Shown: positions 1 to 64,000 of the stretch, one piece after another | How positions within the stretch are numbered: position 1 is the first letter of the stretch | Layout: each line of letters starts with the position of its first letter | NCBI GenBank assembly: GCA_030765065.1 | Contig: CM060980.1 | Coordinates: 57,024,364 to 57,088,363, forward strand | Source of the DNA: Deroplatys truncata | Taxonomy: Eukaryota > Arthropoda > Insecta > Mantodea > Mantidae | Length of the DNA: 64,000 nt | Direction: 5' to 3' | Translations under genes and position numbers: made by a program | The notes under the pieces: model-generated | What the model saw: the letters and a program-made list of their open reading frames with translations, nothing else | Told to the model about the DNA's origin: nothing | Database searches by the model: none

Positions 1-388
1 ATAAGTTTATTAACATATTGTGGAGATATGAAGCAACTCGACCTCTCCCACCGATCGTCGTACAAACTCTAAGAACATGAGTCATGTATCAAAATTCCAA
101 ATGTAGATTTTCTCTCTGAAGCACCCTTGCTGCTCAGTAAAAGTGGTGATTTATACTAAAGAAGACTGCGGGGTATTGGTTAGAGCTTTGGAATCTAAAT
201 CCAAAGTTCGGAATTCAGGATCGAGGAATTTCTTTTAATTAGGATTATTCCATTCCCTCTCTAAATCAGAATTTATGAATATATCATTCAATGCCATAAT
301 ACCAAAGATAACCAAATGAAAAACCGGTTGACATTGTTGTTTATAAACAATTGTTTTCAAGTCAAAGAAGCCAACATAGTCTTAAAAG
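1..388. other. unassigned AT-rich sequence
   Basis: No coding sequence or known repeat could be recognised. A weak tRNA-like stretch near 175-235 has a box A-like TTGGTTAGAGC but no convincing box B, so it is not called. Confidence 0.5.
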
Positions 389-1137
389 TCATGACTTTCT
401 CTTCTCTTGTACGAACTATTTTTACAAATGCTTATTCTCTATGTGCTTCATGTTAATCGAGATATCGAGATGTTAATCTTATTGCTAATTTTCTTGTAGA
501 TGAAAGGGGAATTGGTAGGCTTTAAGCGATAGTCACATATCTTAAGAGCTGGTTGCTATGTGTAGTATTCCATTCTCTTTGCATTACAAGGACAAAAAAT
601 GTATATGACATAAATTGTGTATTTTAACGCGATCTACATTTTTTGTGTAGCAAAATGTTGTCCATCTCTTATGGTTTACCAGTTATGCAAAAGTCGTTCA
701 CAATGAAGAATACTTTTGGAGACATTCCCAGAAAATTCAAGATATACATTTTATTTGTCATGAAAGTATTTTGAATATATGCTATTTTAATCAAAATCGT
801 TATAGCCATTTTTGAGAAAATTAAAATTTTCGAAAAATGTTCCATGTAAAGGGTAATCTGTGGTGGGGGGATTTTCTTGAAAACCTTCGTGTCGCATCTC
901 TGGTAAATACTGAACCTAAATACCAAGTTTGGTGTTTATCCGACTGTTCGTTTCTGAGTTATGCTGTTCACAGACACACACACACACATACACACACACA
1001 CACGGACATGTTTCCAAAATTGCTTTTTTGGATTCAGGGGCCTCAAAACATATATTTCCGGTGAAATCTCGGTATCAAATTTTTGGGTGGAATACAATAC
1101 TTCCCCTACTTACTGTTCGTAGTAGAGAAAGTAAAAA
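389..1137 (+). mobile_element. family H repeat (HINE-like), forward copy
   Basis: Non-coding interspersed repeat. It enters at the internal ATGACTTTCTC motif, so the first roughly 20 bases of the family are missing. It runs through the conserved body, an (AC)n tract at about 972-1004 and the 3' end, a TAGTAGAGAAAGTA-type terminus. It aligns by eye with the full copy at 14319-15228. The short frames across it (for example SELCCSQTHTHT) recur in every copy and simply translate the repeat. No function is implied. Confidence 0.85.
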
Positions 1138-1294
1138 TTAAATGTGGCGCGCGCGCACACACACACACACATACATATATATAACACCTGTGTATAACAA
1201 TCTCTTTTATCTATTACGATACCATCAAAAGCTCCATTGTCGTGTCGTCATCTTGGTTTCAAGGTTTAGATTAATATCTATTTACCTTATCTTA

Positions 1295-1640
1295 CCTCCT
1301 CACTTCATGTTTTCCTTGGTCTTCCGATATGGCGGCGTCATTACTGTGGATATTATGGCACTGTTTTAGGACACCTTTCTTCCGGCTTGAACGACATGAT
1401 CTTTTCAGCTGCCTTTGTATGATGTTTCTTACTGGCACTATTTCAAGTTCTGTTATGTTGGCGTTTGGAATTCTATCAGTACATTCACAAGCTTTCACAG
1501 CTTTAGGAACCTCATCTCAGCTGCTCCTAGTCTTCTGTAGTGCATCTTGACCACTACCCATGTTTCAGTACAATAAATTACTATAACGTAACTCTAAAAT
1601 TTTAGCTTTTCTTGTTACACTTCTTATATTTGGTCTTATA
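1295..1640 (-). pseudogene. LINE reverse-transcriptase C-terminal remnant
   Basis: The minus strand reads, across stops and frame changes, as a degraded LINE segment: a piece like LLYxNMGSGQ, then EVPKAVKACECTDRIPN followed by ITELEIVPVRNIIQ. This matches the general pattern of the region after the RT domain in insect LINEs without RNase H (family knowledge: YGxETW, then a conserved residue block, then IxEELxxxPI). The open part, about 1292-1498, is 68 codons. Stops at the QKTRSS and LLY positions and the missing RT core show it is dead. The clade is uncertain. The call rests on motif memory, not a search. Confidence 0.5.
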
Positions 1641-1745
1641 TGCTCTTTATGTATATTTCATGTGATGATGTCAACCACCCTGCAAGAATCTATTATAACC
1701 TTTATATCTTCATTAGTTATTCCTTTTCGCAAGGTCCTCTTATTT

Positions 1746-1876
1746 TTATTTTCTCTATTACCTAAAGTAAGTAAGGGAAGTATTGTTTTCCACCCAAAAA
1801 TTCGATATCGAAATTTCATTGAAAATACTGCTTTTGAGGCACCCTGATTAAAAAAAACCTTTTTAGAAAAAGGTCC

Positions 1877-1915
<39 letters not shown>

Positions 1916-2597
1916 GTGTATCTGTGAACAGCTTAACTCAAAAACGAAAAGTTGGAAAAATACCAAACTTAGTACTTAGGTTCAGTACTTTACAAAGATG
2001 AGACATGAAGATTTTCAAGAAAATGCTTCCACCCCAGACTACCCTTTACATGAAAGATATTTCAAATTTTTTAATTTCTAAAAACTATTCTTAACGATTA
2101 TACATATATAAATTTTCTGGGAATAGCCTTTTAAGTCCACTTCATTTGGAAGAAATTTTTATATAATCTTGTATGTGGTAAACGTTAAGCGCTAGACGAA
2201 AATGTACTACACAAAAAATGTAGATCTCTTTAAAAGATGCAATTTATTTCAAATAAGTTTCTTTATGGCATAAGCCATTTCTGAGATATTCTTAATCAAA
2301 TATTCGAATTATTAGTTTCTGGCCATTCTGTTAAGTCCTGTCAACATTCAGTTGTTTGTCCCGATTGCATGAAAACTGTATGGAATTTAAGGCCACCGTA
2401 TAGCATCCCGTTCTTAAACATTTGACTATCCCTGTTCTTTTTGTATCCATAACGAAAAGTGTAATTTAGCTATTTTTGTAAAGGTTTATTTGAGTTAAAA
2501 TATAGTAAAAAAATAAGCTTTAGCAAGAATAGTTTGTATACCAATTAATAAACGATAGAGGGTAGGGGAAGCCATGTGAATCTATCACATCAAATTT
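1746..2597 (-). mobile_element. family H repeat, reverse copy
   Basis: Starts with the reverse of the 3' end (TTTTCTCTATTACC), has a long (GT)n tract at about 1881-1912, and ends GTGAATCTATCACATCAAATT, a diverged version of the family 5' terminus. It is older than the copies at 14 or 62 kb, judged by more mismatches. Non-coding. Confidence 0.85.
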
Positions 2598-3876
2598 TGG
2601 AGGCTAGAGATTTTCATTTCCGCCATGATGATGGTAATTTGTTTTTAAAAAAGAAAACTTATTTTTTCAAAATAAGTATAACTATTTTATTACTGCATTT
2701 GATGGTAATATTAATAACTTTTATTTATATAATTAACTATACTTTATTCCTGGAATAAATGCAACCTATGATTTTTACTTTGATACATTCAAACCACTTG
2801 TGATATTACACATGATTTCTCCTCAGATTTATGGGTATTCACATAATGAAACTAAGATTTACATAGACAAGTAATGATATAATGACTGATTAATAGTCTT
2901 ATAAGAAATGTTCCAGATTATATTAAGAATATTCCCCGAATGAAAATTCTAATCTTTGTGAAGTAAACCCATTACTCTGTATTCCGAAGCTAGACTTCTA
3001 ATCCTGAAAAAATAGAAATATGGTTATTCCGCGCAGAATACGTTATCTTATAGCATTTATCTGTGTAGCACTTCAAAGCCTATTCATATTCTGCTCTTTT
3101 CCCGGAGTATTGCGTAATTTTAGTTGTTAAGGAGCTTAATGATTGGCGTAGATACTGAAACAATGTTAATTTTAGTCCAAAATACTGGAATAAGAAGCAA
3201 TAATTAGCATAGCGTATCACCTTTTAAAGAATGAAGGACTATATAATTATGTAGTGAAAAGCGAGTTACGCTAATTCTTCTGCATAAGCTGATGTACACA
3301 AAATTCGGGTGGAAAATAACAGGCAGGTTTTAAACATAAAGTAGCCTATAAACGCTACCCAGCCTGAGAATGAAAGATAATAGTGTATAAAGAGTATTTC
3401 AAAATACATCTGGAGCATGGAGGAACTGAAACGCTTTAAATATTATCTGATCGGAGATGTGGGGCCAACCGCAATTTACTCCGCTAATTGCGCCTCTTTG
3501 ACATGTTTAATGAACTCGCCACCGAGTTATTTCGACTCAGCTCACAGCCCCCTCATGTTGAAGTAGTAGCGATTCTATGGTCAGATTAAAACCTGAAATT
3601 TTTACACGTCTTTGTTGTGCTGGATGATGGAACATGCGTGGAAAGCTGGTAATTATTTTGAAGAACACACACCACGCCTAGAAACTATTGTGTTTGCTGC
3701 AGTGTGGCCGACTGTGGTTTTCCCGAATTTGAGAAAATATCCTTCTTGCTGTATATACGAGCGTAAAGATTCTACCACCCTATATCATTTAATGGTAAGT
3801 GCATGGATACCATTCCCCAGGTCGCAGGTTGGATTACCCGCACTTCCAATGAGAATTTGTTCTTGGTGCTGAATAT
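2598..3876. other. unassigned sequence
   Basis: About 1.3 kb of AT-rich DNA with no open frame above 90 codons that resembles a protein family and no repeat that recurs in the window. Confidence 0.5.
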
Positions 3877-4714
3877 TACTTTCTCTACTACGTAGAGTAA
3901 GTAGGGAAGTATTGCATTCCACTCAAAAATTCGATACCGAGATTTCACCGGAAATACATGTTTTGAGACCTCCTGAATCCAAAAAAAGCATTTTTGGAAA
4001 CATGTCCGTGTGTGTGTCTGTGTGTGTGTGTCTGTGTGTCTGTGAACAGCATAACTCAAAAACGAACAGTCGGATAAGCACCAAACCTGGTATTTAGGTT
4101 CAGTATCTTCCAGAGATGCGACACGAAGGTTTTCAAGAACATCCCCCCACCCCAGACTACCCTTTACATGGAAGAGTTTTCGAAAATTTTAATTTTCTCA
4201 AAAATGGCTCTAACGATTTTGATGAAAATATCATATGTTTAAGATAATGTCATGAGAAATGAAATGTATATCTCGAATTTTCTGGGAATGTCTCCAAAAG
4301 TATTTTTCATTGTGAACGACTTTTGCATAACTGGTAAACCATAAGAGATAGACAAAATTTTACTACACAAAAAATGTAGATCGCGTTAAAATACACAATT
4401 TATGTCATATACATTTTTTTTGAGTGAACCATTTTCAAGATATTGCTTGTTATTCCCTTAAACTTTCCAATACTTATACTTTTTCTCACATGGGAATTTG
4501 TTATTCATTTTTTGTCCTGGTAATGCAAAGAGAATGGAATATTCCACATAGCAACCAGCTCTTAAAGTATTTGACTATTGCTCAAAGCCTTGCACCTACA
4601 AGAAAATTAGCAATAAGATTAACATGTCGATGAACATGAAGCATATGGAGAATAAGCGTTTGTAAAAATAGTTTGTACAAGAGTAGAGAAGGTCATGTGA
4701 GTGTAACACATCAG
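3877..4714 (-). mobile_element. family H repeat, reverse copy
   Basis: Nearly full length. Left end TTACTTTCTCTACTACG, (GT)n at about 4008-4041, right end AGTGTAACACATCAG. It is close to the copies at 9.3 and 25.7 kb. Non-coding. Confidence 0.9.
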
Positions 4715-4956
4715 CTCTAAAAGCCTGTGTCAACTTGAAAAATGTATGTTTCATTTATGACTTTTTCTGCTTACTATACAAAGTATTCTTTTTCTTCTAT
4801 CTACCTCTTGTTAAATAAGATAGCCTTCATTGCACATTTACACACTTCGTTATAGATATGAGGAATGTAACAGGCTAAAGCGAAAGTTAGCAATTTTAAA
4901 AAGAGAGTTGCTATGTTAAGCCTCTTTGCTTGTTCACGAGAAAAATACGAATACGA

Positions 4957-5235
4957 ATTAAATGAAATTGAGTTTATTTATGGACGCTCTTTAACTGCTG
5001 TGGTCCTTAGCGTCCCATTCTATATTGGGCGTGAAAAACCAGAATTTTGCTCAGAGACCTCTTTAACAGGCTTGAGGTTCTTTTACGTGCCCTAAATCTA
5101 CGACACGGGACCGCCGGCTTTACTCTCTTCCGAAGAAAGCCATGCTAAGGATTTTTACGGCCGAAAAAAATCCATCGACCCGCGACTTCGGGAACTAGAG
5201 ACTAGTATGATAACCACTATACCACGGAGGACGAC
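4957..5235 (-). mobile_element. tRNA-derived SINE, family A
   Basis: A reverse-oriented SINE of about 280 bp. The tRNA-like head lies at the right (GTCGTCCTCCGTGGTATAG in reverse complement). The tail contains the shared block TAGCGTCCCATTCTATATTGG and TTTATGGACGCTCTTTAACT. A 14-bp direct repeat, AAATACGAATACGA, flanks it at 4943-4956 and 5236-5249. That is a target-site duplication, as expected for LINE-driven retroposition. A SINE is transcribed by RNA polymerase III from its own box A and box B and has no product. Confidence 0.85.
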
Positions 5236-5297
5236 AAATACGAATACGACGTACCACCTGAAAACGTATAAATAAATGTTCAATCAATAACAAGAAT

Positions 5298-5772
5298 ATA
5301 TCGGAAATGGTGAACGTTCAAAAAATGTTGACAAGAATTGTGTAATTAAACCAAATCTACATTTTTTGTAGTACAACTTTGACTATCTCGTACGGTTTAC
5401 CAATTATATAAAAGCCATTCAGATTAATGCGTACTTGTTAGGCTATTCCCAGAAAATTCAAGATATATTTCTTGCCATGTAAATATTTTTAATATATGAA
5501 TTTTAATCAAAACCGTTAGAGCCATTTTTGAGATAAAAGTACCAAAACAATTTCCATGTAAAGGGTGGTTTTTGCCGCGTACTTTGAAGATGCTAAACTT
5601 AAATATCAAGTTTGGTATTTATCGAACATTTCGTTTTAGAGTTTTACTGTTCACACACACACCATTTTTCTAAAAGTGCTGTTTTTTGGATTCAGGGGGT
5701 CTCAAAATATGTAAATACGTACATGTAAATAGCTACGTCCGGTGAAATCTTGACATCGGTGACTGAGAAAAT
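5298..5772 (+). mobile_element. family H repeat, truncated forward copy
   Basis: Only the 3' half is present. It begins in the body near GTTGACAAGAATTGTGT and reaches a diverged 3' end (GGTGACTGAGAAAATA). The (AC) tract is short and about 40 bases around 5708-5745 do not match other copies. Degraded. Confidence 0.7.
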
Positions 5773-6021
5773 AAAGCTAGCTACACCCATTCAAGGACAG
5801 AAAACTAGATACCCTGACGATCCTTAATTCTTATTAAGTTATTAGCACCTTTAATCTCAATAACTGAAGATCTGATGGAATAAGCACATAAGGATTGAAA
5901 CTATTTCTTGAGCACAGTTGGCGATACCAAATTACGCTACTAGTTTGGTTCAGTCTCTTGTAACTTCAAGTGTAATATTTGGAGAGAATGTCCATGTACT
6001 GTGCATATATTTAATGGATAT

Positions 6022-6930
6022 TGAGACAGTATTTTTAACACTTAAATTATTTCGGTCTAATTATATAATATATAAATTCAATAACAGCCCGCCTTAAAGC
6101 AATAAGTGTATGTAACAAGATATAAAAAGTGTATATTACACTCAGTGTATAAGTTTATATTATTGTATACATATGTAATAATGTTATGTGGATGTATTAC
6201 GTAATTTAATAATGTAGGTGCTGTGAGAATAATAGGTTAAAAGTTGCTAACAATGAGGTAACCTTGAGGCAATAATGAGTAAGAAAGTTTAATAATGCTA
6301 CTAGTCATTATTGGAGCAACAATAATATAAATTTTGAGACAGTTTATAAATAATTAACAACCAGAAAAAGCTTTAGTTAAATGAAGGTATTCTATTGGAG
6401 TAGGATTAGCCAATCAGAAATTGAAATATAGCAAAATTTACAAATTCAGACGCGAGATGCGTTCTCGAGAAATTTAATACGTATTCATGTGAGACGAAAA
6501 ATAGTTTACGTGTTAAAAATTGCAAGTAATTAATAAAAAAATAATCTCACAGCTCTCTATATCAGTGAAGTGTTATTTAAATTGTGTCAAGGATTAATAA
6601 ATGTAGTGAAGTAAAAATTATAATCTGTGCAAGCCTACATTCTTCAGTCGCACCATTCCCTGCTAAGACATTCATGTCTCTAAAAATAAATACTGACGCA
6701 GCCGAGGCAAACATAAATATATAATATTTAAACAAACAGTCAAAATTACAAAGTTAATATATTTTTTAAACATTTGGGGCAAAGGCCACCGGAAAGTACA
6801 TTTAGGGAAGGCTATCGGAAACTTTTTACCATACGTGCGGTTGCAACTACTTCAAGTTCGGCTCCCCAACAGTCGAAATATAATACACCTTCTTCAAACT
6901 TGCATTCCATACGTGAAGCAACAACCAATT
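6022..6930 (+). repeat. LTR-like repeat, copy 1, with leader
   Basis: Paralogous to 23238-24150 over about 900 bp. Both copies start TGAGRCAGTAT, carry TATA-like and AATAAA-type signals, and share ATTCTTCAGTCGCAC and GACGCAGCC blocks. At about 6772 the sequence reads AACA followed by TTTGGGGCAAAGG, which could be an LTR end followed by a primer-binding site. Homology continues about 150 bp into what would be leader sequence, then stops. Read as a solitary or truncated LTR of about 750 bp plus the start of the internal region. Superfamily not determined. No coding sequence is attached. Confidence 0.5.
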
Positions 6931-7324
6931 TCAATATTCGTGCATGAAACGAACAGTTCTAAATATCTAAATAATTCCAATTACTTTGTGGAGAAATTTG
7001 GAAGCGATTTTTTCTTTAAGAGTTTCTCTCAATACAAACTTATTTCAATGACCTCAGAAGAAATCGCGTAAAATGACGAATCATATTCATTATACCTAAA
7101 ATGTTCAATATTTACCTTTATCAATTTAAGTGATTACTGTGTGGTGCAGTTGCTTTATTGAAATACGAATGTATTTGTTTTACAAAGGATGTAACAGTAT
7201 ATTACACAGTATGTAGTAAAAATCCATGTCAGAAGTTTAAGAAGTTCTGGAATAAAAGAGCAAATCTGTGCTCATACATTCCGTATACTTGGGAATCAGC
7301 ACTAAATATTTCCATTGTTTTTAG
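6931..7324. other. unassigned sequence
   Basis: No gene or recurring repeat seen. Confidence 0.5.
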
Positions 7325-7590
7325 TTCTATTTAACTATTGGCGGGCTTTCCTTTGGAACTTATTGCCTATTGGCAATGGTGTTAACTAGTGTAACTCTTG
7401 TCCTTAGGTTTCTTGCACTTTGGTTTTGTAACCATTAGATCGTACTCTCATTCATACTTTTAGACTCTGGAGTGGATAGGGATTAATCTTGGCTAGAGAA
7501 AAATTCCCACCCCCAGCCGGGAATCCAACTCAGAACCCCTCGCACAGCAGGAAGTTGCTCTACCGACCGGGCATTGTGAATGACCCAAGT
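7325..7590 (-). mobile_element. tRNA-derived SINE, family B
   Basis: A reverse copy sharing AGGGATTAATCTTGGC, AGAGAAAAATTCCCACCCC and CCCTCGCACAGCAGG with the copy at 57560-57798. In reverse complement the head resembles a tRNA with box B near GGTTCCGACT-type sequence, diverged here to GAGTTGGATTCCC. The left limit is approximate. Confidence 0.7.
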
Positions 7591-7648
7591 TTCCTTTCTC
7601 TTTTCTTTGTACCATATATCAGTGAGTAAATTGTTCCCTAGCGTTATA

Positions 7649-7652
<4 letters not shown>

Positions 7653-7682
<30 letters not shown>
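7653..7682. repeat. (AT)n microsatellite
   Basis: About 15 uninterrupted AT units. Confidence 0.95.
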
Positions 7683-7684
<2 letters not shown>

Positions 7685-8147
7685 TTTTTAATCAAATTAA
7701 AATAGAAAATTTTAATAATACTCATTATATATATGAAATTCAAGTATTTAGGCATATACACACAAATATGCGACTTTATGCTTTATACAAATGATTTCTT
7801 AAAATCATAGCCACTGAACCCCTGAGAATGACTTAAGGTCACATCAGTAATAACTGACGAGAGAGATGAAGTGTTTGGAATATATTCTTTATGCAAACCG
7901 TCACAGTTCCTCTAGCTCCGACCATAAGTCCAATCACTTCAAGTTTATGCATAAGCAGAAGTATGAGCATGGAGTATGCATTATAGGTAATTTTTTTAAC
8001 TAGATGATTAAGAATGTTCTCGCTTATAATAAAGAACGTAGCATTATATGTAGATTTGGAAAAAGCATATATCACCGCCCAACACATCAATTTTTGAAAT
8101 TATTTAAAAAGCGTTGGTATTTCAAAATAATCATTTGGGTCATTTAA

Positions 8148-8437
8148 GTCATCCTACGTGGTCTAGGGGTATCAAGCTAGCCCTTAGTTCACGAGGTCTC
8201 GGGTTCAAAACCGGTGGAGGACGATGTATTTTTTCGGGTGTAAAAATCCTTAACATAGCTTCCTTCGGAAGGGAACTAAAGCCGGTGGTCCCATGTCGTA
8301 GATTTACGGCACATAAAAGAACCTCAAGCTTGATAAAGAGGCCTCTGAGAAAATTTTCCGTTCTTTCACGCCCAATGGGACATAAAAACCATAGTAGTTA
8401 AAGAGCGTCCGTAAATGAAACTTAATTTAATTTTAAC
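8148..8437 (+). mobile_element. tRNA-derived SINE, family A, full length
   Basis: A complete forward copy of 290 bp. It has box A-like TGGTCTAGGGGT, box B GGTTCAAAACC, the family block CCGGTGGTCCCATGTCGTAG, and a tail AACTTAATTTAATTTTAAC. A 14-bp direct repeat, TTTGGGTCATTTAA, flanks it at 8134-8147 and 8438-8451. That fixes both ends and shows target-primed insertion. It is non-coding; the 95-codon frame across it is fortuitous. Confidence 0.9.
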
Positions 8438-8544
8438 TTTGGGTCATTTAAAATGTGTGCAAAATGGTTTGTCGAAAATAAAAATAAGAAAGAGAATATT
8501 AACATAGCTTCGCATTTTTAAAGAGTTACGTCTACTTCAAAACT

Positions 8545-9240
8545 AATATTTGAAGATCTGCTAAAAGAAGTGAAGGAATGTGTGATATGGTTGGTGACAG
8601 AAATATATTTTATCCTTTGCTATGTGCAGATGGCCAAATTGTTATAGCTGAAGAATATGAAGATCTAGAATACGGGAGTAGTGAACTCATTGAAAAATAT
8701 TGAAAGAACGGTCTTAAGCTTATTTTTAAAAGTCTAATTATTTAGGTAGTAGAGAGACAGCACTTAAAAATTGGTGAAACATATACTTAGGTGTTACAAT
8801 CACTGGTGATGCTAGAAATGATACAGAAATCAAGGAACGTCTTGGAGAAAAAATTTTTGCATTACGATACAAAGATTACGAAAATAATCAAGCATAACAT
8901 TTATAAATCAATAATTAGAAGCACAAACTTTCTATGGTGCAGAAATTTGGCATTTAAAATGACTTGGCAGTGCAAATGGATTACTGGACTCTGCTAGAAT
9001 ATCATAAGCAGGAATTCATAATTGAAGGAATCTAAAGTTAAAAACAACTAATATGGTACGGGAATGTATTGAGAATGCAGGATAAAACATTAGCTAGAAT
9101 GGCTTATAAAAGGTTTCCATCAGGAAGAAGGGAAAAAGATAAACGAATATGGCAAAATGCATTCCTGAAGCAATAGAGAAAGGATAATTAACAAAGGAGC
9201 AATCACTAAACACAGCTATCACAGCTTTTATGCTATCAAA
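8545..9240 (+). pseudogene. LINE reverse-transcriptase remnant (no RNase H)
   Basis: A degraded plus-strand LINE fragment. In order, it shows an RT catalytic block reading LCADGQIVIAEEYEDLEY (family pattern FADDQ, second Asp changed to Gly), then SSELIEKY and a stop. Next come a YLGVTITGDARNDTEIKERL-type block and finally a WYGNVLRMQDKTLARMAY block, where intact elements carry W(Y/F)GHVxRM. Several in-frame stops and shifts separate the blocks. The 5' part (endonuclease, RT fingers) is missing, as is usual for a truncated LINE copy. Recognised by motif order, not by search. Confidence 0.65.
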
Positions 9241-9277
9241 AGATGTGCATATATTTTAAACTGTTGAATATGATGTT

Positions 9278-9436
9278 ATTACATTCTCTACTACGTATAG
9301 TAGGTAAGTAGAGAAGTATTGTATTCCACCCAAAAATACGATACCGAGATTTCACCGGAAATATATGTTTTGAGACCCCCTGAATCCAAAAAAAGCATTT
9401 TTGGAAACATTTCCGTGTGTGTGTGTGTGTCTGTGA

Positions 9437-9469
<33 letters not shown>

Positions 9470-10158
9470 TGTGAACAGCATAACTCAGAAACGAACAGTC
9501 AGATAAACACCAAACTTGGTATTTAGGTTCAGTATCTTCCAGAGATGCAACACGAAGGTTTTCAAGAAAATCCCTTCACCCTAGATTACCCTTTACATGG
9601 AACATTTTTCGAAAATTTTAATTTTCTCAAAAATGGCTGTAACATTTTGATTAAAATATCATATGTTTAAGATATTTTCATGACAAATGAAATGTAAATC
9701 TCGAACTTTCTGGGAATGTCTCCAAAAATATTCTTCATTGTGAACGACTTTTGCATAACTGGTAAGTCATAAGAGATAGACAAAATTTTACTACACACAA
9801 AATGTAGATCGCGTTAAAATACACAATTTATGTTATATACATTTTTGTTGTTGAGTGAACCATTTCGAGATATTGCTTGTTTTTCCCTTAAATTTTCCAA
9901 TAGTTATACTTTTTCTCAAATGGAAATTCGTTATTCATTTTTTTTGTCCTGGTAATACAAAGAGAATGGAATACTCCACATAGCAACCAGCTCTTAAAAT
10001 ATTTGACTATCGCTTAAAGCCTACCAATTCCCCTTGCATCTACAAGAAAATAGCAATAAGATTAACATCTAGATTATCATGAAGCATATGGAGAATAAGC
10101 GTTTGTAAAAATAGTTTGTACAAGAGTAGAGAAAGTCGTATGGGTGTAACACATCAGA
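9278..10158 (-). mobile_element. family H repeat, reverse copy
   Basis: Near complete: left end TTACATTCTCTACTACG, a long (GT)n tract at 9415-9468 broken by CTGTGAAT, right end GTAACACATCAGA followed by a T run. One of the best-preserved reverse copies. Confidence 0.9.
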
Positions 10159-10704
10159 CTTTTTTTTAGACTGACAAAGCACTCTCCTCATATTTGATTT
10201 GCTGTAAAAAACCGTTACTAGCGTTAATGACCTGATGTTTGTTGAAGTGATTGATCACGTTAACAGTTTCTGTAAGATAATAAGAGATTAGAGCACGTAT
10301 CATGCCTTCAGCCGAAGTAATGCCTTGCACTTTATTAAAACTTCAAACGGAAGAAAAAAATGTCAAATAAATATCTGGCTGTGAATGGTACGGTATAAAT
10401 AATTTCCCTTGTGCGTCCCAACCCTTCTCTTTATTTTACCTTTGAAGGGGAAGGACTGGGACTTCGTCTCAGGTTCCGGACTTCATGCTGCGACGAAATA
10501 CCCTAAACTTTCCAAGTGTCAATGTTACAATGTGACAAAACACGCAATACTCTCTGTAAATCATACCAAAGCCTTACACCGCAGGAAGAGGAATAAATAC
10601 AACAATGAAATACTAGTTTATCTAGAATTCAATCAAGCAAAATGACTTATCTAAGGGCAACACTGGAGTACCAGCTATTAGAGAGAAAAACAAAGTAAAA
10701 AAAA
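10159..10704. other. unassigned sequence
   Basis: No gene seen. It begins with the T run next to the H copy and contains short open frames without family resemblance. Confidence 0.5.
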
Positions 10705-11115
10705 AGTATGTGTTATATTCACCTGACCCTCTAAGACTTATTAGTGGGCACACAAATTATTCGAAATTTCATTTTCCTATCTACTTAATATTAATCCAGA
10801 TAAACCTTTCAAAAAATAGCTGCATTACACTTTTCGTTGTAGATACAAGTGGAGTAGCGATAGTTAAATGTTTAAGAACTAGTCGCTATACGCTGGTCTT
10901 AAAATTCCATACTTCTTCCGTGACATAGCGAGGAACAACTGAATGTTGACAGGGTTTTAAAAGAATGATCAACTATTGAACAATTCGAACCATTAGTAAC
11001 GGAAATATTTCGTAAGTGGTTGATGCCGCAAAAATTATTTGAAATAAATTGTGTGTTTTAAAGAGATGCAATTTTCTGTGTAGGACATTTACGTCTGTTA
11101 CTTAAAGTTTACCAC
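10705..11115 (+). mobile_element. family H repeat, diverged 5' half
   Basis: Matches the 5' half of the diverged copy at 40519 (TATATTCACCTGACC, then AATAGCTGCATTACACTTTTC, TAAGAACTAGTCGCTATACGC). It stops near TTACTTAAAGTTTACCAC. It represents a subfamily in which the 5' region reads CTTATTAGTGGGC instead of TCTTGTACAAAC. Confidence 0.7.
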
Positions 11116-11954
11116 AAGACCGTCTCTATCTACAGGCCTGAATAAGCGATTCGTGACGTAACAACGCGAGGCCCATGTACTAAGGAATTTCAACCATAAA
11201 GCAATGTTTTACAAGCATTTTTAGCTTTTTTGAGCAGAAATAAGTACGCAGTCATAAAGGTTATTGTGCGTTAGTAAATAAATGGAAAGCATACTTCCCA
11301 TAGTTTGTGACAGCCAATCTTCTTACCTTCTCAATGCCAATAAGTCTACAACTTTCGTTTTTATTCTCCTTGCAGCTCATAGCAACCTGTCTTTACTTAA
11401 TAATACAGTAGTTTTTTTTAGAAGGATGTTAGATATTACTTCTGTTATATTTCTCACCAAGGCAGCACTTGGCAATTCGCAATCACTAGCGTTGAAATCA
11501 GCACCAGTGTTATAATAGTCACACGTCTCGATACCTAAATGTAAAAATACGTTTTTCTGGTTTTCTACTTAAGGTATTATTAAGTTCATATGGTTCAGAA
11601 ATTAAACACTAAAATATAATGAATGTGCATGCCCTCATATCATACGTGAACTGCTGATGGCCACTCCAGGTTGCTTAACTGTATTCTGAAGTAAGCACTA
11701 ACTAAAAAATTTTGAAATTCAAAACCCATTCTGGGCTCACGGTATAACATTTTCCTACAATTTTCACTCTTATATTAAGTAAGCACAACACTTAATTCGG
11801 GTAATTGTATTCTACTCCTTTACATAAATGTTCCTACATTCATAAACTATATTTTGAAATGTGCTATAAAAATTCATGCCAGTTTCTCAAAAGTGTTTAT
11901 ATACATTGAGAAGACTTTTTTTACCAATTATTGCAAGATTATATACATTTCCTT
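11116..11954. other. unassigned sequence
   Basis: AT-rich, no gene or recurring repeat recognised. Confidence 0.45.
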
Positions 11955-12372
11955 TCAAATGATGAGGACTTCACAGGATATTCTCAGAAAATTCAAGAAA
12001 TATGTTTTATTTGTAATGTAAATGTTTTTAATCTGTGGTATTTTCATCAAAACCATTTGAGCCATTTTTCATAAAATCAAAAACTTCGAAAATGTTTCAT
12101 GTAAATGATACTTTGGGGTGGGGGATTTATTCGAAAATCTTCGTGTCGTATCTTTGGAAGATGCCGAACTTAAATACCAAGTTTGGTATTTATCCGAGTT
12201 TTCATTTTTGAATTATTTTGTTTACAGACACACATGCACACACGCAGACATTTGTCTAAAAATGCTTTTTTGGGATTAAGGGACCTCAAAACAAAAATTT
12301 ACGGTGAAATCCCGATATCGAATTTTTGGGTGGAATGCAATTCCTTTTCTACCTCCGTGGTAGAGAAAAAAC
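11955..12372 (+). mobile_element. family H repeat, 3' half
   Basis: A forward fragment from the AATGATGAGGACTTCAC block to the 3' end (CTCCGTGGTAGAGAAAA). It has a short (AC) tract, TGCACACACGCAGAC, at about 12235-12250. Confidence 0.75.
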
Positions 12373-12589
12373 AATTTTATGTTTAACACCCAAATGACTT
12401 TCTCTAACTTACGAATTCACAGATGCCCAACATTATATTACACTCTTTCATTCGTCTAACGTTAATACGATAATTACAAAGAAGTGATTTCAAACTATGC
12501 AACATGAACTTACAAAGATCATTCCGAAGGGATTTCCTTTGGTTTACCAGGAAGGATTCCCAGTTATTCAAAATTAGGAAAAAATTAAT

Positions 12590-12935
12590 CAGAATGAATA
12601 TGACTTCACACACAGAAAATTCACGATATATGCTCCACTTTTCATACTAATATCTCAAAGATAGGATATTTTAATAAAAAACATTAAGTCAGTTTCTAAA
12701 AATGGGAATGCTTGGAGTGTGATGATTGTCTTGAAAAATTTCACCTGTCATTTTGAACGCTGTTTGACTCAAGTGTAATCTGTCATTTATCCGATTGTTT
12801 GTTTTTGAATTATCACTGATATACAGGCTCGCACAGGCCTTCTCTTAAAAAATATTATTTTTATTCAGGGGACCTTCAAAACTGCATTTGCAATGGAACA
12901 CCGATATCGACTTTTTGGTGGAATATTACCGTCTG
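12590..12935 (+). mobile_element. family H repeat, strongly degraded 3' half
   Basis: Order of blocks matches the family (TATTTTAATAAAAAAC, TTGTCTTGAAAAATTTC, TTATCCGATTGTTTGTTTTTG, ATTCAGGGGACCT, CCGATATCGACTTTTTGG) but with many changes and no intact terminus. An old copy. Confidence 0.55.
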
Positions 12936-13396
12936 CAAAATCCTTTGCAACTATTATTCCCCTACTATTTACTATCTGGTATGGATTAGGAATAGTACTA
13001 GATTTATTGGATATTAGCATGGCGAATAATATGAATTTTCTGTTGATAAAGTTTGAAGTCCATTCATTCTTTTGAAGTTGTATAACTCGTAAACTACAAG
13101 AGCAAGATAAAAACTCACAAGAGAAAATAGTAGATCTCATAAAACAATACACTGAGTGTCAAATAATTTTCATTGCATTAGCCCTTTTGGAAATATAGAA
13201 ACTTGGGTCTTGGTGTGGGGCATATTTTAGAAGGCGAGATTCTTCTTTTATCCCTCACAAAAGCCGTGGTAAAAAAAAGTAGTTTATGGCATAACATCCT
13301 GCGTTCTGTTTTCACATCATACATGCAATCGAGACCTTATTACTCGATCTCAGAGTAAATCGCGAGTAATGTGAAATTAATGCAATAATCCAAAGA
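12936..13396. other. unassigned sequence
   Basis: Nothing recognised. Confidence 0.45.
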
Positions 13397-13520
13397 GCGA
13401 GATGCCTCAGAAGGTAGCGTCTGAGCTCGCATTCAGAAGGTCAATGTTCAATCTGACTGCAATGTTTTTAGTTCATTCATCAGTCGCCAAGTAACTACCG
13501 GATGGTTATTAAATACCACT
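13397..13520 (+). mobile_element. possible degraded SINE, family C head
   Basis: AGAGCGAGATGCCTCAGAAGG, TAGCGTCTGAGCTCGCATTC and AGAAGGTCAATGTTCAATC follow the order of the family C head seen in reverse at 50356-50550 (GAGCGAG, CTGAGGCTCGCATTC, GGGAGGTC, GGTTCGATTC). The tail does not match. Tentative. Confidence 0.4.
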
Positions 13521-14004
13521 GCCCAAATTTTCATCTACAGAGCATAAAGAAATAGAAATAAATTAATGTACTAGAAGGTGACTACGCAACTAAGGCATGC
13601 TTTGGCTCAAGTGAATTAATGAATCTACAGTAGCCATCACTACATGACCAAGAATTTAAGGAAGGAAAGAAAAACAAAATACATAATTGATTTTTTTAGT
13701 ACACTCTCTCTAAAACAACTGCTTGTGGGACTATTAACATACCGAAAATAGGCCACTAAATAGCCTAGGCCGCTACATTCGTCATGAAAACCTTTAGCAG
13801 CGTAATAAAGAAAATCCAGACGACAATGACCAGTCATACCAACTTTAACAGGGTTTTAAGCAAAATTCTTGTTCGTAAAACAAGAAACATAAGACAATAT
13901 TGCTTTTGTGTTAATCATTAAGTTGTTCACTCCCTCCACGTAAAGAACTTTCGATTTTTTTCCCCGTTTGTATCCCTCAAAATTATTCTTAACAAAAACG
14001 ATTA
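13521..14004. other. unassigned sequence
   Basis: Nothing recognised apart from the left target duplication of the next SINE. Confidence 0.45.
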
Positions 14005-14293
14005 AATTAAATTGCGTTTTATTTTATGGACGCTCCTTAACTGCTGTGCTCCTTAGCGTCCCATTCTATATTGGGCGTGAAAGACCGGAAATTTTCCTCA
14101 GAGACCTCTTTATTAGGCTTGAGGTTCTTTTACGTCCCATAAATCTACGGCACGGGATCACCGGCTTTACTTCCCTTCCGAAAGAAGTCATGCTAAGGAT
14201 TTTTACGCCCGAAAAAGATCCATCGCCCTCCGCGAGTTTGAACGCACGACCTTAGGAACTAGACATGGTAGCCCCTACATCACGGAGGACGAC
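14005..14293 (-). mobile_element. tRNA-derived SINE, family A
   Basis: A reverse full-length copy. It has the tail block TTTATGGACGCTCCTTAACT, the GTCCCATTCTATATTGGGCG block, the GCCGGTGATCCC-type block in reverse complement, and a tRNA-like head ending GGAGGACGAC. Flanked by AAAAACGATTA (13994-14004) and CAAAGCGATTA (14294-14304), a slightly decayed target duplication. Confidence 0.85.
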
Positions 14294-14318
14294 CAAAGCG
14301 ATTACTTTACAAAAAAAA

Positions 14319-15228
14319 TCTGATGTGTTACACTCACATGACTTTCTCTACTCTTGTACAAACTAATTTTACAAACGCTTATTCTCCATCTACTTCATGT
14401 TAATCGAGATAAACATTTGCAGACTCTATCTTATTGCTAATTTTCTTGTAGATGTAAGGGGAATATATATTTACAAGGGCAATATAGAAATACAGTAGCC
14501 TTTAAGCACATACATATCTCTTAATAGCTGGTTGCTAGGTGCAGCACCATCCCCTTTGCCACAGATTAATACTCTTTGCATATACAAGACAAAAAAATGA
14601 ATAACGAATTCCCATTAAAGAAATTAAGTATTGAAAAATTTAACAGAATAACAAGCAATATCTCGAAAATTGTTCACTCAACAAAAAAAATGTATATGAC
14701 ATAAATTGTGTATTTTAACGCGATGTACATTTTTTGTGTAGTAAAATTTTCTCTATCTCTTATGGTTTACCGGTTATGCAAAAGTCGTTCACAATGAAGA
14801 ATACTTTTGGAGAAATTCCCAGAAAGATATACATTTTATTTGTCATGAAAATATCTTAAACATGTGATATTTTAATCAAAATCGTTAGAGCCGTTTTTGA
14901 GAAAATTAAAATTTTCGAAAAATCTTCCATGTAAAGGGTATCCTGGGGTGGGGGGATTTTCTTGAAAACCTTCGTGTCGCCTCCTTGGAAGATACTGAAC
15001 CTAAATACCAATTTTGGTGTTTATCCGAATGTTCGTTTCTGAGTTATGCTGTTCACAGGCAGACACACAGACACACAGACAGAAACACAGACACACTCGG
15101 ACATGTTTCCAAAAATGCTTTTTTTGGATTCAGAGGGTCTCAAAACATATTTCCGGTGTAATCTTGGTATCGAATTTTTGGGTGGAATACAATAGTTCCC
15201 CTACTTACTATACGTAGTAGAGAAAGTA
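14319..15228 (+). mobile_element. family H repeat, full-length reference copy
   Basis: A complete 910-bp forward copy. Order: 5' terminus TCTGATGTGTTACACTCAC; internal ACTTTCTCTAC at 14341; a body with GGTTTACCGGTTATGCAAAAG and TTTTTGAGAAAATTAAAAT; an impure (AC)n/(AG) tract at 15057-15098; a TTTTGGATTCAG block; CGAATTTTTGGGTGGAAT; a hairpin TACTA-TACG-TAGTA just inside the 3' end; and the end GTAGAGAAAGTA, inverted relative to the 5' internal motif. The left flank is an A run. No obvious target duplication. No protein-coding potential. The best copy for defining the family. Confidence 0.9.
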
Positions 15229-16034
15229 ATATTTTCTACCAAAATGTTCCTTTAAATACAAAGCAGTTTTAAACATTGAGTATTTAGACCATAGTGAGGA
15301 AGCTTTCAGTATCCTCGATTTAAAGAAATCAGTATCTATTACATCTTCGTTCACAAGGGAAACACTGTTTACCTTGCACTGGTCTTTAAATGGAATATAC
15401 TCCTCATACTGCTGTCCAAATTTTGCTGGTAGCAGATTCAGTTCAATACTTCTGGCTCGGATTGAAATTTCCTCGGAATTTTTTCCCGTGTTTTCAGGCT
15501 TGTTTAGAAACAGCGCTCAGAACAAGTACTGTCATCTATAGGTACATCCGCATTACGGTCAACGCTTCCTAGTAGGCGTTGGTACGGTTCATATCGTGGG
15601 ATTCAGGCGACTGTGAGTATATTTTAACACATGACTGAAATACTCCTTTTATATTTATACAGTACTTATATTACAGTTATTTTACTTAATATAATTTAGA
15701 AAGCTTTTCCTAAAAACTATTGTATGCACCATGTACGCAAAAGCGGCATTTTGCGTACTTGTTATCTAAATAGTTGTACGAAGAATGATTTAAAGTTGCG
15801 CCCTATAGGACAGCAACATTACAAGGACAAATATCACAAAAACCAGTAACACAGAAGAGCACAAGCAGTAAGTACACGAAAATAAGTAGTTTTTAAATAA
15901 TGTGCACGAATTTTTCTAAGTAATGATTCATATTTAGGTTAATTATCACAGTGCACTGAGTAAATTAATTACACTTTAGAGGGGCAAGGTATAGAGCATG
16001 GATCTTATATGGATATGCGGATCTCTCCATCTTG
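15229..16034. other. unassigned sequence
   Basis: Nothing recognised; flank of the mariner-type element. Confidence 0.5.
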
Positions 16035-16036
16035 TA

Positions 16037-17321
16037 AAGGGTCTTTCAACAAGAGTGTCCTATTTTAACAAGTGATAGCTGCCGTTGTTATTGAGTTACA
16101 GCAGTCATTTTTTTCATGTGGTTACAGTTGTTATTGACAAATAGCCATGGAACGTTACAACATTCAGCAACGCATAGTAATTGTGAAAATGTATTATCAA
16201 AATAGATCATCTATTCGCCAAAACTTCCGTGTATTGCGTGAAGTTTACGGTGTGCATAATCGTCCCTGCGAGAGAACGTTTGATCGATAAATTTGAAAGA
16301 AGTGGTTCTGTCAGCGATCAAAGAACGCCTGTGCGTAATTGACGTAAGTGCTCCAACGAAAACATAGGCGCCGTTCGTGAGAGTATACGCGAGAACGGAA
16401 ACAAATCAATTGCTCATGGAGCGCAAGAATTGGGGCTTTCGCCGACCACAACTTGGCGAATTCTGCATCTGAACTTGAAGTTTCACGCTTAAAAATGGTG
16501 TAACTCAAGCCCAACGACCATAGGTTGCGCCGTGTATTCGCTGACTGGGCTATGGAGCAATTGGAAGCTGACACGGATTTTTGTCGAAAAATCATCTTCA
16601 GCGACAAAGCCCACTTTTGGATGGATGGTTGTATTAACAAACAAAATTGCCTCTATTGGAGCAATCACAATCCAATGCGGATTCAAGAACGACCACTTCA
16701 TCCCCAAAAGGTTACTGTGTGGTGTGGATTTTGGTATGGTGGAATCATTGGTCCATATTTTTTCCAAGATGAAGATGGAGAAGCTCTGTCAATGGAGAAA
16801 GATACCGGGCTCTTAAAAGGGACTAAGGGACTATTTTTGGCCTCAATTGGACGGTATGGGTCTCAGAAACATCTGGTTCCAGCAAGATGTTGCCACATGT
16901 CATACTGCTCTCGAAACAATCGATCTTTTGAAGGAAAAGTTCAAAGGTTTCATCATTTCCCGTGGTGGTGATGTTAACTGGCCCCCGAGGTCATGTGATT
17001 TGACGCGGTTGGATTACTTCCTGTGGGGTTATGTTAAATCTCGAGTTTATGTCAACAAGACAAACAGTAAATGATCTTATGAATAACATCACGCGTGTTA
17101 ATCGTGAAGTTGGACCTAATTTACGTTCTTCTGTCATTAAAAATTGGGTCAACCGTATACGCGCAACCCAACGAAGTCGCGGCGGTCACTTAACTGATGT
17201 TTTCTTCCACAGGTAATGACATTAATTATGTCCCAAAATAAAAAAGGAAATAAACCTCTATCATTTATAGAATGTGTTTTATTTAAGTTCAAAGATAGGA
17301 CACTCTTGTTGAAAGACCCTG
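16037..17321 (+). mobile_element. DD41D mariner-type transposon, complete but inactive
   Basis: A 1285-bp element. Its 27-bp terminal inverted repeats (AAGGGTCTTTCAACAAGAGT... at 16037-16063 and its complement at 17295-17321) differ only at the outermost base. TA duplications lie at 16035-16036 and 17322-17323. TA targets and terminal repeats of this size are standard for the IS630-Tc1-mariner superfamily. The single gene inside is broken, so the copy could move only in trans. Confidence 0.93.
16147..17216 (+). pseudogene. DD41D (rosa/visitor-like) transposase pseudogene
   Basis: A transposase that would bind the element ends and cut DNA. It starts MERYNIQQRIVIVKMYYQNR with an N-terminal helix-turn-helix region. 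The reading frame shifts near 16270 into RLIDKFERSGSVSDQRTPV, meets a TGA at 16340-16342 (probably from CGA) and a TAA at 16490-16492, then shifts again into RRVFADWAMEQLEAD. The first catalytic Asp lies in IIFSDKAHFW (relatives usually FSDEAHFW). After another shift near 16830, NIWFQQDVATCHT carries the second Asp and CDLTRLDYFLWGYVKSRVY the third, with 41 residues between them. That defines DD41D rather than DD34D mariner. A last shift near 17070 leads to NRIRATQRSRGGHL at the C terminus. At least four frame or stop lesions make it non-functional. Confidence 0.88.
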
Positions 17322-17323
17322 TA

Positions 17324-18049
17324 TATAAGGGATAATATTAATTCGTAACAGATAGAGTGAAAGTTTGCTCACATACATCTTTCTTTTGTTTAATAGATGC
17401 ATGTGCAGCTCATGATTCCTTTTAAAATGATGCATCATTAGTTCCACTGCCTATTAGCAAGTGGGTTGCTTTGTTTAGCAACATTTAATCTCAGTGAGCT
17501 TTAAACACAATATTAATAGAGCTGTACTTGGTATTCGATAACGTCTTTCACTCACTCGCAAAATAATCGAATACCGGCAGTGTGCAATACATTATAATTA
17601 TGAAAGTAAAGTTATGACTTTACGTAGCATATTAAGGTCAGGGGTCACTTGTTTTGCTAGCAAATTACCTAAACACGCAAGCCTCGGATGTGACTTTCAC
17701 TCGGTCTAAACGCCCAGATCCAAGTGCGTTCGAGAATTTAAATGGTATTCTGAAATTGTAGAACAAGATGTGTGCAATGTACTGAAACAGCGGCGATTAA
17801 AGATTTATAACAGTCTTGCTGAGTTGTTCACTGCAATGCGACTAATGTACAATGTAAGTAAATATAATACATATTCAGTATAAGTGATACTGAAGTTAGC
17901 AACATTATTCAAAGGCGAAAATAGCATTTAATAACAGCAATTTTTAGTACAAACATAGTACTATTCCCGGTTAGATTATAGGTTATATAGTGCGTTTCAA
18001 AAGTCCCACATATTTTCTGCTACAGTTAAATGGACATGCTTTCAAAGAA
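17324..18049. other. unassigned sequence
   Basis: No gene or recurring repeat recognised. Confidence 0.5.
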
Positions 18050-18851
18050 TCTGATGTGTTACACTCACATGACTTTCTCTACTCTTGTACAAACTGTTTT
18101 TACAAACGCTTATTCTCCATATGCTTCATGTTAATCAAGATATCGAGATGCTAATCTTATTGCTAATTTTCTTGTAGATGCAAGGGGAATTGGTAGGCTT
18201 TAAGCGATAGTCAAATATTTTAAGAGCTGGTTGCTATGTGGAGTATTCCATTCTCTTTGCATTACCAGGACAAAAAAATTGAATAACGAATTCCCATTTG
18301 AGAAAAAGTATAAGTATTGGAAAATTGAAGGGAATAACAAGCAATATCTCGATAATGGTTCACTCACAAAACAAATGTATATGACATAAATTGTATATTT
18401 TAACTCGATCTACATTTTTTGTGTAGTAAAATATTGTCTATCGCTTATGGTTTACCAGTTATGCAAAAGTCGCTCACAATGAAGAATACTTCCCAGAAAA
18501 TTCGAGAAACACATTTCATTTGTCATGAAAATATGTTAAACATGTGATATTTTAATCAAAATCGTTCGGGCCATTTTTGAGAATATTAAAATTTTCGAAA
18601 AATGTTCCATGTAAAGGGTAATCTGGGGTGTCACATCTCTGGAAGATAGTGAACCTAAATACAGTTTGGTGTTTATCCAACTGTTCGTTTCTGAATTATG
18701 CTGTTCACAGACACACATAGGGACATGCTTCTAAAAATGGTTTTTTGGATTCAGGGAGCCTCAAAACATATATTTCCGGTGAAATCTCGGTATCGAATTT
18801 TTGGGTGGAATACAATACTTCCCCTACTCACTATACCTAGTAGAGAAAGTA
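18050..18851 (+). mobile_element. family H repeat, forward copy
   Basis: 5' TCTGATGTGTTACACTCACA, 3' CCTAGTAGAGAAAGTA. It has a small deletion near 18629 (a stretch between GGGGTG and TCACATCTC is missing relative to other copies) and only a short AC tract. A non-coding, recent-looking copy. Confidence 0.9.
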
Positions 18852-18969
18852 AATACGCTCGGACATAGTACGTCTTAAAAGACACCTTTTCGCAAAAACA
18901 AACAACTCTTAATATCGTTGTTGTGCAAGTTGGGACGTCATCGGAACCATTTTTAAAATATTGAATTGA

Positions 18970-19185
18970 GTTTTTTTTTATTTATGGGCGCTCTTTAACT
19001 ATATGGTCATTAGCGTTCCATTCTAAATTGGGCGTGAAACATCGGAAATTTTGCTCAGAGACTTCTATTCGGTTAATCTACGATACGGGACCACCAACTT
19101 TACTCCCTTCAGAAGCAATCCATGCTAAGGATTTCTACCCCCGATAAATACATCCATGGTACCCCTAGACCGAGGAAGACGACCC
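18970..19185 (-). mobile_element. tRNA-derived SINE, family A, degraded
   Basis: Shares TTTATGGGCGCTCTTTAACT, ATTGGGCGTGAAA and AAGGATTTCTACCCCCGA with other family A copies. Internal deletions remove the box B region. The head remnant GAGGAAGACGACC is at the right. Confidence 0.75.
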
Positions 19186-19233
19186 CATGTTTAAATGGCA
19201 CCCTATATGTTTTTATATACCATCTCAAAGATA

Positions 19234-19234
19234 C

Positions 19235-19265
<31 letters not shown>
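19234..19265. repeat. (ATT)n microsatellite
   Basis: About ten ATT units. Confidence 0.95.
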
Positions 19266-19389
19266 GTGAATGATTGTACAAACCCTCAATTGTTTTATAT
19301 AGCGTGTGAAGTTAAAGAAATGCGTGTGTGTATATGTATATATAAACAGTGGAATTCTATACCGTTTCGTATGCAAGAAACCCCATATA

Positions 19390-19560
19390 TTGTAAGAACT
19401 AAAAGAAACCCTCGGGAGAAATTCGCTCAATTTCGGATATTGAACTCGAGTGTGAATGAAAACTTTCTGAGAAGATGCCAGAAGTGTGTTGATACCGAAG
19501 ACAAAATTTCCAACATTCTTGATGTTAAAAATTTAATTTTGAGGTATGTGCTTATCATCA
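19390..19560 (+). pseudogene. transposase C-terminal fragment (DUF4817-associated type)
   Basis: The frame reads SSVNENFLRRCQKCVDTED, very like the closing segment of insect DDE transposases that carry an N-terminal DUF4817 helix-turn-helix (pattern RVNxNFLRRCQxCxxxEGxHFQH). The matching end at 28.6-29.2 kb reads VNGNFIRRCQECLSAEGHH. Upstream catalytic blocks are absent. A GC-rich stretch with CGCGCGAGCCGCC follows at about 19625-19650. Confidence 0.5.
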
Positions 19561-19599
19561 TTGCAATTGTAAAAGTAACTATGAGAACGTGAGGCGGTT

Positions 19600-20340
19600 G
19601 CGGGGAATATTAAGTTATGCGGCGACTGTCGCGCGAGCCGCCGTGCGGTGGCCACAATGTGAAGGAAAAGCACTGTACATTATGCATACACTTATGCTAT
19701 AATATTTCGCATTTGGCTGCAGTATAGCACAACGATAGTACGCAAATAAGTCTCAGCAGTTCTTAGTTTTGTAAACGAAGAGCAAACTTCGAACGTCTAT
19801 TATTGCTCTAGTACAGAGTGAGCCGAACCGACTGCGAGGTGTTTTTCCTGTCCGCGTCTTCGGCGCTTGTTTCCGTCTGCCGCTATCATAGAAAGGCGCG
19901 GGAGAAAGCATACAGCATTTTTAAAACTACTATTAAAGGCTTTACTTACCAACTTTAGGAAAGGAGATCTGAAACTGGCCACCGTCGTTGTCCATACATT
20001 TTTTGGCACCTGTTTGGAAACTATCTATCACTCGCCGTAGTTCACGTTGGGAAATTTCCTGGCGGATATTTTGTTAATTCTTCCAGGGTGTGTTGCCTTG
20101 TCTTATACACTTTATCTCTTAAGTTACCCCGGAGGGGTATTTTATGAACAATATTACCAGCTGCGCGGTGTTTTTCCACTGCCTGTGAGGAAATATGATA
20201 AAAGCATGATAACTCACTGCTGCTATAAACAAAGTCACGCTGTTGCGGTTTTGCTATGCAGTGTGAGGTGCAGTTTTGGGTTGACGGTGATGTGATGTAG
20301 TTCAGTTATTACGAGTTAGTTATTATTTTGTTTTGTACTT
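19600..20340. other. unassigned, partly GC-rich sequence
   Basis: No gene recognised. GC-rich patches at 19590-19660 and 19815-19910 stand out from the AT-rich background and lie between the C-terminal and N-terminal transposase scraps. Confidence 0.4.
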
Positions 20341-20355
20341 AGTCACAAAGTGTAT

Positions 20356-20619
20356 TATGGCTCAGTATGTTTTCTACTGCACAGCGTGTATGTGTCAACC
20401 CGGTCAGCTCGCCAAGTGAAAGTACGATTTGCAGAAAGATTTCCAGGTGTAAAGGTTCCAGGCCGTACAACAATCCATGAACTTTACAGTAAATTTCAGG
20501 CCACAGAAAGTGTTCAGGCTAAGAAATCTAAAAGACGGCTTTCGGTTCTTACCGAAGAAACATTAGGCGACGTTGGTCATCGTTTGGAAAATTCCCCCCC
20601 AAAATTCCATGATGGATAG
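20356..20619 (+). pseudogene. transposase N-terminal fragment (DUF4817-like HTH)
   Basis: Reads SARQVKVRFAERFPGVKVPG, then a TTIHELYSKFQATESV block and RRLSVLTEETLGDVGHRLEN. This is the order of the helix-turn-helix DNA-binding part of DUF4817-type transposases (FPGxxVPxxxTIxxLxxKFxxTGSV, then RRxVLTEExLDxIGxRLE). An upstream MAQYVF-like start lies in another frame at about 20356. It ends in a C run and stop; the catalytic core is missing. It cannot be joined colinearly with the C-terminal piece at 19.4 kb, which lies upstream on the same strand. Confidence 0.6.
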
Positions 20620-21324
20620 TTTCCTCTTACTTATGATTTCTAATTTTCTTTCACAGCAGTAAGTATTGGCACACCTACCATATTTTTACTCCATTTTACT
20701 CGGGCTATAGTTCGAAGTGTCTAAATTGCATATTCTCCCTTTTTCTTTTCAGTTTCCCGCTATAAAATTAGACTTGAGGTCCGCAGACTGCAAATACGAG
20801 CTCGTTGTTCCTTCTTTCTTCATGCGATTAATTCTCGATATAGCTGCGACTCAAGCAATCGTAAATCACGAACGTAAGTCGACCTCTTTGAGAAGAGGAG
20901 GAGAAAAGTGGAATAAAACTCTTATTTTAAATGAAAAATGTGTCCAGGGCCCTACATTAACTCTGTAATGCTGTTTTCGTTAAATTGATAATAGGTTTTG
21001 GAAACAGCAACGATGTCACGCCAAGGATTAAGGGATTTATGAGCTCGGTAAAATCCGTACGCTAAACGCGCTTTGGGTAGTGGAAAGGGGGGAAGGTCAA
21101 CTTTCCTTGTTTTATATAATGAAGGCTAATCGCTACAGCAGTTGAAATATGGTGTTTGAAAATTATACAAAATATATGTGCACTTGAAATACCAGTGCTA
21201 ACACTCACGCCATATAAAACAGGAAGCATTGAATAAAGTACCTAGCGGAATCGAGGGCAAATCCTTCGTAGAATTCTATTTTAGAAAAATCGAAAAAATA
21301 GCAAAGAAAATGTATGATAAAAAT
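20620..21324. other. unassigned sequence
   Basis: Nothing recognised. Confidence 0.45.
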
Positions 21325-21823
21325 TTCTGGTGTTTTACATTCACATGAATTTTTCTACCTCCTGTCACTTATTAGTGGGTGTGTAAATTATTATTACGAA
21401 AGTTTATTTTGGTATCTACTTTATTTTAGACGCTATGCGCTGGCCTTAAAATTCCATACTCTTTACGTGCAATCGCGACAAATAACTGAATATCGAAACG
21501 ACTTGGAAAGAATAAAAAATGAGCCATTTTTTAGAAGATCAAAAATTTTGAAAAATGCTCCATGTAAAGGATAGTTTGGCGTCGGGTAATTTCTTGAAAA
21601 TCTTCGTGTCGCATCTTTGGAGGGTACTGAGCTTATATACCAAGTTTTTATCCGACTTTTCGTTTTTTGAATTATGCTGACACAGGCGCACAAAAACACT
21701 CACACGGACCTTTTCTAATTTTTTTTGATTCAGAGGACTTCATATATTTCCAGTGATATCTGGTATTGAACTATGAGTGGAATACAGTACCTTGTCTACC
21801 AACTAGGTACGCGGTAGAGAGTA
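21325..21823 (+). mobile_element. family H repeat, forward copy with internal deletion
   Basis: 5' end TCTGGTGTTTTACATTCACA with the CACTTATTAGTGGGTG subfamily block. It jumps at about 21490 from the 5' region to the AATGAGCCATTTTTTAG block, so about 400 bp of the body is missing. It ends GCGGTAGAGAGTA. Confidence 0.75.
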
Positions 21824-22196
21824 AAAAGGTATGCAATAACAAGTTATTAACAATATAAGCAACTAATTCTAAGTTTAACAAACAAGCCGCGAGCATTTAG
21901 GTCAGTAGTTCCCTAACTGGCAAGAGTGCGAGATCTACAGGAAGGATATAGGTAACTTACTGATAAGAAGAAAGAAATATGTATCTGTACCGCTTAACAG
22001 AGAAATTGTTATCAGTACTTTTGATGTCAATATTAACTACAGTTTTCCTTACCATTGTTGGTGTATATATAACTAATTGCATATTAATGTGTATGTGTTT
22101 GTGCGTGCACACATACCTTAATGGTACCTTAAAACCATTCTGTTAGTATTTGTGTCTGCTAGTAATTGATCGACTGGACGTGTGCCCTCAAAATAC

Positions 22197-22385
22197 ACCG
22201 AGCGAGATGTCTCCGGGGTAACGTGTGAGGCTCCCAGGCCGGCCACTCTGACCGTGGAATTTTTCGTGATTTCGTGATTTCCCCGGTTCGGTAGGCGAAT
22301 GTTGGTGTGTTTCCCCTTATACCAAGAATTTCCTGTCCGTCATTTCCTATCCCCATCATTTCCATTCATCTGTTTCACCTCTGTA
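22197..22385 (+). mobile_element. tRNA-derived SINE, family C, lacking box B
   Basis: Begins ACCGAGCGAGATGTCTCCGG. It continues GTGTGAGGCTCCCA and then CCACTCTGACCGTGGAATTT, CGGTTCGGTAGGCGAATG and GTCATTTCCTATCCCC, as in the reverse complement of 50356-50550. About 30 bases holding the expected GGTTCGATTCC box B are absent, so this copy probably cannot be transcribed by RNA polymerase III. Confidence 0.7.
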
Positions 22386-22740
22386 TCAGGGTTGTAGGAT
22401 CAGGCGACGGCGGTTGGTGTGCTGCGGCAGGACAGTGGAATTTTTCGCTCTGGAAAGATTTCTTCCTGGCGCTTGGCGGGACTGCTGGGGCCCTTTTCTT
22501 TCCTGAGAGTTTCTGTCTACACCCGGTTCCTCCAGGTTGCTGGTTGCTAAGGCAGGGCTAACCGGCGTAAGGATTGGTGTCATGTTGGAATCGTTAGGGA
22601 CCCCGTCCTTACTAGCGTGCATCGTCGTGGATCTCGTCGATCTTCAGTTTCCTTCGTCCCTTCTTCCCAGGGGTCACTTTGGAAGCTGGCGCTGTGTTTC
22701 AGTTATTGGAGGCCCTTCCGTCTAACTCCTAATCCCTCAA
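22386..22740. other. GC-rich unassigned island
   Basis: About 350 bp clearly richer in GC than the surroundings, with no recognisable protein or repeat. It follows directly on the SINE C copy. Confidence 0.4.
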
Positions 22741-23237
22741 AACCGGAAGATGCTTATTGAATTGAATTTTAACGCCCCAGAATGGAAGTTATTTGCATCC
22801 CGGCGTTAAGCATGAGTTTTGCATTTAGTTTTATTAATGATATTGCTTTTCAATAAGGAATAGATACATGAGTACACATACTAACACCAAAAGAAAATAT
22901 TCACATTTCAAGATTTTCTGTATATAGAGAGATTCAACTAATGATTAAACTTGAAATCAGACTGACAAGGGTGAAAAAAATTCTTTGTATATTTTTACTT
23001 TAAAAACTTTTATGTAAATTATGTATGGAATTGATAATTAGATGTGAACAATAATATTTCTAGTTAACTGTTTAAACAAATTTCATAGTTAGGTAACACT
23101 GTGATTTTGAAGTAGCAATTTTATACTGAGGATTTGTGGAACACGGTTATTTTATACACACCATACTGTAGTAGATATTTAACTACCACTCCCTATACAC
23201 TCTCTAAGTGTACTATTTCGATCTACATCATGTAACT
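22741..23237. other. unassigned sequence
   Basis: AT-rich; nothing recognised. Confidence 0.45.
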
Positions 23238-24150
23238 TGAGGCAGTATATTTAACATTTAAATGATTTCAGTCCAATTATATAATATATAAATTCAATAA
23301 CAGCCCGCCTTAAAGCAATATGTGTATGTAACAATATATAAAAAGTGTATATTACAGTCATTGTATATGTTTATATTATTGTATACATGTGTAATAATGT
23401 TATGTGAATGTATTACGTAATTTAATAATGTAGGAGCTGTGAGAATAATAGGTTAAAAGTTGCTAACAATGAGGTAACAATGAGGTAGCCTTGAGGCAAG
23501 AATGAATTAGAAAGTTTAATAATATTACTGGTAATTCTTGGAAACAATAATGTAATTTTTGAGACATTTATAAAATAGCCAATCAACAACTAGAAAAAGC
23601 TTTAGTTAAATGAAGGTATTCTATTGGGCTAGGATTAGCCAATCAGAAACTAAAATGGAGCAAAATTTACAAGAAGTCAGTTGCTTGTAGACAGTGTTCC
23701 TAACCGGACGCCAGATGCGTCCTCGAGAAATTTAATACATATTTTGTGTGAGACAAAAATAGTTTGGTGTTAAAAAGTGCTAGTAATTAATAAAAAAAAA
23801 TCTCACAGCTCTTTCTACATCAGTGGTGTTAATTAAATCGTGTCAAGCATTAATAAAAGGAGTGAAGTAAAATTATAATCTGTTTAAGCCTACATTCTTC
23901 AGTCGCACTACTCCCTGCAAAGATATCCATGTCTCTAACAGTAATACTGACGCAGCCGTGGCAAACATAAATATATAATATTTAAAGAAACAGTCAAATT
24001 ACAAAGTTAATATTTTTAAACTTGGTGCGAAGGCTATCGGAAACTTTTTACCATACGTGCAGTTGCAACTACTTCAAGTTCGGCTCCCCAACAGTCAAAA
24101 TATAATACATCTTCAAACTGGCTTTCCATACGTAGCAGCAACAAACCTTC
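23238..24150 (+). repeat. LTR-like repeat, copy 2, with leader
   Basis: Paralogue of 6022-6930, starting TGAGGCAGTATATTTAAC and sharing AACAGCCCGCCTTAAAGCAA, AGAAAAAGCTTTAGTTAAATG and CAGTCGCACTACTCCCTGC. It has extra sequence relative to copy 1 near 23655-23715. The putative LTR end lies at about 24021 before TTGGTGCGAAGGC, a candidate primer-binding site. The leader homology CAACTACTTCAAGTTCGGC then fades near 24150. No gag or pol follows. Confidence 0.5.
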
Positions 24151-25126
24151 TTCAAACTGATATTTTAAGCAAAACTTGCCAGCTTCGATTCTCCTCAATT
24201 TGCAACCAGATATCAGCATTTTTTATTGCATTTAATATTTTCTAAATAGAACTTTATCTCAAATCTACTGAAAGTAACTTCATTTATTGTCTTACTAATT
24301 GCTATTTAAACTACAAGTAACTTTCTCCTTTAATAGTCGCAAATGCCAGAGAATTGAAATATTCTTAATAGCAAACTTATAAATATTTATGTATTACCTA
24401 CTTACACAAAATGTGTAATAATAGAGATTATGTAAGGTTGAAGCTCAGCTAATATTTAATATTTTATTTTAAACGAGTATAACTCCATTTTTAATTTATA
24501 TATAAAATTCAGATACAAAAGCACGAATCCAGCTTGGATCATAGATGGCTTTTGTGCAATAGTTTTGAAATTTCATAATTTATTTTAGGTACAAGGGGAA
24601 CAGTAGAAAAGGCTAATGACATTTGATAGGAAAGCTTTTGAATTTAACTGCTTTTCTTTGGCACCGTTCACTTTGGAGCTAATTTTAACAGAATATGGGA
24701 GAGTTTCGTATGTTTTGCCGAATGGTCTATACAATAGCACAAACCTTAATTTCATTCCAAAGTAAACCTAGATAATTTTTCCACTCTCTTTTCAACATTT
24801 TCGTTTTATCTGAGAATATACAAACGATATTTTACATTACTAAACTCTGGCCATTACCTCTTTGGCCAATGTAGAAAGATATCTGACCGCATTTTTCCTG
24901 GCTACCTAATAGGACTTGCTTGTGTAGGAGTCGAAATAGCCAGGTATATTTGTTCGGATTTTATATTGCGAGAATATAAACAGTGCATTCAGAATTTTAT
25001 GCAATGTATAGAATCTTACAGCGAATATTTTAAGCTACGGAACATAACGCCTTATTCTCAGTTAAAAAGTCATATAGGGTGTTTAGGATGTTGGGGTGTA
25101 ATTTAAATATTGCGAAATTCAAATTT
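24151..25126. other. unassigned sequence
   Basis: AT-rich; nothing recognised. Confidence 0.45.
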
Positions 25127-26776
25127 TTACTTTCTCTACCATCTAACTATAGGAAGTATGGCCATTGTGAAAATCCACGTTTTAAGGCCCCTTGATTTCT
25201 AAAGAAAACCTTTTTCGAAAAAAGTCCATGTGTGAACTTTCTGTATGTATATATGTGTCTGTCTGTGAACAACAAACTCAAAAACGAAATTGAATAAATC
25301 CCAAACTTGGGATATTTAAGTTCAGTACCTTCCAAAGATATGACACAAAAAGATCAAAGAAAGGCGCCTACCCCAAACTATCTTTATACGGAAAACCTTT
25401 AATTGTTTTTTGATTTTCTAAAAAATGGCCTTAATGATTTTAATTAAAATACTCATATTTTTATTAATACTTAAGATGTTTATTTCAAAATAAAATGCAT
25501 ACCTTGAGTTTTCTGGGAATAGAATGTAAAGTCCTCTTCATTCAGAAAGAATGTTGTACAGTCTCATATAATTGATAAACCATTAGGTGTAGACCTAATG
25601 GTTAAAAAAACTTACAACGTAGAAAATGTAAATTTTCAAACAATACGTTGTCATTGTTTTGAATTTTTTAATGCTTTCTACTTTCTCTACTACGTATAGT
25701 AAGTAGGGGAAGTATTGTATTCCACCCAAAAATTCGATACCGAGAGTTCACCGGAAATATATGTTTTGAGGCCCCCTGAATCCAACAAAATAGCATTTTT
25801 GGAAACGTGTCCGTGCATGTGTCTGTGTTCTGTCTGACTGTGAACAGCATAACTCAGAAACGAACAGTCGGATAAACACCAAACTTGATATTTAGGTTTA
25901 GTGTCTTCCAGAGATGCGACACGAAGGTTTTCAAGATAATCCCCCACCCCAGATTACCCATTACTGTAACTTTTTCGAAAATGTTAATTTTCTCAGAAAT
26001 GGCTCTAACGATTTTGATTAAAATATCATATATTTAAGATACTTCATGACAAATAAAACGTATATCTTGAATTTTCTGGGAATGTCTCCAAAAGCCTTCT
26101 TCATTGTGAACGACGATTGCATAGCTGGTAAACCATAAGAGATAGACAAAATTTTACTATACATAAAATGAAGATCGCGTTAAAATACACAATTTATGTC
26201 ATATACATTTTTTATTGAGTGAATCATTTTCGAGGTATTACTTGTTATTCCTTTAAATTTTCCAATACTTATACTTTTTCTCAAATTCGTTATTCATTTT
26301 TTTAGTCCTGGTAATGCAAAGAGAATGGAATACTCCACATAGCAACCAGGTCTTAAAATATTTGACTACCGCTTAAAGCCTATCAATTCCCCTTGTATCT
26401 ACAAGAAAATTAGCAAGAAGATTAACATTTCGATTAACATCGAGAATAAAAATTTGTAAACATAGTTTGTACAAGAGTAGAGAAAGTCATGTGAGTGTAA
26501 CACATCAGATTTTTTTTGAAGTGCCATCTTCTTCAGTTGTTTAGCGCGATGTCACGGAAAGAATATGGGATTTCAAGACCAGCATATAGCGACCGGCTGT
26601 TAAATATTTGGCTACCGCCGATTTCCTGTATCCTGTGTCTACAACGAAATATGAGTAAACTATTTCTGCAAATGTTTATCTCTTTTAACATGTAGTCGTT
26701 TGTAAGAGTAGTTTGTAGAAGCTGTATAAAAGTAAACGATAATGGCTAGAGAAGTCATAAGGAACGTGACACATTA
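25127..26776 (-). mobile_element. family H repeat, reverse, split by a second H copy
   Basis: An older copy in two parts: 25127-25678 and about 26510-26776. The left part starts TTACTTTCTCTACCATC. The right part resumes in the body (GCGATGTCACGGAAAGAATA) and ends TAAGGAACGTGACACATTA. The interrupting 25679-26509 copy is better preserved, which fits the nesting order. Confidence 0.8.
25679..26509 (-). mobile_element. family H repeat, reverse, inserted copy
   Basis: A complete 831-bp copy from TACTTTCTCTACTACGTATA to GTGTAACACATCAGA. It sits next to a run of T. Only a short (GT) tract. Very close to the 9.3 kb copy. Confidence 0.9.
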
Positions 26777-28595
26777 AAGTTTTAATTTTGTGTGTGTTTT
26801 CCCTAGTAACATCATTCAATGAACTCATGTATGAAATAAATGTTAACATTAATTCAAGAGCATTGCTGAGCTAAGCTGAGTATTACCTGAAATTTGCCTT
26901 CTCAGGATTAGACAAAACCCTAGAGAAAGATTTGTCCAGCTAACTCTTCTCAATTGAAATTGAGTCATCCAGATGAGTAGATCATAGCTGTAGGTGACAA
27001 ACAGAATACTTTTTTGTCATAGATGATTTATTGAACTTAGGACTACAAATTCGTATTTTACAAATACTATTTTGACGTACCATGATAAAATGATTATTGG
27101 CCTAAGTAGAGAGCTCTCTGTTCGAAATTGTTCCAATGAGACAAAATTCGTGTACTTCCATGGAGAACAAATTCCAAATAAAAAGTTGCAGACATGTGAG
27201 GCCACGCTGAGCAACTTACAACGAGCATGTCTACCCTATGCATTGGGAGGGGGAGTAGCAGGTAGATTAATACCATGTAGAATTAAGATGGATGAGCCAT
27301 GGATAAACATGAAACAAAAGACTGCTGGAGGGCGCCAGGTGATGATGAACAGCTAGAAAGAGAGAGACAGAAACAAGAATTGGTGAAAACAAAAGAAGCG
27401 AACGAACGGTAGGGTTGACGTTGTGGTAGGCAGGTCATCACATGAAGGGGTCGAGTAGGGAGGTCACTCGTTGGGGCCCCGAGCTAGCGAGCACATTATA
27501 GACACTGCCACATGTTGTCTCTTAACATTTATATTTCAATTTGTCTCTTTTTACGCACATACACTGCACTGGGGCGTTGTTGTTCCGTCATACCTGCCGG
27601 ACCCAACCCTTTCTCTTCTGTTTTGTCTTGCTGATACTTCATGTCGCTGTTGTTTTACCAATGTTACGCCTTTTCTAATATAATGGATAATTGAGGCTGT
27701 ACATGAAGATAGTACACACTACGCTTTTTCAACGTCCATTATGTTTCAAAGATGATATGCTAAAATATCAAAGGTGCGCTTTCATTACCCTGGTTGGTAT
27801 ACACATAGTTTTGTAATCAATCATTAAGTATTAAGTAAATTATCCATTTCTACCCAAATACAGATTTTTTACAGCCAATGAAACCTCTTCCTTTCTTCTT
27901 TTTTGCTTTCTTCGTCGTCTCCATATGGTATAGCAGATCATCTGGTTTCTTGCCCTTGTTCATCATCCTTCCATTAAATACCTTAGCGAACAGTTTTTCC
28001 CATCCAATGTTCCAGTAAATCATTTTTCCCTCTTTCCGATACACTGACACGGATGGTATAGGTCGTTAAAGCCACGGAATTATGTGTTTCAAATCTTGCG
28101 AGGACCGTCCGCGCTGACTACGTTTTCCTCCAGAGTTTCATAACTGGAAAATGCTGGAGGTACCCTAAACTTGGCCTGGTTTCCTTTCCCAATTATCATT
28201 TCAATTCATGAATCATCAGCTCGGAAGTTGGGACCTTGTGCGACTAAGCGACGGGTATTCAATGTCAACAAACACCGCCTACTACTACAGAGGTACTGTC
28301 ACTGACCACACATTGTATTAGCTTTTATTACGTTATACAGAACGGTTCCTCAGCGCTCTGGCCGGGAATTGCACCGCAGTCTTGTGCGACACATCTGAAT
28401 GAATTCAAGGCCACGGGCTCTTCCACTTATCGGACATGTGGCAGCGGGGTTCAGTCAGCTGTTATTGCTTCTTGTGTATAGATGCGAGACTGTGTGTATT
28501 TGTGTGCGATTGAATTATCGGATAATTACAACTCAGAAATGCTACTCAAATTTTCGCTTGAACAAAGACATTTTATGTATGTGTGAAAACCGACT
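26777..28595. other. unassigned sequence
   Basis: No gene could be supported. A 94-codon frame at 27072-27356 has no family resemblance. GC content rises at 27230-27500. Confidence 0.45.
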
Positions 28596-29180
28596 CATGT
28601 AGACAGGTGTGTAGGCAATTTCACGATAAATTTCCTGGTGTTCCAGTTCCGAGTAGAGAAACAGATATCTAGTGAATAAAGCGAAGAGAACGGGATCATT
28701 TAATGTTGTAAGTTGTAAAAAGAAACGAAGGGTTCTAACGCAAGAAAAACTTGATGAAATTGGCGAAGCATTTGAACCGTATTCGAATAAATCTTTACGA
28801 GTGTTTCAAAAACCTCAGTACATAGGTCTACGAAACTGTTGAAATTAAAACCATAATGCGTGACTATTGTCCATCAATTACGACCGCGTGAGGCTTGCTT
28901 GGAAGACATCAAGAATGTTTTTGATGACAGAATAATCTCTTAAGGGCTATGGCTGGCTCGATCGCCGGATCTTTCTGTGTGTGACTGTTATCTGTGGGGA
29001 ACTCTCAAAAATAGAGTCTATTGGAATAATCCGCGTACCATAGACGATCTTAAAAACAATATAAGAACAGAAATGAGGGAAATTACGGAACAAGAACTTA
29101 TGCGTGTGAATGGTAATTTCATTAGAAGGTGCCAAGAATGTTTATCTGCCGAAGGACACCACTTTCAACACCGTCTGTGA
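28596..29180 (+). pseudogene. internally deleted DUF4817-type DDE transposase
   Basis: The N-terminal helix-turn-helix blocks FHDKFPGVPVPSRETD, KRTGSFNVVS and KKRRVLTQEKLDEIGEAFE lie at 28610-28790, with a stop and shifts between them. The C-terminal blocks LARSPDLSVCDCYLWGTLKN, RVYWNNPRTIDDLKNNI and VNGNFIRRCQECLSAEGHHF then occupy 28955-29180. The middle, with the first two catalytic Asp residues, has been deleted, so no active enzyme can be made. DUF4817 proteins of this layout are common in insects. A GCGCGCGG/GCGCGAC patch lies about 140 bp downstream. Confidence 0.7.
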
Positions 29181-29220
29181 AAAAGGTTAGCATTGATAAA
29201 ATAAAAAGTAAATATGTTTG

Positions 29221-30000
29221 TTCAATAAGTAATCAATATATCGTAATAATCATCATAAAATCAGTAATAATACGGTATCAGTATCAATAATGAGAATAAT
29301 AAACAGATACACTGAATATAGCGCGCGGAACACGCATCGCGCGACTACCGGCCAGATGGCTGAGGGACAGCTCTGTACCTGTAGCCCCAGTCTGACCGCA
29401 GGACACACCGGATCCCAATCTCGGAACCTTAATCATCAATGCAATTAACAATAGTGTTAACCGCCTATTTTACTGTGTGCAGTAAGAAGAGCCACCTCTT
29501 CTTTTCCATGTCCACACATCAAGTGCGTTCAATGGTTTTATTCATCTCGTCTTACTTGACAATATCTTCCTTAGTTCTTTCCAGAAAATATACTGTTTTA
29601 TATATATATTAACAACTTTGAAGGCGTATTCCATTCTTTTGCTCTTCATGAAGAAGCTATTAAATGTAGTATGTTTTTGCACCGTTCTGAATAAGGCTGA
29701 ACATTCTGAAAGAGGACACCATCAAATTTATCAGCAAACGAAAATTGTTCTTTGAAAGAAACGCGCTTAACATAGAGTTTTGCAGATATGCTCTCGCAGT
29801 TATAATATATCGAAAGCACACATGATATGCAAAGGATAAAATATCTGCAATGCTGTATGAGGTACCTAATGAGTAGTGAAAAGTCAACCATTTGCAATCA
29901 ACTGTGGAACATAACCCTATTTCTGTATACCTCTTAAGATTTATAGAACTGTAACAAGAAATTTTCAAAACCTGTGTACGTGTTGGTGAATACATCGTAC
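29221..30000. other. unassigned sequence
   Basis: Two overlapping minus-strand frames of 83 and 111 codons at 29646-29995 have no recognisable family. Otherwise nothing. Confidence 0.4.
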
Positions 30001-30007
30001 ATAATTA

Positions 30008-30615
30008 ATCGGGAACGGGCGCAAGCAGCGTCCTAACCTCAATCTGATAATTGCAATTTATTGTTTTCTAAAGTATTTTCAAAATAAATCGGGAATGGGA
30101 ACCAGAAAGCGAAGAGAAGGCGAAACACTTGAACCGAAGATGGAAACGGAAAAGTAAGTCGATTAATAAATGGATGAAAGCATGAAACATCGAATTTGCT
30201 TATTCAGATATAATTTTTTGAAAAGCGACCAATTACATTTTTTCGTCTGAACATAGGTTACTCAACTTCGAAATTCAATGCGTAAACATTTAGCATTTGT
30301 GTTTCTTAAATTAATTGCCGCTATCGACAGCAGAAACGAAAATGAGACATTTCAGTGTTACTACTAGAGAGAGCTCTGGCTGCTATTATGCATTACTACC
30401 TCCAAGACTATCTTTTGCAACGAAGACAACTACGTACAATAAGCATACAATGTGCTGTGATTGGGAACGGGAAACATGAAACTAATAACCAACTCTCCCG
30501 TTGGCATTTCCGGAATTCGCAAAGTTTACCGTCGATTAATCATGCACGCATTTGAAAATGAGCGTTCTAACTCTTTTCCCGTTCTGGTTTTCGTTTCCGT
30601 TCCCGGGCAATGGGT
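30008..30615. repeat. possible degenerate inverted-repeat element with GGGAACGGGAA-type motifs
   Basis: TCGGGAACGGGCG (about 30008), TCGGGAATGGGAACCAG (about 30090) and TTGGGAACGGGAAAC (about 30459) on the plus strand face TTTCCCGTTCTGG and TTTCCGTTCCCGG (30575-30607) on the minus strand. This could be a small non-autonomous DNA element. Weak. Confidence 0.25.
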
Positions 30616-30883
30616 TTAAGTATACTCTGCGTTTTGAAACCTAAGCATTTTATACTGTTTATGTTTCTTTTTAAAGCGGAATTAAATCCCGTTTTTAATT
30701 GTTGTGCTATGTGCACGAAAAATTGGCAGATATAGTCATTATTATGGTTTTTTTAACTTAGTTAATAGATGTATCTTTGTTTAAACCGTGAAAAAATTGT
30801 GACAATTAATTTAGCATTTTTCTCAGACACTTTAAACCACGGTTCCGTCAAGTCAGTTATGTGTGACAAAGTAGATCCCGTGG

Positions 30884-31098
30884 CTTTTACATGTAAATTT
30901 TGCTCAGAGGCCTCTTTATCAGCTTAAGGTTCTTTTACGTGCTGTAAATCTAGGACATGGGATCACCGTCTTTACTTCCCATCCGAAGGAAGTCATGTTA
31001 AGGATTTTTACACCCGAAAAAATCATCGCCCTTCGCCGGGTTTGAACCCGCAATATCGGGAACCATAGGCTAATAACTACTAGACCATGGAGGACGAC
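30884..31098 (-). mobile_element. tRNA-derived SINE, family A, 3'-truncated
   Basis: Tail-proximal block CTCAGAGGCCTCTTTATCAG through the head (GGGTTTGAACCC in reverse complement as box B; CCATGGAGGACGACG). Flanked by GATCCCGTGGC (30873-30883) and GACCCGTGGC (from 31099), an apparent target duplication. The last roughly 70 bp of the family are missing. Confidence 0.8.
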
Positions 31099-31109
31099 GA
31101 CCCGTGGCA

Positions 31110-32819
31110 GAAGCAGCATAAATAAAGGGGGCGGGGTCGTCTCAGTAGTTCCTGTGCCAAGAACCAGAGAGACCTATTCATTGAGGTTACGAATCATTCA
31201 TCTGGCTGACACTGTTTTAGAGCGCAAAGTTGTAAATTATAGTTATTTTTGGCCAAAAATGTCAAAAGTTCATTCAACTATATTTTTGTAGTATATCACA
31301 TGTAAATATATAAAATATGATAATTTATTTGTTAATAGTTTTTATTATTTAAAAACAGTTCAATATTGAAAACCTAATTATTCTATTGCTTTAAATTAAA
31401 CACAAAGCAACCCAAAAAATGTTAGTAGGTTAAACCTAATTTCATTAAAAGAGGAAAAAGTAATATTTATTTGACTTTATTTATTGTTAATTATAGGTAT
31501 CCATTACTATTATATTGTTATTTATTACTATACCAATAACATAAAAGTAATTCTTCTATTTACTTTACGTAATTATGCTTATCGACGTTACGTGCCTAAA
31601 AAGTACCGATCTGGTTAAACCAAGGCAGTAAAACAATACTCCATTGATTATATCATTTTTATTACTAATGAATGGATGCGAGAAAAAGTAAGATTTGCGC
31701 ATTTTGAAACATAATGCATAAGAGCGCACCAAATAAACAACCTAGTAAAACATACAGCTACGAATAGTTCGAAAACAGACAATGTCTTGAAAACAAAAGG
31801 TATATAAAATTTTTTTCTGCAGTAAGTTTTGTTTATTTCTTACACTTCTCAGTCATGTGTAATTCAATTCTTTCATTCTAAACTCGGCGCACATTTTATT
31901 CTTCATCTGATATAACAAACTGGACGAGCCAAAATGGTCAGCAAATGTACCTAAAGCATTTTAAAAAATACATTTTAAACTGCAAGTAGCCTCTTAGAAA
32001 ACCTTGGCTTAGGTGAACGATGATTTCACAATGTTCATCTTTCCGAAGTGTGTATACTAGCGATACATAAGAGCTCTAAAAATATTTTACCTAAAATTGA
32101 TGCGTATTTATAAACAAGCATGTATTTTAGAAATCCAGGAAATATCAAATCATCCTAACCAAAATAATCGTTGAACGTTGCTTAGAGAGGGGTTAGAGTG
32201 TATTTTTCCACACAAAGCTTTCTTGTTGCTTTCCTTCTCTCTCAACCCTATCTACTCCCCTAGTTAATCTTTCTCTTGTAGCTTTCCTTGTCTTATTTTT
32301 CGTCTTGCACCGTTACAGCATTTTGAGAAACATTTGATGGACGTTTCAATTTACGAGCACCCAAACTAACAATACTGCAAAACACACACATACACTACAA
32401 AAGACAACAATACAATACATACACATTTTCATTTCTGAAACTTACGTGGATGAGTCAAGATGGAAAACAAAAGAAAATCGAACTATGGCTGGAGTAGGTT
32501 CCTCTTGACATATAATCCGCGAGATACAGCATGAAACAATCATGAACAACAGAGGCAGGCAAAAGAGAGAAGAAAAAAAGTTGTAGCTATATAAACACAG
32601 ACGGAATAAAGCAGGCTGGGAAGGGCAGACTTGGACACCTGTTCCTAGTAGGGGCTAAGCAAACCTAACACTTCACCACCCAGTATGTCTTTGTTTTCAA
32701 CTACAAATAACAAAGGTGGGCACACAAATACAATCTTAAGAAATTCTCCGCAGCTCCTAACGCTAGGAAGGGTACGGTTACATTATAGTAGTTTACTCAA
32801 ATGTGCGAGATATGTACAA
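31110..32819. other. unassigned sequence
   Basis: 1.7 kb of AT-rich DNA with no gene and no repeat that recurs in the window. Confidence 0.5.
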
Positions 32820-32950
32820 CACTGCACCGGATTCCTCTGGATCCGGTGGTAGTGTTGAATATCACTGCCAATGAGCAACAGTTTCAAAGCCGCCGATATG
32901 ACCTAAGATGCTAAAGACATTTAAATGCGGGAAATTAAATAAAGAAAACT
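32820..32950 (+). mobile_element. SINE family B, tail fragment
   Basis: GCCGCCGATATGACCTAAGAT and the following GCTAAAGACATTTAAAT match the tail of the next copy (CCGCCGATATGACCTTCGAT, GTTAAAGGCGGCATATAAAT). The head is missing. Confidence 0.6.
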
Positions 32951-32954
32951 GCCT

Positions 32955-33240
32955 CAATGGTCTGGTGGCTAGCATGAGGTCCCGGGTTCGATTTCTGGCT
33001 GAAGGGTGGGAATTTTTCTTTAGCCAGGATTATTATTAATCCTCCCTAGAGTCTGCAGGTATGAATAGCAGAGTAAATGTGTGGGTGATAATTTAATGTA
33101 ATAACCAAAAGTAACACGTAAGATTTAACACCACTGTAAGAGAGTGAATACCATTGTTGATTACGGCAATTGTTCCAAAGATTAAAAACCGCCGATATGA
33201 CCTTCGATGTTAAAGGCGGCATATAAATGGAACGTTATAA
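32955..33240 (+). mobile_element. tRNA-derived SINE, family B
   Basis: A forward copy. Head with box A-like TGGTCTGGTGGCTAGC and box B CGGGTTCGATTTC. Then the family block GGTGGGAATTTTTCTTTAGCC, AGGATTATTATTAATCCTCC and a tail GCCGATATGACCTTCGATGT ending in an AATAATAATAA tract. It lies head-to-tail behind a tail-only fragment. Confidence 0.75.
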
Positions 33241-33811
33241 AATAATAATAAAACAAGCACATTGCACCACTCTGTTATTTGTGAAGACAGCTATGCCGGA
33301 AAAAGTATATTTTGAAAAAAAATCTGATGTGTTGCATTCACACGACTTTCTCTACTCACTCTTCGACAAAATATTCTTACAAACCCTTATTACTTTGTCT
33401 ACTTCTCGTTAATCGAGACAAACTTTCATTACTGAATGCGTTGCAGGTATAAGTAGAATACAGTAGGCTAAAGCAATAATCATATTACTACGTATAATAA
33501 GTAGGGGAAGTATTGTAGTCCACCCAAAAATTCGATACCGCGATTTCACCGGAAATACATGTTTTGAGGCCCCCTGAATCCAAAAAAATTTGGGAATATG
33601 TCCGTGTGTGTGTCGGTGTGTCTGTGAACAGCGTAACTCAGAAACGAACAGTCGGATAAAAACCAAACTTGGTATTTAGGTTCAGTATCTTCCAAATATG
33701 CGACACGAAGGTTTTCAAGAAAATCCCCCCACCCCAGACTACCCTTTACATTTTTCGAAAATTTTAATTTTCTCAAAAACGGCTCTAACGATTTTGATTA
33801 AAATGTCATAT

Positions 33812-34283
33812 TGTGGCATGTGCACAGATATTAATGTTAAGACGCTCTCTGGACTCCGAAGCACGGCAGTTTGTCCGAGTAGGGGCGATTCAGGGGAAAC
33901 AGTGTCATTGGAAGGGATATGGCGTTACTGACGCCAACTTAGCATGGCTTCTTGTATCATTCTGTGAGTAGGCTTCGAGTGAGTCAGACGGGCAACTGCC
34001 TAAGACATGGCGTCCTCGCCCGGCAGACACATGGGGTAAGAAATCTTTTATAATAAATCTACCAGCTATCCATTCTCTTGCAGTTTTAATTATGATAGTG
34101 TAGAGTTCCTTTCCTCTCCCTTAAGCCAGGCATTGTGTTGGTGTATTAATTATTTAGAGTTAACTTAGCTGCGTCCTCGTCGTTGCCTCGAGTTTAAAGT
34201 TCTTTGTTTGGTTAACGATCCCTCTCGCAAGCGAGTTGCTCCCATCTGCATTTCTAAGTTAATATAATGTGAGGCATACGACA
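33812..34283 (+). repeat. 5' LTR
   Basis: 472 bp, bounded TGT...ACA. Contains AAGCACGGCAGTTTGTC, TTTTATAATAAATC (a combined TATA-like and polyadenylation-like stretch at about 34046) and CTCTCGCAAGCGAGTTGC, a short inverted repeat. Nearly identical to the 3' copy. Confidence 0.93.
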
Positions 34284-37200
34284 ATTGGCGGTGGCGCCAG
34301 GTATAATTGAATTTGTTGTGAGATTTTCAAGTGCAAAATTTTTTTTCCCTCTAAAATGTAACGGATTCTAGCCCTCCACGTGGTCGCGAAAAATCTAAAT
34401 TTGTTTCTGGCTTAAGGGTAAGGATTTTTATGATTTAATTTGTGATTCTCATCTTCTAAATTTTGTTACTATCATATCTGAAAGTCTGGTTTCGAAATTT
34501 TAATTTTGAGCTCATTTTTGCATTTTTCCATTGTCTGCCGGCGTGACGCTAAAACTTCTGACTCCATTTTCCCCTTGTTTTGGCTTCATTTCCTTTAAAT
34601 TATATCACTGTATTAAGTTCTTCGTGCTGGTCATTTTGAAGTATAAAGTTTTGAAAATTGTGGAAAGTGAATTGTGAAATTGGGTGATATTTGTGTCGTT
34701 GATAGCGTGGTTGCGTGTGTGAGTTGATTTACGTAACATTGCATTCTAGATTGCGTCATATTGAAAGTATTAACGACTTGAAAGTGCAACAAATTATTTC
34801 AAAATTCGTGTGTTGCGTGTTTAAAATGTACGTGTGTATAAAAAGTGTGGCATCTGTTTGAAATATTTAAAGTAATAAAATGAAAGAGGTCACGTATATA
34901 TATTGAAAAATTTTTGCATTGTACACTCGCGGAAAAATAGTGATAATAATAATGCTGATAATTTTGCTTCACCGTTGCCCAGTTTGGTTTATTTAATTAC
35001 GCAATGCATATTTTTAGGGGAAAAATGCTTCATAATTACTCATGTAAGTAAAAGTTTCAGGAGCCTACCAGCCTTGCCAGTATCTTCACCTAATTAGGTT
35101 TGATGTGCTTCTAATATGGACCAGTACGATGTGGATGTTGATGAACCAGCTGTACGTGTGTTACCAGATTTTGGAAAATTTGCACTGGAATTTTGTGGTA
35201 AACGAGTAAGAGAAAAGAAAAAAAAACCATAACCTGTAAGTATGTAAACATTGTGAGTGCTAAAGTTTGGACGAATGAAACAGTTTTACAACTCACACAG
35301 GTATGCTAAATTTATTGTTTCACTGACTGATGCTTAATTATGCTTTGCTTTTCAGGAATGTGTGATATGACTGTCTCTGCTAAATTAAAAGTGTATTATT
35401 ATTTTGGGGTGTAACTTAAATTTTGAATTATGTTTTGGGAACTGCAAATCATTTGTTTTGTTGTTGTGTTATGCTGCAGGAATGTGTTTCAGGTGTATTA
35501 TGTGCTTAATTGAGCTTTCATTTTCAGGAATGTTCTGTGACAGTATTGTTTTGAGTAATGATGTGAAGTTTTGTTGCATTCGATTTGATATGATTTGACT
35601 CGATTTGATTTTGGGTTTCATAATGATGCTGTGATTTTTATTTGCAGAAAATTGTTGCATGAATAGTGTGTGTATGTATGTGTGTATTTGAGGTTATGTG
35701 ATATATGTGAGATTTGCCTCGGTGGGAGTGCCAAAGTGTAACCCCGATGGCATAGTGTGAGGTGATATGAGAAATATGAGTTGAGATTTGCCTCGGTGGA
35801 AGTGCCAAAGAGTAACCCCGACGGTGTTAATGAGATGAGGAGAGATGAGAAGAGACGAGATGATGTCAGCTTCGGTGGAAGTGCCACAGTGTAACCCCGA
35901 CAGTTGTATGATTTCAGAGATTTTGGCTTATTGGTGTTGCTGTAACGTGCCCAGTATAGCGTGTGTGATGAATTCACACGAGAGATTAAATGGATGGAAA
36001 TGATTGTAATGTGAATAATTTTTTTCTCTCTGTTTCTGCAACAAGTTTATTACCATCTTAGATAGCAAATTTTAATACCACCTGTTTTCCAGCTTAATTT
36101 TCATTTGGAGGATGTGGATGCAACAGTATACTGTCATGTTATTTGTGTCATTCCTGAATTGTTAATGTGATTTCTTGAAGGTTATGCCTATGTTAGATGT
36201 TTTGAATTTGCAGCATGTTAAATGAGACACGTCAGTGAAGATGTTTTGTTTTGAAGAGAAAATTGAAAGTTGCGATAAAGATGATGATGATTGAAGTAAT
36301 GATCGAGATTGCACTATTACTGATGATGATTATGAAAGATGTTGATAATAATGAGATGAGAAAGATAGTGATGTGGACGAGAAGTTGTATTAGTGACAAG
36401 AGTTGGACAATAGTAGTTGAAAGCATGTCACGTGGCGTAGTTTGGAGATGTATTGTGGATGTAGTTTGTAGTGATGCATACACTAGTTTGAGTAGATAGT
36501 TAAGTGAGTGTTGTGTGTAATTTGGGCCATGGTCAGTGTGAATGAGTTCATTTCATTGTCATGTGTGATTGTTTTGTAAGTGCACTTATTTTCTTTTGTT
36601 AGTGATACCAGCTGGTCATTAAGATTTAATATTGGGATCCCAAATAAGGTTATGTTTCTTTTCTGTCATGTTCATGTATTCTGAGTCTGTTTTACTGTTT
36701 TATTTGGTTTGTGAAGCATTGTGAGTTAAGTTTTGGATGGCAACTCTCTATAAATTCTAGTTCTTATACCAATTTGTACTTATTGTTTTTTCTCTTTCTT
36801 TGCCCATGTCAAAAGAATTTTTAGTGTAAACTTTTCAACCTTTAAAATCTTTAATTTTACATGACATACCGTTCTTTTTATGTGTGATTGTTTGTGGGAG
36901 CACCTTTTTTATTGTTTGGTGGTTTTGTTCTAGTATTTTGCTGTGGCGGAGCTCGAGAACATCCAAGAGCATCCCCGGAGCACACCAGAAGTCAAGAAAC
37001 ACCACAGGGAAGCTGTCGGGCAGCCACTACACTGCCGTGGCATAAGGAGCCACTATGTCGGGGGGCAGTCCAAGCCAGCGACTGCCCACCCTGTTGTCAT
37101 CACCAGAGACCTGCAGTGATAATTCTACACCAGGACAAATCGTCGTTGTGGGCACTGTATACAATCACCCACAAAGAGTTGCAGCAGACCATCGATATTT

Positions 37201-37499
37201 TGCGCAGTGTAGTGTGCCTGTGAACTGAGGCAGCGTGGTGTGTGCGTGTGCGGGGTGCTCAAGATAAGTGCCTTAACAATATTAGTCGACAGCACTTAAG
37301 GTTCTCGAAACTCTACTCCGCCCAGTAACATTGTGTCGTCATCTGGGTGCTTATCACACATGTATATTATTGTTATATTTTGGTTCATCACACATGTGTA
37401 TGTCATTTTTGTATGTCATTTTGCTTTGTTCTTTTCATGTTTATTATATTTATTTTCCTTATGTCGACGAGGGCGTCGACTTCGGTGGCCAGGGGTAGA
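34284..37499 (+). other. non-coding interior of the LTR element
   Basis: Holds only short frames, the longest 111 codons at 36888-37223, with a hydrophobic start and a Pro/His/Cys-rich middle, unrecognised. Notable contents are three copies of a GCCTCGGTGGAAGTGCC-type motif at 35711-35903 and three CAGGAATGT motifs after pyrimidine tracts at about 35350, 35475 and 35522. A purine/TG-rich stretch encodes low-complexity Met/Ile peptides at 36251-36499. Confidence 0.6.
35711..35903 (+). repeat. three-copy 40-bp motif inside the LTR element
   Basis: Copies at 35711-35750, 35785-35824 and 35865-35903 share TCGGTGGAAGTGCCAAAGTG and GTAACCCCGA with few changes. Spacing is about 74-80 bp. Each contains GGTG and a downstream ACCCC that could pair. 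Role unknown. Confidence 0.8.
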
Positions 37500-37971
37500 T
37501 GTGGCATGTGCACACATATTAATGTTAAGACGCTCTCTGGACTCCGAAGCACGGCAGTTTGTCTGAGTAGGGGCGATTCAGGGGAAACAGTGTCATTGGA
37601 AGGGATATGGCGTTACTGACGCCAACTTAGCGTGGCTTCTTGTATCATTCTGTGAGTAGGCTTCGAGTGAGTCAGACGGGCAACTGCCTAAGACATGGCG
37701 TCCTCGCCCGGCAGACACATGGGGTAAGAAATCTTTTATAATAAATCTACCAGCTATCCATTCTCTTGCAGTTTTAATTATGATAGTGTAGAGTTCCTTT
37801 CCTCTCCCTTAAGCCAGGCATTGTGTTGGTGTATTAATTATTTAGAGTTAACTTAGCTGCGTCCTCGTCGTTGCCTCGAGTTTAAAGTTCTTTGTTTGGT
37901 TAACGATCCCTCTCGCAAGCGAGTTGCTCCCATCTGCATTTCTAAGTTAATATAATGTGAGGCATACGACA
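37500..37971 (+). repeat. 3' LTR
   Basis: 472 bp, same ends as the 5' LTR. Visible differences are CACATATT for CAGATATT, GTCTGAG for GTCCGAG and AGCGTGG for AGCATGG. Preceded by the polypurine-like AGGGGTAGA and followed by the ATAT duplication. Confidence 0.93.
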
Positions 37972-39114
37972 ATATGTTTAAGAGATTGTCACAATAAATG
38001 AAATGTATATTCGAATTTTTTGGGAATGTCTCCAAAAGTATTCTTCATCGTGAACGACTTTTGCATAACTGGTAAACCACAAGCGATAGACAAAATTTTA
38101 CTGCACAAAAAATGTAGATCGCGTTAAAATACACACTTTATGTCATATACATTTTTTTGTTGAGTTAACCCGTTTTCGAGATATTGCTTGTTATTCCCTT
38201 AAATTTTCCAATACTTATACTTTTTCTCAAATTCTCATTTTTTTTATGTACTGGACTTGCAAAGAGAATGGAATGCGCCACATAGCAATCATTGCTTAAA
38301 ATATTTGACTATCGCTTAAAACCTACCATATTCCCCTTGCATCTACAAGAAAATTAGCAATAACATTGACATCTCGATATATCGATTAACATGATGCATA
38401 TGGAGAATAAGCGCTTGTAAAAATAGTTTTACAAGAGTAGAGAAAGTCATGTGAGTTTAACACATCAGATTTTTTTTAAAAAGCGCTCGCTATGTGATGA
38501 CTTTGAAATCCAACAACTCTGCATGATCACGAAAAAAAAGAAGGAAAGAATGGCAACTTACCAATTGAAAAAGAAACATATGATAATTCAAACTAATAAC
38601 AGAGAATATCTTTAATAAACAATAGTTTAACAAAATCATTTGACATAAAGTGTGTGTTTTAACGCCATCTGCGGTTTATCACATACCTATTCAAAATTCG
38701 AGACGTATTCACAGGCTACTCCCAGAACACTCAAAATATATATTTAATTTTGTCATGCAAATATCTTAAACATACGGTGTTTTAACCAAAATCGTTTGAG
38801 CCATTTTTGAGAAAATTAAAGGTAACGAAAATGTTTCTATGTAAATGGTAGTTTGGGGTGGGAGGATTTTTTAAATCTTCGTGTTGCATTCTTAACATAA
38901 GAACCAATTAAATATATAACATACTTTTCGTTTTTGAGTTGTGCTATTCACAGACAAACAACCACAACCAGCCTCCCCCACACACATGGAGCTTTTTCTA
39001 AAAATTCCCTTTTTTGTTCAGTGAGTCTCAAAACCTGTATTTCGGTGAAATCTCGCTATCGAATTTTTGGGTGGGATAAAACATGGTTAAGTAGTAGAAG
39101 AAATAAAAATGGTT

Positions 39115-39232
39115 GTTTTTGATTCAGGGTACCTCATAAACATGCATTTATGGTTTAAATTTCGACATTAAATTTTTGGGTGGAGTACAATACTTTCTAT
39201 CTTAGTTAAGTATGTAGTAGAGAGAGTGAAAA
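39115..39232 (+). mobile_element. family H repeat, extra 3' end
   Basis: A second, more diverged 3' segment (TTTTGATTCAGGGTACC, TAAATTTTTGGGTGGAG, GTAGTAGAGAGAGTG) lies ten bases behind the 3' end of the outermost H copy. It is either a tandem 3'-end duplication or an independent fragment. Confidence 0.7.
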
Positions 39233-40518
39233 TATAATAATTTTTTAAAAATAACGTTTCCCAAAATTAATTATAAATACGGGAATATATGTTATACGAG
39301 CAAGTTTTTAATTTCTACTAAAGTGTTATAGCTAATTATATACGTCTTAATCACTAAAAGAACTCCTGCGGGAAAAAAATTCCGACACACCGGCTGCACT
39401 GATAAGATCCTGGCAATTGAAAGTGTCGTTAACCAAAAAATATTTTACTTTATGGTGTATTATGTGTAATTTTTTCCCTTTTTAGTACAAATCACCCTTA
39501 TGTTGGTAGTTACAATTATGTGAATAAAGTTGATCTGATCCACATGAAATGAGTCGTGATTTACTATAAATTAAAGCTTGTAGGAAAATAACCATTATTC
39601 AAAAAAAAAAAAAAAATTAGTGACCTTCTCCCTCCCGTAACTCTGAAACTGTTTGTATTCTAAAGAAAATATTTATATACCTACATATATCTATAAATAA
39701 ATATGTAAGCAAGTAAATATACAAATGAATAACAAAATTGCATTACCTAGTTCATTAACAAATTACTAGTAAAGCTACTGCATGGAGAGGTTAGGTTTCA
39801 AATCCCATCAAACCAAATAATTTACATTAATTAAACCCGACCTCATTTCTTTTCAGTTATTTGCAATGGTTTGTATTATCTAGTTTAGGAGTATAATGCA
39901 GATTTATAACCCAAATGCTTCCATAGTTACAGTACTACTTATTATTTGTGTTTGTTTATTAGTAACTAAGCCTGTACTCACTTCGTTTAGATGAAAAACC
40001 TTCCGGTCGATGCACAACACAACTCCAAACAAACCGCGATGTTCTTTTTTTTTCATTACTAAACAAGTGACAATCGCTTCCAGTGAAGAAGAAAAGCAAC
40101 AGAATAAATCGAATATACCAAAAATATAACACCAGAAGCAGTATCTTTAAACTTTATGCTCGCTTTACTAATAAGTACACAAAGTTTTACATTGAGGTTG
40201 TTCTTCTATGCTTATGTAATGTTATTTTAATGTAGATATGCTTATGCATACGTTTTAGAGAGAAAAGTGTAGGCTTCTTCTACAAAATTGTTATTCATCA
40301 TTGTGATGCAGTACTAAATTACTGCCAAAATATATTCTGCATCTGATTTTTATCCCAATCAACGACCGTTGGATGCTCATTCCAATGAAGTATGCTTCAT
40401 ATACAATCGTACAGAAAGGAAAGCACAGAAATGTATTAATTTTAATAGATAAATCACGCTATGGTAACAAAAAATTATAACTTTTTTCTCCGAATTATTG
40501 ATTTCAGTGGAAAACAAT
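39233..40518. other. unassigned sequence
   Basis: AT-rich, with an A run at 39601-39616. Nothing recognised. Confidence 0.5.
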
Positions 40519-41487
40519 TCTGACGTGCTACATTCACATGACTTTCTCTAGCCTCTATCGCTTATTATGATTATACAAATTATTCTTACGAAGCTTATGT
40601 TTCCATCTACTTCGTTTTAATCGAGATAAAAATAGCTGCATTATACACTTCTTTATAGATACTAAAGGAATAGCGACAGTCAAATGTTTTAGTACTGGAC
40701 GCTATACGCTAGCCTTAAAATTCCGTACTGTTTCCACGACATCGCGAGAAACAGCTGAAAAACAAAATATTGGCTAAGTATTGACAATTCGAAACATTAA
40801 TAACGGATATATAGGAAATTGCCGATGCCACAAAAAAAGTTATTGGAAATAAATTGAGTGTTTTAAAGAGAACTAATTTGTTGTGTAGTACATTTTTGTC
40901 AATCGCTTATCGTTTACCAGTTATACAAGAATATACAGAATCCTTTCCGAATGAAAAGGACTTAATGGAATTTTAAGGCCAGCGTATAGCGTCCAGTTCT
41001 TAAACATTTGACAATCGCTGCTCTCTTTGTATTATCTATAACGAGATTGTAATATAGCTGTTTCTGCAAAGGTTTGTCTCTATTAAAATTAACTAAAGAA
41101 ATAAACTCTCACAACAACAACAGGCTGTTTCCAGAAAATTTAAGATATGCATTTTATTTGACATGTAAATATATTTAATATATGGAATTTTAATCAAAAT
41201 TTTCAAAAAATGTTCCACGTAAAGGGAAGTTGGAGGTGGGAGGATTTTCTTGAAAATTTTCAGGTTACATCTTTGGAAGATAGTGAACTTAAATATCAAG
41301 TTTGGTATACATCCGACTTTTGTTTTTGGGTTATGTTGCTCATACACACACACACACACACACACGGCGATAGGACCTTTTTCTAAAAATGATCTGAGGT
41401 TCAGAGGACCTCAAAACATATTTCCGGTGAAATCCCTATATCGAATTTTTGGATGGAATATAATATTTTCCCTACTTAGTGTATCTT
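40519..41487 (+). mobile_element. family H repeat, diverged subfamily with inverted insert
   Basis: 5' TCTGACGTGCTACATTCACA with the CGCTTATTATGATTATAC subfamily block, an (AC)n tract at 41342-41365, and 3' CCCTACTTAGTGTATC. Between about 40970 and 41100 a stretch (AAGGCCAGCGTATAGCGTCC, AACATTTGACAATCGC) is a 5' segment of the same family in reverse orientation, so the copy contains an internal inverted duplication. Confidence 0.8.
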
Positions 41488-42074
41488 AAAAAACAAAACA
41501 TTTCCTAATTTGTTTAACGAACGTTACTGTTTGGGTAAAAATAAGAGCGTATTGATATTTAAAGCCCTTTGTAGATTATTTGCTAATTACAAACTGAACA
41601 GCATTATAACGGCTATGAAAGTGCAGGAATGATATGAACTAGATTATTTTTAATAGAATAAAAAACATCTGTTAATTTACTATCTATCATATGATTTATC
41701 TGTGGTCAGTTTAACTCAAAAATTAAAAATTGCATAAAACTAAAATTATGCGTTTGAGTGAAATTATCGTGCACCTAAGGGATAGTTTCTAAGACACTAT
41801 TTGCAGTTTAAAATCCATTTTGTTAAACTAACTTTGTTGAGTGAATTTACCGAGATTCTGATCCGTTAGGTTTATTAAATCAGCCCAAATTTAAATTTAG
41901 AATGAAAGAATTGAATTTTATATGATTGGGAACTATAAGAATTAGACAAACATATTGCAGGAAGAATAAATACATTAAACCATGCAATTTTTGTTACACA
42001 ACTTTTATTTTCAAAATATATGTTTTCGAAATACATATTGCTATAAGTTTTCCCAGGTTGTTTATTTTTTGCGC

Positions 42075-42077
<3 letters not shown>

Positions 42078-42121
<44 letters not shown>
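42078..42121. repeat. (AT)n microsatellite
   Basis: About 21 AT units without interruption. Confidence 0.95.
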
Positions 42122-42123
<2 letters not shown>

Positions 42124-42285
42124 GTTTGAAATTGCGCCATTCTTCATTTCTTCTTTCATTGGTGATAAAAATAATATAATCGATGGGAAACATTGTTTTC
42201 CGATTTTGTATAATCATATCTGTACTGTTCAGGTACATATGGTCGTTTATTGTAATTGAATAGGAGCATCACTGTTTATATTACT

Positions 42286-42336
<51 letters not shown>

Positions 42337-42337
42337 G
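42286..42337. repeat. (AAT)n microsatellite
   Basis: About 17 AAT units. Confidence 0.95.
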
Positions 42338-42477
42338 ATACATACTCTTAGTAATTAATAGAGAAATTGGGGTTATTGTTACATTTATTTCCTTTTTAAT
42401 AGAAGCAAATAGAAGCAAGACAAAGATTATCAATGAATTCCTCCTACGCTAAAAAGGGCTTTACATAAAATAACTTT

Positions 42478-44080
42478 TAGTTTCTGTACTACTACCTATG
42501 GTAGAGGAAGTACTGTATTCTACCCAAAAATTCGATACCAGATTTCACGGAAAGGTGTGAGTATGTGTGCGTATCTGTCTGGAATAGTATAACTTAAAAC
42601 AATTATCTAATTGTTACATTCACAGGACTTTCTCTAATCATTCTTCAACAAAATATTCTTACAAAATTTAATCTTCTATCTACTTCATCTTAATCGAGAT
42701 AAACATGTGTAGAAACGGTTTTATTATATATTTCCTTGTAGGTACAATGGGAATAGTAGGCTTAAGCGATAGTCAACTTTTTTAAGAGCTGGACACTATG
42801 TGATGGCTTTGAAATTCCGTTCTCTTTGCATGCCCAGGAGAGGCCAAGAGAAAAAAGAAGAAGAACAGGAAGAAAGGAAGAATATAAAAAAACAATAACA
42901 ACTTGCTATTTCAGAAAAGTATATGTATTGGAAAATTTAAACCATTAACAAGGAATATCTCAAATAGCTAACTCCAAAAAATGTATTTGACATAACTTGT
43001 GTGCTCTTAGTAGATCTACATGTTCTATGTAGTAAGCTTTTGTCTAAATATTACGGTTTACCAGTTATATAAACGTCATTCAGAATGAAGAAGACTTCAG
43101 AGGCCATTCCTAGAAAATTTGAGATGCACATTTCATTGTAATGAAAATAAAACTAAATTATTTTAATCAAAATCTTTAAAACCGTTTTTGAGAAAATCAA
43201 AATTTTCGACATATTTTATACTAAGGATAGTTTTTGTTGGAGAGATTTTCTTGAAAATCTTCGTTTCGCATCCTTGGAAGATGTTGAACGTAAATACTAA
43301 GTTTGGTATTTAACCGACTTTGTTTTTAGAATTATGATGTTCACAGACTCACTCACCACACAAATAGACACACGGACTGTTTTATAATTTTTGTTTGTTT
43401 CGTGGAGCCTCAAAATGTGTTTTTCCGGTGAAATCTTGAAATGAATTTTTGGATGGATCGCAGTACTTTCTCGACTTACTAGTCGTAGTAGAGAAAGTGA
43501 AAGGTTGGTTAAATACCAAACCTTTTTGGTTTTTAAATTCATATCTTCCAAGGATGTTATTTTTATTTTCTCAAAAATGGCTCTAACGAGTTTGATTGCA
43601 ATACCATATGTTTAAGATATTTCCATGACATATATATAATATTGAATTTTCTGGTAATAGCTGTGAAGTTCTCTTTATTCTAAATTAATAAAACCTTCTA
43701 AACAAAAAATGTGGATCTCGTTAAACGACAGAGTTCGTCAAATAAAAGTTTTTATGGCGTTAAGCATTTCAGAGATATTCTTTGTTATTAGTTAACAGTT
43801 TTAAATGCTTGTAATGTTTTCAGGTGTTAAACCGTTATTATTTTTTCTCGTGGACATTCAAAGTGCAAGTAATTTCAAAGCCATTACATAACGATCCACT
43901 TTTAAGAAATCTGACTATCACTTTAGCCTACTGTATCCTTCTTATACCTAAAACGAAATGTGTAAATGCGCAATGAAGTTTTATCTCTATTAAAATAGAG
44001 TGGATAGAAGAATAAGCGTGTATAATAATAGTTTGTAGAAGACTGTAGCGAAGGTCATGTGAATGTAACAGAAAAGATTT
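42478..44080 (-). mobile_element. family H repeat, reverse, split by a forward H copy
   Basis: Left part 42478-42605 runs from TACTACTACCTATGGTAGAG to GTATAACTTAAAAC. The right part resumes at about 43501 (TTGGTTAAATACCAAACC) and ends GTGAATGTAACAGAAAAG. The two flanks join correctly in the family consensus order, showing the inner copy was inserted at an A/T run. Confidence 0.8.
42606..43500 (+). mobile_element. family H repeat, forward, inserted copy
   Basis: 5' TCTAATTGTTACATTCACAG, a body with GTAGGCTTAAGCGATAGTCAA, 3' GTCGTAGTAGAGAAAGTG. It lies inside the reverse copy at 42478-44080. No target duplication visible. Confidence 0.85.
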
Positions 44081-44205
44081 TTAAACTTTTATGCTTAAAG
44101 CTTTAAGGCAGGAAAACACGTATTGGAGTTTTTGTCACCTTTATCCTAAAGAACCTTAAATTAGTGCATTAATATTTCTTCTACATATATTTTCTCGTTA
44201 AAAAA

Positions 44206-45168
44206 TCTGATGCGTTATACTCACATGAATTTATCTGCTCTTGTACAAACTATTTTTACAAACTCTTATTCTCTATCTACGATATTTCATATTAATCGAG
44301 ATAAACATTTGCAGAAACTATCTTTTGACATGCAAAGAGAATTACATTTTACACATAGCGACCAGTTTTAAAAATATTTGACTATGCTTAAGGAGTACTA
44401 TGTTCCCCTTTTTGTATTTGCAAGGGCAATATAGAAATACAGTAGCCTTTAAGCATAGACATATATCTTAATAGCTGATTGCTAGGTGCAGCACCATTCT
44501 ATTTGCCACAGGTTAATGCTCTTTGCATATCCAAGACAAGAAAATGAATAACGAATTCCCATTTGAGAAAATAAATATTGAAAATGTAAGGGAATAACAA
44601 GCAATATCTCGAAAATGGTTCACTCAACAACAAAAAATGTATATGACTTAAATTTTGTATTTTAACGCGATCTACATTTTTTGTGTAGTAAAATTTTGTC
44701 TACCTCTTATGGTTTACCAGTTATGCAAAAGTCGTTCACAATGAAGTATACTTTTGGAGACATTCCCAGAAAATTCAAAATGTACAAATAAATGTCAAGA
44801 CAAATAAATGTCATGAAAATCTCTTAAATATATGATGTTTTAATCAAAATCGTTAGAGCTATTTTTGAGAAAATTAAAATTTTCGAAAAATGTACCATGT
44901 AAAGGGTAGTCTGGGGTGGGGGGGATTTTCTTGAAAACCTCCGTGACGCATCTCTGGAAGATACTGAACCTAAATACCAAGATTGGTGTTTAGTCGACTG
45001 TTTGTTTCTGAGTTATGCTGTCCACAGACACACACACGGACATGTTTCCAAAAATGCTTTTTTTGGATTCAGGGGTCTCAAAACATATATTTCCGGTGAA
45101 ATCTCGGTATCGAATTTTTGTGTGGAATGTAATACTTCCCCTACATACTATACGTAGTAGAGAAAGTA
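44206..45168 (+). mobile_element. family H repeat, long forward copy
   Basis: 963 bp from TCTGATGCGTTATACTCACA to CGTAGTAGAGAAAGTA. It is longer than the reference because a segment near 44325-44400 (TGCAAAGAGAATTACATTTT, CACATAGCGACCAG) is an inverted piece of the family. It also shares the CAAGGGCAATATAGAAATAC block with the 14.3 kb copy, defining a subfamily. Confidence 0.87.
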
Positions 45169-46310
45169 AAACATCCTTCTAAAGTTAAGTACATACCTTC
45201 AGTGTGGTATTTTATATTGGAATTTTCGATAACTATCCCAGAAGCTATTCCATCTCACACCACATTTATTGGGACAGTAAAAATGAGATCAGTTTCTCAA
45301 ACTACCTGCCCTGTCAGAGTGTGTTTGCTTGTTAGCATATTAATGCCTGGGGAAAGATGCGCTCAGGAAGAGTTGTAGTAATCCACAACAGATATTGTGC
45401 CTTGTTTCTCATTACTCAAATACGGGCCAGGTAAGGGACAGTGTTGATGCAGGAATATAATAGGGATATTGCCTGCGGCGTAGATCTGTGCCTTCATCTC
45501 GCCACCCCATCTTATCTGTTAATATAGGGTGATACGTCATTATGCGCTCAACTCTACGTGGGTATTCGCTTTAGGAGTAACTGTTAAGTATTGCTACATT
45601 CAGGATTGGCAAGGTGCTTTACTTGTTACTTTTTTTGTACATAATTCACTTTGCATATATAACCAATTTATGCAACCCTCCCATTAGAAACATCTTGTTA
45701 CGGTTTTCAACATTGTGCATAATTGACTCATTATGTCACGCATGTAAATAATAACAATGACGTAATACCGGTATTCCAAGCTGCCGTGCTTTTAGAGAGA
45801 AGATGTAACCATTTTGTGATAATCTTTTCTCTGAGATACGAAAATTAAAAAACCTCCATGAATTATTAAATGTAGAATAATTAATATCTGAATTTATACC
45901 ATGTGTGCTAATAATATGTTACATCACAGTCCGTAACACATGTTCACTTATCTCCCAGGAAGCGAATGCATTCAAGTGGCTGACTTATTGGTTCAACACG
46001 CCAGGTAGTAAGAAATGAAATGCAGGGAGAAAAGCTAACCCTCATTTACGAACGTATGAAGACAACCTCACTTACATTACTTATGGATACTGAATTATTT
46101 AATGATTTATTTCCTACAATTTATAATACCAAGCTTGCATAAAATGCTATATCTAACTCGTGGATAATCTTAATATGACACTCGTGAAAATATCGCACAA
46201 ACGTCAGTGAGTGCGACAAAATTGACTTGTGCCATAATCATAACGGTTATCCATTTGTTGCAAGCTTACTGTTATGCTGACATAAAAAAAGATGTTTTCT
46301 TCTTCTTACC
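45169..46310. other. unassigned sequence
   Basis: No gene or recurring repeat recognised. Confidence 0.5.
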
Positions 46311-46435
46311 CTCGCATTGTAGGACTTACACCCCCAAGGACTTGCAAGCCTTGGCTTTGTAGCCTGTTGAGGAGCAAGCAAACTCTAGATCATAGCATAC
46401 CCAGGATGGGTAATCAGTCCAATGTCTCGTATGGC
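46311..46435 (-). mobile_element. SINE family D, tail fragment
   Basis: GTAGGACTTACACCCCCAAG and CTTGCAAGCC correspond to the reverse of the 60413-60779 SINE tail (GGGGGTGTAAGTCCTACATA). Head absent. Confidence 0.6.
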
Positions 46436-46439
46436 GGTG

Positions 46440-46640
46440 AAGAAGAAGAAAATGAAATGTAGTGATGAAAGGATAATAGGAAAATTCGCGGAGCAAATTA
46501 TCCTACCCAGATTCGCCTAGCGACGGAGGAAAGCCACAAAATAACCTTCGGTCAGATTGGACGACGTGGGGGTTTGAACCCGAACCTCCCGAATGCGGGT
46601 CACAGACGTTACCGCCTGAGACATTGGCCTTGTTTCCGGA
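46440..46640 (-). mobile_element. tRNA-derived SINE, family C
   Basis: A reverse copy. Blocks ATTCGCCTAGCGACGGAGG, GGTCAGATTGGACGACG and GGGTTTGAACCCGAACCTCC include box B (GGGTTCAAACCC in reverse complement). ATGCGGGTCACAGACGTTAC follows. It abuts the family D fragment. Confidence 0.75.
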
Positions 46641-47029
46641 TTTTCTATAACTCGTTAATAATATAATTAATACTTCTTTAATACAATTACTTTTTGAGCA
46701 TCAAATTCACTGTGACAAGCTGACTTACCCAGCAGAGGATTTTTAAACCTCGAATGACGATTAATTATTGTAGAATGAACTGGAAGATCTTTTTTATGGC
46801 GAATGGTTCCCTTTACCCCTTAGAACTGTAGTTTCCGTGTTAACCTATTACTGGATGAATAAACCCTGATATTCGCGAAGCTAGACAAGAATAACGTCAC
46901 ACTGCATTTCCGGTTCGCCTAGCCCCGCCTCACAAAAACCTTATCAGAACATTTATGTAACTTAAAATGAATTACAGCAGATGAAAATTTAAACGTTTTT
47001 GCCTACTCGTTCTTTCCGTAATTAATCCA
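46641..47029. other. unassigned sequence
   Basis: Nothing recognised. Confidence 0.45.
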
Positions 47030-47310
47030 TATACATTTTATTTATCAAGTAAATATCTCTGATATATGGTATTTTAATCAAAATCGTTGGAACTATTTTT
47101 CGAAATTACAAAATTTCGACCCGCACCGACCTTTTGGTAAAAATGCTTTTTGGGATTCAAGGAGCCTCAAGACATGTATTTTCGGTGAGATCTCTATCTA
47201 GAATTTTTGAGTGGAATGAGAATACCTTTTCTAGCTACTGTGTAGGGATAGAGAAAGTAATAAACGATAGCAGGTAGAGAAAATCATGAGAATATAAGAG
47301 ATCAGATTTT
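47030..47310 (+). mobile_element. family H fragments in inverted arrangement
   Basis: A forward 3' half (TATTTTAATCAAAATCGTTG to GGGATAGAGAAAGTA, ending about 47262) is followed immediately by a reverse 5' end (ACGATAGCAGGTAGAGAAAAT to AGAGATCAGATTTT). Central and 5' parts are missing. Confidence 0.7.
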
Positions 47311-47867
47311 GTGTTCTGTTTGGCACATTATTGAAAATTAAGAGATACATTGCTTGTTACGGTTTTATCACCTACATGCACACACACGTAAGCGTTTCAA
47401 CAGATCATCTAAAACCTGTCATACAGACAAGTATTAAGAAGCTTAAGATCAAGCATAACTTCACGTACTACAATTTTTTACAAAGTTGACAAAGCTTGTG
47501 ATGCGTAATTGTTATAGTAATAATGGCAATAGATAATGCCAATTTATGCAAAATGCATAACATAGTTGAAATTTATATTTATGACGTACAGATCGAGTCA
47601 CGGCCATGGCCGGGAATTTAAATTAACGATGCGTTTAATGACGTTATTGACGATATTTGGTGAGACACTAAATAAGGCTTAACGAGTCTTTTGTTCATTT
47701 AAGGAAGTGTTAAAGCAGTAACGGAGGTCAGTGATACCGGCCATAAGACTTATGGGTCTTTCTTTGTTTAAGCCAATCCATTTGTGAAAATCCTACAATC
47801 TACAATCCTATCACTCCATGGTTTGGCTTGTGCTTCAGAATGTAATCCAAATACTACATTCGAATGG
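47311..47867. other. unassigned sequence
   Basis: No gene or repeat recognised; flank of the Tc1-like element. Confidence 0.5.
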
Positions 47868-47869
47868 TA

Positions 47870-49098
47870 CACTACGCGATCAAAAGTATCCGGACACCTG
47901 GCTGAAAATGACGTACAAGTTCGTAGCGCCCTCCATCGGTAATGCTGGAAGTCAATATGGTGTTGACGCACCCTTAGCCTTGATGACAGTGTTCACTCTC
48001 GCAGGCATACTTTCAATCAGGTGCTGGAAGGTGTCTTGGGGAATGGCAGCCCATTCTTCACGGAGTGCGGAACTGAGGAGAGGTATCGATGTAGGTCGGT
48101 GAGGCCTGGCACGAAGTCGGCGTTCCAAAACATCCCGAAGGTGTTCTATAGGATTCAAGTCAGGACTCTGTGCAGGCCAGTTCACTACAGGGATGTTATT
48201 GTCGTGTAACCACTCCGCCACAGCCCGTGCACTATGAACAGGTGTTCGATCGTGTTGAACGATGCAATCGCCATCTCCGAATTGCTCTTCAACAGTAGGA
48301 AGCAAGAAGGTGCTTAAATTATCAATGTAGGTCTGCGCTGTGATCGCGCCACGCAAAACAACAAGGGGTGTAAGCCCCCTCCAGGAAAAACACGACCACA
48401 CCATAATACCACCACCTCTGAATGTCACTGTTGGCACTACACACGCTGGCAGATGACGTTCACCAGAAATTCGCCATATCCACACCCTGCCATCGGATCG
48501 CCACATTGTGTCCCGTGATTCGTCACTCCACACGTTTTGCCACTGTTCAATCGTGTAATGTTGACACTCCTTACACCAAGCGAGGCGTCGTTTGGCATTA
48601 TCCTGCGTGATGTGTGGCTTATGAGCAGACGTTCGACCATGGAATCCAAGGTTTCTCACCTCATGCCTAACTGTGTGGATCCTGATGCAGTTTGGAATTT
48701 GTGTGATGGTCTGGATAGATGTCCGCCTATTACTCTTTACGACCCTCTTCAAATGTAGGCGGTCTCTGTCAGTCAACAGACGAGGTCGGCCTGTACGCTT
48801 TTGTGCTGTACATATCCCTTCACGTTTCCACTTGACTATCACATCAGAAACAGTGGACTTAAGGGTGTTTAGGAGTGTGGAAATCTCGCGTACAAACTTC
48901 TGACACAAGTGACACCCAATCACCTGACCACGTTCGAAGTCTGTGAGTTCCACGGAGCGTCCCATTCTGCTGTTTCACGATGTCTAATGACCACTGAGGT
49001 CGCGGATAATGAGTACCAGGCAGTAGGTGGCAGCATAATGCACCTAAGATAAAAACGTATGTTTGCGGGGGTGTCCGGATACTTTTGATCGCATAGTG
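47870..49098 (-). mobile_element. Tc1-like DD34E transposon with intact gene
   Basis: A 1229-bp element bounded by 29-bp terminal inverted repeats (CACTACGCGATCAAAAGTAT... at 47870-47898 and its complement ending 49098). They have one mismatch. TA dinucleotides lie at 47868-47869 and 49099-49100. This is the standard layout of the Tc1 family: short inverted repeats, TA target, one transposase gene. It looks young because the gene is open throughout. Confidence 0.95.
47952..48965 (-). CDS. Tc1-like transposase (DD34E), full-length open frame
   Basis: A 337-residue enzyme expected to bind the element ends and cut and rejoin DNA at TA sites. Residues 1-120 form the paired helix-turn-helix region (MGRSVELTDFERGQVIGCHL; GRPR hook at 59-62). 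The DDE domain follows, with Asp148 in VWSDESR, Asp239 in VQHDRTPVHSA and Glu274 in SPDLNPIEHL. There are 34 residues between the last two, hence DD34E. Length is normal for Tc1 (about 340). The start is the ATG at 48965, at the family's usual MGR position about 130 bp inside the terminal repeat. Deviations: residues 88-98 (TQIPNCIRIHT) look shortened or altered compared with relatives, HLRDVLERR replaces the usual HLWD, and SRD follows the first Asp region where SRF or SRY is common. It may therefore be open but weakened. No introns. Confidence 0.9.
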   Translation of the reverse strand: MGRSVELTDFERGQVIGCHLCQKFVREISTLLNTLKSTVSDVIVKWKREGICTAQKRTGRPRLLTDRDRLHLKRVVKSNRRTSIQTITQIPNCIRIHTVRHEVRNLGFHGRTSAHKPHITQDNAKRRLAWCKECQHYTIEQWQNVWSDESRDTMWRSDGRVWIWRISGERHLPACVVPTVTFRGGGIMVWSCFSWRGLTPLVVLRGAITAQTYIDNLSTFLLPTVEEQFGDGDCIVQHDRTPVHSARAVAEWLHDNNIPVVNWPAQSPDLNPIEHLRDVLERRLRARPHRPTSIPLLSSALREEWAAIPQDTFQHLIESMPARVNTVIKAKGASTPY

Positions 49099-49100
49099 TA

Positions 49101-50097
49101 GCTGTTCGTTAAAACTTCGCTGAGAAATGAGTGTTGTGTTAACTTTATAGACCTAAATTTTCATTTATAACTAAAATTTTAAGTTTTTAAGAACAATATA
49201 ATGCGTCAAATTTTGAATTCTTAACAAATACGTATCGATTTGTTCATAATAATTATCAATTATCAATATGATGTTTTTTCCCCATTTTAATTACGTAGCA
49301 CAGAAAACGACAATAAAAATAGAAAAAAATCAATCTTTTAATTTAGCTTTAGCATACCCGTTGTGAAATTTTCAGAAAAAAGTTCCCAAAAATTGCATTG
49401 CAAGGAGCATTTTAAATGTTACAAGATGTTGAAAAATAAAAAAAGTTATTTAAGAATTCAACAATGAAACAGACCAATGTTGGCACTATGGCGTAAATAT
49501 TCGAATAATTTTAAAAACAAAAACGCAGTATGACATTAGGAGTAATGTTACAAACAAGAATATTGGTTTTTTTATTTGTAGTCAATTTTCAATTGCCTTA
49601 AGGCTTTCGATTATTTGCGATCTCCTCTTAATTTCTGTAATGAGAGATTCAGTTGTTCCTAAGCTTATCACGTTGCATTCAATAAACAATCGATTTCATA
49701 ACAACATCAAAAGCTTACTAAACTTAAGTAAATGTGGGATCAGAGAAATGAGATACCATGGTAGCGCTCGTTATGTTGTCGGGAGTGTCGTGTTGGATTA
49801 GGGTTATATAACGGAGGGGGACACCTTAGACACTGTAACCTACATAGATCCACTGTGACTAACACCATCCAGGAGAATGGGATGAAGAGAGGGAACCACA
49901 GGAGGCTACAGGCCGCGGCACACGCCATAAAACGCGCGGAATTCCCCTCAAATTCCAGGCTCGAAGATCCGTCCCAATGCTGTAGCTGCCTAGAGAGGGT
50001 GATCAACAGCCCATCAACCAAGCAGCGCTCTAGTGTTACGGGAGCCCTTTCCTTTGAACAAGCATCCGCGCCATCTATCCGGCACCGCCATTAGAAT
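49101..50097. other. unassigned sequence, GC-rich at its right end
   Basis: AT-rich to about 49740. From 49760 to 50097 it is markedly GC-rich, with no recognised protein. Confidence 0.45.
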
Positions 50098-50109
50098 CAC
50101 ATCTGAAAG

Positions 50110-50345
50110 GTTTTCGAGGTCGCGGGTTCAAACCCGGCGCAGGACAATGATTTTTTCGGGCCTAAAAATACTTAGCATGGCGTTCTTCGGAAAGGAAGTA
50201 AAGCCGGTGGTCCCGTGTCGTAGATTTACGCCACGTAAAGGAACCCCAAGCCTGATATAAGAATCCGATCTTTCACGCCCAATATAAAATGGGAACCATA
50301 GCAGTTAAAGAACATCCATAAATAAAACACAATTTAATTTAATTT
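50110..50345 (+). mobile_element. tRNA-derived SINE, family A, 5'-truncated
   Basis: Begins within the head (GAGGTCGCGGGTTCAAACCC, box B) without box A and continues through GCCGGTGGTCCCGTGTCGTA to a TTTAATTTAATTT tail. Flanked by ACATCTGAAAG (50099-50109) and ACACCTGAAAG (50346-50356), a one-mismatch target duplication. Confidence 0.85.
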
Positions 50346-50355
50346 ACACCTGAAA

Positions 50356-50550
50356 GATGAGAAGGAAACATAATGAAGAGGAAATGATGGAAAAGAAATT
50401 GTGGTAGGGGAGAAATTGCTTTAGCATTCGCCTACCGACCCGGAGAAACCACGAAAAACGCATGGTCAGAGTGGGCGATCCCGGGAATCGAACCCGGGAC
50501 CTCCCGAATGCGAGCCTCAGAGATTGCCACGGGGATAGCTCGCTCGGTTA
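50356..50550 (-). mobile_element. tRNA-derived SINE, family C, best copy
   Basis: Reverse copy. CGATCCCGGGAATCGAACCC carries a perfect box B in reverse complement (GGGTTCGATTCC). CTCCCGAATGCGAGCCTCAG and ATAGCTCGCTCGGT form the tRNA head. TCGCCTACCGACCCGGAG and GAAATGATGGAAAAG form the body. It directly adjoins the family A copy. Confidence 0.8.
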
Positions 50551-51983
50551 TCGTGTGGGAGATATTAATTTAATATTAATTTTGTGTAGCTAGTAATTAT
50601 TCTCGACCTAGCTGCACCAGTATGTACGAGTTTTCTTCTCGTCTCAGGCGTGGTCGCTAAGATGCTATGCCTTGTGCAAAGTATAAAAAATTACCTTTAT
50701 TGGCAATTAACACTTTACACTTTTTAATTAATACATGCTTAAGTTCCTCTGCTCTTGGTAAGAATGGTGGAAATACATTTTTTCACTTCTTTTCCGCTAC
50801 TCAGAGTTTGTTGATCCACCATAGCAACATATTTGTTGTAAGATAATGCACAGTTATTACAAAAAGGGGAGTTTCTCTTACACTCAAAGGATTAATATTG
50901 GTAACTTTAAGCTCTATGAACCCCGGGCTCATTTGAGCATCAATTCACCAATTTAATTCATTCATCGTCCGTTATGATCTATATAATTAAACTTCTTTTT
51001 TTGGCGCGTACATGTCTATCATCGTAGCATTCTAAATCAAATCAATTCCAAGTGTCACTATAACATTTTGTTGTTTCTGTCTATTGCTAATGGAACTTCT
51101 GTCTTCTCTAGCTTTTCAGAGTAACGCATCTTGTGCAAGAGACGGGTCCAGGCACTTTTGGTATAATTGTTGAGATAGGTTAGAAATGGCACACCCTGTA
51201 GTCTACTCATAACGCGGTCGGTAGCGGTATAGACCGAGCTTCCGTGCATATTTGTGGCAGGTTCCGAGGCTCTTAGTGGACGTTGTATCGAGCATCGGAG
51301 TGCCTTTTGGGACCTTAACACAGGCTGGAAGGAGGTGCGCGAGAGGGTTGAAAAAGCCCATCAAATAATATGTAAGGGGAAACAGAGTCCTGCAATGCTA
51401 GAGGGGTTTATAGGGAACTCAACAAAGGACAGAAAAAATAGGCAAGTATCTGTTCCTCTGGCTGTAGTTCGTATGTGTGTGGCTTGGTTTGCTGTATATG
51501 TCGACGTGTACGATAAACGCTTAAGGGTTGATGCTCAAACGAGTAAATATTAAAGGGTAAAACGGATATTTTGGTCTATAATATGCAGAAGCTTCTTGTA
51601 GGGGGGCAAGTACAGAAGGGGTTGTGGGGGAAGGGGCGGTTTGCGTAAAGGAATAAGGGTAGGAACAATGGGAGGGTGATATCGCTTATGGGGGAGATTT
51701 ACAATCTAGTATGGTTGATGTTCGGAAGCAAAGCATTGAAGATGCAGCTTCCCAATGGAATGTGTTTGTGGAAATCAGCTGTTAGGTCAACAGTGTGCGA
51801 TAAAAATTCATCTCAGCACTTTGTACCACAAACAAAAAATATTGAAGGTATTCCTTTCGCTAAGGGTTTTCTATGCTAATAAACAAGAATGTTGTATAAG
51901 ATTAAAATCTGTTTGAATAAATAATTAATCCTCATTTTCAGCTAAGGCAATTTAAAATGTTGCGGTGGCAATAAAAACAGGAT

Positions 51984-52029
<46 letters not shown>

Positions 52030-52559
52030 GCTATAAGTTATGAGCTGCTCAATTATAATTATAGCTAGATTTGAAAATATAAAATAAATAATCAATATAG
52101 CCCAATTTGTTATTATTATCAAAATTCATACGAGTATAATTGGTTAAGGGATTTCATCCTTCCTAGAATAATATTTTTGGTTGCAAGAAACCAACAAATA
52201 CTCCAACCTAACCTCAACAAATATACTCTAATTAGCACATTTATCTTTAGTTTTGTGCTAGTTACAGAATAAAAAAGTATAAAAAAGTGCCACATGCAAT
52301 GAAAATATTCTATTACACTTCCAAATGTATAAAATGACTTCCAAATATGTTTTAAAGGACCATTATCTTTTCAATACCCAGTGAGTCTAGAATTAGACTA
52401 GACCGACTGAGCAGCTATTTTGGACTGAGCGACGGTTGCTGCACTTAACCGTCGAATTACGTATAAATAGCTGGCAAGTCATAGGCAATATAAAAACAGC
52501 CAAATCATAGCGTTGTTGAATTTATTTTTTGTTCAAGGAAGACTACGCTTAACTGTTCA
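50551..52559. other. unassigned sequence
   Basis: No supported gene. Opposing frames at 51058-51321 (minus) and 51254-51553 (plus) lack family resemblance. Contains the (AAT)n tract at 51985-52027. Confidence 0.45.
51985..52027. repeat. (AAT)n microsatellite
   Basis: About 14 AAT units. Confidence 0.95.
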
Positions 52560-53240
52560 CAAGATTATGGATCTAGGAATGTTTTTCTTCTTTCCCGTCA
52601 CTGTTTGGGCCTCAGTCTTTTCCGGCTTCAAATGGCTAATGCCACCTCATGTATGGTCTTCCCGGCTTCCTTTTTCCCTGTAAGTTTTAGTTCAATGTTG
52701 TTTTTGGTGATCTATTACTTGACATTCTATCCTAGTGTAGTGTATTTTGTTTTATATGCTTTCATTTTGCCATTTAATTCATCTACTTTTAGCTCTTCGC
52801 GAATACCTACATTTATCTTTTTGTCCTGTTTCTTGTATCCTGCTAGACCTAAGTAGTCTCATTTCTGCTATTTCTTGTTTACGAATGTATTAAGTAGTAC
52901 AAGTTTCAGATCTAGAAATCATTGTGGCCGTTGCCATTGACTTATATAGTTGCACTATTTTATCTAATGTTGCCTTATTTATTTTAATTTTCGTCATAAT
53001 GTTGCTGTTATAGAGTTAAACTTATTAATATTTCCAATTATGTATATTTTATTAATTTATGAAACTTTACAATAAAATGTATACATTGATACATTTTCCA
53101 AGAGTATATTTGAGCATACTGATGTACATCTCTAAATGCCATTATTTTATTTACCAACTTGTTCAAGTTGCATAGCATTTTCTGTGGTTCATCTTCAATC
53201 CTTGCAAGTAAGATCTGATCTTGTGCATAAAGCATGATTT
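52560..53240 (-). pseudogene. LINE reverse-transcriptase remnant (no RNase H)
   Basis: The minus strand reads LYAQDQILLARIEDEPQKML at about 53150-53235. This is the RT catalytic block (usual pattern YADDQ) with the second Asp changed to Gln, followed by LNKLVNKI and a MAF motif. Further on come an INKFNSITATL block with stops and then YLGLAGYKKQDKKINVGIRE and ELKVDELNGKMKAYKTKY. These are the post-RT segments of the LINE type common in insects (YGSETW..., AGYxxxDxxRNxDIxxEL). The catalytic change and many stops make it dead. 5'-truncated. Confidence 0.65.
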
Positions 53241-53329
53241 TAAAATTCTATTCCACAATCCGAATCCGAAATAGTACCGTTCTTCCATGAAATAAGATCT
53301 AGAAATGGTCATATCTGTAAACTTACGAT

Positions 53330-54570
53330 GGAATTTTATCCAGCATTTGTTTTTATAGAAAAGTATCTCACAATCGCATCATACAGAAAAGTACGCTGCT
53401 GTAAATTACTATCAACCGTAATAAATAACTCATCGCCAACCGACAACATATTTTTACCCTTTAAAAGCGGTAAACTTCGTCTCATGCAACAGCCCGAACT
53501 CAACTGATAAAACATACTTGCCGGTCTGTGACTTCGCATTCTAATAGAATGTGTTTTGCAGTTTTATCGGATTGTAAACATAGATGGCAAATGGGTTTCA
53601 CATGGTATAGTCCAATTGTCTTCAGGTGTTTTCTGAACTTTCCGTGTCCAGTTTTGAAGCTTATAACTCTTCTGAGTGAGGTTTTATTAAGCTTAGTAAG
53701 TAAATTACTTAATTTTTCTCTAGGCTTATTAATTAGTCGCTTATAGAGTTTGTTTCTGTGTATAGTTTTCCATTTCTTTTGGATTGTGTTCCGAACCCAA
53801 AGTCTGTTTTTTTGTTTGTTTTTTTGCGTTTAGCATGCTTATTCAACACAGGGATTCTGGTCCCTTCTTTGCTAAGGCATCAGCCTTTTCATCTCCCACG
53901 ATACCTGTGTGTCCAGGTACCTACCACAATTCTACTTATTGTGGGCGGAAAGGTTTGATAAATATTCATAACATTCCTCTAAATCACACTAATTGTGATT
54001 TAGAGTGATGGGAACTGAGGGATTTTAGTACAGCCTGGCTATCATAGTACATAAGGATATATTTCCCTACAATTCTCCTTTCCTAGCATAGGCGTGTACT
54101 TTCAAGTATAGCAAGTATATCTGCCTGAAAGACACAAGCGAATCTTCCTAGGCTTTGCTGTAGCATTTGCCCGTTGATTCGCATTTGTGCGTGAACCATC
54201 AGTATATATTATCAAAAGGCTTATGCCTTAGATGAGATTTCTCTTCAGTGTTTCTACCAACAATACTTACATTTAAAGGTTGGGAAAATGAAATTACTTC
54301 TGACATGAAATCAGATTTCATTAATAATACACAATCTTCCATTTTGCTGAGGATGAAGGGGTGGTCTGGTTTACAGCGGTTCTCTCTCCACATTCCTACC
54401 TGAACGATTCTGTATGCTGGTAGTCTAGCTTCAGCTTGGATACATAGTTCTAGCAGGGTAAGACCTAGTAATGTTTCCAAAATAAAGGAGGGTGTGCTTC
54501 TAAAAGCTTCAGATATACTTAAACTAGCCAACCTCTGGTGAATATTTAGTTTTTCTTTGTTTTGATTTGT
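53330..54570 (-). pseudogene. LINE ORF2 C-terminal part with RNase H and zinc knuckle
   Basis: From 54570 leftward it reads RLASLSISEAFRSTPSFILE, then TLLGLTLLELCIQAEARLPA (the post-RT block of RNase H-bearing LINEs). A YTDG RNase H start lies at 54195-54206, with SLGRFACVFQADILAILEST after a frame shift. A YDSQAVLKSL block lies at about 54020-54049, and GHTGIVGDEKADALAKKG at about 53870-53915. Finally comes FKTGHGKFRKHLKTIGLYHV followed by CHLCLQSDKTAKHILLECE, a CCHC-type knuckle. Stops (for example after STRLC) and shifts show it is inactive. RNase H places it near the I/LOA/R1-Jockey-type LINEs; the exact clade is not resolved. 5'-truncated. Confidence 0.8.
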
Positions 54571-55166
54571 AGAGTCTTTGTAATGAAGATAAGTAATGCA
54601 TTCTCAAACGAACTAGGGTCCGTAGCTGAAGGATACGGAAAAACCCGAAAACAATCTTATTCGTCTCGCCTCAACAAAGATTCAAATTCCGGATTACAAG
54701 GCAGATACGCCATTCATTATAGCGTAAGCAACATCTGAGATCAAAGCGTTTGCTTAGGGTGGGTGCATAAATGTCAACAAAATTGTAATATAAAGTATTT
54801 CAGAAAACTGCATTCCTAGAAATGATAATGAAACTACTAAATCCCCCTCTTTGGAATAACCCAGTCTCTCAACAGTATGACGTATGGCCAATGCGAAGGG
54901 GAACTTAGCACCTCGACCTAACGGGGCACCCAGGGAGGTGAGAGCAGACAAACTGCGGTCGGATCAGGAGGCACGAGGACAGGGTCCTTGCATTTTCCAG
55001 GTTGAAACTCCCCAGTGGCAGCTGGTTCAACCGGCTCACCTCTCCCCCCCTGCAGGCTTGCACATCCCACTGGGGGCGGGACTCGGAGACCGCCCCATTC
55101 CAGGGACGAAGTTTTACAAAGAGCAACCTTTTTCCCTGCAATGCAATGCCGATACTCCCGCCGACA
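54571..55166. other. unassigned; GC-rich at 54870-55166
   Basis: The right half is GC-rich (CACTGGGGGCGGGACTCGG, CTCACCTCTCCCCCCCTGC) and runs directly into the tandem duplication. It may be the body of an uncharacterised retroposon. No protein recognised. Confidence 0.4.
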
Positions 55167-55505
55167 CCTTACAACCTGAAACAACCAAGCAGATGAAACA
55201 TGAAGTGAAGTGAAAAAGTAGGACAGAAAATTCGGTGGATATAATAAAAATTAAATTAAATATAATTCATATTCATTTACAATCCAATAAAAAGTATAAT
55301 GCCAAAATGTAATATTTACGCAATGGCTATTAATAACCTTACAACCTGAAACAACCAAGCAGATGAAACATGAAGTGAAGTGAAAAAGTGGGACAGAAAA
55401 TTCGGTGGATATAATAAAAATTAAATTAAATATAATTCATATTCATTTACAATCCAATAAAAAGTATAATGCCAAAATGTAATATTTACGCAATGTAATA
55501 TTAAT
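55167..55505 (+). repeat. 170-bp tandem duplication
   Basis: Two direct units, 55167-55336 and 55337-55505, starting CCTTACAACCTGAAACAACC. They are nearly identical (one A/G difference near 55221/55391 is visible, plus changes at the right end). They contain GAAGTGAAGTGAAAAAGT. Two copies only. Confidence 0.92.
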
Positions 55506-55609
55506 AAGGCAAGTAGGAGTATATTTATTGATTCGATTTAGTAAGGATTTTCCTAGTTGGTTAAGTATTTTATTAGTGATTTGTTTTAACAATATTTATA
55601 TCAGGATTT

Positions 55610-55745
55610 ATTCTTCCCAGCATTCGCCTAGCTACTCGGAGAAGCCCTCGAAAAGGCCACGGGTCAGGAAGGTCGTTCGCGGGAAGGGAACCCACGACCT
55701 CCCGAATGGGAGTCACACACTACAGCCTGTATCACCTCGCTCGGT
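55610..55745 (-). mobile_element. tRNA-derived SINE, family C, degraded
   Basis: AGCATTCGCCTAGCTACTCGG, GGCCACGGGTCAGGAAGG, CCCACGACCTCCCGAATGGG and CACCTCGCTCGGTC follow the family order in reverse. Box B is degraded (GTGGGTTCCC). Confidence 0.7.
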
Positions 55746-56115
55746 CTGTCAACAGTAAAATCTCAGAAAACAACATTCCGTGCGCTAACTTCATGCACTC
55801 TGGGAAAGAAGAAAACTAAGGGTGTCTGAGATAACATGGATTTCTAGATAAGCTGTGATCTGGGTATATTCTAGGCAACATTGTTTTTCTGTACAATTAC
55901 AGAAAGTAATTAAAGGGTCATTTATATGCTATAATGTGCTTTTGCATTTTATTGTAGTGAAATTATGGTTATTTTAATAATGATTAGACCTTGGAATTTT
56001 ACAGCGATTAGTAGTTGTTTCAACCAGCTAAAGTTGGTCACAAAATTAAACTAGGCAAGGTAGATAAGGCCTTTTTTTAACCTGAGAATAGAACTTACCA
56101 GCATAATGTCATACC
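55746..56115. other. unassigned sequence
   Basis: Nothing recognised. Confidence 0.45.
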
Positions 56116-56830
56116 TGAGGCAGTATTTTATATCACAACACTGTGAATGCCAGAGTGATTGTAGTGTAAATTAGCATTATTGTATGACAATGATTTGAGA
56201 TGTTTGTTAATTATAAGCATTGTTAGAAAATAAGTTTACACGGCCTCGCTGAAACTGACAATAGGAGCGGGTAACAATGAGCGAGGGGGTGAGTTGTTTA
56301 TCAATTATAAGAGACAAACAAATGACGCCAGAGTAGCGCGCCTTTCTTTATAAATGGAGGGAATATCTTCCCTAGAGCATATGTGTTCGTAATTTTATTG
56401 GATATGAAAATAGACGCTAATGTTGGCGCGTTTTATTAACCAATAGCAGCTCTGTTATAATGTTTAGGCATATCGGGGTGAGGGAGTATAAATTCTAAAG
56501 CCAGAGACGGGTAACGCGCAGTTCTACAGAATCATTCACAAGGCAAACGTCACGCAGTTCTACAGAATCATTCACAAGGCAAACGTCACGCAGTTCAACA
56601 GAATCATCCACGGGTTACACGTCGCTCAGTTCTACAGAATCTCTCACGTCGTAAAGCTAGTTATAAAATGTGAAATACTCGAATTAATAATGTGCGGCAA
56701 ATAAGTGATTATAGTTACATTCGAAAATATAACAGTTTCAGTCGGGCGTGTATTAAGAGTAATTATGTGAAATTAATTAATTGTGAGGGCAATAAAAGTG
56801 TAAAAACAAATTCTTTTATCAGTGTTATCT
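56116..56830 (+). repeat. possible third LTR-like sequence
   Basis: Starts TGAGGCAGTATTTTATATC like the two LTR-like repeats at 6 and 23 kb. It has a similar order of features (a GGTAACAATGAG-type block, ACCAATAGC, GGGAGTATAAATTC as a TATA region, GGCAATAAAAGTG as a polyadenylation-type signal). Overall similarity is low, so this is a tentative relative. No coding region attached. Confidence 0.35.
56515..56657 (+). repeat. 36-bp tandem repeat, about four units
   Basis: Unit CACGCAGTTCTACAGAATCA plus TTCACAAGGCAAACGT. Units 2 and 3 lie at 56551-56586 and 56587-56622. Unit 1 starts at about 56515 and unit 4 at 56623 is diverged. It lies just downstream of the TATA-like site of the LTR-like sequence. 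Confidence 0.9.
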
Positions 56831-57204
56831 TTTAGTAACAACTCCTTTCCGTTTACACACCCTGTTTAAGAGATTTGCTCGACTTGTAATAACAGCTAGC
56901 CGGAGGACAAAGAACCCAAAATTCAAAATAGTAAAACAATAACAGGCGCTCAGCAAATAAGATAACACGAAAGATACCGCGACGTAGTAATTACAGTATA
57001 CTATTTGAAATTTTTCCATAGTTTTTTTTAACGCTGCTAAATTAAAAGCTGAAAAGAGATCCCTAACTACAATGGATTTGAACATCTTTAAATTAGTTAT
57101 TGCTACAAGAACCAAGAAAGTGTTTAATTCGTCAGGAATAAATTACACAAACTTTTCGAAAAATTGCATTTCAGGGTAGTTTTGCTTCACAGTACACTGA
57201 TGAC
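56831..57204. other. unassigned sequence
   Basis: A 96-codon hydrophobic minus frame at 56825-57115 has no family resemblance. Nothing else. Confidence 0.4.
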
Positions 57205-57420
57205 AGAATGAGATGGCTCCGCGGTTCAAATCTCACTAGGACCGACCCTCCTGAAAGTTTTTTTCCAGGCTTTCCTCAGTCAATAACCGGCAAATGTCGG
57301 GAAGATACCCTAAACTTAAGTCTGGAACGTTTCCTTCACAAAACTTTCCCAAATATAATTTCATTACATATATCATCAGTGTCCACCGCCTGTGGTCCTG
57401 CAAAATCCTATTTCTTATAA
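57205..57420 (+). mobile_element. possible SINE-like remnant
   Basis: CGCGGTTCAAATCTCACTAGG resembles a tRNA-type box B. The following GGGAAGATACCCTAAACTT and CATATATCATCAGTGTCC echo 28140-28225 (GGAGGTACCCTAAACTTGGC, GAATCATCAGC). Weak. Confidence 0.3.
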
Positions 57421-57559
57421 CCTTTTCCCTTGTGTTCACCGAGTGGTGACAAACAAGCCGTATGCACACATAAACACATTGTCATGATAGAACACGTGCT
57501 TTCGTCATTCTGAGAGGCAGGTTTAAATCGCTATTTGTTGATAAGAATATACATGAATT

Positions 57560-57798
57560 CCAGAGGATTATGCGTGTTAATTAACTACATTGGTCTTATT
57601 GCCTTGTCGTATTCACTTGTCGTTGGGTTTCTTGCACTTTGGGTGTTAATCATTAGATCACACAAACACACATTCACACTTCCAGACTCTGAGTAGGATA
57701 GGGATTAATCTTGGCCAGAGAAAAATTCCCACCCCTGCCGGGAATCGAACCCGGCACCCCTCGCACAGCAGGCAACTGCGCTAAGGGGCCAGCCGTAA
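57560..57798 (-). mobile_element. tRNA-derived SINE, family B, best copy
   Basis: Reverse copy with box B intact in reverse complement (GGGTTCGATTCCC), AGGGATTAATCTTGGCCAG, AAAAATTCCCACCCCTGCCG and CCCTCGCACAGCAGGCAACT. The tRNA-like head runs to about 57798. The left (tail) limit is approximate. Confidence 0.78.
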
Positions 57799-58009
57799 TA
57801 TTTTTAATTCATACGGTTATGAAAATGTATATTTATCAATTATCATCGTAAACATTAAGCTAAGTGATCATGTCAAATAAGGAACTATTTTGTATTGCAT
57901 AAGTCTATTTCAGAACAGCAGCCAATGAGAGATTACAAGTGTACGTGAGATACGGGGCAAAGTTATATGGCACAGACCTTAGTAAGAACGGGCGTGAAAC
58001 ACTACTTAT

Positions 58010-58040
<31 letters not shown>

Positions 58041-59694
58041 AGATGAAGAAGAAGAAGAAGAAGAGAAGAATACACTGCAGCCTAAACAATAAAGAATGTG
58101 AGCACCGAACCAAACACAGAGACCAGAATTGAAATTTAAAATAAATATTAAGATAATTATGAAAATGGAAAAGAAGATAAAAGGAAATCTGTATGAAATT
58201 TTTTCCAATAAGTAATTCAGATTCTTCATGAAGTTTATTAATAATTAAATTTAGTATTATGCTTCGGTTTGGAATTAATGTCTTTGTAGTATAAAAACGC
58301 TTATTAGAGAGGCGTTAATTGTTGCCGGCCAGCCCGTGTGTTTCATTGTTGACTCGAATCCATTTTGCACTCAAACCAGCATTCGCGCGCGCACGTTTGT
58401 GTGTGCTCAGCATTGAAAGGAGTGTCATGAGCGATCCACTTAAAAACGCTTTCTATAGCAGCGTTTCCTGATTCAGATGTTTTAGTGGTTTGCTATGGTT
58501 TTCTCTCTGGATAAAAATTGTTAGCCCTCTATTACTGAGTTATCTGCAAGAAGCTCAGAAAAGCCTTTATTAATTATCATTTGAAACTCACGTCACAGTC
58601 GTATAATTCAGAGTCAGATAATGAAATTTTGTTCATCAGCCTTGTATTCAAATGTCTACGCTTTTACGTGCTATATTTGGAAATAAACAACTTTATGGCT
58701 GATTGCCTAAGAAAAAACTCCGTTCTGCTTAAATGTTACTCCATTTAAGCGCTATATTTATCCTGCAAACAGTTAAACATGCAATGGACAGCATGTTAAA
58801 GGTATTTTGGTCGTTATTACTTCTGCGCTGCGAAACATGAAAAGATAAGAGCAGTCTTATGAAAGGCGTTGCGGAGAAAAGAATATTATTCATAACGTCG
58901 ACATATGTGTTTCTCCCACGCGATGACGTTCATGAATTACGTTTATAACAAAGACTATAATTTAAATTTCTGTTGCAGCTGAAACCATTGTCGGTGCATT
59001 TATTGCATTTGATTTGTTTTTGTATTATCATGATAAGTGTTAGAAACACACAGCATGTTTTACTTATTTTTAGTATGCACAGTCGTGTTTTTCTTTATGA
59101 TAGCGAGATTTATGGGAAAATGAGTAGGTTTATGGGATATGCTTTTGTTTTTATTTAAACTAGTTCTTAATCACCTTGGCTGTAATCAGGAAACATCATT
59201 CATTTACGTACTACAGCTGCTGCAAACAGGTAGGAATGCCTAATTAGTTCTAGCAGGAGATTTAAGATAAAACACTGAAAACTTAAATAAGCTGAATGAA
59301 TAAACATAGCATTATTTTAGTAAAACAATTACTTTTAAATTTAAGGAAGTCAGTCATGCCTTCAAAAAACGTCCTGATTTGCTTACGTTAAATTAATCTG
59401 TCTGTGAAATTCGACAAAATTCTGCGAAAAATTTAAGAAATACGAATTCTAAACTTTAAGTAAAAATATCGGTTTTTACATTTGGAGTATATAAAGTACA
59501 ATAATTAACTCAAGCTATAAATGGGCAGGCTTATTAATGTCTATACCCAAGTTTTAAATGTTTTCTCACAAATATTTTTTCACATTTTTCAAACTCTAAA
59601 TGTTCCACACTATACAGTTTTTTTTTTTACTAATTTGTTTCACAATTTTTGAAATTCCTCTCAAAAGTACACTAAAGAAAATGGTCACATATTT
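57799..59694. other. unassigned sequence
   Basis: 1.9 kb without recognised gene or repeat apart from the (GAA)n tract. Confidence 0.5.
58011..58070. repeat. (GAA)n microsatellite
   Basis: About 60 bp of GAA units with one GAT interruption and end irregularities. The poly-Ser minus-strand frame comes from this tract. Confidence 0.9.
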
Positions 59695-60943
59695 TTACTT
59701 TCTCTACTACGTACCGAGTAGGTAGAGAAGGTAAGTATTGTATTCCACCCAAAAATTTGATAACGGTATTTCATCGGAAATACACGTTGTGAGGCCCCTG
59801 AATAAAAAAAGCATTTTTAGAAAAAGGTCCTCATATCTGAAAAACATAACCCAAAAACGAAAAGTCGGGTAAATAACAAACTTGGCATTTAGGTTCAGCA
59901 CCTTCAAAATATGTGACATGATTGTTCAATAAAATCCCCCACACTAAACTGCCCATTACATGAAACGTTTTTTAAATGTTTTTTATTTTATATAAAAACG
60001 TTATAACGATTTTGATTAAAATATCATATATTAAATATTTTTACGTGACAAATAAAATTTATATCTCGAATTTTCTGGGAATAACCTGTGAAGTCCTCTT
60101 CATTCGGAAGGAATTTTGTATAATCTTGTGTAACTGGAAAACGTTAAGTGATAGATGAAAACATACTACACAAGAATTGTAGATCTCTTTAAAATACACA
60201 ATTTATTTCAAATAACTTTTTTTTGTGGCATCGGCAATTCTCGAGATATGCGTTATTAATTGCTCGGTTTCTTCAATACCTTTGTCATTCTTTTCAAGTC
60301 GCACCAATTTTCAGATGTTTCTCGCTAATACATGGAAAGAGTATGGAATTTTAAGGCCAGCATCGTATGGCGTCCAGTTCTTAAACATTTTACTATCGGT
60401 ATTGGCTTTGTAGGCGGCGCGGTGGCCGAGTGGTTAGACCGCTTGCCTCCCACCGAGGCGGCCCGGGTTCAATCCCAGGGACCTGCATGTGGGATTTGTG
60501 GTGGACGAAGCGGCGTCTGGGCGGGTTTTCTCCGGGTTCTCCGGTTTCCCCCGCCATTCATTCCACCAACTGCTCCATCATCATCTTTTCTTTCATCCAT
60601 TTCACCAACATTTCGTTTCATCCCATACCAGGCATCAGGCTGATCACCCATCCTGGATGTTCTGTCTGATCCATGAGTGTCTGCTCCTTGACGGGCCTCT
60701 GACCCCAGGCACCCGCCTGTAAGTCCTGGGGGTGTAAGTCCTACATAAGAGGAGGGTAAACAGATAATGAATGAATGAATATTGGCTTTGTACTGGACCA
60801 AAATATGTAACGTGGCTATTTCTGCGAAGGTTTATATCGATTAAAATGAAGTAGATAAAACATTAACTTTCATAAGAATAATTTGTATACCCCGCTAATA
60901 AACGATAGGGAGTGGAGAAAGTTATGTGAATCTACACATTAGA
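59695..60943 (-). mobile_element. family H repeat, reverse, split by a SINE
   Basis: Left end TTACTTTCTCTACTACGTAC, no (GT) tract beyond a short remnant, right end GTGAATCTACACATTAGA. Split at 60412/60780 by the family D SINE. Both flanks rejoin exactly when one copy of the 13-bp duplication is removed. Confidence 0.87.
60413..60779 (+). mobile_element. tRNA-derived SINE, family D, full length
   Basis: 367 bp. The tRNA-like head GGCGCGGTGGCCGAGTGGTT has a box A (TGGCCGAGTGGTTAGA) and box B GGTTCAATCC. A GC-rich body follows (CCGGGTTCTCCGGTTTCCCC) and an AATG/GAAT repeat tail. The 13-bp duplication TATTGGCTTTGTA lies at 60400-60412 and 60780-60792. It lacks the 3' acceptor partner of a functional tRNA gene. 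Confidence 0.92.
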
Positions 60944-61615
60944 TTTTTAAAGCAAAGCAATGCTCCAATTTTGAGAAATAATTATGAACTTTTGAAAAAT
61001 TTTGGAGAGAGAGTTTTTGTACAAAATATATATATATATATAACAAATATTATATTTTTGTATACTAATTTACTGTCAAACATGAATTATTTATTCAAAT
61101 AGTTTTAAAAATGCATCCTATGAAGCATATTTTTGTTACAACATTGTATTTACACAAAAATAATATTTAAATAAACACGCAAACTAGAATCTTGAAACAT
61201 GGCAAAACCACTAGATATGGTGTGTGATGACAAGAACAAATTTCAACAATATATCTTACTGTGGATTTTCCAGATTTTCCAGATGCTTTTATCTTATCCT
61301 ATTTTGGTGTTCTAAAATTGAGAACAATAAAGCAAAAATTTAAAGAACAAAGGAAACTGGGTGTGCTATTTATTATCTTGAGCGACTTCCTAGGTTATAC
61401 CACTCCCTAAGAAACAAGAATCTTTCGTCACGGAATTTTCCTTTTTGGTGATTGTCATCAGTAATGTATTTATTTATTGTTCATCCGTGGTAGTATTTTA
61501 GGCACATGTAGTTTAATTAAATCTAAAATAGTATTCCATCTGCGAAAGTCGTATTGCTACTAAGAAAGCGAAACACAGCGCAGATTTGTTAGCTATAGCC
61601 CGTAAATAAAAAAAG
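60944..61615. other. unassigned AT-rich sequence
   Basis: Contains a short (AT)n at 61027-61042. Otherwise nothing. Confidence 0.5.
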
Positions 61616-62354
61616 TCTGATGTGTTACACTCACATGACTTTCTCTACTCTTGTACAAACTATTTTTACAAACGCTTATTCTCCATATGCTTCATGTTAA
61701 TCGAGATGTCGAGATGTTAATCTTATTGCTAATTTTCTTGTAGATGCAAGGGGAATTGTTAGGCTTTAAGCTATACTCAAATATATTAAGAGCTGGTTGC
61801 TATGTGGAGTATTCCATTCTCTTTCCATTACCAGGACAAAAAAAAAAACCAGTAACGAAATCCCATTTGCGAAAAAATATAAAAAGTTGGAAAATTTAAG
61901 GGAATAGCAAGCAAATATCTCGAAAATGGTTCACTCAACAAAAAAAAATTATATTACATAGATTGTATATTTTAACGCGATCTACATTTTTTGTGTAGTA
62001 ACATTTTGTCTATCTCTTATGGTTTACCAGTTATGCAAAAGTCGTTCACAATGAAGAATACTTTTGGAGACATTCCCAGAAAATTCGAGATATACATTTC
62101 ATTTGTCGTGAAATTATCTTAAGCATATGATATTTTAATCAAAATCGTTAGAGCCATTTTTGAGAAAATTAAAATTTTCGAAAAATCTTCCATGTAAAGG
62201 GTAATCTGGGGTGGGGGGATTTTCTTGAAAATCTTCGTGTCGCATCTCTGGAAGATACTGAACCTAAATACCAATTTGGTGTTTATCCGACTGTTCGTTC
62301 TGAGTTATGCTGTTCACAGACAGACAGACACACATACGGACACGCTTCTAAAAA
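61616..62354 (+). mobile_element. family H repeat, forward, cut off after the AC tract
   Basis: 5' TCTGATGTGTTACACTCACA, conserved body, AC tract at about 62320-62342. It ends at CACGCTTCTAAAAA, where the next copy begins. The 3' block (TTTTGGATTCAG to GTAGAGAAAGTA) is absent and does not reappear after the second copy. Confidence 0.88.
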
Positions 62355-63061
62355 TCTGATGTGTTACACTCACATGACTTTCTCTAATCTTGTACAAACT
62401 ATTTTTACAAACGCTTATTCTCCATATACTTCATGTTAATCGAGATGTTAATCTTATTGCTAATTTTCTTGTAGATGCAAGGGGAATATGGCAGTATTTA
62501 AGCGATAGTCAAATCTTTTAAGAGCTGGTTGCTATGTGGCGCATTCCATTCTCTTTGTATGTCCAGGACATAGAAAAATGAATAAGGAATTCCCATTTGA
62601 GAAAAAGTATTGAAAAATTTAAGGGAATAACAAGCAATATCTAGAAAATGGTTCACTCAAAAAATGTATATAACGTAAATTGTGTATTTTAACGCGATCT
62701 ACATCTTTTGTGTAGTAAAATTTTGTCTATCTCTTATGGTTTTCCAGTTATGCAAAAGTCGTTCACAATGAAGAATACTTTTGGAAACATTCCCAGAAAA
62801 TTCGAGATATATATTTCATTTGTCATGAAAATATCTTAAACATGTGATATTTTAATCAAAATCGTTAGAGCGATTTTTGAGAAAATTAAATTTTTCGAAA
62901 AATGTTCCATGTAAAGTGTAATTTGGGGTGGGGGATTTTCTTGAAAACTTTCGTGTCGCATCTCTGAAAGATACTGAACCTAAATACCATGTTTGGTGTC
63001 TAACCAACTGTTCGTTTCTGAGTTATGCTGTTCATATACACACGCGCGCGCGCACACACAC

Positions 63062-63096
<35 letters not shown>

Positions 63097-63224
63097 CATG
63101 TTTCCAAAAACGCTTTTATTGGATTCAGGGGTCTGAAAACATATATTTCCGGTGAAATCTCGGTATGGAATTTTTGGGTGGAATACAATACTTACCCTAC
63201 TTACTATACCTAGTAGAGAAAGTA
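62355..63224 (+). mobile_element. family H repeat, full-length, head-to-tail with the previous copy
   Basis: 870 bp from TCTGATGTGTTACACTCACA to CCTAGTAGAGAAAGTA. The long CG/CA tract at 63041-63093 (CGCGCGCGCACACAC then (CA)n) is the longest in the family here. Confidence 0.92.
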
Positions 63225-63619
63225 ATAAATCCTGTGGCGCTACATCCCGCGTCCTGCCAACCCGACTGCCGGCCTCACGCCCATGTGCGCACGGCAGAGA
63301 TGGGCGATCATCCAACCAATACGGGGAGGTGATGTTGCCATCACGCATCCCCCAGCCGGAAAGTTGGCTATCGAGGCCGGGACCGCTGCCTATCACAGCT
63401 TCTCACTTTCCTCACGATGATGAGTTAGCACCGATCCTATACCTAAAATCCGCACCACCATGGGTGTGATCGAATCCGGGTGCATCCCGTGGCTGGGAAC
63501 CAGAGCAGCACGATTCCAGCCCCCTGCATCACGGCACAAGACTACCTGCAACTGGTAATATTCTAAAACATTAGTACCCTGATTTATAATCAAAATATTC
63601 GTTGCTTTCTTATTTTCCT
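63225..63619. other. GC-rich unassigned island
   Basis: GC-rich between 63230 and 63545 (GTGGCGCTACATCCCGCGTC, GAGGCCGGGACCGCTGCC). A retroposon-like composition with no recognised head or protein. Confidence 0.4.
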
Positions 63620-64000
63620 TTTACTTTGACTACCATGTATAAGTAGAGGAAGTATTACATTCCGCCGAAAAATTATATACCCTGATTTCACCTGAAGCAC
63701 CCTAAATCCAAAAAGATATTATTAGAAAAACATCTGTGTGCATGTGTTTATGAACAGCAACTAGAAAATTTGGATAAGTAACAAACTTGGTATTTAATTT
63801 CAGGATCTTCCAAAGATCCCCACTCCTACTATCCTTTACATGGAACACTTTTCGAAATCTCTTATTTTCTCAAAATTGCTCTAACGGTTTTGATTGAAAT
63901 ACCACATATTTAAGGTATTTACATGAAAATAAAATCTATATCTGAGTTTTCTGGGAACAGCCTATGAAGTCCTCTCCATTCGGAAGAAATTATCTACAAT
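63620..64000 (-). mobile_element. family H repeat, reverse, running off the window
   Basis: Left end TTACTTTGACTACCATG, diverged body with ACGGTTTTGATTGAAATACC and TTTCTGGGAACAGCC. Continues beyond base 64000. Confidence 0.75.

Follow-up and report, generated by a model that had tools for sequence, protein, structure and literature searches.

The closest described systems to the repeat family considered here are Helitron2 and the DINE-1/HINE elements. Published Helitron2 elements have their 5' ATIR within a hairpin, at a distance of 0-2 bp from the 5' end, and their 3' ATIR directly upstream of a hairpin, 20-30 bp from the 3' end (PMC3627910, PMC5148889). DINE-1/HINE elements are reported to carry a subTIR near the 5' end and, later in the element, a 3' subTIR with a stem-loop after it (PMC4067079, PMC2374699, PMC7492417); in the account of DINE-1, a partial inverted repeat (IR) stands beside the 5' subTIR and a microsatellite lies in the 5' block (PMC2374699). 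Insertion of DINE-1 in D. yakuba is reported between TT, with the longer consensus WTTTT in eight of ten sites (PMC2374699), and the number of terminal Ts is described as variable in Helentrons (PMC4067079).

The repeat family termed here family H is, very probably, a non-autonomous Helitron2/Helentron-type rolling-circle transposon of DINE-1-like (HINE) layout, read on the opposite strand from that chosen in a first-pass annotation of the window (the whole 64,000-bp stretch of DNA that was analysed). The Helentron/HINE-like class proposed in that annotation is supported, and by more features than were listed there. Those that match the published class are the positions of the subTIRs, the IR by the 5' subTIR, the microsatellite of the 5' block, the variable terminal Ts, the T|T insertion and the lack of a target duplication. 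Family H looks like a candidate new family within the already known DINE-1/HINE class and is otherwise ordinary transposon biology. Its interest lies in the fact that a DINE-1-type family makes up a quarter of one window, and that its nested sites provide a check on the rule of T|T insertion without duplication.

Orientation and layout of the element

On the Helentron strand, which for the type copy is the minus strand, family H opens with T-ACTTTCTCTACT, which is followed by an IR of the GTAGGGGAAGTA type, the GT/GTCT microsatellite and a long AT-rich body, and it closes with AGTAGAGAAAGT, CATGTGAGTGTAACACATCAGA and a variable T-run. At the 3' end of the family, a short ATGTG/CACAT stem is followed by CATCAGA and then by the variable T-run. 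This layout is of the Helitron2/DINE-1 type, on the strand opposite to that of the earlier reading. In Helitron2/DINE-1 elements the 5' end is recognised by a subTIR at 0-4 bp and the 3' end by an inset subTIR with a stem-loop behind it, so that the end formerly called 3' is the true 5' end and the former 5' end is the true 3' end. The orientation first given is thus reversed: the subTIR 1 bp from the terminus is 5', and the inset subTIR with its stem is 3'. The strand correction matters for the search for a partner, since the 3'-terminal 60 bp, which are used for classification (PMC4067079), correspond to what had been taken as the 5' end.

The minus-strand order of features also places the hairpin formerly assigned to the 3' end in the 5' subTIR/IR region and turns the former A-run flank into the 3' T-run. 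Several details of the earlier description change their meaning accordingly. The ends TCTGATGTG...GTAGAGAAAGTA are present. The hairpin TACTATACGTAGTA also exists in the type copy, but it is one part of a longer possible subTIR/downstream fold on the 5' side. The (AC)n core does vary in length in the seven-copy alignment, but as GT/GTCT, its form on the opposite strand, it belongs to the 5' block and not to the centre (about model positions 135-170, as in block A of DINE-1). The A/T-run at the flank is real as a run, but its A-run is the variable T-run at the true 3' terminus. Added to these are the IR, the true 3' stem, the empty sites supplied by nested copies, and the T-run as a component of the terminus. 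In the type copy, a tandem-repeat search returned, besides the microsatellite, a single short repeat of 19 bp. The coordinates of the copies and of the features of the type copy are collected in Table 1.

Table 1. Family H copies in the window and features of the type copy; strands refer to the Helentron orientation.
Feature	Coordinates	Strand	Remarks
Copy with internal deletion	390..1133	minus	model 1-543, 637-838; 3' end eroded
Divergent two-ended copy	1747..2594	plus	
Full copy	3877..4715	plus	
Full copy	9280..10158	plus	GTAGAGAAGTA downstream of 5' subTIR
Divergent copy	10704..12371	minus	about 0.84 kb of other sequence inserted
Type copy, full length	14319..15228	minus	15228 = 5', 14319 = 3'
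Type copy, 5' subTIR ACTTTCTCTACT	15216..15227	minus	1 bp off 5' terminus
Type copy, IR region	15193..15213	minus	two overlapping partial inverted repeats of 5' subTIR
Type copy, IR partner GTATAGTAAGTA	15202-15213	minus	best-scoring in type copy, 10/12 pairs
Type copy, IR partner GTAGGGGAACTA	15193-15204	minus	position picked in 6 other copies
Type copy, GT/GTCT microsatellite	15054..15096	minus	5' block; variable from copy to copy
Type copy, 3' subTIR AGTAGAGAAAGT	14341..14352	minus	end 22 bp off 3' terminus
Type copy, 3' stem-loop	14323..14339	minus	ATGTG-agtgtaa-CACAT
Type copy, terminal/flanking run	14311..14318	minus	8 T (A on plus strand)
Full copy	18050..18851	minus	
Divergent host copy	25129..26721	plus	5' subTIR at 25129 after T-run; interrupted by 25679-26509
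Full copy, nested in family H host	25679..26509	plus	empty site 2
Divergent host copy Y	33323..39228	minus	interrupted by copy X
Copy X, nested in Y	33486..38469	plus	without about the first 9 nt; split by 4.16-kb LTR element
Divergent copy	40519..41483	minus	
Host copy	42478..44077	plus	interrupted by 42605-43499
Divergent nested copy	42605..43499	minus	ACTTTCTC/GAGAAAGT at 5' end; empty site 1
Full copy	44206..45168	minus	internal inverted stretch of element, about 0.1 kb
Divergent two-ended copy	59696..60943	plus	interrupted at 60400-60832
Copy B	61616..62354	minus	without model positions 1-114; directly downstream of A
Copy A, full	62355..63224	minus	head-to-tail with B
5' part of copy	63622..63985	plus	near window end

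Abundance and divergence

Searching the window with the type copy 14319-15228 returned 44 matching pieces (blastn, E 1e-5), and a profile built on seven full-length copies recovered 36 segments on both strands, which together cover 16,892 bp or 26.4% of the 64,000 bp (nhmmer, E 1e-3). The earlier estimate was about 25 copies and roughly a quarter of the window. The majority consensus of the seven-copy alignment measures 855 bp, and the seven full copies are 85.9-92.8% identical in pairwise comparison. By identity to the consensus, on which the seven profile copies weigh, the 36 segments form two groups: 13 lie at 0.90-0.96 and the other 23 at 0.70-0.84. A single old copy may contribute short segments to either group, as does one host copy whose segments score 0.93 (42482-42553) and 0.75 (43560-44072). 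The grouping suggests younger and older copies with common termini.

Within the 23 divergent segments, identity in the outermost windows is 0.86 (1-20), 0.85 (821-840) and 0.83 (841-856), and it falls to 0.62-0.73 in many windows of the right half; the window that contains the IR (21-40) stands at 0.77. Conservation is no special mark of the termini, since three interior 20-bp windows are equal or higher, with 0.90 (41-60), 0.88 (201-220) and 0.87 (341-360). The termini are thus well kept in divergent copies, though not uniquely so. One internal rearrangement was located: the inverted stretch 44327-44425 in copy 45168-44206 corresponds to model positions 649-744.

Subterminal repeats and predicted folds

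The inverted pair reported in the first-pass annotation is exact over 12 bp in the consensus and asymmetric, lying 1 bp from one terminus and 22 bp from the other. An exact match of this length between the first 14 and the last 60 nt was equalled by 2 of 20,000 letter-shuffled consensus sequences. In the counts of subTIRs and flanks, which include the truncated 5' end at 33477 and the eroded 3' end at 372 although neither is a true end, and which leave the 5' end at 25129 out of the 18 listed 5' ends, the inset (3') subTIR stops 22 bp short of the terminus in 14 of the 17 listed 3' ends and 21 bp short in one; in the remaining two the best match is weak and placed elsewhere. The exact 11-mer is found at the 3' subTIR in 7 of the 17 and at the 5' subTIR, 1 bp from the terminus, in 9 of the 18. 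No co-variation of the 5' and 3' subTIRs within single copies was seen by eye among the listed ends.

Summed over the 18 listed 5' ends, pairing between the 5' subTIR and the IR reaches 167 of 216. When the downstream bases are shuffled 500 times, the mean is 116.4, the sd 3.6 and the maximum 129. These ends are not independent cases, as the copies have common ancestry. The best partner of the subTIR varies in position, being 25 in six ends, 16 in five, the type copy among them, and others in seven. The consensus folds weakly at its 5' end (z -1.33; a shorter piece gives -0.63). The divergent copy starting at 43499 keeps ACTTTCTC/GAGAAAGT and folds well at its 5' end (z -3.48), and another divergent 5' end (window positions 1738-1790) folds worse than shuffles (z 0.94). 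At 25129, a very divergent copy still has ACTTTCTCTAC adjoining a T-run, with TAGGAAGTA downstream. The 3' stem is only 5 bp long, is exact as ATGTG/CACAT in 9 of the 17 listed ends when read by eye, and in the consensus has an energy no better than that of shuffles (z -0.06 and -0.86); two divergent copies give unexceptional values as well (z -1.52 and -0.79).

Target sites and alternative classes

A T precedes the element at 15 of the 18 listed 5' ends, and T follows the 3' end as the first base in 12 and as the second base in 14 of the 17, with 0 to 8 leading Ts over the 17 listed 3' ends; the first T of the element is indistinguishable from a T of the target. A WTTTT target, read from the two bases before the 5' end and the three after the 3' end, is exact in 6 of 12 two-ended copies and present at one mismatch or fewer in 11 of 12, compared with 0.9% and 7.8% of 20,000 random placements. 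Two-ended sets of 12 copies each served the WTTTT test and the flank comparison, together 13 different copies, as the former swaps in 33486-38469 for 40519-41499; the 33486 boundary was set from the profile and from nested-site alignments. In the flank comparison, matches of 2-12 bp are absent from seven copies, and the other five match only in T runs (four copies) or in one AT (one copy). T-only matches are expected from insertion into a T-run.

Three copies are nested in other family H copies, so that the family alignment supplies paralogous empty sites. The first (42605-43499 in 42478..44077) and the second (25679-26509 in 25129..26721) are old and loosely aligned, and neither has a duplication. 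At the third, copy X (33486-38469) entered host Y at an AT|TTT site, again without duplication, and its flanks, ...ATCATAT and TTTTTTTTAAAAAG, agree when put together with the ...TCAAATATTTTAAGAG of the family; the joined flanks contain 9 consecutive Ts, against 2-4 in the nine paralogous copies shown. When the joined flanks of 13 copies were compared with the window, a paralogous site was spanned for one, and the other two sites come from profile coordinates. Together with the WTTTT matches, the three duplication-free sites sustain insertion between T and T, a known trait of the class.

A consistent target duplication of 2-9 bp was looked for at the flanks and at the empty sites; in keeping with the earlier remark that no clear duplication was visible, no fixed one appears in the 12 two-ended copies or at the three nested sites. 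This finding, and the asymmetry of the inverted repeats, one placed 1 bp and the other 22 bp from its terminus, argue against a MITE with subterminal repeats derived from a cut-and-paste (DDE) transposon, which we consider very improbable even though family H is short, abundant and provided with an inverted pair, a Tc1-type transposase ORF is present in the window, and DINE-1 was itself first called a MITE with TT duplication, according to PMC2374699. Still less credible is a canonical Helitron (Helitron1) in the orientation first proposed, with 5'-TC and a hairpin near the 3' end. Read in that direction, the element does start with TC and has a palindrome near its other end, but that end is ...GAAAGTA and not CTRR, the insertion points read T|T along the Helentron strand and A|A along the other and not A|T, and Helitron1 elements are described in PMC3627910 without a 5' hairpin. 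A SINE-like or LINE-derived retroposon with the A-run as its poly(A) tail, for which the truncation of some copies and the A/T-run at one end might speak, is just as implausible, because the homopolymer, read in the direction in which it comes last, is T and not A, a consistent target duplication is absent, and Rfam at gathering threshold gives no match in the window.

Proposed transposition and copies with unusual starts

As a non-autonomous Helitron2/Helentron-type element, family H would be nicked by the Rep-helicase of an autonomous partner acting in trans, as is expected from its class; for a Helentron proper, this Rep-helicase would also bear an endonuclease. One strand would then be replicated or peeled from the 5' subTIR/IR hairpin onward, the 3' subTIR, stem and T-run would serve as the stop signal, and the single strand would be pasted into a T-rich site (WT|TTT). 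The two subTIRs may compete for pairing, such that the 5' hairpin opens only once the 3' end has been reached, an idea found in PMC3627910.

Two copies have unusual 5' ends. Copy X, at its standard AT|TTT site, starts at an internal TACTAC, a mimic of the normal TACTTT start, and copy B (61616-62354) has its start in an internal T-run, the TTTTT to which copy A is joined by its 3' end (both copies 61616-63224, minus strand). It is conceivable, though unlikely, that X and B are products of a mis-placed 5' start or stop in rolling-circle transposition, with the IR-hairpin and the mimic defining the 5' end; the alternative is ordinary deletion following insertion. If mis-placed starts were the cause, family H could be used to map what its Rep protein reads.

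Coding content and neighboring sequences

A regular-expression scan of all six frames of the window for Walker A and B motifs of PIF1 type was negative, and in a Pfam scan of 20 window ORFs only the Tc1-type transposase ORF scored above the curated cut-offs. This ORF (47952-48971, minus strand) encodes 339 aa without stops and contains DDE_3 and HTH_Tnp_Tc3_2 domains; its top protein match has 57% identity over 99% of the query, and the named relatives among the best 120 of 499 come from fishes, spiders (Araneus, Trichonephila) and the fungus Rhizophagus.

The window, which looks like repeat-rich animal DNA, contains other repeats, some of them within or beside family H copies. The LTR element inside copy X (33812-37973) has direct repeats (33812-34285 and 37500-37973) that are 99.4% identical and, as read by eye, TG...CA ends and an apparent ATAT duplication; a strong GC skew runs along this stretch. 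A second repeat family, possibly SINE-like, occurs at 4977-5247, 8185-8415, 14023-14305, 18981-19148, 30895-31098 and 50117-50322, with matches of about 170-280 bp and 73-83% identity to the copy at 14.0-14.3 kb, and it adjoins some family H copies. A tRNA-Leu-like sequence (60403-60486, plus strand; ARAGORN) inside the 60400-60832 interruption may be a putative SINE head. At 55166-55507, a 170-bp unit is present in two tandem copies that match at 97%.

Exact family H patterns had no match in the genome contig collection and none in the viral contigs except for one 18-mer, in contig L001, which came without a profile match and looks like chance. Of the 16 papers returned for the 11-bp subTIR strings, none concerns an animal transposon to judge by title or displayed abstract, and one names a bacterial Tn. 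A resemblance of the block after the family H microsatellite to Drosophila DINE-1 is no more than conceivable, and we give it no weight: short strings ascribed to DINE-1 were not found in print, and two short family H strings were found only in two unrelated papers.

Comparison with known systems

Helitron2, as described in PMC3627910 and PMC5148889, resembles family H in its 5'-ATIR, which forms part of a 5' hairpin and lies 0-2 bp from the end, in its 3'-ATIR, about 20-30 bp from the end and followed by a hairpin, and in its first base, T, with some of its families inserting after a T-run. It differs in that family H is known here from non-coding copies alone, without a RepHel-coding relative.

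HINE-Mo of the mite Metaseiulus shares with family H the 3' palindrome, the T-rich target, the variable number of terminal Ts and a target that remains unchanged, and its subTIRs, 2-4 bp from the 5' end, are comparably placed (PMC4067079). According to the same source, the mite subTIRs are palindromic, whereas that of family H is not by inspection, and the 3' subTIR lies 38-60 bp from the end in the mite but 22 bp in family H. Cg_HINE of the oyster likewise combines a 5' subTIR, an IR and a short microsatellite with a 3' subTIR and a palindrome, and its autonomous partner is likewise described as unlinked; the oyster elements carry satellite-like central arrays (PMC7492417), whereas the family H type copy shows only the microsatellite and the 19-bp repeat.

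In comparison with DINE-1 (INE-1) of Drosophila, family H differs in its 12-bp subTIR sequence, the 14 published ones beginning with TATACC, ATACCC or TACCC, and in its stem, which is 5 bp long as opposed to 7-11 bp (PMC2374699); tandem central repeats, a further point of difference, were not seen in the family H type copy. The two are alike, in the descriptions of PMC2374699 and PMC4067079, in a subTIR 0-2 bp from the 5' end with a partial IR beside it, in a GTCY-type microsatellite in the 5' block, in a 3' subTIR followed by a stem, and in insertion at TT, with the longer consensus WTTTT and no need for a duplication.
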